Of a stretch of 37,690 bases of DNA, positions 1 to 37,690 are shown one piece after another; position 1 is the stretch's first letter; every line of letters begins with the position of its first letter. The notes under the pieces were generated by a model that had not been told where the DNA came from, did not search any database, and worked only from the letters and a program-made list of their open reading frames with translations. Where the stretch lies: contig PLOR01000098.1 of NCBI GenBank assembly GCA_003142185.1, positions 1-37,690 on the forward strand, read 5' to 3'. A program made the translations under genes and the position numbers. The stretch is from Bryobacterales bacterium. Its GTDB lineage: Bacteria > Acidobacteriota > Terriglobia > Bryobacterales > Bryobacteraceae.

Positions 1-518
1 CCAATCGCGGTCATTTTAAGCTTCAAGTGACAGTAAATCTTGTGGTGAATCCGGGGGACAACATCCTCGTGCAAGTGGGCTATTCCACGAGTTCTCCGCA
101 AGGGTCAGCATGGTTTCTAGATGAAACAACGGAGACATACATTTCTGAGTTGTTCAGTCAGCCGGCGAGCAGCCAAGGCGGCACAGCCTATGCAGGCTAC
201 ACCGCTGAGTGGATTCTGGAGCGGCCCCAGGTGAGCGTAACGGATACGACTCCCGTAGATCTTGCGGCGACCGGGAGCTCCGCCGTTGTTCCGGAATATT
301 GGGACACCGCTGACGGCGGCATCGGTGGCGTCTGGGAGCTGCCTGGCCTAGATCATTCGGGCACAATTTACCTCGTCGACATGATCTGCACCCCCCTGAA
401 CTGGAACCCTAGCAGTGCGTGCCCAAACAACAACACAGTAATTGCCACCGCGACTTATTCTGGACCTGGGTCTGGAACCGTGAATTTCCAGGTGACTGGC
501 CCGGCAGCGAGCCAATAG
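1..518 (+). CDS. G1 (eqolisin/peptidase A4-like) family protein, 5' end cut by window edge
   Basis: The reading frame is open from the left edge to TAG at 516-518, so the N-terminus lies outside the window; a GTG at 27 is only an internal codon. About 170 residues are visible. The stretch around positions 200-230 encodes AEWILERP, resembling the segment of glutamic peptidases (scytalidopepsin B-like, family G1) that carries the catalytic Glu. It is preceded by a beta-rich region with W, Y and G residues and the pair EW, also typical of the family. The catalytic Gln partner would be upstream and cannot be checked. Members are secreted acid peptidases and are frequent in Acidobacteria and fungi (family knowledge). 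The gene converges on manC, and hairpins follow its stop. It could also be a non-catalytic relative of the same fold. Confidence 0.7.
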   Translation, partial: NRGHFKLQVTVNLVVNPGDNILVQVGYSTSSPQGSAWFLDETTETYISELFSQPASSQGGTAYAGYTAEWILERPQVSVTDTTPVDLAATGSSAVVPEYWDTADGGIGGVWELPGLDHSGTIYLVDMICTPLNWNPSSACPNNNTVIATATYSGPGSGTVNFQVTGPAASQ

Positions 519-533
519 AAGCGCGGATCGTAG

Positions 534-568
534 GGGGCGGCCTTACCACGGTGGTGGGCCGCCGCCCC
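534..568 (+). terminator. GC-rich hairpin downstream of the G1 peptidase
   Basis: GGGGCGGC at 534-541 pairs perfectly with GCCGCCCC at 561-568, with a 19-nt loop. No T-run follows, so it is either a factor-dependent end, an mRNA-stabilising hairpin, or part of a repeat. It lies 15 bases after the stop codon. Confidence 0.4.
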
Positions 569-652
569 GGATGGCAAATTCGCTTAGGCGGTAGGAGCTA
601 AACGCGCCGGTTGTCGGGTCAGCGCGGGCCTCAGCTCCGGGCTTGGACAAGG

Positions 653-681
653 GGAAACCGGGGCTACCAGTTTCCATTTTT
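653..681 (+). terminator. Putative intrinsic terminator of the G1 peptidase gene
   Basis: GGAAACCGG at 653-661 pairs with CCAGTTTCC at 667-675 with one mismatch, followed on the + strand by ATTTTT (676-681). Position and polarity suit termination of the upstream + strand gene before it runs into the convergent manC. Confidence 0.5.
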
Positions 682-706
682 CCGCAGGTCGGGCACCTGC
701 ACCACT

Positions 707-1783
707 CTACAGCAAATCTTCGCGCTTCCGGCGCTCGAGAGCCTTGACCACGTCTCCGACTTGCTGCGCCAGGTCGCGGCGCGCCACAAGCAGAGCGTCG
801 GGGGTATCGATCACGATCAAGTCGTCCACCCCGACCAGCGCCACCATTTTGCCGCGGGCGTCGACGAAGTTGCGTCGCGCGCCCAGGCAAACCGACTCGC
901 CGGCCACCACGTTGCCGTCGCCATCGCCGGGCAGCAGCTCATAGACGGCGTTCCAGCTTCCCACATCGTTCCAGCCGAAATCCGCGGCTGCAATGCCGCG
1001 CACGTTGCCCGCTTTTTCCATCACAGCGTAGTCGATGGAAATGTTGTCGCACAAGGGAAATGCCCGCGCCAGCCTGGCCGCGAACTGGCGCGAGCCGAAG
1101 CGCGGCAGGGACGCCAGCAGGGTAACTGTCTTCGGCAGATGCTGCCGCAATTGGTCCAGCAGCACGCCGGCGCGCCAGAAGAACATCCCCGAGTTCCAAT
1201 AGAAGTTGCCCGCCGCCACGTAGCGTTTGGCTTGCGCCAGCGCCGGCTTTTCGCGGAACCGCTTCACCGGAAAGGGATCGGGCGTTCCGGCCTGGACGCC
1301 GCGCGGAAATTCGATGTAGCCGTAGCCGGTTTCCGGCCAGCGCGGCCGAATCCCCACCACCATCAGATGTCCGGCGGCCGCGCCCCGAAAGGCGGCTCGC
1401 ACCACGCTGCGATACACCGCCGGCCGCGAGACCACGTGATCGGCGGGAAACACGCCCATCACCGCATCCGGGTCGAGCGAGCGCAGAATGTGCGCCGCCA
1501 GGCCGATCGCCGGCGCCGTGTTGCGCTGCGCCGGCTCGGCCAGCACCTGGGCTTTGGGCACCGAGGGAAGCTGCGCCATAATGGCATCGCGCAGGTGATC
1601 GTTGGTGAGGACCCAGAGGCGCTCCGGCGGAATCACCGGCGCGAGGCGGTCCACCGTGGCCTGGATCAGCGATCGCTCACCCACCACGTTCAGTACTTGC
1701 TTGGCGGAGCGCCTGCGGCTCCGCGGCCAGAAGCGCGTGCCGCGCCCTCCAGCCAGGATCAGTCCATAACAATGGCGGTTCAT
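707..1783 (-). CDS. manC: Mannose-1-phosphate guanylyltransferase (GDP-mannose pyrophosphorylase)
   Basis: A 358-residue protein of the nucleotidyltransferase fold that makes GDP-mannose from mannose-1-phosphate and GTP for polysaccharide or glycolipid synthesis in the cytoplasm. The N-terminus has the signature LILAGGRGTRFWP followed by SAKQVL, the family's GGxGTRxWPxS...KQFL loop with a substitution (AKQVL instead of PKQFL). FPADHVV carries the metal-binding Asp, and a CDNISIDYAVMEK segment and a GWNDVGSW motif are also present; all are typical of type II GMP enzymes. At 358 residues it is the short form without the phosphomannose-isomerase domain found in AlgA-type enzymes. ATG at 1783 directly follows the TGA of lepB (1786-1784), so the two are translationally adjacent and probably co-transcribed. 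Confidence 0.92.
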   Translation of the reverse strand: MNRHCYGLILAGGRGTRFWPRSRRRSAKQVLNVVGERSLIQATVDRLAPVIPPERLWVLTNDHLRDAIMAQLPSVPKAQVLAEPAQRNTAPAIGLAAHILRSLDPDAVMGVFPADHVVSRPAVYRSVVRAAFRGAAAGHLMVVGIRPRWPETGYGYIEFPRGVQAGTPDPFPVKRFREKPALAQAKRYVAAGNFYWNSGMFFWRAGVLLDQLRQHLPKTVTLLASLPRFGSRQFAARLARAFPLCDNISIDYAVMEKAGNVRGIAAADFGWNDVGSWNAVYELLPGDGDGNVVAGESVCLGARRNFVDARGKMVALVGVDDLIVIDTPDALLVARRDLAQQVGDVVKALERRKREDLL

Positions 1784-2581
1784 TCAGTTCAGCGGGTAGC
1801 CATGAATCAGGCGAAAAGTCCGGCTCCATCGAGTCTTGGTGGGAAAATGCTCCACCAGATCCACCATGTGCCGCCAGCCCAACGTAGGTCCGAGCAGCGC
1901 CGATGTCGATGCATCGTAAGACCAATAAATCAGCAGCGGCTTGCCGATGATATTGGCCCGCGGTACGAACCCCCAGTAGCGGCTGTCGGATGAATTGTCG
2001 CGATTGTCGCCCATCGCAAAATAACAGTTGGGCGGGACCACCACCTCGCCATTCCGCACGTGATTCAATAGCATGTCCTGCGCAGCAGTTTCCAGGTGCA
2101 CGTAGGGTTCGTTGGGAAAATTGTCGCGGTAGGACGAAATGTAATTCGTCTTGTGATAGACGTAGGGCTCCCGCACCGCTTTACCGTTCAGGATGAGTTG
2201 CTTGTCGATCAGCCGGATGTGGTCGCCCGGCAGGCCGATGCAGCGCTTCACAAACGTCTGCTTGATGTCCACCGGATAACGGAACACGATGATGTCACCG
2301 CGCTTGAGTTCGGTGTAAGGCAAAATGTACTTCGAGACCGGCCCCGAGGGCGCGTAGGAAAGCTTGTCCACCAGCAGGTGGTCGCCGATCAGCAGCGTGT
2401 CTTCCATGCTGCCCGTAGGGATGACGAATGCCTGCACCAGCGAAGTGGTGCCGAACAGCAGCAGGATGATGGTGATGGTCCATTCGGCGATGAATCCGCG
2501 TTCCGCCGGCTCCGGCGGAGCCTCTACCGGCGCCTCCGCCGGGTCCTGCAACGCGGCTGCGTTGACTTCTTCCACAGTCAC
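1784..2581 (-). CDS. lepB: Signal peptidase I
   Basis: A 265-residue membrane-anchored serine protease that removes Sec/Tat signal peptides. After an acidic N-terminal tail rich in E, A and P there is one TM segment (ITIILLLFGTTSLVQAF), then box B with the catalytic Ser in IPTGSMEDTL. Box D follows, with the catalytic Lys in the DIIVFRYP...FVKRCIGLPGD region, and box E is GDNRDNSSDSRYWG. This order is diagnostic for S26A peptidases. The start is GTG at 2581: an in-frame TGA at 2584-2582 lies directly upstream, so translation cannot start earlier. The gene is divergent from the EamA-type gene at 2655 and is followed with no gap by manC. Confidence 0.95.
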   Translation of the reverse strand: MTVEEVNAAALQDPAEAPVEAPPEPAERGFIAEWTITIILLLFGTTSLVQAFVIPTGSMEDTLLIGDHLLVDKLSYAPSGPVSKYILPYTELKRGDIIVFRYPVDIKQTFVKRCIGLPGDHIRLIDKQLILNGKAVREPYVYHKTNYISSYRDNFPNEPYVHLETAAQDMLLNHVRNGEVVVPPNCYFAMGDNRDNSSDSRYWGFVPRANIIGKPLLIYWSYDASTSALLGPTLGWRHMVDLVEHFPTKTRWSRTFRLIHGYPLN

Positions 2582-2654
2582 TCATTGTACCCACAATCCC
2601 TGTTATCCTGTTCTGGCAGAGTCCGCCAACCGGGCATTTCGAGAGGTTCAGGTC

Positions 2655-3050
2655 TTGAGTACCACCGCCGCGTCCGTTTCCGTTAACCCGAATTCCGCCG
2701 CACGGGGGCGCATGGTACTGATGATGGCGGGCGCCACGCTGCTCAGCGCGTCGGCCCAGATCCTGATGAAAATTGGCATGCAGCATTTCACCCTGAACCT
2801 GCTGGCCATTTTGACCAACCTGCCGCTGATCGCCGGGTACGCGCTGTATGGCCTGTTCACGCTGCTGATGGTGCTGGCGCTGCGCGAGGGCGAACTGTCG
2901 CTGATGTATCCGATCATCAGCCTGTCGTATGTCTGGGTGACGGCGCTTTCCTACTTCATCTTTCACGACACGCTCAGTCCGCTGAAGCTGGTGGGCATCG
3001 CCGGCATCATGGCGGGCGTGGCGATGCTCGGCCGGGGTGAGCGGCAATGA
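2655..3050 (+). CDS. Half-size EamA/SMR-type membrane protein (first of pair)
   Basis: Predicted 131-residue protein with four hydrophobic helices, the size and shape of one EamA/DMT half or an SMR-type transporter. The MLMMAGATLLSASAQILMKIGM start and the YPIISLSYVWVTALSYFIFHD segment are typical of EamA proteins, in which a conserved Pro/Tyr-Ser region precedes helix 3. The start is probably TTG at 2655, 8-9 bases after GAGAGG; ATG at 2712 would give a 112-residue protein beginning just before helix 1. It overlaps the next gene by ATGA (3047-3050), so the pair is likely co-translated and may act as a heterodimer, as paired SMR proteins and ArnE/ArnF do. The substrate is unknown; lipid-linked sugar or small amine/metabolite export are both possible. 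Confidence 0.75.
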   Translation: MSTTAASVSVNPNSAARGRMVLMMAGATLLSASAQILMKIGMQHFTLNLLAILTNLPLIAGYALYGLFTLLMVLALREGELSLMYPIISLSYVWVTALSYFIFHDTLSPLKLVGIAGIMAGVAMLGRGERQ

Positions 3051-3394
3051 CTTCCACGCCTCTCAGTTCCATGCTGCTGGTATTGTTCGCTTCCGTGGTA
3101 GGGAGCTTCGGCGCGGTGTTTCTGAAGCTCGGCGCGGTCCGGCTGACGGGGCTAATGAGCCTGCTGAACTGGCGGCTCGCGCTCGGGGTTGGCCTGTACC
3201 TGGGCTCCTCGGTGTTCTACGGCCTGGGAATCCGGCATGGGCAGCTTTCCGTGCTGTTCCCCATGGTCGCCGTCGGGTACATCTGGACCCTGCTCTGGGC
3301 CCGCCTGTTTTTCCGTGAGCGGTTTACGCGCTCGAAGTTATTCGGGCTAGGCCTGGTGCTGGCGGGCGTCGTTTTGGTCGGCCTGGGCAGCTAA
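3047..3394 (+). CDS. Half-size EamA/SMR-type membrane protein (second of pair)
   Basis: A 115-residue protein with four predicted TM helices, homologous in layout to the gene just upstream: GSFGAVFLKLGAVRL in helix 1, LGIRHGQLSVLFPMVAVGYIWTLLWARLFF in the middle, GLVLAGVVLVGLG at the end. The start ATG overlaps the upstream stop (ATGA). Pairing of two such four-helix proteins would restore the eight-to-ten-helix unit of a full EamA transporter or an SMR-like heterodimer (inference). The stop codon is immediately followed by a short inverted-repeat element. Confidence 0.8.
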   Translation: MTSTPLSSMLLVLFASVVGSFGAVFLKLGAVRLTGLMSLLNWRLALGVGLYLGSSVFYGLGIRHGQLSVLFPMVAVGYIWTLLWARLFFRERFTRSKLFGLGLVLAGVVLVGLGS

Positions 3395-3485
3395 GGTAGG
3401 ACGGACCATCGTCTCTCGTGGTCTGTCTCGCCTCGGTTTCATGCGACACCCCGACGGACGACACACACCGATCGTCCGTCCTACC
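3395..3485. repeat. MITE-like element, 91 bp, family A copy 1
   Basis: Begins directly after the stop of the upstream gene. The left end GGTAGGACGGACCATCG (3395-3411) is an inverted copy of 3469-3485 with 16 of 17 matches. The first 32 bases match the left end of a longer element at 25528-25732. There is no coding capacity. Confidence 0.75.
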
Positions 3486-3518
3486 TGCCGGTGTACTAAG
3501 CTCAAGAGGAGTCTTCTT

Positions 3519-4508
3519 ATGCTTCTCAAGCTTCGACGCGCGCTTTTGCCCGCTTTACTCCTCGTCGCCTGCACCTCGTTGTATGCCGACGTCACCATGC
3601 GAATGGCATGGGATTTTAAGATCAACGTGGCGTTGCCCAGCGCGATGCCGCAGTTGCCTTTCAACGAGATCCTGACGCGCATCAAGGGCGACCGCGGCTA
3701 CGCCGCCATCGGGCCTATCGTCGCCATCACGGATCTTGCCACCGGCAAAGTTACGCTGCTCGACCCCAAGGCCCAGCAATACGCCACGATTGCCATGGTG
3801 GATTACCTGTCCAAGGTCGCCGGCGCCAGCGGACAGAACACGCAGAACTTGCCCGAGCAAGCCAAGCAGATTCTGGCGAAAATGAAATTCGACGCCGAAT
3901 CGCACGATACCGGCCGCACCGACCGCATCCACGGCATCGACGCCTACGAGCGCGAGGTGGTGGTGAACATCTCGATTCCGGTTCCGATTCCTGGGCAGGA
4001 GAATGGCCTGCAACTCAGCCTGAAATTCCAGATTTGGAAGCCCAAGCCGTCCGAGTTCGATCGCGTACCGGCGCTGCACGAATTGGCCGCTTACAATGAG
4101 CGCAACAAAGGCTTCGGCGACCCCAGCACCGTGTTGCGTCAGATCTTCGGCTCCATGCCTGGCATGAGCGACCATCTCGGCAAGATGGTGGAGGAATTCA
4201 CCAAGGGCGGCAACGTGTCGCTTGGCATGCACATTGGGCTCTTTGTGCCGGGCTTGGCGAAGATGTTGGAACAGACGGGCGCGAAGGGTCTCCCCGCCCT
4301 GCCGCCCGACGACCAGCCGCTGGTGGATGTGAACTTCGATTTGAAGGAACTCTCCACCGGCAACGTGCCGGACGAGGTTTTCGCCGTCCCCGCCGGCTAC
4401 AAAGAAGCTCCCATGGAAGACATGCTGAAAGGCATGACCTCCGCGTTCACCGGCGGCAAGCCGCAGGAAACACCCGCTCCGCAGCCGAAGCCGCAGCCGA
4501 AGAACTAA
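3519..4508 (+). CDS. Secreted protein of unknown function with Pro-rich tail
   Basis: A 329-residue protein starting at ATG 3519, eight bases after AGAGGA. Residues 1-23 form a signal peptide (KLRRALLPALLLVACTSLYA, cut probably after YADA-type Ala). The mature part is mostly beta-like (ITDLATGKVTLLDPKAQQYATI), resembling DUF4412-type proteins in which a phrase about metal/lipid loading is followed by a conversion of a stored value; this resemblance is weak. The C-terminus has an alternating P/K/Q tail (PAPQPKPQPKN). No catalytic motif was recognised. It stands alone 61 bases upstream of another secreted protein (4570) on the same strand; both precede an ECF sigma operon, so a role in envelope homeostasis is possible but unproven. 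Confidence 0.8.
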   Translation: MLLKLRRALLPALLLVACTSLYADVTMRMAWDFKINVALPSAMPQLPFNEILTRIKGDRGYAAIGPIVAITDLATGKVTLLDPKAQQYATIAMVDYLSKVAGASGQNTQNLPEQAKQILAKMKFDAESHDTGRTDRIHGIDAYEREVVVNISIPVPIPGQENGLQLSLKFQIWKPKPSEFDRVPALHELAAYNERNKGFGDPSTVLRQIFGSMPGMSDHLGKMVEEFTKGGNVSLGMHIGLFVPGLAKMLEQTGAKGLPALPPDDQPLVDVNFDLKELSTGNVPDEVFAVPAGYKEAPMEDMLKGMTSAFTGGKPQETPAPQPKPQPKN

Positions 4509-4569
4509 CCCATCGCCGGGCTCCCCGCACAATCCTGCATTCGCGCCGGCTTCGCTGGCGTATACAGGA

Positions 4570-5436
4570 ATGGAGGTTGCCGTGAAGCTTCTGATTCTGG
4601 CCGGCGCCGCGGCGGGATTTCTGGCGGCGCAGACGCCCGACGTCAACTCCATCATGGCGCAGGTTGGCATCAACCAGGCCAAGAGCCGGGAAGAGCGCGC
4701 GCAGTGGATCTATCAGCAGAAACAGCTACTGCGCATGGTCCGCGGTAGCGGCAAAATCGCCCGCGAGGAGCACCGGGAATACCTGGTGCTGCCGGACCGC
4801 CGAGGGATCAAGAAACAGCTCACTAATTTCGACGGAAGATACGCGCAGCACGGCACTTATCACACCTACGACAAGCCTGGCTACGAATACAAAGGCCTGG
4901 ATCTCGATGGCAGCCTGATCGGCCAGATGTCGGAAGACATGACGAATGAAAAAGACTCCGTGGATGGAATTGAATCCGATTTATTTCCATTAACTTACCA
5001 TCAACAGCTCAAGTATACGTTTCGGCTTGATGGTGGCGTCCAGGAATATCGCGGGCACCAGGTTTGGAAAGTCGCGTTCGAGCCCAAGCGGCACGCCAGC
5101 ATTCTCGACGGAGACGACGGCGGTAACGCCATGTGGAAAGGCGAAGCGCTGATCGACACCCAGGAGTTTCAGCCGGTCGTCGTTACCACCAGCATGGCTT
5201 GGAAGATGCCTGCCGCAATCCGCATCCTGCTCGGTACCAACATCAAGGGGCTGGGATTCAGCCTGAGCTACCAGAAAGTCGCCGATGGTATTTGGTTTCC
5301 AGTCAGTTACGGTGGGGAATTTGAAGTGACGGGTTTGTTTCTATATAAGCGCACGATGAGCATTTCGCTGGTCAATAGCGGCTTTCGTCATGCGGACGTC
5401 ACCAGTCAGATCGCTTTTGAGAAGGATGAGAAATAG
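4570..5436 (+). CDS. Secreted protein of unknown function upstream of ECF sigma factor
   Basis: A 288-residue protein with an N-terminal signal peptide (LLILAGAAAGFLAAQ). The mature part begins with a helical SREERAQWIYQQKQLLRMVR segment, followed by a beta-rich body containing paired YRGHQVWKVAFEPK and GEALIDTQEFQPVVVTT stretches and ending in a domain with GIWFPVSYGGEF. This pattern resembles outer-membrane lipoprotein-sorting (LolA/LolB-like or MucB/RseB N-domain) proteins, where a beta-sheet half-barrel binds lipid; the resemblance is at fold-pattern level only. It ends two bases before the GTG of the sigma factor gene, so the two are probably co-transcribed. Adjacency to a sigma/anti-sigma pair would fit an RseB-like sensor or a regulated envelope protein (inference). 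Confidence 0.75.
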   Translation: MEVAVKLLILAGAAAGFLAAQTPDVNSIMAQVGINQAKSREERAQWIYQQKQLLRMVRGSGKIAREEHREYLVLPDRRGIKKQLTNFDGRYAQHGTYHTYDKPGYEYKGLDLDGSLIGQMSEDMTNEKDSVDGIESDLFPLTYHQQLKYTFRLDGGVQEYRGHQVWKVAFEPKRHASILDGDDGGNAMWKGEALIDTQEFQPVVVTTSMAWKMPAAIRILLGTNIKGLGFSLSYQKVADGIWFPVSYGGEFEVTGLFLYKRTMSISLVNSGFRHADVTSQIAFEKDEK

Positions 5437-5438
5437 GT

Positions 5439-5966
5439 GTGCTGACCGAGGCGGTGGAAACCGGTTACGATTTCAGGGCGCTGGTGCGGCAACATCAGGC
5501 CACCGTGTTCTCCATCGCGCTCCACTTCTTGCGCGACCGGGCCACCGCCGAGGAAGTGGCGCAGGAAGTGTTTTTCAGCCTGCATCGGAATCTGCACCAG
5601 ATCGAAACGCCAGCGCACGCTGCCGCCTGGTTGAGAAAAGTAGCCGTGCAGCGCTCGATCGACGAAGGCCGGCGCCGCAGCCGCCGACCGCAAGTGGCGC
5701 TGGCGGACGCACCCGAACCGGCCGCCAGCATCAGGCCGGGCGATCCGCTACTCAGCGAACTGCTGCGCAAGCTGGTCGCGACGTTGCCCGAAGCGCCGCG
5801 CATGGTGATGGTGCTGCGCTACCAGGAGGACCTGGAGCCGGCCGAGATCGCCGCCGCGCTGGAGATGCCGGTAGCCACGGTGAAGAGTCATTTGCAGCGT
5901 TCGCTGGCACTGCTGCGCGAGAAGTTGGCGCGGCGCGGCATAGGAGAAAGTGGATGGACTGGTTAG
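5439..5966 (+). CDS. ECF-type RNA polymerase sigma factor
   Basis: A 175-residue protein with region 2 at residues ~10-75 (RALVRQHQATVFSIALHFL, then the EEVAQEVFFSLHRN helix, then WLRKVAVQRSIDEGRR) and region 4 at ~108-165 (LPEAPRMVMVLRYQEDLEPAEIA followed by MPVATVKSHLQR). The linker carries no additional domain, as usual for group 4 sigmas. The start is GTG 5439, two bases after the previous stop. It is followed with a 13-base overlap by a one-TM protein, probably its anti-sigma factor, and by a DUF4252 gene. This linked trio is a recognised arrangement in Acidobacteria and Bacteroidetes. The regulon and signal are unknown. Confidence 0.92.
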   Translation: MLTEAVETGYDFRALVRQHQATVFSIALHFLRDRATAEEVAQEVFFSLHRNLHQIETPAHAAAWLRKVAVQRSIDEGRRRSRRPQVALADAPEPAASIRPGDPLLSELLRKLVATLPEAPRMVMVLRYQEDLEPAEIAAALEMPVATVKSHLQRSLALLREKLARRGIGESGWTG

Positions 5967-6229
5967 AAGACGAGTTGCGGCGAGCGTTGGCGCGCGAGGA
6001 TCCGCCGGATGGCTTCGCGGAGCGCGTGCTGGCCCGCCGCGAGCGTGGGACGTCGAGCGCGCGCCGCTGGCTGGCTGCGGCGGCCATGGTGGTGGTGGCG
6101 GCTGGCGCCGCGGGGGCCTGGCGCCAGCACCAGGGGAACCAGGCTAAACAGGAAGTGATGCTGGCGCTGCGGCTCGCCTCCGCGCCGATGGATCGCATTC
6201 AATCTGAAATCAGGGGTATAACGCAATGA
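5954..6229 (+). CDS. Small one-TM protein, probable anti-sigma factor
   Basis: A 91-residue protein from ATG 5954 (preceded by AGGAGAAAG) to TGA 6229. It overlaps the end of the sigma gene by 13 bases and the next ATG by four (ATGA), a spacing typical of coupled sigma/anti-sigma operons. The N-terminal ~45 residues are charged and helical (DWLEDELRRALAREDPPDGF...RVLARRE), followed by one TM helix at ~42-58 (LAAAAMVVVAAGAAGAW) and a short outward tail. The cytoplasmic start PPDGFAERVLAR is found in many acidobacterial anti-sigma-like proteins. No zinc-binding HxxxCxxC (ZAS) motif is present, so binding to the sigma factor is inferred from context and topology. Confidence 0.7.
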   Translation: MDWLEDELRRALAREDPPDGFAERVLARRERGTSSARRWLAAAAMVVVAAGAAGAWRQHQGNQAKQEVMLALRLASAPMDRIQSEIRGITQ

Positions 6230-6762
6230 AATCGCTACTGTTATTCGCGTGTTTGACGGCGCTGCCGATGCTGGCCGCTCCGCAGCAGTTTCAACTCAAT
6301 CTCGATTCGGTGGCAGCCAAGGCCTCCGAACATGTGGACGTGTCGTTGAACGCGGCCACCTTGCAGTTCGCCGCCAAGTTCCTCGATGCGAACGACCCGG
6401 ACGATGCGAAGGTCAAGAAGCTCATCGAGGGCATTGAGGGCATCTACGTCCGCCACTACAAGTTCAAGTCCGCGGGCGCCTGGACCCAGGTCGACCTGGA
6501 GCCGATTCGCGCCCAGTTGCGCGGGCCGGAGTGGTCGAAAATCGTCGGCACGACCAGTTCCGAAAACGGCGCGGATACCGAAGTCTGGCTGCACCTTGCC
6601 GGCAACAAATCCATCGGGGTGGCGATCCTCGCTGCCGAGCCAAACTCGGTAACCGTGGTGAATATCGCCGGCACCATCGATCTCGAAAGCCTGGCCAAGC
6701 TGGGCGGACACTTCGGCGTGCCTAAAGTGAAACCAGCCGATAAGGCGCACGAGGAAAAGTAG
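6226..6762 (+). CDS. DUF4252 family secreted protein
   Basis: A 178-residue protein with a signal peptide (SLLLFACLTALPMLAA). The body matches the DUF4252 pattern: LNLDSVAAKASEHVDVSLN, a DDAKVKKLIEGIEGIYVRHYKF core, a central VDLEPIRAQL, and an EVWLHLAGNKSIGVAILAAEPNSVTVVNIAGTIDLESL end. DUF4252 genes commonly follow ECF sigma and anti-sigma genes, as here, but have no known biochemical function. It is the last gene of the operon: a strong bidirectional hairpin follows 11 bases later. Confidence 0.85.
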   Translation: MKSLLLFACLTALPMLAAPQQFQLNLDSVAAKASEHVDVSLNAATLQFAAKFLDANDPDDAKVKKLIEGIEGIYVRHYKFKSAGAWTQVDLEPIRAQLRGPEWSKIVGTTSSENGADTEVWLHLAGNKSIGVAILAAEPNSVTVVNIAGTIDLESLAKLGGHFGVPKVKPADKAHEEK

Positions 6763-6763
6763 C

Positions 6764-6811
6764 AGTGAGGCAGGTCCCCGGCGTTATCACACGTCGGGGA
6801 CCAGGCTCACT
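6764..6811. terminator. Bidirectional hairpin between convergent genes
   Basis: GGTCCCCG (6773-6780) pairs perfectly with CGGGGACC (6795-6802), and the outer AGTGAG (6764-6769) with CTCACT (6806-6811), giving a 14-bp interrupted stem around a 14-nt loop. The hairpin sits between the stops of the DUF4252 gene (+) and the secreted-protein gene (-), serving both. Confidence 0.7.
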
Positions 6812-7277
6812 ACGGCATCTTGAATGAATCGTCAAACGGCACGGTGACTTCCGCGGTCTTTCCGGGTTCGATCTTCACCGGCTCGGGTGTTCCGGGAGTC
6901 TTGGCGTATATGCCCATCGAGGCGCCGGATGGCGGCGGGCCGGATTGGCCGTCATACCCGCCGGTCGGGTCGTAGCAAACGGCAATGTAAATCGGCGAAA
7001 CCGACAGGTCCGATACCGTCACAGTTCCGTCCTTGGCGGACGTCGAGCCGAAACCGATCGGCATCGATCCACCTTGCATGAAGTCCGGGCTATCGAACAC
7101 AAACAGAAAAACCTTGTGTTTCTCGTCCACCGTGCCCGCCCCGGTGTAGTTTATCTTCGCCTTCAGGGTGCGGCTCGCGGCAGGTTTCTCTTCGGGCTTC
7201 GATTGCTGGGCCCCCGCAACCATTGACGTCAAGCCGATTACGCCGGCAGCCAACAGCACGCGTTTCATAAAAGTCAT
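6810..7277 (-). CDS. Secreted protein of unknown function
   Basis: A 155-residue protein with a clear signal peptide (MTFMKRVLLAAGVIGLTSMVAGAQQ). The mature part is predicted beta-sandwich: an N-terminal KAKINYTGAGTVDEKHKVFLFVFDSPDF strand pair, the YIAVCYDPTGGYDG turn, and a C-terminal PVKIEPGKTAEVTVPFDDS strand. This resembles carboxypeptidase-regulatory-like or Ig-like domains that report on polypeptide loading. The start ATG at 7277 has AAGGA seven bases upstream; ATG 7268 (MKRV) is an alternative. It is a monocistronic gene with a good promoter and a hairpin end. Function is not recognised. Confidence 0.75.
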   Translation of the reverse strand: MTFMKRVLLAAGVIGLTSMVAGAQQSKPEEKPAASRTLKAKINYTGAGTVDEKHKVFLFVFDSPDFMQGGSMPIGFGSTSAKDGTVTVSDLSVSPIYIAVCYDPTGGYDGQSGPPPSGASMGIYAKTPGTPEPVKIEPGKTAEVTVPFDDSFKMP

Positions 7278-7300
7278 CCACGTTCCTTCCGTATGGTTAT

Positions 7301-7328
7301 ATTGTAGTTTCGATCGTTACTGGATCAA
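7301..7328 (-). promoter_or_regulatory. Sigma70-type promoter of the secreted-protein gene
   Basis: Read on the - strand: TTGATC (7328-7323), 16-base spacer, TACAAT (7306-7301), then AAGGA and ATG 7277. Both hexamers are close to consensus (4/6 and 5/6). Confidence 0.55.
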
Positions 7329-7407
7329 ATACGCGCAAACCGGTGGCGAAGTTCCCGAAAGGCGTGCGGCAAAAGCCGCTTGGGCGAATGCACATAATTG
7401 AAAACAA

Positions 7408-7456
7408 GTAAGTTCTTGGTTAAGCTCTTGGTTTTCATTCGTGGCCAACATTTTGC
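7408..7456. repeat. Partial copy of hairpin repeat family B
   Basis: AAGTTCTTGG...TTTTCATTCGTGGC followed by AACATTTTGC matches the right half of the copy at 14411-14510 (CATTCGTGGCTAACATCTTGC). The left arm of the hairpin is missing, so this is a decayed or truncated copy between the secreted-protein gene and cpoB. Confidence 0.5.
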
Positions 7457-7474
7457 CCGCGGCTCGATCCGGAA

Positions 7475-8395
7475 TCAACGGCTCGGAGCGGTGGTGTGCT
7501 TTTTGGCCGGCGGGTGGGTGGCTGGCGCCGGACAACGGTAGCCCAAGTCCGTCAGCCTGGAGCACGCCCGTGCCGCCATGTTGTCCTTGGGAAAACGCAC
7601 GATGAGATCCCGGTATTCCTTCTGCGCGTCGGTCCGGCGGTCCATCTTCACCAGCACCTCACCCTTGTAAAATAGCGCGTCCGGAGTCTTGTTGTTATCC
7701 GAGTATTTCTCCAGCACGGTGTCGAAATCCTGCAGCGCCGTGGGATAGTCGGCTTGCGCAAGATGAATGGTGCCGATGTAGTACTGGGCGTTCGGGGCGA
7801 GATCGGTCGAGCCGAAACAGCGCAGATAGTCGCCGAATTCCTGCAAGGCAATATCGGGTTTGCCGCCCTGCAAGTCGCGCCGCGCGTTAGCATACAGGTC
7901 CGTCGAGGAACTGGGGCAGGGATTCACCGCGGCTGCGGGCGGCGCGCCGGCGGTGGGTGGCGGAGCGGGCGCCGGCGCCTGCATCACCTTCACGGCGTTA
8001 TTCAGATCGGTCATCTGCGCTTGCACTTTTTCCACCAGGCTGGTGAGATCCGCGACCGATTGCTGCAGCGCGGTGAAATTGCTCGACAGGCTGTCCATCC
8101 GGGTGGAAAGTCCGACCACCGGCGCGACAACCTTGCTTTCCAGTTGGGAACTACTCTGCTGGGAACTACTCTGGATGACGGCCACCGCGGTGGCGGCGCG
8201 ATTGCCGGCATCCACGGCCTGCTGCACCAGCACGGTGAGGGCTGCAAGCTGCTTGTCTTGCGACTGCTGGAGTTGCCGGACCTGTTCCTGCAGCAGCGCC
8301 ACATCGCGTTGCAATTCCTGCATTTCCTTGCTGGCGGCGGCGAACGCCACTACGGGCGCGGCCGCCAAAATCAAAACGCACAAACGTCGAAACAT
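7475..8395 (-). CDS. cpoB: Tol-Pal cell division coordinator CpoB (YbgF)
   Basis: A 306-residue periplasmic protein with a signal peptide (LCVLILAAAPVVAFAA), a coiled coil (residues ~22-125, EMQELQRDVALLQEQVRQLQ with heptad pattern), an A/P-rich linker, and TPRs at ~165-285 (LYANARRDLQGGKPDIALQEFGDYL, DLAPNAQYYIGTIHLAQADYPTALQDFDTVLEKY, DALFYKGEVLVKMDRRTDAQKEYRDLIVRFP). CpoB trimerises through its coiled coil, contacts TolA and coordinates outer-membrane constriction with PBP1B (family knowledge). It is the last gene of the Tol-Pal operon, 72 bases after pal. The basic end (HPPAKKHTTAPSR) is unusual but probably irrelevant. The assignment is strong because all other Tol-Pal parts lie upstream. 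Confidence 0.88.
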   Translation of the reverse strand: MFRRLCVLILAAAPVVAFAAASKEMQELQRDVALLQEQVRQLQQSQDKQLAALTVLVQQAVDAGNRAATAVAVIQSSSQQSSSQLESKVVAPVVGLSTRMDSLSSNFTALQQSVADLTSLVEKVQAQMTDLNNAVKVMQAPAPAPPPTAGAPPAAAVNPCPSSSTDLYANARRDLQGGKPDIALQEFGDYLRCFGSTDLAPNAQYYIGTIHLAQADYPTALQDFDTVLEKYSDNNKTPDALFYKGEVLVKMDRRTDAQKEYRDLIVRFPKDNMAARACSRLTDLGYRCPAPATHPPAKKHTTAPSR

Positions 8396-8467
8396 AGAAC
8401 TCCTCTTCGAAAACGGAAAGGGGCGGACGCGCGCCCCCTTCCGGTGTTGCCGTGCGCCGGCGAGCGG

Positions 8468-9256
8468 CTACTGGCCGGTTGAGAAATGGACGCGCCGGTT
8501 CTTCTGCCAGCAGGACTCATCCTGCTCGGTGCACTGCGGCCGCTCCTTGCCGTAGCTGATCGTCTTCAGCTTGTCGGCGGGAACCCCCAGTTGCACCAGG
8601 AAGTCCTTGGCGGCGCTGGCGCGTTTGTCGCCCAGCAGTTGGTTGTATTCGGCCGAGCCGCGTTCGTCGCAATGCCCTTCGATGGTCAGGACCGCGCTGG
8701 GGAAGTCCGCGATGACGGTCTTCAGCGCGGCGGCATCCTGCGTCAGCGCGGCTTGTGCATCGGCGCGGATGTCGCTCTTATCGTAGTCGAAGTACCCATC
8801 CTGCAATTCCGCTACCCAATCCGTCAGCGTCTTGGCCGGCGGTGGTGGCGGCGGTGGGGGCGGTGGCGGTGGCGGCGCCGAAACATTCACGGTCGCGCTG
8901 GCCGTGCTGTTGCCGCCCGGTCCGGTCGTGGTTAAAGTGTACGTGGTGGAATCCTCCGGCGACACACGGCGGCTGCCGGTGTTCTGCACGGCGCCGATCC
9001 CCTTATCGATCGAGACGCTGGTCACGTTGCCGGAGACCGTCCAACTGAGCAGCGAAGACTGGCCGCGTACGATGGAACTGGGGTCCGCACCAAACTGGGT
9101 TACCGACGGCGCGGGCGGTGGTGGAGGTGGCGCTGGCGGCGTCACCACGGGCGGTGGCGGCGGCGGTGGCGCCTGGACCTTCTTCTTGCACCCGCCGGCA
9201 AATATCGCCAGGGAAAGTGCCAAAGTGATGAGAGTGATCTGTCGTTTGCTGAACAT
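8468..9256 (-). CDS. pal: Peptidoglycan-associated lipoprotein with inserted Ig-like domain
   Basis: A 262-residue lipoprotein. ATG at 9256 is preceded by a perfect AGGAGG seven bases upstream, better than a start at 9277. Signal peptide to Cys in LSLAIFAGGCKKK (residue ~23). Then two proline runs enclose an Ig-like/PKD-like domain (residues ~48-130: PSSIVRGQSSLLSWTVSG...STTYTLTTTGPGGNSTASATVNV), and after a second Pro run comes the OmpA C-terminal domain (~150-262). That domain has YFDYDKSDIR, IEGHCDERGSAEYN and a KNRRVHF end, the meso-DAP-binding pattern with the conserved Asp and Arg. Most Pal proteins are ~150-170 residues; the additional domain is the odd part. The gene follows tolB by 21 bases. 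Confidence 0.92.
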   Translation of the reverse strand: MFSKRQITLITLALSLAIFAGGCKKKVQAPPPPPPPVVTPPAPPPPPPAPSVTQFGADPSSIVRGQSSLLSWTVSGNVTSVSIDKGIGAVQNTGSRRVSPEDSTTYTLTTTGPGGNSTASATVNVSAPPPPPPPPPPPPPAKTLTDWVAELQDGYFDYDKSDIRADAQAALTQDAAALKTVIADFPSAVLTIEGHCDERGSAEYNQLLGDKRASAAKDFLVQLGVPADKLKTISYGKERPQCTEQDESCWQKNRRVHFSTGQ

Positions 9257-9277
9257 GAACCTGCCTCCTGATTTCAT

Positions 9278-10681
9278 CTACATTCCCCACGCGGGGCTGT
9301 AATTGAGCCCGTCGCGGGTGAGCTGCTGCTGCGCGGTACCGGTCGCCAGCATGCTCCAAATCTGCGATCGTCCGGTGCGGTTCGACATGAACGCCAGGTG
9401 CACGCCATCCGGCGCCCAACTGGGATTTTCGTTCCGGCCTTGATCGTGTGTCAACTGCAAGTACTGGCGCGAAACCACGTCCATCGTGAAGATATTGAAA
9501 TTGCCCTGAGCATAGCCGCGGGTCCAGGCGTAGGCGATCAATTGCCCGCTCGGATGCCAAGAGGGATTCGACGCCTCGCCGGTGCCGTCGGTGAGCCGCT
9601 CGATGTCCGCGCCATCCATATTCATCATGTAGATCTGCTCCGGACCGGAGCGGCCGGTGGAAAACACGATCGAGCCGCCTGTCTTGGGGTTCACCTTAGG
9701 CTCGGCGTCGAGAGAGCCGACCGATGTGATGGGCCGAAAGCCTCTGCCATCCACGCCTGCAATGAAGATCCGGCAGCAACGCCCCGCCGAGGAAGAGTAC
9801 ACAATCTGTTTTCCATCGGGCGTGAACGACGGCTGCCCGTTCATCGACGCGACCTGATTATAAAATCGCAAATCCCGAACCGGATCCACTGAAAAGACAA
9901 ATATAGCAGGTGAACCCTTGGCGTAGCTAGTGAATGCAATTTTCGTGCCGTCCGGCGAAACCGAAGGCTCGATGGAAAGCGAGTTGAAGCGGGTGACATA
10001 ATGCTGGTTCTGGCCGTCCGGATCCATCACCCAGATCTCCTTGGGAGTCTTGAAGCCGGCCTGATGGACGTAATAGATGTGGGTGCCGACGAGACTCTTG
10101 GCGCCGAACAGCGCCAGGATGTCGGCGGCGAATTGATGCGCCATCTGGCGCGCGCCCTTCTGGTCGTCAGTCGTGGCCAGATACCGCTTGCCGATCATCT
10201 GCGCGTTGGCCGGAGTATCGCGGCTCAAATCGAACAGGTTGCCGAAGAGCATCAGCACGCCGTTCTGCTCGGCGGCATAACCGAAGGCCAGGTAATTGGC
10301 GCTGGCCGGCGGATTGGACCAGTCCTTCATCCAGAACCCGCCGCCATTGGGCGCCGCTACCAGTTCGCCCTGCCGCGACCGGGCCGCAACGGCGGTGGGC
10401 GGAGGCTGGCGAAAGTCCGCGGGCTGCTGCGGAACGCCCTTGGGGTACAGGGTCTTCGGCGCCATCTTGAGCACGCCGGACCCGGCCAGGTCATCCCACA
10501 AAGTCTGGTTGAACACCACCGTGAAACTCTGCGCCGAGCCCGCACCGAGCAGATCCGGAACCGCAATGACCGGAAGCCCCCCTTCTTTATTGACGAGCCC
10601 TTTGAGGTCCGGCCCCTGCTGGGCGTACCCCATCATCAGCGCCGCGGTCGATGCTAACGCGATCCACACGAGCCTGTTCAT
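9278..10681 (-). CDS. tolB: Tol-Pal system periplasmic protein TolB
   Basis: A 467-residue periplasmic protein: signal peptide (LVWIALASTAALMMGYA), an N-terminal TolB_N domain (~25-170, VIAVPDLLGAG...SFTVVFNQTLWDDLAGSGVLKM), and a beta-propeller of PD40/WD40-like repeats (SPDGTKIAFTS, FTPDGKQIVYSS, WHPSGQLIAYA, WAPDGVHLAFMSN). TolB relays between TolA and Pal. ATG at 10681 lies seven bases after GAGGA; GTG at 10693 is also open and overlaps the tolA stop (GTGA), but lacks an SD of its own. This is a coupled operon position between tolA and pal. Two extra Cys in AGRCCRIF are unusual for the family. Confidence 0.94.
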   Translation of the reverse strand: MNRLVWIALASTAALMMGYAQQGPDLKGLVNKEGGLPVIAVPDLLGAGSAQSFTVVFNQTLWDDLAGSGVLKMAPKTLYPKGVPQQPADFRQPPPTAVAARSRQGELVAAPNGGGFWMKDWSNPPASANYLAFGYAAEQNGVLMLFGNLFDLSRDTPANAQMIGKRYLATTDDQKGARQMAHQFAADILALFGAKSLVGTHIYYVHQAGFKTPKEIWVMDPDGQNQHYVTRFNSLSIEPSVSPDGTKIAFTSYAKGSPAIFVFSVDPVRDLRFYNQVASMNGQPSFTPDGKQIVYSSSAGRCCRIFIAGVDGRGFRPITSVGSLDAEPKVNPKTGGSIVFSTGRSGPEQIYMMNMDGADIERLTDGTGEASNPSWHPSGQLIAYAWTRGYAQGNFNIFTMDVVSRQYLQLTHDQGRNENPSWAPDGVHLAFMSNRTGRSQIWSMLATGTAQQQLTRDGLNYSPAWGM

Positions 10682-10689
10682 GGTTTTCC

Positions 10690-11469
10690 TCACTTTAGGC
10701 TGAATCGCAGTTCCACTTCCGCATCGTTGCGCGGAAACTGGGGCGGCAGCGCGGGAAAAGGCGAGGCGTCGAAAATCGCGCGCTGCGCCGAAAAATCGAG
10801 CGTCGTATTGCCGCTGGCCTCGGTGATGTGGACGTGGCTCACCGAACCGTCGCGCTTCACGGTGAAGGTTACCGCCGCCACCTGCGTGACATTGCGCAGT
10901 TCGCTGGTGCGCCAGGAGCGGCCCACCTTGTCCACAATCAACTTGGCATACCAGCCGAACTGCGTCCCAAACGGCGACGAGTCTCCCACTCCGACACCGC
11001 CCCCACCCTGGAGGCCGTACATCGGCGAACTCACGCGCTGGCCGGCGTCGCTATAGAGCTGGTTGGGCCGGTCCTGCTGCTGCGCGCGAAACTTGTTGGG
11101 CGTGGAGGATTCGAGCGTGTGCTTCAGCGCGTTGCGTCCCTGGATCGGGATAGCATCCGGCTCCGGTTCGACGACTCGCGCTTTGGAGTGCGGCTTGGGC
11201 GGCGGGGTGGGCACCTGCGATTCGGTCTGGTTGGCCACCGGATTTGCGGGAGACTGGCGGGCGGGCAGCGGAATGCGCGCCACCGGGTTCACCACCACCG
11301 CGCCCATGCCGCCGCCGGTGGGGCTGCCCCACTGTTCAACCTTGTGACGGAATAAAACGCCGTAAAACAGCAGCGACAGGATCAGCAGAACGTGAAACCC
11401 GAGCGAGCCCAGAAACGAGCTGCCCAGGCGATCCGGTTGATCGAGGATGTCGACGTGCTGGGCTATCAT
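10690..11469 (-). CDS. tolA: TolA/TonB-type energy-transducing protein
   Basis: A 259-residue protein with one N-terminal TM helix (~20-40, SLGFHVLLILSLLFYGVLF), a P/Q/K-rich periplasmic stalk (~60-150) and a C-terminal TonB/TolA domain (~170-259, FGWYAKLIVDKVGRSW, AAVTFTVKRDGSVSHVHIT, AQRAIFDASPFPALP). The stalk is much shorter than the helical TolA-II of E. coli and is proline-rich as in TonB, but position between tolR and tolB supports the TolA role. Start ATG 11469 overlaps the end of tolR (ATGA). Confidence 0.88.
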   Translation of the reverse strand: MIAQHVDILDQPDRLGSSFLGSLGFHVLLILSLLFYGVLFRHKVEQWGSPTGGGMGAVVVNPVARIPLPARQSPANPVANQTESQVPTPPPKPHSKARVVEPEPDAIPIQGRNALKHTLESSTPNKFRAQQQDRPNQLYSDAGQRVSSPMYGLQGGGGVGVGDSSPFGTQFGWYAKLIVDKVGRSWRTSELRNVTQVAAVTFTVKRDGSVSHVHITEASGNTTLDFSAQRAIFDASPFPALPPQFPRNDAEVELRFSLK

Positions 11470-11909
11470 CTTCTGCCTGCTGCGGAGCTATCCTCCGGTT
11501 GCGTCACCATGTTGACCTGGAAACCGCCCGCGCCCAGTTCCGCCGTCACCTGGGCGATCACGTCCCAGATGGCTTCCTTGTCGGCGCTTACGTACACACC
11601 CTTGGCCTTGCCAAAGCGCCGGTGAATGGCCGCGCCCAGGTCGCCGATGTTGGTCGGCTTGCCGTTCAGATAGGAGGTGCCATCCTTGGTGATGCTCACC
11701 ACCGGCATTTCCTGCGCGGTATCTTTCACGAACCTGGTGTGCGGCACGTCCACTTCCAGGCCGAACTGCATCACGTGAGCGGTGAGCATGAAGATGATCA
11801 GCAGTACCAGCAGCACATCGACAAACGGCGTGATGTTGATCTCGGCGAGGCCGGTACCGCCTCGCCGCCGCGAAGCGTGACCGTTGCCGCCGAAGGAAGA
11901 GAATGCCAT
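11466..11909 (-). CDS. tolR: TolR/ExbD family proton-channel subunit
   Basis: A 147-residue inner-membrane protein. After a Gly/Arg-rich N-terminus, EINITPFVDVLLVLLIIFMLTA holds the proton-binding Asp of the single TM helix (NxTPFVDxxLVLLIIFM is the family signature). The periplasmic domain (VSITKDGTSYLNGKPTN, VYVSADKEAIWDVIAQV) is typical. The gene is two bases downstream of tolQ and overlaps tolA by ATGA. Confidence 0.93.
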   Translation of the reverse strand: MAFSSFGGNGHASRRRGGTGLAEINITPFVDVLLVLLIIFMLTAHVMQFGLEVDVPHTRFVKDTAQEMPVVSITKDGTSYLNGKPTNIGDLGAAIHRRFGKAKGVYVSADKEAIWDVIAQVTAELGAGGFQVNMVTQPEDSSAAGRR

Positions 11910-11911
11910 GG

Positions 11912-12598
11912 CTACTCGCTAAAGCTGCGCTCCGCCAGGTTCAGAAACTCGAGCGCGAAATCGTCCAGGCGCGCGCCCATCTCGCGGATGCGGTTGCCGA
12001 ACAGGTTATAGAACAGAGCCGCCGGGATGGCGGCAAACAGGCCCAGCGCGGTGGCGATCAACGCTTCGGAAATGCCAGGACCCACCGCGGCCAGGCTGGT
12101 GGCGCCCTGTTGGCCCAGCGCGTTGAAGGTGCGAATGATGCCCAGCACGGTCCCGAGCAGGCCGATGAACGGCGAAACCGAAGCCGTGATCGCCAGCCAG
12201 TGCATGTTGCGCTCCAGCTTGGCCACTTCCTCGCTCACGCCCAACTGCAGCGCCCGCTCGAGCGCGGTGCGGTTGGTCAGGCGGCCGCGCGCCTTCACCT
12301 GCCGCTCCACTTCCTCGTAGCCGAAATCGAACACGGAAACCAGCGGGCATGGCCGGTACTGCTCGCTGGCCACCATCACGGCTTCGAGCGCCGCCGCCTT
12401 GCGGAAAGCGCGCAAAAAGCGCCAGTTGGTTTTGCGCGCGCCGCCGAGAGCACTCAACTTGGAGAAAATCACGGTCCAGGAAAAGATCGAAAATACGATC
12501 AGGATGACCAGGACCACCCAACCGGCAGGACCGGCTTCCTGAACCATCTGGACAAGATCAGTCTGAAGAAGGAAGGCAGCGGGAGCTTCGAAACTCAA
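11912..12598 (-). CDS. tolQ: TolQ/ExbB/MotA-type proton-channel protein
   Basis: A 228-residue protein with three TM segments (~25-45 GWVVLVILIVFSIFSWTVIF; ~135-160 LAITASVSPFIGLLGTVLGIIRTF; ~175-200 ISEALIATALGLFAAIPAALFYN). SPFIGLLGTVLGI and the ISEALIATALGLFAAIPA helix are the MotA/TolQ/ExbB signature. TolQ and TolR form the proton-powered stator that drives TolA. The start is TTG 12598 with GAGGAG six bases upstream; an ATG close by is out of frame. First gene of the Tol-Pal operon. The TolQ rather than ExbB name rests on the following tolB and pal. Confidence 0.93.
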   Translation of the reverse strand: MSFEAPAAFLLQTDLVQMVQEAGPAGWVVLVILIVFSIFSWTVIFSKLSALGGARKTNWRFLRAFRKAAALEAVMVASEQYRPCPLVSVFDFGYEEVERQVKARGRLTNRTALERALQLGVSEEVAKLERNMHWLAITASVSPFIGLLGTVLGIIRTFNALGQQGATSLAAVGPGISEALIATALGLFAAIPAALFYNLFGNRIREMGARLDDFALEFLNLAERSFSE

Positions 12599-13023
12599 TG
12601 CATCTCCTCTCTAAAAGCTATCACATAGACGCTCGACGGCGCAGAAAAAGCCGATTTCTCTAGTAACGGAATGTACATGCGGATGTGAAGTTGCGCCTTT
12701 GACATCCCAAAACAAAAGGCTGGAGCGTTGTTTTGGGCCGAAGCCTGGCTGTGAGCGGAAAAAGCTGGCGGAGCCTCAGTTCCTGGCGAGTGGTATGGGC
12801 AAGCTAAAGGCATGATGGGCCACAGATAAACACAGATGAACACAGATTGGAAAGAATGGTTTATCCGTGTTCATCTGTGTTCATCCGTGGCCCAAAAATG
12901 TTTTGTCGGACTTTTTCAGCAGCCTCGAAAGCATGCCCTACCTAAGGCACGCATAGCTCTGCTGGGGCATGCTTTCAGCTTGCCCGTTGGCGCGTGGTAG
13001 CGTGGTAGAGATCGGGAGGGATC
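12599..13023. other. Gene-free spacer (425 bp) between tolQ and hydrolase
   Basis: No convincing ORF. It contains the hairpin repeat B copy (12798-12924) and a second palindromic stretch, GCATGCCCTACC...GGGGCATGC (about 12931-12972), plus the upstream region for divergent transcription of tolQ (-) and the hydrolase (+), each with a clear SD. Confidence 0.6.
12798..12924. repeat. Hairpin repeat family B, copy 1 (composite)
   Basis: Order on the + strand: GGGCAAGCTAAAG (12798-12810); left arm from 12817 made of CACAGATAAACACAGATG units; right arm 12863-12893 ending TCATCCGTGGCCC; then TGTCGGACTTTTTCAGCAGCC (12904-12924). The same four blocks occur in the reverse order and strand at 21288-21429. 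Confidence 0.75.
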
Positions 13024-13872
13024 ATGCGAAGGCTATGGATTTTGACCTTGTTCGTCGCGGCAACCGCGGTGGCCGCCGAACGCGGCGAGGAGATACGGCT
13101 CTGGCCCAACGGCGCGCCCGGGTCGGAGGGGGAGACGGCGGCGGAGGTTTTCAAAGGAGACGCCAGGCTGCCCAGCAATTTCACGGTGGTCCACTACCCA
13201 TCGATCTACGTGTTTCTGCCGCCCAAGGACAAGGCCAGCGGGATGGCGGTGGTGGTGGCGCCGGGCGGCGGGCATTCGCAATTGGTGATCGACAAAGAGG
13301 GCTGGGAAATCGCCGACCTTCTGAACCGCAACGGGATCGCGGCGTTCGTGCTGAAGTACCGGCTGGCGCGCGCGCCGGGCTCCCATTACACGGTGGAAGG
13401 CAATGCCCTGCCGGATGCGGCGCGGGCCATGCGGACGGTGCGCAGCCGAGCCGCCGAATGGGGCGTCGATCCGGCGCGGATCGGCGTTATGGGATTCTCG
13501 GCGGGCGGCGAAGTGGCGGCGTTGATGGAGACGCGTTTCGACGCGGGTAACGCGAACGCGGCCGGTCCAATCGATCGAGCCAGTTCGCGCCCCGATTTCG
13601 CGGTGGTCGTGTATCCCGGCTACCGGCCGGGAACCATCACGGTGCCCAAGGACGCGCCGCCGACCTTTCTAGTCTGTGCCGATGACGACCGCTCGCACGT
13701 GGTGACCACGGTCAACCTCTACCTGGATCTCGAGAAGCAGCAAGTGCCGGCGGAAATGCACATCTATGGGAGCGGCGGCCACGGCTTCGGCCTGCGGTCG
13801 AAACTACCGGTGGGCAACTGGCCGGACCGATTGCTGGATTGGATGCGCGACCGCAAGCTGCTGCAGCCGTGA
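13024..13872 (+). CDS. Secreted alpha/beta hydrolase (esterase/xylan-esterase-like)
   Basis: A 282-residue protein with signal peptide (RRLWILTLFVAATAVAA) and the alpha/beta-hydrolase fold. The oxyanion turn is APGGGH (~79-84), the nucleophile Ser159 sits in GFSAGG, the acidic residue is in VCADDD (~216-220), and His251 lies in the GGHGFG turn. VYPGYRPG precedes the acid strand. This belongs to the BD-FAE/dienelactone-hydrolase-like group often named 'alpha/beta hydrolase' or acetyl-xylan esterase in soil bacteria. GGGAGGGA lies just upstream of ATG 13024. It is transcribed divergently from tolQ and convergently with fliJ; physical substrate is not predictable. Confidence 0.85.
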   Translation: MRRLWILTLFVAATAVAAERGEEIRLWPNGAPGSEGETAAEVFKGDARLPSNFTVVHYPSIYVFLPPKDKASGMAVVVAPGGGHSQLVIDKEGWEIADLLNRNGIAAFVLKYRLARAPGSHYTVEGNALPDAARAMRTVRSRAAEWGVDPARIGVMGFSAGGEVAALMETRFDAGNANAAGPIDRASSRPDFAVVVYPGYRPGTITVPKDAPPTFLVCADDDRSHVVTTVNLYLDLEKQQVPAEMHIYGSGGHGFGLRSKLPVGNWPDRLLDWMRDRKLLQP

Positions 13873-13907
13873 GCGCCCGGCGGGGAATAGCCAGGCTAAT
13901 CGGCGGC

Positions 13908-13939
13908 GACCGCTCCCTTTGGTCGCGGCTCCGTGCGGG
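13908..13939. repeat. Repeat family C copy 1
   Basis: GACCGCTCCCTTT followed by GGTCGCGGCTCCG, between the hydrolase stop and fliJ stop. The same string occurs at 29386-29465 and, in coding sequence, at 30851-30882. Confidence 0.6.
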
Positions 13940-13940
13940 C

Positions 13941-14393
13941 TCACTCGCCGGCGGCATGGAGACGGCCTGTCCAGCGCGCCAGATAGGATTCGCTGGCCAA
14001 CTCTTCCAGTTCCTTGTCACCCGCCAAGCGCCAGTCCTCCAAACGGCGTTGTTTGAGACGCTCGAGAAGGCGGAAACGGCGGCGCGCTTCCAGCATGGCG
14101 CTGCGGCCGGCGGCCATGCGCTCGGCGCACTCGGCGCGACTCGCTGCCAGTTCCTGGTTCTTCTTCTTCACGTGAAGGCGGAAGCTGCCGAACGCCGCCA
14201 GGTCGTGGCCGCACACAGGGCTCCAGTCGCGAACCAGGATCTCTGCCCGGATGCTGGCCGTCTCCAGTTCCGCGAGCGCCTTATCGACCGCCGCCACGGC
14301 GGCCGTCAACTGCTGGAACTTGAGTTCTGCCAGATCGAGCTGGCTGCGGCGCCATTCGAGCGCTTTTTGGAGCGGGAACCGAAATGCATTCAT
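13941..14393 (-). CDS. fliJ: Flagellar export chaperone FliJ
   Basis: A 150-residue, mostly helical protein with the FliJ pattern: FRFPLQKALEWRRSQLDLAELKFQQL at the N-terminus (typical F-x-F/L-L-x-x-R) and a long heptad coiled coil through residues ~10-125 (AVDKALAELET, RAECAERMAAGRSAMLEARRRFRLLERL). FliJ is the coiled-coil rotor-like partner of the FliI ATPase in flagellar export. ATG 14393 is preferred over GTG 14417, which lies inside repeat B; no strong SD is visible for either. It follows fliI after a 117-base gap filled by the repeat. Confidence 0.8.
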   Translation of the reverse strand: MNAFRFPLQKALEWRRSQLDLAELKFQQLTAAVAAVDKALAELETASIRAEILVRDWSPVCGHDLAAFGSFRLHVKKKNQELAASRAECAERMAAGRSAMLEARRRFRLLERLKQRRLEDWRLAGDKELEELASESYLARWTGRLHAAGE

Positions 14394-14410
14394 GCTAGGA
14401 AAAACCGATT

Positions 14411-14510
14411 GGGCCACGAATGAACACGAATCAACACAGATAAGTTCTTGTTTTTACATTTTGGTTTTTTCATTCATGGTTATACGTGTTCATTCGTGGC
14501 TAACATCTTG
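14411..14510. repeat. Hairpin repeat family B, copy 2, inside the flagellar operon
   Basis: Left arm GGGCCACGAATGAACACG (14411-14428) and on to 14440; right arm 14477-14500 ending TTCATTCGTGGC. Between them is a T-rich region. It fills the fliI-fliJ gap, up to the fliI stop codon (14513-14511). Confidence 0.7.
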
Positions 14511-15872
14511 CTACGATTTCGCCGGTTTCGCCACCACCATTCGTTCGCCGGCTTCCAGGCCCTTGGCTAATTCTTCCATCCGTGAGAGGGTTTCTTCGAT
14601 CGGGGCGCTTACGCCCTGGTCCTGCCGCAGAAAGTCGATCAGGTCGGGCCGCAGCCGTATACTGGCGTCGAGCTGGGGATTGGAACCCGCCACGTAAGCG
14701 CCGAGCTGAATCAGGTCCTCCGCGTCACGGTAGGCGGCCAGCGCCTGGCGCATCTTCCGCGCCGAGGCCATTTGCGCCGGAGTGGAGAGCGCCGGTGACA
14801 GCCGGCTGACCGAGTGCAGGATGTCGATGGCCGGGTAGTGTCCCTGGCCGGCCAGTTGGCGCGACAGAATGAAGTGGCCGTCCAGAATGCCGCGGGCCGC
14901 ATCGCAAATCGGCTCGTTGAAATCGTCGCCTTCCACCAGCACGGTGAAGAAACCGGTGATGGAGCCGCGGCGGAAATTTCCCGCCCGTTCCAGAACCTTG
15001 GGCAGCAGGTTGAAAACGGAAGGCGTGTATCCTTTCTGGCTGGGCGGTTCGCCGGCCGCCAAACCGATCTCTCGCTGCGCCATGGCCAGCCGCGTGATCG
15101 AATCCATCACCAGCAGGACATTGGCTCCCTGGTCGCGAAAGTATTCGGCCACGGCCAGCGCGACGAAGCAGGCGCGCACGCGCAGCGGCGCCGGCCGTTC
15201 CGAGGTGGCGCACACGACGACGGAGCGTTGGCGCCCCTTTGGCCCCAGCTCATTCTCGATGAAGGCGCGGACCTCGCGGTTGCGTTCGCCGATCATCCCG
15301 ATCACGGTCACATCGGCCGAATTGTCGCGCGCCATGGCGCCGAGCAGGGTGCTTTTCCCCACGCCGCTGCCGCCGAAGATGCCGATGCGCTGGCCCTTGC
15401 CGCAGGGCAGAAGGCCATCGATGGCGCGCACGCCGGTGACCAGCGGCTGGGTGATGTGCTCGCGATCGAGTGGATTGACGGGCACGCCGTAGAGGCTGTA
15501 TTGCGCCTGTTCCGCGATGGGAGGGCCGCCATCCATCGGCAGCCCGAAACCATCGATGACGCGCCCCAGCAGTCCCGGCGAGACCGGAACGCGAGCCTCC
15601 TGGCTGCGCGCCGCCACCAGATCGCCCAGTTGAAGGCCGTCGATCTCCTCGAGCGGCATGGAAAGCACGCGCCCGTTGCGGAAGCCGATCACCTGGGCGC
15701 GAATCCGCCGGCCGCCGGCGGTTTCCAGTTCGCAGAAATCGCCCACCGCTACGTTTGGCCCGTGCGACTCGACCAGCAGCCCCACCAGTTGGGTCACGCT
15801 ACCCGTCCAGCGCATCGGGGACACGCGATCGAGCTCCGCGAAATACGGCGCCAGCGAGATGGAATTGGTCAA
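14511..15872 (-). CDS. fliI: Flagellum-specific ATPase FliI
   Basis: A 453-residue type III export ATPase. Walker A GGSGVGKST (residues ~167-175), the PMDGGPP loop before it, Walker B LLVMDSITR, and the family's SQKGYTPSVF and DDFNEPICDAARGILDGHF segments; C-terminal four-helix bundle with GAYVAGSNPQLDASI. It powers flagellar protein export with FliH and FliJ. I choose TTG 15872: it overlaps the fliH stop (TTGA) and is preceded by GGAGG at five bases, better than the TTG at 15890. FliI rather than F1/SctN follows from the surrounding flagellar genes. Confidence 0.94.
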   Translation of the reverse strand: MTNSISLAPYFAELDRVSPMRWTGSVTQLVGLLVESHGPNVAVGDFCELETAGGRRIRAQVIGFRNGRVLSMPLEEIDGLQLGDLVAARSQEARVPVSPGLLGRVIDGFGLPMDGGPPIAEQAQYSLYGVPVNPLDREHITQPLVTGVRAIDGLLPCGKGQRIGIFGGSGVGKSTLLGAMARDNSADVTVIGMIGERNREVRAFIENELGPKGRQRSVVVCATSERPAPLRVRACFVALAVAEYFRDQGANVLLVMDSITRLAMAQREIGLAAGEPPSQKGYTPSVFNLLPKVLERAGNFRRGSITGFFTVLVEGDDFNEPICDAARGILDGHFILSRQLAGQGHYPAIDILHSVSRLSPALSTPAQMASARKMRQALAAYRDAEDLIQLGAYVAGSNPQLDASIRLRPDLIDFLRQDQGVSAPIEETLSRMEELAKGLEAGERMVVAKPAKS

Positions 15873-16522
15873 GCGCGCCTCCGCAGGCAATCCGCCAGCC
15901 CGCGCTCAATCTCGCGAAGCTGCGCATCCACCGATGCGTCCAGATTGCCGCGCTCGGTTTCGAAGACCACGGCGCCCGGCTCCCGCGATGCATCCGCGAT
16001 CACCTCCACCGGCTGGCCCGCCCCGCTCTTGCGCAGCAATTCGCCTATCAGCGCGGCATGAGAAGGATGCACCTTCACGCGGGAAACTTCCTGCCCTTGC
16101 AGCTTTTCGAGCGCCGCCAGCACCAGCCCGCGAATGGCATCCGGATCCACCGCCATCTCGCGCCGCAAGACGCGGCGGGCGATCTCGAGCGCCAGCCGCA
16201 GCATGTCGGCTTCGGCCTCGCGCCGCATTTCGCCGCGCAAACCGGCCATCTCGTGGATGGAACGAGCCAGACGATCGAGCACCGGATCCAGTTCCGCGGC
16301 GGCGCGCTTCTTCCCGGCCGCCTCACCCTCGCGGAACCCGGCGGCGTGCGCCTCACGCGCTCGCTGTTCGCCCTGGCGCTCCAGGCGCGCCGTTGCCTCG
16401 GCCAAGTCCGGCGCTTTTCCCGCGGGCCCCCGCCCCGCGTCGGTTTCCGAAAGGGGCACTTGCTTCCAGGCGAAGCGGACCGCGTTGGCGGCATCGTCCG
16501 CCGGCAGCACCTTAGACGACAT
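15869..16522 (-). CDS. fliH: Flagellar assembly protein FliH
   Basis: A 217-residue protein, N-terminally disordered, followed by an A/R/E-rich helix with GxxxG-type repeats (HAAGFREGEAAGKKRAAAEL, ~58-78), typical of FliH/SctL, and a C-terminal domain (~105-217: LALEIARRVLRREMAVDPDAIRGLVLAAL, VKVHPSHAALI, GAVVFETERGNLDASVDAQL). FliH binds FliI and links the export ATPase to the C-ring. It overlaps fliG by 11 bases and fliI by four, consistent with coupled translation. Confidence 0.88.
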   Translation of the reverse strand: MSSKVLPADDAANAVRFAWKQVPLSETDAGRGPAGKAPDLAEATARLERQGEQRAREAHAAGFREGEAAGKKRAAAELDPVLDRLARSIHEMAGLRGEMRREAEADMLRLALEIARRVLRREMAVDPDAIRGLVLAALEKLQGQEVSRVKVHPSHAALIGELLRKSGAGQPVEVIADASREPGAVVFETERGNLDASVDAQLREIERGLADCLRRRA

Positions 16523-17543
16523 ACTGCTCCCCGACCGTGCCCTTGAGGCTGATCGTACCTTCCGATTCGAGTTGCCGCACGACGGCGATGATCGACTGCT
16601 GGGCCGTCTCCACCTCCTTGATCTTGACCGGGCCCAGCGCTTCCATGTCTTCCTTCAACATCTCGGCACCGCGTTGCGACATGCATCCCAGAATCTGCGC
16701 CCGCAGTTGTTCGCTGGTGCCTTTGAGCGCCACCGTCAATAGTTTGCGATCCACCTTGGCCAGCACCTCCTTGAGCCCCATGGGATCGATCAACAGCAGA
16801 TCCTCGAACACGAACATCAGGTGCCGGATGGTCTGCGCCAGGTTGGTGTCCGCCTGCTCGATGTGATTGAGAATCTCGCGGCTCGAGGTGGAATCCAGGC
16901 GGTTCAGCACTTCGGCCACCGCGCGCACGCCGCCATAGGACTCGCGGCTGAATTCCCCGAGGGCCTGCAGCTTCTGGCCGATGACGTTGGCGATTTTGAG
17001 GATGATTTCCGGGGAGATCTGGTCCAGACTCGCCATGCGCTGGGCCACGTCGGAGCGCAGCCCGGCCGGCAGCGAATTCAACAGCGCGGCGGCCTGGGAA
17101 GCGTTGAGATGCGACAGGACCAGCGCGATGGTCTGCGGGTGTTCGTTGTGAATGAATTTCGCAAGCTGTTGCGGGTCGGCTTTTTGCAGCGCATCGAAGG
17201 AAGCGGCATCCGCGCCCAGGGCTTTGGCCAAGCGATCCAGCATCCGTTTGGCGGTGTCCGGACTAAATGTCCGCATCAAGAGTTTGCGCGCGAAGTCGAT
17301 GCCGCCGCGCGCGACGTAGTCGCCCGCCACTGCCATATGGTGAAAATCGTTGAGGACGCTTTCGGCCTGGTCGCTGGAGATGGAAGTGACTCGGGCTACT
17401 TCGCGGCTGACCCTCTGGACATCGTCCTCCGATAGCTGCTGCAACATTTCCGATGCCGTCTGTTCGCCCAGCACAATCAGCAGCATCGCTGCCCTGCGCA
17501 GCGGCGATAGCGTCTCGGTGTCCGGCTTGGCGTTAACGATCAT
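16512..17543 (-). CDS. fliG: Flagellar motor switch protein FliG
   Basis: A 343-residue protein with three FliG domains: N (LRRAAMLLIVLGEQTASEMLQQLSEDDV), middle with the EHPQ motif (NEHPQTIALVLSHLNASQAAALLNSLP, ~132-158), and C (MFVFEDLLLIDPMGLKEVLAKVDRKLLTVALKG, ~243-276), which contains the charged torque helix. FliG connects the MS ring (FliF) to FliM and interacts with MotA. It lies 23 bases after fliF and has normal family length (~330-340). Confidence 0.95.
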   Translation of the reverse strand: MIVNAKPDTETLSPLRRAAMLLIVLGEQTASEMLQQLSEDDVQRVSREVARVTSISSDQAESVLNDFHHMAVAGDYVARGGIDFARKLLMRTFSPDTAKRMLDRLAKALGADAASFDALQKADPQQLAKFIHNEHPQTIALVLSHLNASQAAALLNSLPAGLRSDVAQRMASLDQISPEIILKIANVIGQKLQALGEFSRESYGGVRAVAEVLNRLDSTSSREILNHIEQADTNLAQTIRHLMFVFEDLLLIDPMGLKEVLAKVDRKLLTVALKGTSEQLRAQILGCMSQRGAEMLKEDMEALGPVKIKEVETAQQSIIAVVRQLESEGTISLKGTVGEQYVV

Positions 17544-17566
17544 CGCCTATCCACCACCCCCGGGCG

Positions 17567-19267
17567 TCACATATCCTCCTCGCGAATCCACGTCCGCAGA
17601 ACCTGCGCCGGCGTTTCCGGGTCCTGTTTGATCTTTTCCCGCAAGTGTTTGGCCAGCACTTCGGCGGTCTTAGTGATGACCGGCGCCATGTTCAAAGCGT
17701 TCAGAGCCTGCGCCTCCATCTTCTGCTGCATGGCGTCGCGCGCGGCCAGCTTGGATTCAATCTGTTGCTCCACGTTGGAGCCGGGGGCCGCAAGGCCAGG
17801 CGCCGCCGGCTGGGCGCCCTCCGGCGCGGCGGGCAACGCCTGCTGCAAGGCCACCTTCCCGCGCTGCGTATGGCTCTTTCCCCGCAGCAGCCAGGCGGCT
17901 ACGAAACCGAGGACCACCAGGCCCAGCGCCGCTCCCGCCGCCACCGGCATGGTCTTGCGGTCGATGGGCAGGCCGAAGGGGCCGGCCGGCCTGGCCGGCG
18001 GCGCCGAAACCTGCGGCTGCGGAGGCTCCAAGGTCAGCGTAGTCTCGAACGGCAGCGACTCGATGGTAATCTGATCGCCCCGCTCGGCGTTGAACCCGGT
18101 GACTCCCGTCACCAGATCGCGGACCACCTTCAGCTTGTCCGCGCTCGGGGGCACCAGCACGCGCTGGTAGCCGGTCTTGTCCTTTTGCCAGCTCAGTTCA
18201 TGGTCTACCAGAACCGCCAGCGACATCCTGCGCACGGTTCCCGCCGGAAGACGGGTCTTTTTCACCGTTCGACTAGCCTGGTAGGTGATATTTTCCGTCA
18301 CGCGCGTGTTGCGCCCCGCCCCGTTGCCCGGGCGCGACGTGGGTCTGGGCAAACTGGAGGGAGTTCCCGGCACGCCGGCCGCGAACGCGGAGCCGGAGTT
18401 GTCTTCGCTGCGTTGGGAAGTGAGCATCACGGAGCGGGCGGGGTCGTAAAGCTCCTCGCTCTGCTCGCCGGCGGCGAAGTCGCATTCGACGGAAACTCCT
18501 GCGCGGTACTTCCCCGCGCCCAGCAGGGGCTCGAGTGTGGAAGCGATCTTGGCCAGCAGGTCCGCCTCGACTTTGTGCCGGTATTCGAGCGACGCTTCGG
18601 AGGAATCGGGACCCTCCAGCCCGCCCGCCGCCGCAGGCCGGCCCAACAGGTTGCCGTTCATGTCCAAAACCGACACCGCGTCCGGCGCAAGCCCCTCCAC
18701 GGCGCTCGCCACGAGATGGTCGATGGCCTGGACGTTCTCCGCCCCCAGGTGCGCGCCGGGCCGGATCTTGACGAGCACGCTGGCCTTGGCCGGCTCCTGC
18801 GAGTCCAGAAAAACGGATTCCTTCGGAAAAGTGATGTGGACGCGGGCTTGTTCCACTTCCGCCAGACAAATAATGGACCGTTCGAGTTCCCCTTCGAGCG
18901 CACGCCGGTAATTGACGTGTTCGGTGAATTCGGTGGCCCCGAGGTTCGCCTTGTCGAACAGCTCGAAGCCGATGCGGCCCGATCTCGGCAGGCCCGCCGT
19001 CGCCATGGTTAAGCGCAATTCCGCCAGCCGGGCGGAGGGAACCATCACCACGCCGCCCGACTCAGGCAGGCGGTAGTCCACGCCGCTCTCCTTCAATTTC
19101 TGGACGATCGCGCCGGCGTCTTCCGGGGCCAGGCCGGTGTAGAGGGGCTTGAAGTCGGCTTCCTTTTGCCAATGCACCAGGGCGTACAGTGCTGCTGCAA
19201 CGGCTACCACGATCAGGCCGATGGTGGCGCGCTGGCGCAAGCTGAGGTTGGCAAATACGCTCTTCAT
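17567..19267 (-). CDS. fliF: Flagellar MS-ring protein FliF
   Basis: A 566-residue protein starting at ATG 19267 (MKSVFANLS), with CGGAGC upstream; the longer frame to 19336 adds residues unlike the family. TM1 at ~15-33 (IGLIVVAVAAALYALVHW), YscJ/FliF domains (KPLYTGLAPEDAGAIVQKLKESGVDYRL; RRALEGELERSIICLAEVEQARVHITFPKESVFL; ASVLVKIRPG), C-terminal domain (QRSEDN, RNTRVTENITYQASRTVKKTRLPAG), TM2 at ~443-463 (AAGALGLVVLGFVAAWLL) and a C-terminal FliG-binding tail. First gene of the fliF-G-H-I-J block, separated from fliE by an oppositely oriented gene. Confidence 0.94.
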   Translation of the reverse strand: MKSVFANLSLRQRATIGLIVVAVAAALYALVHWQKEADFKPLYTGLAPEDAGAIVQKLKESGVDYRLPESGGVVMVPSARLAELRLTMATAGLPRSGRIGFELFDKANLGATEFTEHVNYRRALEGELERSIICLAEVEQARVHITFPKESVFLDSQEPAKASVLVKIRPGAHLGAENVQAIDHLVASAVEGLAPDAVSVLDMNGNLLGRPAAAGGLEGPDSSEASLEYRHKVEADLLAKIASTLEPLLGAGKYRAGVSVECDFAAGEQSEELYDPARSVMLTSQRSEDNSGSAFAAGVPGTPSSLPRPTSRPGNGAGRNTRVTENITYQASRTVKKTRLPAGTVRRMSLAVLVDHELSWQKDKTGYQRVLVPPSADKLKVVRDLVTGVTGFNAERGDQITIESLPFETTLTLEPPQPQVSAPPARPAGPFGLPIDRKTMPVAAGAALGLVVLGFVAAWLLRGKSHTQRGKVALQQALPAAPEGAQPAAPGLAAPGSNVEQQIESKLAARDAMQQKMEAQALNALNMAPVITKTAEVLAKHLREKIKQDPETPAQVLRTWIREEDM

Positions 19268-19445
19268 GCCGGTTGCTCCGGCACACTGCCGGTGTATTCC
19301 ATAGATCGGTGGGAGGAGCTCAAAACCTGAGGCCAATGAGCGCGAAACAGCAGAAAGAAGCTCTTAAAGGGCTAAAAGGGACTCACGGGAACCTCCTGCG
19401 ACTCGAAATCGTATCGGATAATGGATGCTTTCCGAAGAGGCTATT

Positions 19446-19901
19446 ATGGCTCGTTCCTTCCGTTCGGAGATTGGCCGCTGGAGTGCGCTACTCTGGCTTG
19501 CAGTCTCGACGGTTTATCTAATAGTTTTGTCGGTTCTGATCTGTGGTAATGCGCGATTTCCACTGAACCTCGGAGCGATCAGGACGACGGGCCGAGTCGG
19601 TTTATTAGTGACTCTGGCACCTGCCATTGCCGGCTGTCTTGCATTCATCCTGGTGTTGTTTCGCACTCGTGCCGGCGCAATCGTTCTTGGCGCTTATTGC
19701 GGGGTCTGGATAATCGTCCTCGCCTGTGGGCTGCCTTGGGTCTGGAACGCCCGCGAGTCCTTTTGCGTGCGCACCGTGTGCATCAGAACCCCCTGGATCG
19801 GACGGATACTGGTGTTCGCGCTGATGACACCATTTGCGATCATCGCCAACTGGGCAAAGCATGAATTCACCAGGCTGCGGCAAACGCATCTTTCACAGTA
19901 A
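19446..19901 (+). CDS. Orphan multi-pass membrane protein inside flagellar operon
   Basis: A 151-residue protein starting at ATG 19446 after GAAGAGG (spacing 5), with four predicted TM helices (LLWLAVSTVYLIVLSVLI; RVGLLVTLAPAIAGCLAFILVLF; AIVLGAYCGVWIIVLACGL; GRILVFALMTPFAIIANW). No family was recognised. It lies on the strand opposite the flagellar genes, between fliE and fliF, and its base composition is visibly less G+C rich than its neighbours, suggesting insertion or an independent gene. It has four Cys, two of them as CVRTVC in the last loop. Function unknown. Confidence 0.65.
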   Translation: MARSFRSEIGRWSALLWLAVSTVYLIVLSVLICGNARFPLNLGAIRTTGRVGLLVTLAPAIAGCLAFILVLFRTRAGAIVLGAYCGVWIIVLACGLPWVWNARESFCVRTVCIRTPWIGRILVFALMTPFAIIANWAKHEFTRLRQTHLSQ

Positions 19902-20097
19902 CAACAGTTTTTCGCAAGCAGTCCTGCAGAAAATGGAAATCCTGAACGATAATCCTTTCGCCCCTGGACCTTCGGGCTGAAGTAATGATGTCCTCGGTCC
20001 TGCGCGAAAGCCAAAACCGCAAGGTGATTCTCATCTGGCGATATCAGACCAGCCACTCTCCCAGGTGCCTGCAGTGTCCCAGTTCCGACAGAATCCC

Positions 20098-20391
20098 CTA
20101 GAGTTGCATGCGCATGATTTCCTGATAAGCGCTGACCGCTTTGTTGCGCGTCTGGAGGAACATGTCGAAGGCCATCTCAGCCCTGGTGGTGGCCAGCGCC
20201 GCAGTATGGAGATCCTCACCATCGCCGGTGAGGAAGCGGTCGACCGATGCCTGCGCCTGTTGGCCCGCGCCCTCCACCGAGCGGATGGCGCTCGAAAAGA
20301 CCTGGCCGAAATCACCGCCGCCTGTCCCGCCCGCCACCTGCAGCGGTTCGACCAGGGGCGGCGCCGAAATGGGAAGAATGGGGGACGCCAT
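20098..20391 (-). CDS. fliE: Flagellar hook-basal body protein FliE
   Basis: A 97-residue protein with the FliE pattern: FGQVFSSAIRSVEGAGQQAQASVDRFLTGDGEDLHTAALATTRAEMAFDMFLQTRNKAVSAYQEIMRMQL, split in a variable N-terminus and a conserved amphipathic C-terminal helix. The short string RNKAVSAYQEIMRMQ is highly typical. FliE joins the MS ring to the rod. It follows flgC by nine bases; the expected next gene fliF starts only 830 bases further downstream, after the orphan membrane gene. Confidence 0.93.
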   Translation of the reverse strand: MASPILPISAPPLVEPLQVAGGTGGGDFGQVFSSAIRSVEGAGQQAQASVDRFLTGDGEDLHTAALATTRAEMAFDMFLQTRNKAVSAYQEIMRMQL

Positions 20392-20400
20392 GGTTCAGCC

Positions 20401-20835
20401 TCACTTCAACAAGTCGATGGAGCGCTGGATCATGTCCTTGACCGCGCCGATGGCCGCCACGTTGGCTTCGTAGCCGCGTGCCGCACCCATCAGATCCACC
20501 ATGTCTTCGGCCGGGTTCACCCGCGGAAAGGCCACGTACCCGTTGGCATCGGCATCGGGATGCCCCGGCATGTAACGCTTCTCAGGGTCGCGCGTATCGG
20601 TCACCACCGAGGCCACGGCCACGCCGTTGGCCGCTTCAATCTCCTGGCCGAATACCGAGGAAAAGGGCGAACCGACCGTCGTGCTTTCGAACACCGCATC
20701 CTTGCGACGGTACGGCCCTCCTTCGGGCGTGCGCGTGGTTTCGGCGTTGGCCAGATTCTCCACCAGCAGTTCGGCACGCGCCCGCTGCGCCGCCATGCCG
20801 GATGCGCCCACCGAAAGCGCGGAGAACAGGCTCAT
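20401..20835 (-). CDS. flgC: Flagellar basal-body rod protein FlgC
   Basis: A 144-residue rod protein. N-terminal rod signature SVGASGMAAQRARAELLVENLANAETTRT (cf. the Flg_bb_rod ANxxT motif), then GGPYRRKDAVFES, then the C-terminal PGHPDADANGYVAFPRVNPAEDMVDLMGAARGYEANVAAI, which is diagnostic of FlgC (PxANxxGYV..PNV). Start overlaps the flgB stop (ATGA at 20835-20832). Confidence 0.95.
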   Translation of the reverse strand: MSLFSALSVGASGMAAQRARAELLVENLANAETTRTPEGGPYRRKDAVFESTTVGSPFSSVFGQEIEAANGVAVASVVTDTRDPEKRYMPGHPDADANGYVAFPRVNPAEDMVDLMGAARGYEANVAAIGAVKDMIQRSIDLLK

Positions 20836-21152
20836 GAGGTCTGCCCTTCTTTAATCGCCGAGCGCAGTTGCTGAATCTGCGAATGCAGCAGGGTGGAAGC
20901 CGCCTGAAAGCGCAGCGCGTTCTCGGCCAGCAAGCGCGATTCGCGGTCGATGCTGACGTTGTTTCCGTCATTCTTATTCGCCAGGCCAGCCACGGCGACC
21001 GCTTGCGGCGCGCCCAGCGCGTTCTGGAATTCGGACTGAAAGTCGATGTCTTGGGTCTGGTAACCGGGCGTATCCGCGTTGGCGATGTTGGAAGCCACCA
21101 GCTTCTGCCGGGCGCTCAGCAGATCCATGTAGCGTTCCAGTTCACCGGCCAT
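20832..21152 (-). CDS. flgB: Flagellar basal-body rod protein FlgB
   Basis: Rod protein with the ASNIANADTPGYQTQDIDFQSEF motif of FlgB near the N-terminus and a long helical C-terminus (NALRFQAASTLLHSQIQQLRSAI). ATG 21152 gives 106 residues; GTG 21167 and ATG 21218 are open alternatives, and GTG 21167 would place the NIANADTPGY motif about where it sits in other FlgB proteins. No strong SD decides among them. First recognisable gene of this flagellar operon; repeat family B lies upstream. Confidence 0.9.
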   Translation of the reverse strand: MAGELERYMDLLSARQKLVASNIANADTPGYQTQDIDFQSEFQNALGAPQAVAVAGLANKNDGNNVSIDRESRLLAENALRFQAASTLLHSQIQQLRSAIKEGQTS

Positions 21153-21438
21153 TGGACCGAGCGTCACACCCCAGTGCCAAGCATGAAGGTGGCCATACGG
21201 CAAGTCTTGTGGCGTCATCGCGCGGAGGGATCGAGAGGCGGCATTTTTCTGCCGTGCGGCAAGATCTTGGCGCGGGCAAACTAAGCTGGCTGCTGAAAAA
21301 ATCCGACAGAGGATTCCGAGCCACAGATGAACACGGATGAGCCAATCCTTCTCAATCGGTGTTCATCAGTGTTTATCTGTGTTCATCTGTGGCCGTTATT
21401 GTTTTTGGTGTTTTTGGGCAAGCTAAAGCGTGCCCTAC
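21153..21438. other. Spacer upstream of flgB holding repeat B
   Basis: Between the flgB start (-) and the end of the FHA gene (-). It contains the repeat B copy at 21288-21429 and no other recognisable gene; flgB promoter elements should lie here but I see no convincing hexamer pair. Confidence 0.5.
21288..21429. repeat. Hairpin repeat family B, copy 3 (inverted relative to copy 1)
   Basis: GGCTGCTGAAAAAATCCGACA (21288-21308), arm from 21319 (GCCACAGATGAACACGGATG) paired with 21358-21393 (ending GTTCATCTGTGGCC), then GGGCAAGCTAAAGC (21416-21429). These are the reverse complement, block by block, of 12798-12924. Confidence 0.75.
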
Positions 21439-22197
21439 CTATTGCTGAAAGCGGAGGCAGGCGCGGCCGAGGTGGATCTCGTCGCCGGGGCGCAGCTTTT
21501 CGCCGCGGCGGTTGCCGGCGGGGACGTCGATCGAGCGGCCATCGCGGAAGACGCGGGTGCCGAATTCGCTCCCGTCATCCGCGATGCGGTATTCGCCCGC
21601 CGCAAACTGGATGTGCGCGTGCTTGCGCGACACGGTGTTGTTGGACTCGTCGGCGCCTTCGAGAAAGACCACGTCGTTGCGGCGTACCACGCGCGCTTCG
21701 GCATCGGTCAACTCCGCCAGGCGGCCGATGTTGGTGCGCGGTTTCGAGAGCGGGTAAGTTTCGCTCTCCGCCTTACCCTTCACCACTACCAGGCTTGCCG
21801 GCGCGGGCGGAGCGGGTGCCGCGGTGCCATACCGAATCTCGAAGGCGCCGCGGCCGGATTCGGCGGTTTTGACATCGACCGCAAAGGCACTTGGCAACTG
21901 GCAGCCGGCGCCTTCCAGAGCCTGGCGCACGTCGTTCGCGAGGCGGGCCTCGGCGCCGAAAGCCGCGGCGTAGAGCGCGCGCCGGTCGGCGTCGGCGGAC
22001 ATCAAAGTGACGGTCACCAACGAGTAGGGGAAGACACGTTGGCCGCGGCCGGCGGTCTGCACTTTGGTTTCGATTTCCTCAAGGATGGCGCGATGCACCA
22101 GCAGCAGCTCATCGGACTGTGCGGCGCCGAAGACATGCTCGGTCCACTTGCGAAAGCCGCGTTCGATGGTCTTTTCGATATCGGAAAATAGTCTCAT
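21439..22197 (-). CDS. FhaA-like protein: DUF3662-type N-domain plus FHA domain
   Basis: A 252-residue cytoplasmic protein. Residues 1-~110 resemble the N-terminal domain of mycobacterial FhaA (MRLFSDIEKTIERGF...ELLLVHRAILEEIE, then RVFPYSLVTVTL). A P/A linker at ~125-135 leads to an FHA domain (~145-250) with the conserved NIGR (156-159), SRKHAHI (190-196) and GTRVFRDG turn, all residues that bind phosphothreonine peptides. FhaA recognises pThr on MviN/kinase in mycobacteria and regulates peptidoglycan (family knowledge). The ATG overlaps the stop of the SEDS-PBP gene (ATGA), so it is translated as part of that operon. No catalytic domain is present; it is an adaptor. Confidence 0.85.
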   Translation of the reverse strand: MRLFSDIEKTIERGFRKWTEHVFGAAQSDELLLVHRAILEEIETKVQTAGRGQRVFPYSLVTVTLMSADADRRALYAAAFGAEARLANDVRQALEGAGCQLPSAFAVDVKTAESGRGAFEIRYGTAAPAPPAPASLVVVKGKAESETYPLSKPRTNIGRLAELTDAEARVVRRNDVVFLEGADESNNTVSRKHAHIQFAAGEYRIADDGSEFGTRVFRDGRSIDVPAGNRRGEKLRPGDEIHLGRACLRFQQ

Positions 22198-25100
22198 GGC
22201 TGAATCAGGCCCAGTTCGAGCGCCGCTGCGACGATCTGGGCGGCAGCGGGCGCGGCGGTAGTGCCTCCGTACACTCCATTTTCCACCAGGATGGAGAAGG
22301 CAATCTTGCGCGGGCCGGCGCCATAAGGAGCGAAGCCGATGAACCAGGCATGGGAAGGCGCGCCGGCCAGCTCGGCGGTGCCGGTCTTGCCGGCGATGGG
22401 AACAGAGGACTCGGCTCGGCGTCCGGTGCCGGAAGTCACCACTTCCCGCATGAACTTGCCCAGCGTGGCAGCGGCGTCGGCGGTCAACACCGGCTGCGGC
22501 GGCGCGGTGCGCGGATTGGTCTCGTCGGCGATCCAGCGGCCCTGCGGCATGGCGCCGCCGGTTGCCACGGTGGCAGCCACGCGCGCCATCTGGAACGGCG
22601 ACGCCACCACCTGCCCCTGCCCGTAGGAAGATTGCGGCAGCGACTTGCGCAGTTGCGCGGCGGTCGCGGGCGCGGCCACGGAGATGCCGAGCAGACCGGC
22701 GGTTTCGAGCAGCGGCTCGGCGCCCACGTCATACGCGCCCAATTGCGCGAAGTAGGCGTTGCAGGAAAGCACGATCCCGCGCTCCATGTTGACCGTGCCA
22801 TGCGGCGCCCGATCCTGAATGTCGTCGCGGATAGGGCGCTTGGACCCTTTGATGAAGTTGCCCACTCGCCCGTCGGCGAGGCGGATGCATTCGTAGGTCT
22901 TGCCGGCGAGCTGCGGGTCCTTGCGCAAAGCGGCCATGGCGGTGACCACTTTGAAAGTGGACCCGGGCGGGTAGAGGCCGAAGCGCGCGCGGTCGAGGAA
23001 CGGATTGGCCTGGTCGCTTGCCGGTTCGGCTGGCGGCGTGTCGGGCGGCAAGGGCAGGCTCACGGCGGCCAGCAGGTCGCCGGAGGAGGGATCGAGAACC
23101 ACGGCCGCGCCTTTCTCGAGGCCCGCCGACTTCAGCGTGGCGCGCAAAATGGCCGCCACGCGCACGGTGAGGCGCGCGTCGATCGACATATGGATGTCGC
23201 GCGGCCGGTCGAGCACGCGGCGCACTTCGGGGCTGTTTGGTTCGTAACGGTGGCGCACCAGCGGGACCAGTTCGCGGTAATCGTAACGGATCACGCGCTC
23301 GATCGCGCCGGTCTTCGGGTTCTTGACGTCCACCAAGGTGGGGCGGTCGTCATAGCCGCGCAGGCGGCGGGCGGAATCGCGCTCCACAAACGCAGTGTTG
23401 CCGGCGGCCCAGCGTGTGCGGGTGCGCAGATCGCCCAGCAGGTCGAACATCAGGCCGCCGAATGGGTAGTGGCGATTGTCGGTGCGGGAACAGGCGCGAT
23501 CGATATCGATCGCGAGCGCGGCGTACTCGGTGCGATGTTTTTCGAGCTCGCTCCAGTCGGTGGTCGCCAGGGGCAGGCCGTTGCGGTCGTAGATGGCGCC
23601 TTTGGGAATTTGGCGCATCACTTCCTGAAAACGCGGATTGTATTCGAATCGGCGGGCGCCGTCAGCCTCCACCACTAGCGCGCCTTCCCCCATCACCGCG
23701 GCGGGGTGGAGCAACTCGACCCAGGCGGCCTTGGCCAGCACCGTCGCGCCGGCCACTGCGAGAATGATGCCCGCCACGGCTACGGCCGGGCGAAATGGCG
23801 CGGCCTCTTCTTCCGGCCGGCGCCGCGCGGAGATGGATTCGAGAATGCCGATCACCAGGAAATTCGCCAGCAGCGCGGTCCGGCCGTAACTCAGGAATGG
23901 CGTCACCACGCCGGAGAGCGGCGCCACGCCGAGCGCGCCGGCGGAGATCAGCAGAAGCTGCAGCGCGGTAGCCACGCCCAGCCCGGCGGCCAAAAAGAAT
24001 TCATAATCCGACGCGGCGCGCAAGGCGATGCGCAGCGCCCGCCATATGATAAATGCGTAAACGCCGAAGACCGCGGCGACTCCCAGGAAGCCGCATTCCT
24101 CGCTCAGGGCTGACAGGATCAGATCGGTGTGCGCCGCGGGAACCAGTTGCGGATCGCCCAACCCGATACCCATGCCGGAAAGCTGGCCGGTGGAAAAGGC
24201 CCACAGCGACTGCGCCAGTTGATCGCCGCCGTGAATCAGGTTATCCCAGGGCGAAAGCCACATGGAAACGCGCTCGCCAACGGTGTGCGGCACACCCAAA
24301 TAGAAGCCCGCCACGAAGCCCAGCACCACCAGCGCGAAGCCAACCAGGGGCACGAAAACGCTCGCGCGCGCGATGCCATAGAGCGTCAGAAACAGGCAGC
24401 AAAAAACCAGCGCCGGGCCCATATCTTTCTGCAGGAAGAAAAACAGCAGCGAAAGCGCCACGCACGCGGCGGCCGGCAGAGTGTATTCGACCGGCGGAAT
24501 ATCGATGTGACGAGTGAGCCGGACAAGCGAAGCGCGGGTTTCGTGCGCGTGCCGCAGCACGTCCCAGCGCCGCGCAAAATACCCGGCCAGAAAAAACACC
24601 AGCAGCACGCGGATGATCTCGACCGGCTGGAAACCGAGCAGGTTGACCTTGGCGTCGCTCGAGCCGGGACCGGAGCCGAAGACGATCAGCAGTGCGGAAA
24701 GCGCGAAGCTGGCCAGCAGCGGCACGAAGCTCAAGCGGCCGGTGAGGCGTTCGAAATCGAGCAGCGCGGCAGCGGCCATCAGCACGCAGCCGAGCGCCGC
24801 GCCCTGGGCGAAATCGGCGAACAGCAACTGATCGCGCAGCGGATCGCGCAGGCTGATCATCAACACCAGGCCGACGCCGGTAAGCAGAACCAGGGCGGAT
24901 ACAAGGTATGGATCGCCACGGAAACCGCGCGCGCTCCAGACCACGTTGACCAGCAGAAAGGCGGCGAAGAAAAGCGCGATCCAAATTTCGAACGAGCGGC
25001 GGAACTCCTCCGGCCGGCGCACCACCAGCGAGGGTTTGAGCAAGCGCAGTTGGTCGCCGCTCACCAGCGGCATGGACTCGCGGTCTTTGAGACGGTCGCG

Positions 25101-25487
25101 CAGCACCTGTAATCCGCGGCCGGCGAGTTCCTCGCGGGTAACGCGAATGCGGGCGATGGCGCCGACGTTGGCCAGGCCGCCGGAGATGTTGTAAATCTTG
25201 CGAGCGACGAATTCGCGCTCGGCCGGATCGGGATACAGCGCGAGCACGGGCAGCAGATCCTCGCGGACGGAAAGCTCGTTCAGGTTGACGATCTGCTTGG
25301 CGGCCAGCGCCTGTTCGGCGACGGGAAAGCCGGCGGTCTTGGCGCGCCACGCCAGCCACAAACCGGCGGCCACAACCAGGCCGGCGGCAACCATCCACAG
25401 CAGCTCGCGGATACGCCACGCGACGCGGCGTTGGGGGCCGCGCCCGGCGCTCGGGCGGTTGGCGGCGCTGCTGCGGGTGACGGGCAT
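22194..25487 (-). CDS. SEDS (RodA/FtsW) - class B PBP fusion protein
   Basis: A 1097-residue membrane enzyme from ATG 25487. The frame continues upstream for 52 codons but enters a repeat element, so those are not native. Residues ~27-46 are a first TM, followed by a soluble segment (~50-165), then the SEDS glycosyltransferase (~168-550): LQKDMGPALVF, the extracellular AAHTDLILSALSEECGFLG (catalytically important Asp455 in HTD), and GVAPLSGVVTPFLSYG. After a TM at ~567-586 comes a class B transpeptidase (~628-1097): KGAIYDRNGLPLA, SxxK in PPGSTFKVVTA (Ser843), SCN (908-910), AGKTGTAEL (1034-1036). One polypeptide thus holds both polymerase and cross-linker, otherwise separate (RodA-PBP2, FtsW-FtsI). 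It precedes an FHA gene and follows a Ser/Thr kinase module. Confidence 0.93.
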   Translation of the reverse strand: MPVTRSSAANRPSAGRGPQRRVAWRIRELLWMVAAGLVVAAGLWLAWRAKTAGFPVAEQALAAKQIVNLNELSVREDLLPVLALYPDPAEREFVARKIYNISGGLANVGAIARIRVTREELAGRGLQVLRDRLKDRESMPLVSGDQLRLLKPSLVVRRPEEFRRSFEIWIALFFAAFLLVNVVWSARGFRGDPYLVSALVLLTGVGLVLMISLRDPLRDQLLFADFAQGAALGCVLMAAAALLDFERLTGRLSFVPLLASFALSALLIVFGSGPGSSDAKVNLLGFQPVEIIRVLLVFFLAGYFARRWDVLRHAHETRASLVRLTRHIDIPPVEYTLPAAACVALSLLFFFLQKDMGPALVFCCLFLTLYGIARASVFVPLVGFALVVLGFVAGFYLGVPHTVGERVSMWLSPWDNLIHGGDQLAQSLWAFSTGQLSGMGIGLGDPQLVPAAHTDLILSALSEECGFLGVAAVFGVYAFIIWRALRIALRAASDYEFFLAAGLGVATALQLLLISAGALGVAPLSGVVTPFLSYGRTALLANFLVIGILESISARRRPEEEAAPFRPAVAVAGIILAVAGATVLAKAAWVELLHPAAVMGEGALVVEADGARRFEYNPRFQEVMRQIPKGAIYDRNGLPLATTDWSELEKHRTEYAALAIDIDRACSRTDNRHYPFGGLMFDLLGDLRTRTRWAAGNTAFVERDSARRLRGYDDRPTLVDVKNPKTGAIERVIRYDYRELVPLVRHRYEPNSPEVRRVLDRPRDIHMSIDARLTVRVAAILRATLKSAGLEKGAAVVLDPSSGDLLAAVSLPLPPDTPPAEPASDQANPFLDRARFGLYPPGSTFKVVTAMAALRKDPQLAGKTYECIRLADGRVGNFIKGSKRPIRDDIQDRAPHGTVNMERGIVLSCNAYFAQLGAYDVGAEPLLETAGLLGISVAAPATAAQLRKSLPQSSYGQGQVVASPFQMARVAATVATGGAMPQGRWIADETNPRTAPPQPVLTADAAATLGKFMREVVTSGTGRRAESSVPIAGKTGTAELAGAPSHAWFIGFAPYGAGPRKIAFSILVENGVYGGTTAAPAAAQIVAAALELGLIQP

Positions 25488-25904
25488 GTTAGCGGGTGGA
25501 ACCTGGCCGTCCGCAACCAGCGCCAATGGTGGGACGGACCATCGCTTTTCGTGGTCTGTCATGTCTCGCCAAGGCGCGACAACTTGACAGGGTCGAAAAA
25601 CCGCCTCGAAGCTCCGAGAACCCCGGCAAATCACCGGCGGCAAGACCGCCGGCGCTACCGGAGTTGTTCATGGAATTTCGCGGGCCGGCGGCCGATCCTA
25701 ACAGACCACAGAAACTGATCGCCTGTCCTACCTCTGACTTGACGAGGATGTACGAGCGCCGGGCGTCGGCAAGATTGCCGACGCGGCACGCACGAGTGCG
25801 TGCGCCACGTCTGCCGAACCGGGCACGCCCGCAGAGCCGGCGGGGGGGCCGGCTGCGGACGAGGGCGTCCGCCCCACGTTTTATGTAGGCCGTCGTACAG
25901 CCCC
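25488..25904. other. Spacer (417 bp) between kinase and SEDS-PBP genes
   Basis: Holds a MITE-like element (25528-25732) and, nearer the kinase stop, GC-rich hairpins including GCGGACG (25855-25861) paired with CGTCCGC (25866-25872) around a four-base loop, and an imperfect palindrome GCACGCACGAGTGCGTGC near 25784-25801. No coding sequence is credible. The gap suggests the kinase operon and the SEDS-PBP/FHA pair have separate promoters. Confidence 0.6.
25528..25732. repeat. MITE-like element, 205 bp, family A copy 2
   Basis: Left end 25528-25559 and right end 25701-25732 are 32-base inverted repeats with 24 matches, starting GGTGGGACGGACC and ending GTCCTACC. The left end also matches 3395-3426 of copy 1. 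The interior carries no gene. It overlaps only the non-native upstream extension of the SEDS-PBP frame. Confidence 0.7.
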
Positions 25905-27788
25905 TCATTTCTGCGCCGTGCCTCCAGTGTCCGCGATCTGTTGCAGGCGTGCGTTGACGATGAGCAGGCTGGCTTGGACGCGCACAATGCCGACGCTGGC
26001 GTTGCCATACGGGGCGACGTTCTGGTACAGGTCGAGCGCGCGGCGGTAATCGGCGGCGGCGCGATCGTCCTCGTCCTTTTCCTGCGGCAGGCCGCGAACG
26101 TTGCGCGAGTCCCAAAACGTGAGGTCGGCGCGGTCGCGGTAGCCATCGGCCAGTTGCAGCTTGTCGCGGTTGGCGAGCTGATAGCCGCGGCGCTCGGCCT
26201 CTTCGAGCGCGGCAGAGGTCTTGTCGATGTCTTTCAAGTTGTAGTAAGCGCGCGCCAGCCCAAGCTGGGGATCGGGCGAGTGCGGCAACAGGCGGTCGGC
26301 CTGGCTGAAATCGTCTACGGCGGTCTGCAGTTGCTTCGCGTCATGATGAGCCGCGCCATTGATGCGGGTCACGTGCCCTTCGGCCAGGCGCAGCTTGCCC
26401 CGCACCTGGTCGTCCGGATCCATCGCGAGGGCACGCGCCAGGGCGTTGCGGGCGCGTTCCCAATCCTTCTCATAGATCGGCTGGCCGTCGGCCTTGCGAT
26501 AGGCGGCAATCACGCGATCGGCTGTCTCCACCAGGTTTTCCTTCACGGCTTTCCGCGGCGAGTACAAGAGAAGAGACGAAGGATTGCGCTTGGAAAGTTC
26601 CGTCCAACGGTCCCAGATGCGATCGGGGTCGGTCACCTGCTCGGCCTGGATGTCACGCTTGAGCTGCTGGCCGTGCTGGTACATCAGGTAGTTGGCAAAG
26701 AGCTCCCAGCCGCCGTACAAGATCGCCGCTACGGCCAGCAGGGACACCACGCGCATGACGTTGCCGAATTTCGTGCGCGGCCGCTTGGGAAGCTGGGCGG
26801 TGAGAGGCCAGTTCCGCGCGGGCGGCTTGCGGCGCGTGGCTTCGCCCTGGGGCGCGGTGCGGCGGGTGGCATCGTCAAGCTCGGCGCGCGTCGTGCGCCG
26901 CGTCGCATCCAGGTCCTCGGTCGCCGCGCGCACGGTGCCATCGTGGCGGAACGCGATCAGGTCGTCGGCGAACTCGCGCGCGGACTGGTAGCGCATTGCC
27001 GCATCCGGCGCGGTAGCCTTGACGATGATGCGCCGCAGCGGTTCCGGGCAGGGATCGGGCGCGGGCGGCGGCGGAATGCGCGAGCGGATCATGCTCTCCA
27101 GGCGCTCGGTCGATTCGGCGTGATAAGGCTGCAGCCCGGTCACCATTTCGTAGAGCATCACCGCCAGCGACCACAAATCGCAGAGCGCGTCCACTTCGCC
27201 CGAATCGAGCCGCTCCGGCGACGCGTAGGGCACCGAGCCGAATTCATTGCGAGTCAGCCGGCGCGAAAGCGAAAGCGCCTTCGCAATGCCGAAATCGAGC
27301 ACGCGCACTTCGCCCCGGCTATCGATGCGAATATTCTTGGGCTTGATGTCGCCATGCACCACGCCGCGAAATTCCTTGCCGTCGATAGACGCCTCCAGGT
27401 TGTGGGCGTTGACCAGCGTCTCGGCCACCGCGATGGCGGTATCGACGGCGAACTCGACAACCAGCGGACCGTGGCGCAGCAACTCGGCCAGGTCCTGCCC
27501 GTCGATATACTCCATGGCGACATGGAAATAACTCTCCAGGTCGCCGGCCTCATACACGCGGACCACTCGAGGGTCGACGGCGGCCAGGCGGGCCTGCAGT
27601 TCCGCGCCGCGGCGTTCGGCTTCGATGGCATCGACAGTGTCGGCGTCCGCGCCGTGTTCGATCAGCTTCAGCGCCACCGTGTGCCCGGTTTCGGTGTCCT
27701 CGGCCAGGTACACGTCGGCCATGCCGCCGCGGCCGAGCTTGCGGCCGATTTCGTACTTGCCGATACGCCGGTCAGCGGGGGCAATCAT
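25905..27788 (-). CDS. Transmembrane Ser/Thr protein kinase with TPR-like C-terminal half
   Basis: A 627-residue Hanks-type kinase. Catalytic domain ~11-280: glycine loop LGRGGMADVY (18-27), Lys41 in VALKLI, catalytic loop VVHGDIKPKN (143-152, HGD in place of HRD), DFG at 165-167, GSVPYASPER (184-193). A juxtamembrane segment (~290-340) contains the string ATRR three times. One TM helix (~344-366) leads to a C-terminal half (~370-627) with TPR-like helices (WERARNALARALAMDPDD, LGLARAYYNLKDIDKTSAALEEAERRG, AAADYRRALDLYQNVAPYG). It lacks PASTA repeats. The gene overlaps the PP2C stop by ATGA and shares an operon with FHA1 and PP2C. It presumably phosphorylates FHA-bound or wall-synthesis proteins (inference). 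Confidence 0.93.
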   Translation of the reverse strand: MIAPADRRIGKYEIGRKLGRGGMADVYLAEDTETGHTVALKLIEHGADADTVDAIEAERRGAELQARLAAVDPRVVRVYEAGDLESYFHVAMEYIDGQDLAELLRHGPLVVEFAVDTAIAVAETLVNAHNLEASIDGKEFRGVVHGDIKPKNIRIDSRGEVRVLDFGIAKALSLSRRLTRNEFGSVPYASPERLDSGEVDALCDLWSLAVMLYEMVTGLQPYHAESTERLESMIRSRIPPPPAPDPCPEPLRRIIVKATAPDAAMRYQSAREFADDLIAFRHDGTVRAATEDLDATRRTTRAELDDATRRTAPQGEATRRKPPARNWPLTAQLPKRPRTKFGNVMRVVSLLAVAAILYGGWELFANYLMYQHGQQLKRDIQAEQVTDPDRIWDRWTELSKRNPSSLLLYSPRKAVKENLVETADRVIAAYRKADGQPIYEKDWERARNALARALAMDPDDQVRGKLRLAEGHVTRINGAAHHDAKQLQTAVDDFSQADRLLPHSPDPQLGLARAYYNLKDIDKTSAALEEAERRGYQLANRDKLQLADGYRDRADLTFWDSRNVRGLPQEKDEDDRAAADYRRALDLYQNVAPYGNASVGIVRVQASLLIVNARLQQIADTGGTAQK

Positions 27789-29344
27789 GGCTTCCCTCCC
27801 CTCCGCGCCGGGGCGGGTTTCGCATCCAGCAGGAAATTCTGCTCGCGAACGCTCTCCGGCTTGAGGTCGGTTGGTAACTCCAGCGTACTTTTATCGAACA
27901 CGTTCCCGGTGAGCGAAGGCTGCGCGCCATCGCGCGCCGCGAGGTTGACGCCGTGGTTGTGCAGAAACGAATTGTGCGACAGCCACAGCGAGCTGGGGCC
28001 GGAGGCGAGCAGCCCCTCGGCCAGCGAATCGCGGATGGTCGAAGCGCGCATGAGCAACCGGCTGGCGCCGCGAACTTCGATGCCGATGGTAGCGCCCTCG
28101 ATTTCCGTATCGTCGATCTCGATGCTGGAGTCAACTAAGAGAATGCCCTGAGGGAGCGGCGCCTGCGGGTCGGCGAGGATGCGCAGGCCCTGAATGCGGA
28201 CGTCGCGAACGTTGTCGCCCAACACAGCCGGGCCGGCCGCTCCAGGCGCGAGACGCAAGATGGCGCGGGAGCCATTCGCCATTTCGCCCCACTGGCTGCC
28301 ACGAAACGTGACGCCGGATTTCAGCCGCACCGGCTGATGGTATTCCCTGCCCGCGGCGAACTGAACGATATCGCCGGCCTGGGCTACTGCCAGCGCCTGG
28401 GAGACAGCTACGCCGAGAGTCCCGGGCCCGTTGTCGGAGGCATCGACCTGAAGGACCCGCGGTCCGACCCTAACCGAAGTCACGAGCTTGGAGGGCTGCA
28501 AGGTGCGCAGAACTCCGACGACAAAAAGCGCCACCAGCAACACGCCCGCGGCCAAAGCCACCGCACTGCCCACGCGGAACCCCAGGCGAGGAGCATCCGC
28601 GCTAGCCGCGGCGAATTTCGAGCCCTCCACCAGCACCACCGTGACATTGTCCTTGCCGGCGGCGGTATTGGCGGCCTCGATCAATTGGCGCGCGGCGGCG
28701 GCGGGATCGCCCGCGTTGCGTTCCACCAGCAGGCGTATGTAATCCGATGTCACTTGGTCGCTGAGACCGTCGGTGCACAGCAGCAGCGCCGCGTCGGACT
28801 CGAACGGCACACGTTCGATGTCGATGAAATCCGCGTCGTCGGGCGAATGCTCCTCGCTGCCCACGTCGCGAAAGACTTCGTTGCGGCGCGGATGGAGCAT
28901 GGCATCGAGCTCGGACAGTTCGCCCGCGTCTTCGCGCGCCCCCACCGGCGAATGGTCGTGAGTGATCTTGCGGATCGCACCACGGCGGATCTCGTAGAGT
29001 CGCGAATCGCCGACGTGGCCCACCACCGCCGAACCGTCATCCATCGCCACCAGAGTCAGCACGCAGGCCATGCCCTGCCACTGCGGATTGCCGCGCGCGG
29101 CGCGCAGAATCTCGTTGTTGGCCACGGTGATGGCCTCGCGCACGCGCTGCTCCACCGAGCCGGTTTGGCGTTCCAGGCGGGCGCGGATGCGGTCCACCGC
29201 GATTGCCGCCGCCTTCTCGCCCGCCGCCTCCCCGCCGATGCCATCCACCACCAGGAAGATGCCGCGCTCGGCGTCCATGTACCAGGCGTCTTCGTTGTTG
29301 TGGCGCACGCGGCCCAGGTCGCTAGCCCCCGCGCATTTCAGCAT
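27785..29344 (-). CDS. Membrane PP2C-type phosphatase with extracytoplasmic beta-helix domain
   Basis: A 519-residue protein from ATG 29344 (ATG 29362 is an alternative; neither has a clear SD). Residues 1-~242 form the PP2C/Stp1 domain: DLGRVRHNNEDAWY, VVDGIGGEAAG with metal-binding Asp34, VGDSRLYEIR, CTDGLSDQVT (Asp192) and GKDNVTVVLVEG (Asp232). A TM helix (~258-279, VGSAVALAAGVLLVALFVVGVL) precedes a ~240-residue outer part. That part reads like a right-handed parallel beta-helix: GDIVQFAAGREYHQPVRL, GVTFRGS, VRDVRIQGLRI, GILLVDSSIEIDDTEIEG, GIEVRGASRLLMRASTIRD, LWLSHNSFLHN. It partners with the kinase downstream (ATGA overlap). An extracytoplasmic carbohydrate-binding-like domain on PP2C is unusual. 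Confidence 0.9.
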   Translation of the reverse strand: MLKCAGASDLGRVRHNNEDAWYMDAERGIFLVVDGIGGEAAGEKAAAIAVDRIRARLERQTGSVEQRVREAITVANNEILRAARGNPQWQGMACVLTLVAMDDGSAVVGHVGDSRLYEIRRGAIRKITHDHSPVGAREDAGELSELDAMLHPRRNEVFRDVGSEEHSPDDADFIDIERVPFESDAALLLCTDGLSDQVTSDYIRLLVERNAGDPAAAARQLIEAANTAAGKDNVTVVLVEGSKFAAASADAPRLGFRVGSAVALAAGVLLVALFVVGVLRTLQPSKLVTSVRVGPRVLQVDASDNGPGTLGVAVSQALAVAQAGDIVQFAAGREYHQPVRLKSGVTFRGSQWGEMANGSRAILRLAPGAAGPAVLGDNVRDVRIQGLRILADPQAPLPQGILLVDSSIEIDDTEIEGATIGIEVRGASRLLMRASTIRDSLAEGLLASGPSSLWLSHNSFLHNHGVNLAARDGAQPSLTGNVFDKSTLELPTDLKPESVREQNFLLDAKPAPARRGGKP

Positions 29345-29385
29345 CGTGTTAGAGCCTGTCATGAAATTGCCACATCGATCACCGT

Positions 29386-29465
29386 GACCGCTCCCTCTGG
29401 GGTGCCCTCTGGTCGCGGCTCCGATCGCGCGCGAAATCGGAGCCGCGACCAAAGGGCGCGGTCGG
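29386..29465. repeat. Repeat family C copy 2, perfect 15-bp hairpin
   Basis: GGTCGCGGCTCCGAT (29411-29425) pairs perfectly with ATCGGAGCCGCGACC (29436-29450) around a ten-base loop; outer ends GACCGCTCCCT and AGGGCGCGGTC pair partly. It fills the gap between the FHA1 stop (29489) and the PP2C start and could act as a processing or attenuation site in the operon. Confidence 0.65.
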
Positions 29466-29488
29466 TACTGTTGCCGCTGAGCGGTTTC

Positions 29489-30364
29489 TTAACCATGCGC
29501 GGCGCTTCGGAATTCCAGAAAGCAAACGCCGGCCAGACCGAGACGCGCCTGCTCCGGCACGGGCGCTTCCACGTTGCGGTCGCGTTTCTCGGTGCCGGCC
29601 ACTTCGATGCTCGAAGGAGCGGCGACGCCATTAATGGTCGTGCCCAGCCGGCTCAGGTCCTTCAGAAAGAACTTGCCGGTCTCCGGATCGCGGCGCAACC
29701 GGAAGTGCTCGCGCGAAACATCGGGCAACGTGTCCAGTTTCAAGTCCGTCCAATAATCGCGCCCGCCGCGGCCCACCACGATTTCGTTCTTGGTCATGTA
29801 GAACGTCTTGCGCACGCCGCGGTCTTCATATTCGATGTACGCAAACGCGCCGGCGGGCGCCGCCGCTGGCGTCTCGGGCGCCGCCTGCGCCGGCTGGTAG
29901 GACGACTCGGCGCTCGCTGCCGTTCCCGCCATGCGGCGCGTGGCGATGCGCTTGGTCATGCTGCCGGCGCCGAGTTCCTCCTTGGCGGGCAGGGCCAGCT
30001 CGGAGTAAATGACGATGTCGCCCGCATCCACATCGTCGTCGGTATTCTCCAGAATGCGGATCTGCCATCCGCCCTCGGGTGCGGCCACCTTAGGCTCGCC
30101 GCGCCGCGCAAGTTTCAGCCGCTTGGCGAGCCCGCTGCGGTTGAGCGATTCCATCTCCGCATCGAGGGCGCGGCGCGCCTCATCGACAATGCGCGGCACG
30201 ATGCCGCGCAGCCGCTCCATGTCGTCCGGGTGCAGGTAGACGTGATAGATGGCCGGCGCCAGCGTGGAATAATGCAGAGGCTCGAGGCCCTCTCGCATGT
30301 TGCGCACAATCTCCAGAATGATGTCCCGCGCGGTGGCGGATGTAGCGGCGGCAGGTCGGTCCAT
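29489..30364 (-). CDS. FHA-domain protein with FhaA-like N-domain
   Basis: A 291-residue cytoplasmic protein, first gene of the kinase operon. Residues ~10-90 (DIILEIVRNMREGLEPLHYSTLAPAIYHVYLHPDDMERL) resemble the N-terminal fold seen in FhaA-type proteins and in the gene at 21439. A linker (~130-175) contains IATRRMAG and many A, P, S residues. The FHA domain (~183-290) carries VVGRGG (197-201), DVSREHFRL (215-223) and GTTINGV (241-247), the pThr-binding signature. Product probably acts as adaptor for the kinase encoded two genes downstream. No other domain recognised. Confidence 0.85.
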   Translation of the reverse strand: MDRPAAATSATARDIILEIVRNMREGLEPLHYSTLAPAIYHVYLHPDDMERLRGIVPRIVDEARRALDAEMESLNRSGLAKRLKLARRGEPKVAAPEGGWQIRILENTDDDVDAGDIVIYSELALPAKEELGAGSMTKRIATRRMAGTAASAESSYQPAQAAPETPAAAPAGAFAYIEYEDRGVRKTFYMTKNEIVVGRGGRDYWTDLKLDTLPDVSREHFRLRRDPETGKFFLKDLSRLGTTINGVAAPSSIEVAGTEKRDRNVEAPVPEQARLGLAGVCFLEFRSAAHG

Positions 30365-30396
30365 GGAGGCCTAATAGAGAGTTTAGCAGTGCAGAC

Positions 30397-30437
30397 GTGG
30401 CGCGGGCTGTCAAGCCGGGCTTGACAGCCTGCGCCAC
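30397..30437. terminator. Strong hairpin between rnr and the FHA-kinase operon
   Basis: GTGGCGC (30397-30403), G, GGCTGTCAAGC (30405-30415), loop CGG, GCTTGACAGCC (30419-30429), T, GCGCCAC (30431-30437): a 19-bp stem with a single G-T position. No T-run follows on either strand, so it is a factor-dependent terminator or a REP-like repeat. Confidence 0.5.
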
Positions 30438-30440
30438 GGA

Positions 30441-32792
30441 CTAACGCCCCTTCCGCCGCCTTGGCTTCGATTCCTCAAACACCGCGAATTGCAGTTTGCG
30501 TTCGTTGGCGTCGATTCGCACCAGGACTACTCTTACGCGGTCGCCGATGGAAAACTCGCGTCTTGTGCGTTTGCCGACTACTTTGCGCACGTTTTCGCGG
30601 TAGGTGTATTCGTCGCCGGGTAGTGTGTCGATGGGCACCAGGCCTTCGATGAACAGCTCGGTCAGCTCGACGAAGATTCCGTACTTGGCGGTGCTGATGA
30701 CGAGCGCGTCGAAATCCTCGCCCACGCGGTCCGCCATAAAGCGCACCTTCTTCCACTCCACCAGCTCGCGCTCGGCTTCGGCGGCGCGACGTTCGGTGTG
30801 GGAACACTCGGTGGCGATGGCACTGAGTTCGGGCTCGGTAAGAGTTGTGGCAACCGCTCCCTGACGGTCGCGGCTCCGATCGGCGTCTAGCGCCTCGCGC
30901 AGCAGGCGGTGCACCACCAGGTCGGGGTATCGGCGGATGGGCGACGTGAAGTGCGTGTAAGTGTCGGCGGCCAGCGCGAAGTGGCCGACGTTATTGGTCG
31001 CGTAGCGCGCCTGCTTCAACGACCGCAGCATCAGGTAACTGAGGATGCGCTCCTCCGGCTTGCCTTCGATCTTCGCCACCAGCTTCTGGTATTGGCGCGA
31101 CGTGATCTTCAACTCGGGCGCGGCCAGTTCGATGTCGTGCCGCCGCTTGCCGCCGTCGCGCCGCTTGTCCGTGACGCCGAACCGCTGCACGGGAATCGCT
31201 CCCACGCCGAGCGAATAACCGAAGTGCGCGGCCACTTCCTCGAAATCCATCACGCGCTTGGGGTCGGGCTTTTCGTGGATACGATAGATGCTGGCGGGGA
31301 CGGCGGTGGCCAGGTGCGCGGCCACCGCTTCATTGGCGGCCAGCATGAACTCTTCGATGATGCGGTGGGCGATGTTGCGCGCGGCACGGCTGACGCCGGT
31401 CATGGCGCCCCATTCGTCGAACTCGATCAGCGGCTCGGGCATGTCGAAATCGATCGAGCCGCGGCGCACGCGCTTGCGATTCATCAGCAGCGCCAGTTCC
31501 CGCATCAGCTCGAAGCGCTCGACCAGCGGCTGGTAGCGCTCGCGCTTGGCGGCATCGCCTTCGAGCACAAGATGAACATCGGTGTAAGTCATCCGCTCGA
31601 CGCTGCGGATCACGCCGGTGGTGAACTCCTGCGCCACGGTTTCACCGCGAGCGTCGATTTCGAGCAGCGCTGAAAGGACCAGCCGGTCCACCTGCGGGCG
31701 CAGCGAGCAGATGTTGGTCGATAGCTCGAAAGGCAGCATGGGTACCGCGCGGTCTGGGAAGTAGACACTCGTCCCGCGCAGGCGGGCTTCGACGTCGATC
31801 GGCGTGCCGGGCCGCACATAGTGGCTCACGTCGGCGATGTGGACCTGCAGCGCATAGTTGCCGTTTGCCAGGCGTTCCACCCACACCGCGTCGTCAAAAT
31901 CGCGCGCGGTTTCGCCATCGATGGTGACGATATCGAGCCCGCGGAAATCGCGGCGCGAGGCCAGTTCGGCGTCATCGATCGAGTCCGCAATGGCACGCGC
32001 CTGCTCCACCACTTCCGGCGGAAAGCAGTGCGGCAGGTGATGCTGGCGGATGACGATCTCGACATCCACCCCGAAATCGTCCGGGGTGCCGAGAATCTCG
32101 ATCACGCGGCCCACCGGATGCTCTCCGCGCTCCGCGTATTCGACCACCTCGACGTTGACGATCAGGCCGGCCAGTTCCGCGGGCGAATTCACCTGGCGCG
32201 GGGTGACGCCAATGCGATCAATAGTGCCGCCGGCCGGCGGGATCTCCATGCCTTCGGGAATCTCGATCCACTGCCGGATGCGGCCATCGTGCGGCACCAC
32301 ATACTGCCCGCGCCGGCCAATGCGGAATTCGCCGACCACGGTCAGGTGCGCGCGCTGCAACACCTTGACGATTTCGCCATCGGCGCGTCCGCCGGCTTCG
32401 ATGCGTGCGATGCGGACCACCACGCGGTCGCCGTGCATGGCTTTTTCAGCCGTTTCCGGCGGCAGGAACACATCGCCCTGGATGCCTTCGAGGGGACGGT
32501 CGGAAATCAGGAAGCCGTAGCCGTCGCGGTGCATGTTCACGCGGCCGACGGCGAATTCGCGGCTGCGCGCGGTGGCCGTGTAGTGGCCGGAGCGCAGCTC
32601 GATGAGATCGCCGCGGGCGGCCAATCGGGCGAGCGCGGTTTCCAACTCGGCGCGCGTTTCACCCCTGGTGCCCAGCTCCCGGACAAGTTGCTTAAAGTTA
32701 GCACGGGCGTGCGGCGAGCGGGCAATTTGTTCGAGCAGCGCGGCGTCGGTCACTCCTCGATTGTACAGTTCAGTGAAGGCCAGTACCGGCAC
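30441..32792 (-). CDS. rnr: Ribonuclease R (RNB-family 3'-5' exoribonuclease)
   Basis: A 783-residue exoribonuclease that degrades structured RNA. Order: winged-helix-like N-domain (~15-65), cold-shock domains (~75-235, GRVNMHRDGYGFLIS; GDRVVVRIARIE), RNB catalytic domain (~265-595) with the metal-binding VTIDGETARDFDDAVWVERL and the HYVRPGTPID turn, FTSPIRRYPDLVVHRLL, and a C-terminal S1 domain (~660-750, VGEDFDALVISTAKYGIFVEL) with a basic tail. Start taken as GTG 32792; an alternative GTG at 32753 has GAGGA immediately adjacent. A repeat family C string lies inside the coding sequence at ~30851-30882, adding DRSRDRQGAVA-type residues. Divergent from purC. Confidence 0.93.
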   Translation of the reverse strand: MPVLAFTELYNRGVTDAALLEQIARSPHARANFKQLVRELGTRGETRAELETALARLAARGDLIELRSGHYTATARSREFAVGRVNMHRDGYGFLISDRPLEGIQGDVFLPPETAEKAMHGDRVVVRIARIEAGGRADGEIVKVLQRAHLTVVGEFRIGRRGQYVVPHDGRIRQWIEIPEGMEIPPAGGTIDRIGVTPRQVNSPAELAGLIVNVEVVEYAERGEHPVGRVIEILGTPDDFGVDVEIVIRQHHLPHCFPPEVVEQARAIADSIDDAELASRRDFRGLDIVTIDGETARDFDDAVWVERLANGNYALQVHIADVSHYVRPGTPIDVEARLRGTSVYFPDRAVPMLPFELSTNICSLRPQVDRLVLSALLEIDARGETVAQEFTTGVIRSVERMTYTDVHLVLEGDAAKRERYQPLVERFELMRELALLMNRKRVRRGSIDFDMPEPLIEFDEWGAMTGVSRAARNIAHRIIEEFMLAANEAVAAHLATAVPASIYRIHEKPDPKRVMDFEEVAAHFGYSLGVGAIPVQRFGVTDKRRDGGKRRHDIELAAPELKITSRQYQKLVAKIEGKPEERILSYLMLRSLKQARYATNNVGHFALAADTYTHFTSPIRRYPDLVVHRLLREALDADRSRDRQGAVATTLTEPELSAIATECSHTERRAAEAERELVEWKKVRFMADRVGEDFDALVISTAKYGIFVELTELFIEGLVPIDTLPGDEYTYRENVRKVVGKRTRREFSIGDRVRVVLVRIDANERKLQFAVFEESKPRRRKGR
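30851..30882. repeat. Repeat family C copy 3, inside rnr
   Basis: AACCGCTCCCTGACGGTCG then CGGCTCCGATCGG in frame within rnr, encoding on the - strand DRSRDRQGAV. The string matches 29386-29465 and 13908-13939. It keeps the reading frame, so this is an in-frame repeat insertion or a preserved similarity. Confidence 0.55.
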
Positions 32793-32929
32793 GACAGTTG
32801 GCCGCCAATCCGCCGAAGTTCTTTAGTCTTCAGGCGAAGCCGCGCGGCGTTAACGATGAAGCGCGGAAGAAGATCGCGCCGGCTGCGCCGCGCGACGCGG
32901 CAACCGGCGGAATTTTTTGGAAATTTCCG

Positions 32930-32957
32930 TTGCAATCGGCGCGGGAAGCGCTATGAT
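32930..32957 (+). promoter_or_regulatory. Sigma70-type promoter of the purC-cvpA-fis operon
   Basis: TTGCAA (32930-32935), a 16-base spacer, TATGAT (32952-32957), 36 bases before the GTG start. Both boxes are near consensus (5/6 each). It lies in the 201-base region shared with divergent rnr. Confidence 0.6.
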
Positions 32958-32993
32958 TTGGAAGGCCCCCCCGAGTGAAAATCCAAAGGCACC

Positions 32994-33893
32994 GTGCATT
33001 CCATACAGAACCCGGTTCTCTTAACGACTGATCTTCCTGGCATCGAACTTCACGCCCACGGCAAAGTGCGCGATGTTTATCGCGTTGGCGAGCAGCTTCT
33101 GATTGTCGCTACCGACCGCATCTCGGCATTCGACTACATTCTTCCCACCGGCATCCCGGACAAGGGCAAGGTCCTGACCCAGCTTTCCATTTTCTGGTTC
33201 GACTTTCTGCGCGACCTGACGCCAACGCATTTTCTGACGGCGCAGGTTGGTGAGTACCCGGCGGCGCTCGCCGCGTTTCGCGATCAACTGGGGGGCCGCT
33301 CCATGTTGGTGAAGCGGGCCAGTATGATCGACATCGAGTGCGTGGCGCGTGGCTATCTTTCCGGTTCCGGCTGGAAGGAATACAAGCAGCACGGAACCGT
33401 GTGCGGCATTTCACTTCCGGCGGGTCTGCGCGAAAGCGACAAACTGCCCGAGCCGATTTTCACGCCATCCACCAAGGCGCAGGCGGGACACGACGAAAAC
33501 ATCTCGTTCGCGCAGACCGTTGCGCTGATCGGCGAGGACCTCGCCAAACGGCTGCGCGATTTGACGCTCGAAATCTATTCTCGCGCGGCCCGCTATGCCG
33601 AATCGCGCGGCATCGTCATCGCCGACACCAAGTTCGAATTCGGCTTCGTGGATGGCACGCTGGTGCTCGGCGACGAAGTGCTGACGCCGGATTCCTCGCG
33701 TTTTTGGCCGGCAGACACGTACCGGGCCGGCGGCGCGCAGTTCTCGTTCGATAAGCAATTCGTCCGCGACTACCTGGAATCGATTCACTGGAACAAGCAG
33801 CCGCCAGCTCCGCCGCTGCCGCAGGAGGTCGCGGCGAAGACCAGCGAAAAATACTTACAGGCCTACCAGGCGCTCACCGGCCACCAGCTATGA
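32994..33893 (+). CDS. purC: Phosphoribosylaminoimidazole-succinocarboxamide (SAICAR) synthase
   Basis: A 299-residue enzyme of purine biosynthesis that joins CAIR and Asp using ATP. Motifs: GKVRDVYRVGEQLLIVATDRISAFD near the N-terminus (residues ~23-47), DIECVARGYLSGSGWKEYK (~110-128), TPSTKAQAGHDENIS, IVIADTKFEFGFVDGTLVLGDEVLTPDSSRFW (~204-235). At 299 residues it is the longer bacterial/fungal form. GTG at 32994 has AAAGG six bases upstream. The gene is first in a three-gene chain (ATGA overlaps) with cvpA and a Fis-like gene; cvpA near purine genes is a known association (in E. coli, cvpA-purF). Confidence 0.95.
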   Translation: MHSIQNPVLLTTDLPGIELHAHGKVRDVYRVGEQLLIVATDRISAFDYILPTGIPDKGKVLTQLSIFWFDFLRDLTPTHFLTAQVGEYPAALAAFRDQLGGRSMLVKRASMIDIECVARGYLSGSGWKEYKQHGTVCGISLPAGLRESDKLPEPIFTPSTKAQAGHDENISFAQTVALIGEDLAKRLRDLTLEIYSRAARYAESRGIVIADTKFEFGFVDGTLVLGDEVLTPDSSRFWPADTYRAGGAQFSFDKQFVRDYLESIHWNKQPPAPPLPQEVAAKTSEKYLQAYQALTGHQL

Positions 33894-34462
33894 ACTGGCT
33901 GGATGTGGTGCTGGCGCTGATTCTGGCGGCGTCGGTGGTGGCCGCTTTCCGCAGGGGCTTGACGCGGGAAGTGATCGGGCTGGTTTCGGTGGTATTGGGG
34001 TTCGTGTTGGGGTTATGGTTTTACGGCTGGGCGGGCGGCTTTCTGGAGCCACACCTCAAGTCGCGCCAGGCGGCGAATTTCGCCGGCTTCATCCTGGTGT
34101 TCTGCGGCGTGCTGCTGGTGGGCGCGCTGGTCGGTTTTGTGGTGGGCAAGTTTCTGAGGGTGACCGGGCTGTCTTTCTTCGATCACCTTCTGGGTGCGGG
34201 CTTCGGCGTATTGCGCGCAGCCCTGATCTCGGTGGTGCTGGTTTCCGGACTGATGGCGTTTTCGCACGGCGACACGCCGCCGGCCGCGGTCGAGAATTCC
34301 CGCCTGGCTCCTTACCTGGTGGGCGCGGCCAACTTGGCGGCGGACATGGCTCCTCACGAGTTTAAAGAAGGTTTTCGCAAGGCATACGGGCAGGTCAAGC
34401 AAGCCTGGGCGACCGCCCGGCGGCACATAACAACGCCCGAGGCGAACAAGGATAAGAAATGA
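33890..34462 (+). CDS. cvpA: CvpA family membrane protein
   Basis: A 190-residue inner-membrane protein with four TM helices (~2-22 LDVVLALILAASVVAAFRRG, ~28-48, ~62-85, ~100-122). The start LDVVLALILAASVVAAFRRGLTREVIGLVSVVLGFVLGLWFYGW is the CvpA signature, including RRGLxREVIGL. CvpA is linked to colicin V production, purine stress and envelope functions in enterobacteria, without a defined activity. It overlaps purC and the downstream gene by ATGA. Confidence 0.9.
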   Translation: MNWLDVVLALILAASVVAAFRRGLTREVIGLVSVVLGFVLGLWFYGWAGGFLEPHLKSRQAANFAGFILVFCGVLLVGALVGFVVGKFLRVTGLSFFDHLLGAGFGVLRAALISVVLVSGLMAFSHGDTPPAAVENSRLAPYLVGAANLAADMAPHEFKEGFRKAYGQVKQAWATARRHITTPEANKDKK

Positions 34463-34734
34463 AAAACGAATTTGACGGTTTGGTGGCTCGACTGTTAAAC
34501 GGAGGCGTTTTTCTCACGGATGCGGTCGCGCTCCTGGAACGGAGCATGATCGAAGCGGCGCTCGGGCACAGCAAAGGCAACCAGTCGGCGGCCAGCAAGC
34601 AGTTGGGCATCCACCGCAACACGCTACAGCGCAAGGCCCTGGAATACGGCCTGGATAACGGACGCATTCGTTCGCGGCGCAAGCCCGCCAGCCGGGAACT
34701 GCGCGCGCGCAAACGGCGGACCGGCGCGGCCTAG
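34459..34734 (+). CDS. Fis-family helix-turn-helix protein
   Basis: A 91-residue protein with a Fis/NtrC-type C-terminal HTH (HTH_8, ~25-58): LERSMIEAALGHSKGNQSAASKQLGIHRNTLQRKALEYGL. A basic tail (RSRRKPASRELRARKRRTGAA) follows. It lacks the beta-hairpin arms of Fis proper, so it resembles a free-standing NtrC DNA-binding domain. It may regulate its operon or act as a nucleoid-type protein (inference). It starts in the ATGA overlap with cvpA. Confidence 0.82.
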   Translation: MKNEFDGLVARLLNGGVFLTDAVALLERSMIEAALGHSKGNQSAASKQLGIHRNTLQRKALEYGLDNGRIRSRRKPASRELRARKRRTGAA

Positions 34735-34756
34735 GGTAGTGCGGCACGCAGAGTGG

Positions 34757-34776
34757 GGCAGGCGCTTCCGCCTGCC
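34757..34776 (+). terminator. Hairpin after the purC operon
   Basis: GGCAGGC (34757-34763) pairs perfectly with GCCTGCC (34770-34776) around a six-base loop, 22 bases after the Fis-like stop. No T-run; terminator or repeat-derived hairpin. Confidence 0.4.
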
Positions 34777-34824
34777 AACCGCAGTAGCAACATGTCTCAC
34801 AACTTCGCAACGTGATTCCAAGGC

Positions 34825-34900
34825 TTTTCATCAGGACGCTTGGTATCGGGAAGCGTCGCATCAGGTAGCTTTGTATCAGGGCACGGCTTCAGCCGTGCCG
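34825..34900. repeat. 15-bp tandem repeat and repeat family D
   Basis: Four degenerate 15-base units lie head to tail (34825-34884): TTTTCATCAGGACGC, TTGGTATCGGGAAGC, GTCGCATCAGGTAGC, TTTGTATCAGGGCAC. The last unit extends into the palindrome GGCACGGCTTCAGCCGTGCC-like stem (to 34900), and its 33 bases recur exactly at 37631-37663. Confidence 0.7.
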
Positions 34901-34970
34901 CTATGGCAGCTACTAAGCATGGCCTTTAGGCCCTGCGGTTTTGGCCACTAACCTCAGAGACGGTATACCA

Positions 34971-35654
34971 GTGTTCGACCTGCTAATCTTCGACCTCGAC
35001 GGCACGCTGATCGATTCGCGCCTGGATCTGGCCAACGCCGTCAACGCCACCCGCCAGCATATGGGGATGGCGGCGCTCGATAACGAGCGCGTCTATTCCT
35101 ACGTCGGCAACGGCGCCGCGGTGCTGATCCACCGCGCCTTGGGCGACCAGGCGACAGAAGCGGAAGTTGAGGAAGCGCTCGAGTATTTTCTCGAGTACTA
35201 CCGCGAGCACGATCTCGATTTCACCACCCTCTATCCCGGCGTGCGCGAATCCCTCGACCGTCTGGCCGCGGCCGGGAAGCGCATGGCTATCCTCACCAAC
35301 AAGCCGGTGCGCGTGAGCCAGGCCATCGTGCAGGGCCTCGGCGTCGCGCATCATTTCTTCCGCGTCTATGGCGGCAACAGCTTCGAGTTCAAGAAACCGC
35401 ATCCCATCGGCATCGAAGTATTGATGGAACAGGCCGAGGTGAGTCGAGAGCGCACGCTGATGGTGGGCGACAGCTCGGTCGACGTAGAAACCGCGCGCAA
35501 CGCCCGCGTGGCCTGCTGCGGAGTAACCTATGGCTTTCAGCCCGAGACGCTCGATAATGTGCCCCTGGACCTGAAGGCCGACCGCATGGAGCAGATGGTC
35601 GATTGGGTACTGGGCACCGCGACAGAGAAAGGAACCGACTCACATGAATCATAA
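34971..35654 (+). CDS. HAD-family phosphatase, phosphoglycolate phosphatase-like
   Basis: A 227-residue HAD hydrolase with motif I FDLDGTLID (nucleophile Asp and acid Asp), motif II in LTNKP, motif III Lys in FKKPHP, and motif IV GDSSVDVETA. It contains the C1-type helical cap (~14-90, LANAVNATRQHMGM...YREHDLDFTT). This is the Gph/phosphoglycolate phosphatase-like subgroup. GTG 34971 is chosen as start; TTG 34941 would add ten residues. Stop TAA overlaps the downstream zinc-ribbon-like gene by 11 bases. Confidence 0.85.
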   Translation: MFDLLIFDLDGTLIDSRLDLANAVNATRQHMGMAALDNERVYSYVGNGAAVLIHRALGDQATEAEVEEALEYFLEYYREHDLDFTTLYPGVRESLDRLAAAGKRMAILTNKPVRVSQAIVQGLGVAHHFFRVYGGNSFEFKKPHPIGIEVLMEQAEVSRERTLMVGDSSVDVETARNARVACCGVTYGFQPETLDNVPLDLKADRMEQMVDWVLGTATEKGTDSHES

Positions 35655-35799
35655 ACCAGGCACCGCAGCCCCCGTCACCGGCATCTATTGGTGCAGCGTC
35701 TGCAAAACCCCCGCGCAATTCACCGAAGGCGAAACCCTGCCCGAATGCCCCAACATGTGCGGCCGTGGCCTGTGGGAGCTGGTGCAGAAGCAGGAGTAG
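35644..35799 (+). CDS. 51-residue zinc-ribbon-like protein
   Basis: A small ORF from ATG 35644 to TAG 35797-35799, in another frame from the HAD gene it overlaps by 11 bases. Residues ~16-40 hold paired cysteines: YWCSVCKTPAQF and ECPNMCGRGLW, a CxxC...CxxxC zinc-knuckle arrangement. AAAGGA lies ten bases upstream. Such small zinc-ribbon proteins are common behind metabolic or regulatory genes in soil bacteria. The second pair CPNMC has a 3-residue spacing, unusual for a classical ribbon. Confidence 0.7.
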   Translation: MNHKPGTAAPVTGIYWCSVCKTPAQFTEGETLPECPNMCGRGLWELVQKQE

Positions 35800-35840
35800 G
35801 GCGGGGGCTTATTCCGGGGCGGTCGCCGGAATTGGAGCGG

Positions 35841-36803
35841 ATGGCGGTGGAAGTGAGCGACGGATTCGGGAGCAGGCTGCGTGCGGCTCAACTTGAGGTT
35901 TCGTCGGCGAGTGCGGCGGATGCTCGCGGCGCAACCGATGTGCCGGTTATCTATCACTATACTGACCCGAAGGGTCTCATCGGCATTTTGTCTGACAGCC
36001 GACTCTGGGCAACTGATGTCAGTTTCCTCAATGACAGCTCCGAGCTGCGGTACGCGGCGGAACTCCAGCAGGAGATCCTCGAGGAAATCGTCAACGAAAG
36101 TCCGGACGGGTCCTTGCAGAGGAACCTGGCGGTAAAGGCGTTGGAGGACAGGTCCTTCCTCGGGGGTAAGACGTATGTAGTATGCTTTTGCGCCAAGGAC
36201 GACCTTTTGACGCAATGGAAGGCTTATGGATCCTCGGGCTCCGGCTTCTCGATTGGATTTGATCGCGGGAAGTTGCAATCAATGCTCGCTGAGCTGGCCC
36301 CGACTGATCATTCCGACGCGTTATGGATGGGAATGATCGAGGTCGCGCTTGCCCAAGTTCGGTACTCAAGAGGGGACCAAGAGCGGGCCTTGAGGCGTGC
36401 GTTCGACCGATATGTGGCGCTACTTTCGGTGGGGTCGCCCGAATTCGAGATCAAGAAATGCGCCGACGCAATTGCTAATAATGCTTCTGCCTCAGCGAGC
36501 AGGTTCAAACATCCCGCGTTCGCGTCTGAAAAGGAGTGGAGAATTGTTATTTCGACCTCCGCCTTTTCCAACCCCGAGCTGTTCTTTCGCTCTTCGAGTC
36601 GAACAGTGATTCCGTATACGAAGACCGGGATCAAAGAAGGCAGCAAACTGCCGGTGGTATCGATAACAATAGGCCCGACCTTGGAACAAGAATTGTCCAA
36701 ACGAAGCGTGCTGGATCTGCTGGCCGCAACAGACTACCTCGACATCGGCGAGAAGGCTGTGGACATCAGGGCCTCGAAAATCCCTTTGACGCTCACTGAC
36801 TAG
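35841..36803 (+). CDS. DUF2971 family protein
   Basis: A 320-residue protein starting at ATG 35841 (GGAG a few bases upstream). Residues ~35-75 (VPVIYHYTDPKGLIGILSDSRLWATDVSFLNDSSELRYAAEL) carry the DUF2971 signature: HYT followed by 'L..IL....LWATD...LND..E'. A later WKAYGSSGSGFSIGFDR (~135-155) is the family's second core motif, and EKEWRIVIS follows at ~230. DUF2971 proteins are cytoplasmic, of unknown function, and the H-Y-[ST] motif resembles ADP-ribosyltransferase-type active sites, which is only a speculation. Its codon usage and base composition are less GC-biased than the neighbouring genes. It lies close to a VapBC pair. Confidence 0.85.
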   Translation: MAVEVSDGFGSRLRAAQLEVSSASAADARGATDVPVIYHYTDPKGLIGILSDSRLWATDVSFLNDSSELRYAAELQQEILEEIVNESPDGSLQRNLAVKALEDRSFLGGKTYVVCFCAKDDLLTQWKAYGSSGSGFSIGFDRGKLQSMLAELAPTDHSDALWMGMIEVALAQVRYSRGDQERALRRAFDRYVALLSVGSPEFEIKKCADAIANNASASASRFKHPAFASEKEWRIVISTSAFSNPELFFRSSSRTVIPYTKTGIKEGSKLPVVSITIGPTLEQELSKRSVLDLLAATDYLDIGEKAVDIRASKIPLTLTD

Positions 36804-36861
36804 GTGATATCACTCAAAAAGAGTCCGGGTCGTGCCAGATTGGTCCACGCGCTCCTTCCTG

Positions 36862-37257
36862 TCATCGGCGAGTGAACAGCACGACCCGGGCTCGGTGGCC
36901 CTTGCACAGTTTCTCATCACTGGTGTAGAGAACGGCGTTCATTGCTTCCGCCAAAGCTATGTAAGTCGCGTCGTAGGCGGTGAAGTTGTGCCGCAGTTCC
37001 CAAATACGGCCAATCAATGGCGTGTGCGAATAACGTTCCGCCGGCAGCGCCGCCAGCCCCGCGAGAAATTGATCGCTGCGGTGTGCCCCTATTCGCCGGT
37101 CAGCCGCCAGCCTTCGAATGGCACTCACCACTTCGACATCGATCAAATGCGGAACGATGAAAGACTCATCGCGCCCGGACAGGTCGCTTCTAATAGAATC
37201 AGCCAGGGCGCCGTTGGTGAGGAGCTCGACGACCACCGAGGCGTCCAGAACAATCAT
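36862..37257 (-). CDS. VapC-type PIN-domain toxin ribonuclease
   Basis: A 131-residue PIN-domain protein from ATG 37257: MIVLDASVVVELLTN (first acidic Asp and Glu), then DVEVVSAIRRLAADRRI with the second acid, and the C-terminal YDATYIALAEAMNAVLYTSDEKL with the third and fourth acids; this is the VapC pattern. VapC toxins are endoribonucleases (tRNA or rRNA cleavage), neutralised by VapB. The start overlaps the end of the antitoxin gene (37254) by four bases, the standard vapBC layout. Confidence 0.9.
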   Translation of the reverse strand: MIVLDASVVVELLTNGALADSIRSDLSGRDESFIVPHLIDVEVVSAIRRLAADRRIGAHRSDQFLAGLAALPAERYSHTPLIGRIWELRHNFTAYDATYIALAEAMNAVLYTSDEKLCKGHRARVVLFTRR

Positions 37258-37484
37258 CGTGAGTCTCGCAGTTCGCGTATTGCCTGCGCAGGACTCGTCT
37301 TGGCTCGGATGGGCTTCGCCTGTTGTGCGCGATCCAACCACTCCTGCATAGTCGGCCGCTCCGCCGCACGCGCCAACTCCCTCTTGAGGAAATCGGAAAG
37401 GCTCATGCCTTCGCGAGCCGCTCGCGACTTCAGAGTGCCATGCACATGATCCGGGACGTCCCTCACTTGAATCATCTTCGACAT
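37254..37484 (-). CDS. VapB-type antitoxin, ribbon-helix-helix
   Basis: A 76-residue protein from ATG 37484 (ATG 37475 is an alternative). The N-terminus MIQVRDVPDHVHGTLKSRAAREGMSLSDFLKRELARAA is a ribbon-helix-helix (FitA/Arc-type) DNA-binding motif; the tail (TMQEWLDRAQQAKPIRAKTSPAQAIRELR) would wrap the toxin. Antitoxin genes usually autoregulate with the toxin. The promoter lies to the right (37485-37600), with a partial inverted repeat and no strong hexamers recognised. Confidence 0.88.
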   Translation of the reverse strand: MSKMIQVRDVPDHVHGTLKSRAAREGMSLSDFLKRELARAAERPTMQEWLDRAQQAKPIRAKTSPAQAIRELRDSR

Positions 37485-37630
37485 GTTCTCAGCATACAAT
37501 CATGTGCTGCACATGTCCATCCGGACCGCGAAACGGGGTGTGCGACACACAGGTGGCGAGACTCTCCGCCCCTAATGAATTCGCGTGAATCTGTGCGTAG
37601 TGCGTACGCAAGGCTGCTCTCTTTCAGGAG

Positions 37631-37663
37631 GCTTTGTATCAGGGCACGGCTTCAGCCGTGCCG
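37631..37663. repeat. Repeat family D copy 2
   Basis: 33 bases identical to 34868-34900, beginning GCTTTGTATCAGGGCAC and ending in the palindrome GGCACGG..CCGTGCC. Right edge of the window; the region 37485-37690 has no other gene. Confidence 0.75.
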
Positions 37664-37690
37664 GAGGATCGGGTACGGACCGGGGACATG

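Follow-up and report, generated by a model that had tools for sequence, protein, structure and literature searches.

The closest described counterpart of the locus reported here is the actinobacterial pstP locus, with the gene order fhaA-fhaB-pstP-rodA-pbpA-pknA-pknB, which we saw in the records of Actinomyces oris and Tsukamurella. In actinobacteria, the proteins of this locus are reported to act on wall growth, with PbpA as a substrate of PknB (PMC6554272, PMC3989709). Knockdown of the pstP operon is reported to stop growth in Mycobacterium smegmatis (PMC6554272), and mycobacterial FhaA is described as acting through MviN, the kinases having other substrates as well (PMC3989709). Single-ORF fusions of a SEDS polymerase and a PBP are also on record (PMC10449877, citing the Rhodococcus RHA1 genome paper).

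The window analysed here is the whole stretch of 37,690 nucleotides from a Bryobacterales bacterium. As the earlier note had described, it carries five consecutive minus-strand genes, hereafter the cassette, with four-base overlaps between the PP2C and kinase genes and between the SEDS-PBP and FHA2 genes. All five ORFs and both overlaps are present in the sequence, and Pfam searches bore out the domain calls, finding FHA in both FHA proteins, PP2C, Pkinase, and FTSW_RODA_SPOVE together with Transpeptidase in one frame. The features are as follows.

29489..30364, minus strand: FHA1 gene; weak FhaA_N-like N-terminus (residues 14-72), FHA domain (201-248), no TM segment
27785..29344, minus strand: PP2C phosphatase gene; PP2C domain, one TM segment, C-terminal beta-helix
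28619-29344, minus strand: PP2C catalytic domain (Pfam PP2C_2, 1.3e-15)
28508-28564, minus strand: PP2C TM segment (hydropathy)
27890-28147, minus strand: PP2C C-terminal beta-helix, presumably outside the membrane (Pfam Beta_helix, 1.6e-7)
27785..27788, minus strand: ATGA shared by the PP2C stop and the kinase start (sequence)
25905..27788, minus strand: Ser/Thr kinase gene; Hanks-type domain, Thr-rich juxtamembrane segment, TM segment, TPR-like C-terminus
27348..27356, minus strand: non-RD catalytic-loop HGD, kinase residues 145-147 (homologue alignment)
26826..26909, minus strand: juxtamembrane repeats DATRRT..DATRRT..ATRRK, kinase residues 294-321, candidate phosphothreonine docking sites (sequence motif)
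about 26694-26750, minus strand: kinase TM segment, between the juxtamembrane segment and the TPR-like C-terminus
22194..25487, minus strand: SEDS-PBP fusion gene, 1097 aa; SEDS polymerase and PBP transpeptidase in one frame
25470..25487, minus strand: conserved start of the fusion tail, M-P-V-T-R-S (homologue alignment)
25476-25478, minus strand: Thr4, candidate phospho-site (Thr here in 73/83 homologues)
23808-24905, minus strand: SEDS polymerase domain (Pfam, 7e-49)
22230-23111, minus strand: PBP transpeptidase domain (Pfam)
22194..22197, minus strand: ATGA shared by the SEDS-PBP stop and the FHA2 start (sequence)
21439..22197, minus strand: FHA2 gene; FhaA-like N-terminal domain and FHA domain
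21826-22197, minus strand: FHA2 FhaA-like N-terminal domain (hhalign)
21466-21729, minus strand: FHA2 FHA domain (Pfam; FHA fold by VIA-align, Z up to 16.4)

Three observations go beyond the earlier note: both FHA proteins show a weak match to the FhaA N-terminal domain (PF12401); the kinase has a TPR region at its C-terminus and no Pfam match to PASTA, and is non-RD, with HGD in place of HRD; and the C-terminus of the phosphatase is a beta-helix.

The cassette and the pstP locus have in common a FhaA-type protein, a PP2C phosphatase, a SEDS protein, a class B PBP and a Hanks-type kinase in a run on one strand; they also share the SEDS subfamily, and FHA2 aligns to FhaA over its length. They differ in that the SEDS and PBP proteins are fused in the cassette but separate in the pstP locus, and that one kinase (non-RD, with TPR and of another clade) takes the place of PknA and the PASTA kinase PknB. 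This kinase lies between PP2C and SEDS, whereas the pstP-type order is FHA-PP2C-SEDS-PBP-kinase. Furthermore, the cassette has two FhaA-like proteins, one at each end, and its PP2C carries a beta-helix. In the clostridial FHA-RodA-PbpA cluster of Monoglobus pectinilyticus, the FHA gene adjoins the SEDS and PBP genes and the SEDS protein falls on the cassette side of our tree, but SEDS and PBP are unfused and no kinase or PP2C of the cassette kind was found in the 20 kb examined. The PASTA-kinase/PP2C pair of Firmicutes is linked to wall growth; in Paenibacillus the two genes are adjacent, as in the cassette, but the pair has a PASTA sensor and no SEDS, PBP or FHA gene was found in the 8.9 kb examined. 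Two Rhodococcus plasmids encode SEDS and PBP as one protein, as in the cassette, but without kinase or PP2C neighbours. Since the SEDS half of these proteins falls among the canonical SEDS rows of the tree, the Rhodococcus fusion is, on this placement, independent of the cassette fusion, and we rejected a Rhodococcus-type event as the source of the latter.

The layout of the fusion would be a cytoplasmic tail, a TM segment, an outer helical domain, a second TM segment, SEDS and PBP, and its AlphaFold2 model has a mean pLDDT of 89.7. In the SEDS half, D455 and E463 are each present in 82/83 homologues, with one gap (all residue counts were made after repeats of the last 150 residues had been removed); we take D455, through the HTD motif, to be the counterpart of D262 of Escherichia coli RodA. 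The latter residue is reported to be needed for RodA activity (PMC6207328). In the PBP half, S843 and K846 of SxxK are each found in 82/83 homologues, S908 and N910 of SxN in 83/83 each, and K1034 of KTG in 80/83. The fusion thus has the catalytic Asp and the conserved Glu of SEDS proteins and the motifs of class B PBPs, and we predict a SEDS polymerase and a class B transpeptidase joined in a single polypeptide, the active-site motifs of both being intact. By profile, the best solved match of the PBP half is Mycobacterium tuberculosis PbpA (3un7, 4.9e-37), and a PBP tree of 44 rows gives the actinobacterial link a support of no more than 63/36. Structure comparison does not single out this protein: in VIA-align, PBP3-type chains (Z 41.5-45.2) and an Atopobium PBP (Z 42.5-43.0) are tied and M. 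tuberculosis PbpA is not among the 50 matches listed, and in Foldseek it appears at TMt 0.72-0.75 amid many PBP3 chains. Structure was thus discarded as proof of the PbpA link.

In the kinase, Pfam detected Pkinase (3e-37) and TPR_19 (3.4e-8); in the host genome a single PASTA match was found, which lies on C92 in a different frame. At residue 146, the 76 homologues have Gly (70), Ala (4), Thr (1) or a gap (1) and never Arg, which places the kinase outside the RD class. Its juxtamembrane segment contains at least one TRRT in 41/77 kinases and at least two in 34/77, against 0.86/77 expected after shuffling of the segment letters; TRRT is missing from the other 36. The tail of the synthase is mostly variable and Thr4 and E28 are its most conserved residues, Thr being absent from the Thr4 column in 10/83 fusion tails; in the AlphaFold2 model it is disordered, with pLDDT below 50 at residues 1-6 and 10-19. 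The Thr motifs common to this tail and the kinase, which were picked after inspection of the sequences, are candidate sites.

The phosphatase retains D113, D192 and D232 in 67/67 homologues and D34 in 65/67, the other two being gapped. For FHA1, Pfam gave FHA at 3.2e-8 and FhaA_N (PF12401) at 1.4e-4, 22.8 bits against a cut-off of 25; the match to the FhaA N-terminus is weak (probability 51), and the best solved-structure profile match, the FHA domain of M. tuberculosis FhaA (TB39.8, 4.7e-4), is tied with human CHFR (5.7e-4). FHA2 reaches 17.7 bits with PF12401, below the same 25-bit cut-off. Aligned by hhalign to three actinobacterial FhaA proteins (taken from three operon records; of the four that had been annotated or profiled, that of Nocardia was left out for its uncertain start), it gave a probability of 96.5 with the N-termini alone (E 8.5e-10, 124 columns) and 98.6 with the whole proteins (E 7e-16, 228 columns). 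By these alignments FHA2 is a full-length relative of actinobacterial FhaA; in the structure search the matching rows covered the FHA part alone and lent no support to FhaA_N. The conserved Arg, Ser and His of the phosphothreonine pocket of FHA domains are R199, S217 and H220 in FHA1 (each in 65/65 homologues) and R159 (71/73), S190 (64/73) and H193 (68/73) in FHA2. Both proteins thus have the residues of phosphothreonine-binding FHA domains, and binding is predicted.

Taken together, a predicted synthase is encoded as a unit with a putative transmembrane kinase, a putative transmembrane PP2C phosphatase and two FHA proteins, and we infer that the kinase controls the synthase. We consider it probable that the cassette is a remodelled relative of the actinobacterial fhaA-pstP-rodA-pbpA-pknA-pknB operon, of common descent with it, and that it provides a peptidoglycan synthase with a phospho-switch of its own. 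With input from its outer TPR domain, the kinase would phosphorylate its own juxtamembrane threonines and also Thr4 of the synthase tail, both sites having a T-R-[R/S] motif. FHA1 and FHA2 would read these phosphothreonines and, like mycobacterial FhaA, tether or gate the synthase and recruit partners. The phosphatase would reset the switch, and its outer beta-helix could bind wall glycans. The fusion would couple polymerisation to cross-linking without the two enzymes having to be assembled. Alternatively, the kinase, phosphatase and FHA proteins may act elsewhere, for example on lipid II export or the cytoskeleton, with the synthase co-expressed and not itself phosphorylated. The MviN route of mycobacterial FhaA and the other substrates of the kinases there (PMC3989709) speak for this explanation, but the four-base overlap shared by the fusion and FHA2 genes and the conservation of Thr4 and E28 in an otherwise mostly variable tail make it somewhat unlikely.

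The order FHA1-PP2C-kinase-SEDS·PBP-FHA2 is kept on one strand in 43 of the 48 loci that show the whole region, among the best 80 of 291; these 80, all from Acidobacteriota by their titles, lean to close relatives, and several loci occur twice under different ids (e.g. C216 of G001 as L034 and apparently L042). One named strain that carries the set is Occallatibacter savannae AB23 (L069). The count includes L080, L105 and L119, which are in neither model alignment (A6, 53 of 74 listed loci; A7, 52 of 66). FHA2 was missed six times, in at least two cases (L115 and L120) at contig ends; the PP2C gene is missing in L104, L111 and L118, and in L053 the 4.6 kb upstream show no kinase or PP2C gene. 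Of 41 genomes of the host's order (host included), eight carry all three of the fused synthase, FHA1 and the kinase and the other 33 carry none of them, so that FHA1 is found in 8/8 genomes with the fusion and in 0/33 without it. Such conservation of order and strand and such co-occurrence are more than chance, and chance neighbourhood was ruled out. The neighbour order, on which the earlier note had made its reading depend, is thus conserved. A larger conserved operon was rejected, since flanking families recur in six loci at most (one 7-locus family is represented by a cassette kinase) and queries with the window's RNase R, FlgB and FlgC matched none of the loci of eight relatives, some on short contigs. 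In a phylum-wide draw, the cassette occurs in at least 8 of 297 Acidobacteriota genomes, a lower bound as few candidates were scored per genome and the listing was cut; the set of G298 is split over two contigs. No report of the cassette in Acidobacteriota was recognisable from titles and the starts of abstracts, a coverage that mostly excludes subscription papers.

All eight genomes of the order that carry the fusion have two further SEDS genes each; the cassette synthase is thus an extra one. This observation, the patchy distribution, the lack of widely shared neighbours and a plasmid-borne copy in Spirosoma would also agree with a mobile accessory or backup synthase that secures survival in soil when the wall is damaged or attacked by antibiotics, and that the kinase and phosphatase switch on under stress and not in routine growth. 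We regard this as unlikely, because the class B motifs of the PBP are ordinary ones, so that low drug affinity is not indicated; the absence of any flanking family in more than six loci, judged by family recurrence alone, also counts against it.

Four trees were built from hand-picked rows (45 for SEDS, 44 for PBP, 52 for the kinase and 26 for PP2C), with references from outside Acidobacteriota taken mainly from a plasmid collection. In the SEDS tree, the cassette, the actinobacterial operon RodA and Monoglobus RodA fall together, with support of 100/99 for their separation from 22 further SEDS rows; the latter include the host's two other SEDS proteins (C60 and C92), labelled RodA and FtsW here from neighbours and tree place. 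The AU test rejected a union of cassette SEDS with acidobacterial RodA/FtsW (p 4e-68) and with six RodA-type rows alone (p 1.8e-4), both values being nominal as the groups were named after a tree had been seen; an origin of the cassette SEDS by local duplication of rodA or ftsW within the host was rejected on this test. The cassette kinases form a clade of their own (100/100) apart from PknA/PknB, in a tree without cassette-locus kinases below 220 bits and without the rearranged G091 set. The PP2C cassette clade, which includes Spirosoma and G099 at 98/99, is not joined specifically to PstP. Among the parts of the cassette, the kinase alone seems to have been recruited separately. G099, a distant Acidobacteriota genome, has the actinobacterial order with the fusion (FhaA_N protein - PP2C - SEDS·PBP - kinase), with no FHA domain detected in its FhaA_N protein. 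A plasmid of the Bacteroidota member Spirosoma oryzicola carries FHA - PP2C - kinase - kinase - SEDS·PBP - FHA; its fusion tail is without the Thr motif, its two kinases fall outside the cassette kinase clade, and no FhaA_N was detected in its FHA proteins.

The earlier note had proposed an analogous phospho-regulated wall system, perhaps separately assembled in a Gram-negative lineage. The module is indeed like the actinobacterial operon, with other domain architectures and in such a lineage, but separate assembly is unsupported, since the SEDS half groups with the operon RodA and FHA2 is, as aligned, a full-length FhaA relative. That the same kinds of parts were gathered again from local genes, as the other gene order, fused synthase, TPR in place of PASTA and separate kinase clade might suggest, is highly improbable given these two results and the finding of only FHA1 by the Pfam FhaA_N model in the host genome (a model that misses FHA2, so that other weak copies are possible). 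Within the preferred reading of a remodelled synthase of shared ancestry, we tentatively suggest a more specific picture: a mobile, self-contained phospho-switch in which the non-RD kinase marks Thr4 in the fusion tail, where the T-R-[R/S] motif of the kinase's own juxtamembrane repeats recurs, the two FhaA-like readers bridge kinase and synthase, and wall sensing falls to the phosphatase with its glycan-sensing outer beta-helix, in place of a PASTA kinase. This switch would descend from an ancient FHA-SEDS-PBP core common to actinobacteria and clostridia, with kinases swapped in and phyla crossed.

In actinobacteria, kinase control of SEDS-PBP synthases is hard to test because, as reported for M. 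smegmatis, pstP operon knockdown stops growth (PMC6554272) and the kinases have many substrates. The cassette offers kinase, phosphatase, FHA readers and a single-chain synthase as an accessory set, a compact system for phospho-control of wall building; with two further SEDS genes in 8/8 genomes, the individual steps could be deleted or reconstituted from the five genes. Its patchy occurrence in Acidobacteriota and its presence on a Bacteroidota plasmid indicate that the phospho-controlled wall operon extends beyond the Gram-positive phyla.

The earlier note had reported five consecutive minus-strand genes, and their coordinates, four-base overlaps and domains were confirmed by the sequence and Pfam:

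29489-30364, minus strand: FHA1, with FHA and a weak FhaA N-terminal domain (Pfam)
27785-29344, minus strand: PP2C, with PP2C, a membrane segment, then a beta-helix (Pfam for domains)
25905-27788, minus strand: Ser/Thr kinase, with kinase, a membrane segment, then a TPR region (Pfam for domains)
22194-25487, minus strand: SEDS-PBP fusion, with SEDS and PBP domains in one frame (Pfam)
21439-22197, minus strand: FHA2, with FHA and a weak FhaA N-terminal domain (Pfam)

In the window sequence, ATGA overlaps join PP2C to the kinase gene and the fusion gene to FHA2. The ATG at 25487 is likely to be the fusion start, because the M-x-V-T-R-S beginning is conserved. The gap between the kinase and fusion genes (25488-25904) is 417 bases in the window and about 143 in L034, a locus from the same genus; the extra length is possibly a short insertion. 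Flagellar genes (FliI-type ATPase, FliG, FliF, FlgC and FlgB) lie downstream of FHA2 at 14511-21218 on the minus strand; FlgB and FlgC queries matched none of the relatives' 8 cassette loci.

Full-length fusions were found in 8 of the 41 genomes of the order, the source genome of the window included; of the remaining 33, 32 matched with separate SEDS or PBP genes only and one gave no match. Profiles of FHA1 and the kinase, at thresholds of 1e-10 and 1e-100, detected both in these 8 genomes and neither in the 33 without the fusion. The five genes form a unit. Eight loci from seven relatives were read out; seven have the complete set of five in the same order, and one is truncated at a contig edge. 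The best 80 of 291 loci are all Acidobacteriota by title, and include Bryobacterales, Acidobacteriaceae, Thermoanaerobaculia, Holophagales, gp3, gp6 and gp18. Among these 80, neighbour order was kept in 43 of the 48 loci with the whole region visible, the exceptions being L045 (without FHA1), L057 (without FHA2) and L104, L111 and L118, which have no PP2C between FHA1 and the kinase. Given enough flank, presence among these loci was 72 of 73 for the kinase, 59 of 63 for PP2C, 54 of 55 for FHA1 and 69 of 75 for FHA2. No further family recurred beside the cassette in more than 6 loci. In a draw across the phylum, at least 8 of 297 Acidobacteriota genomes carry the fusion.

One fusion-bearing genome of the order, G002, holds two cassettes, L036 (contig C168) and L035 (contig C47), the second with a short PP2C protein lacking the beta-helix part. 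Another genome, G091, has a rearranged locus (L154:6986-19501: kinase - SEDS·PBP - kinase - FHA2 - FHA1 - PP2C - kinase), whose kinases resemble the cassette kinase weakly.

The source genome (5.8 Mb, 119 contigs) has two further SEDS genes, one on contig C60 and one on C92, and in both cases a PBP match lies no more than about 6 kb away; the labels RodA and FtsW were assigned to them in this analysis. Two further SEDS matches occur in all 8 fusion-bearing genomes of the order. The PASTA model has a single match in the source genome, on C92, in a 668-aa frame also carrying a PBP match. The whole genome gave 36 matches to protein kinases, some of them partial, compared with 4 to PP2C; two kinases and one PP2C lie together on contig C37. 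FHA1 was the only match to the Pfam FhaA_N model, and other weak copies may exist, since the model misses FHA2 too.

Residues were counted over 83 fusions, 76 kinases, 67 PP2C, 65 FHA1 and 73 FHA2 proteins. The fusions keep SEDS Asp455 (82/83) and the PBP residues S843 and K846 (82/83 each), S908 and N910 (83/83) and K1034 (80/83). The kinases keep Lys41 and Asp147 (75/76) and the activation-loop T179 (72/76), and are of the non-RD type (HGD), with Arg at that position in 0 of 76. D113, D192 and D232 are kept in 67/67 PP2C proteins, and the FHA pocket Arg, Ser and His in 65/65 FHA1 and 64 to 71 of 73 FHA2 proteins. Modelled with AlphaFold2, the fusion reaches a mean pLDDT of 89.7; stretches of at least 3 residues under 50 occur only in the tail (residues 1-6 and 10-19). 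From the residues kept at its active sites, the cassette looks active.

The earlier note regarded the cassette as an analogue, perhaps separately assembled, of the actinobacterial operon, which reads FhaA-FhaB-PP2C-RodA-PbpA-PknA-PknB in Actinomyces and Tsukamurella records (the Tsukamurella PP2C frame was located by profile, being absent from that record's incomplete gene table). Linkage of pstP, rodA, pbpA and a PASTA kinase is described as conserved throughout Actinobacteria, and pknB-fhaA linkage as also found in a subset of Firmicutes (PMC6554272); the strings 'acidobacter' and 'bacteroid' do not occur in the main text of that paper. In a SEDS tree of 45 rows, 17 cassette SEDS, 5 RodA from actinobacterial operons and one RodA from a clostridial FHA-RodA-PbpA cluster split from 22 other SEDS at 100/99, the source genome's two further SEDS falling among the 22. 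With G099 and Spirosoma (both described below) left out, forcing cassette SEDS together with 11 acidobacterial RodA/FtsW rows cost 96.5 log units (AU p 4e-68); for 6 RodA-type rows the cost was 63.8 (AU p 1.8e-4). Both p values are nominal because the trees had been seen beforehand. FHA2 could be aligned to actinobacterial FhaA over its full length, and its N-terminal domain also aligned when taken separately. The SEDS tree, the AU tests and this alignment speak against separate assembly; the analogous role remains likely. In the PBP tree agreement with the actinobacterial link was weak (63/36). Cassette, Spirosoma and G099 PP2C form one clade (98/99) that does not specifically join PstP, and the cassette kinases form their own clade (100/100), separate from PknA/PknB, with Spirosoma's two kinases placed elsewhere. 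From these placements, the FHA-PP2C-SEDS-PBP core looks to have been inherited or exchanged as a block, with the kinase place refilled.

Two further loci are bridging cases. The first, in G099, a distant Acidobacteriota genome, encodes FhaA_N protein - PP2C - SEDS·PBP - kinase with four-base overlaps (L152:6714-15095, ORF finder listing); the gene order is that of the actinobacterial operon, with SEDS and PBP already fused. Its FhaA_N protein scored 30.5 bits, over the Pfam cut-off, and yielded no FHA match. Its kinase has a diverged kinase domain, which matches part of the Pkinase model at 3.7e-15. The second, on the Bacteroidota plasmid of Spirosoma oryzicola (NZ_CP089545.1, L156:5253-15809), reads FHA - PP2C - kinase - kinase - SEDS·PBP - FHA. 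The FHA1 and FHA2 profiles both hit the plasmid's FHA proteins (5.9e-13 and 4.5e-9), which have no Pfam FhaA_N match; for its FHA2 protein this record was the only match among 72,556 plasmid records, and its PP2C ranked first among the plasmid rows for the PP2C of the window (40.8% over 49%). The two kinases are closely related to each other, and near the N-terminus the 1323-aa fusion shows a weak carboxypeptidase-regulatory-like match. Natural SEDS-PBP fusions are already known (PMC10449877). Two on Rhodococcus plasmids (L160:6258-9083, with a PBP dimerisation domain seen, and L163:4249-7089) differ from the cassette in lacking kinase neighbours and in having the SEDS half among canonical rows; they are an independent fusion event. 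The clostridial cluster, in Monoglobus (L162:8167-11152), is a small FHA - RodA - PbpA cluster with no kinase or phosphatase nearby, and its PBP falls with the PbpA of actinobacterial operons (99/98).

Apart from residues 1-6, R25 and E28, the tail of the fusion is mostly variable; residue 4 is Thr in 73/83 fusions. A Thr motif picked after inspecting the sequences, [VIAL]T[RK][RS], occurs in 64 of 84 fusion tails (66 matches, against 15 in the rest of those proteins); it is absent in Spirosoma. In the kinase juxtamembrane segment, TRRT is present in 41 of 77 proteins, at least twice in 34 of them, versus 0.86 expected on shuffling. These are candidate kinase and FHA sites. The kinase would mark itself and the synthase there, the FHA proteins would read its marks and the phosphatase would erase them. 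Pneumococcal StkP reportedly has a phosphorylated juxtamembrane domain that influences division (PMC12077195), and mycobacterial PbpA is described as a substrate of PknB (PMC3989709). The outward domains suggest that the inputs differ from those of PASTA kinases.

The cassette likely plays a role analogous to that of the phospho-controlled SEDS-PBP operon. What is new here is a variant of this operon in which the synthase is fused and the kinase has been exchanged, distributed patchily in Acidobacteriota.
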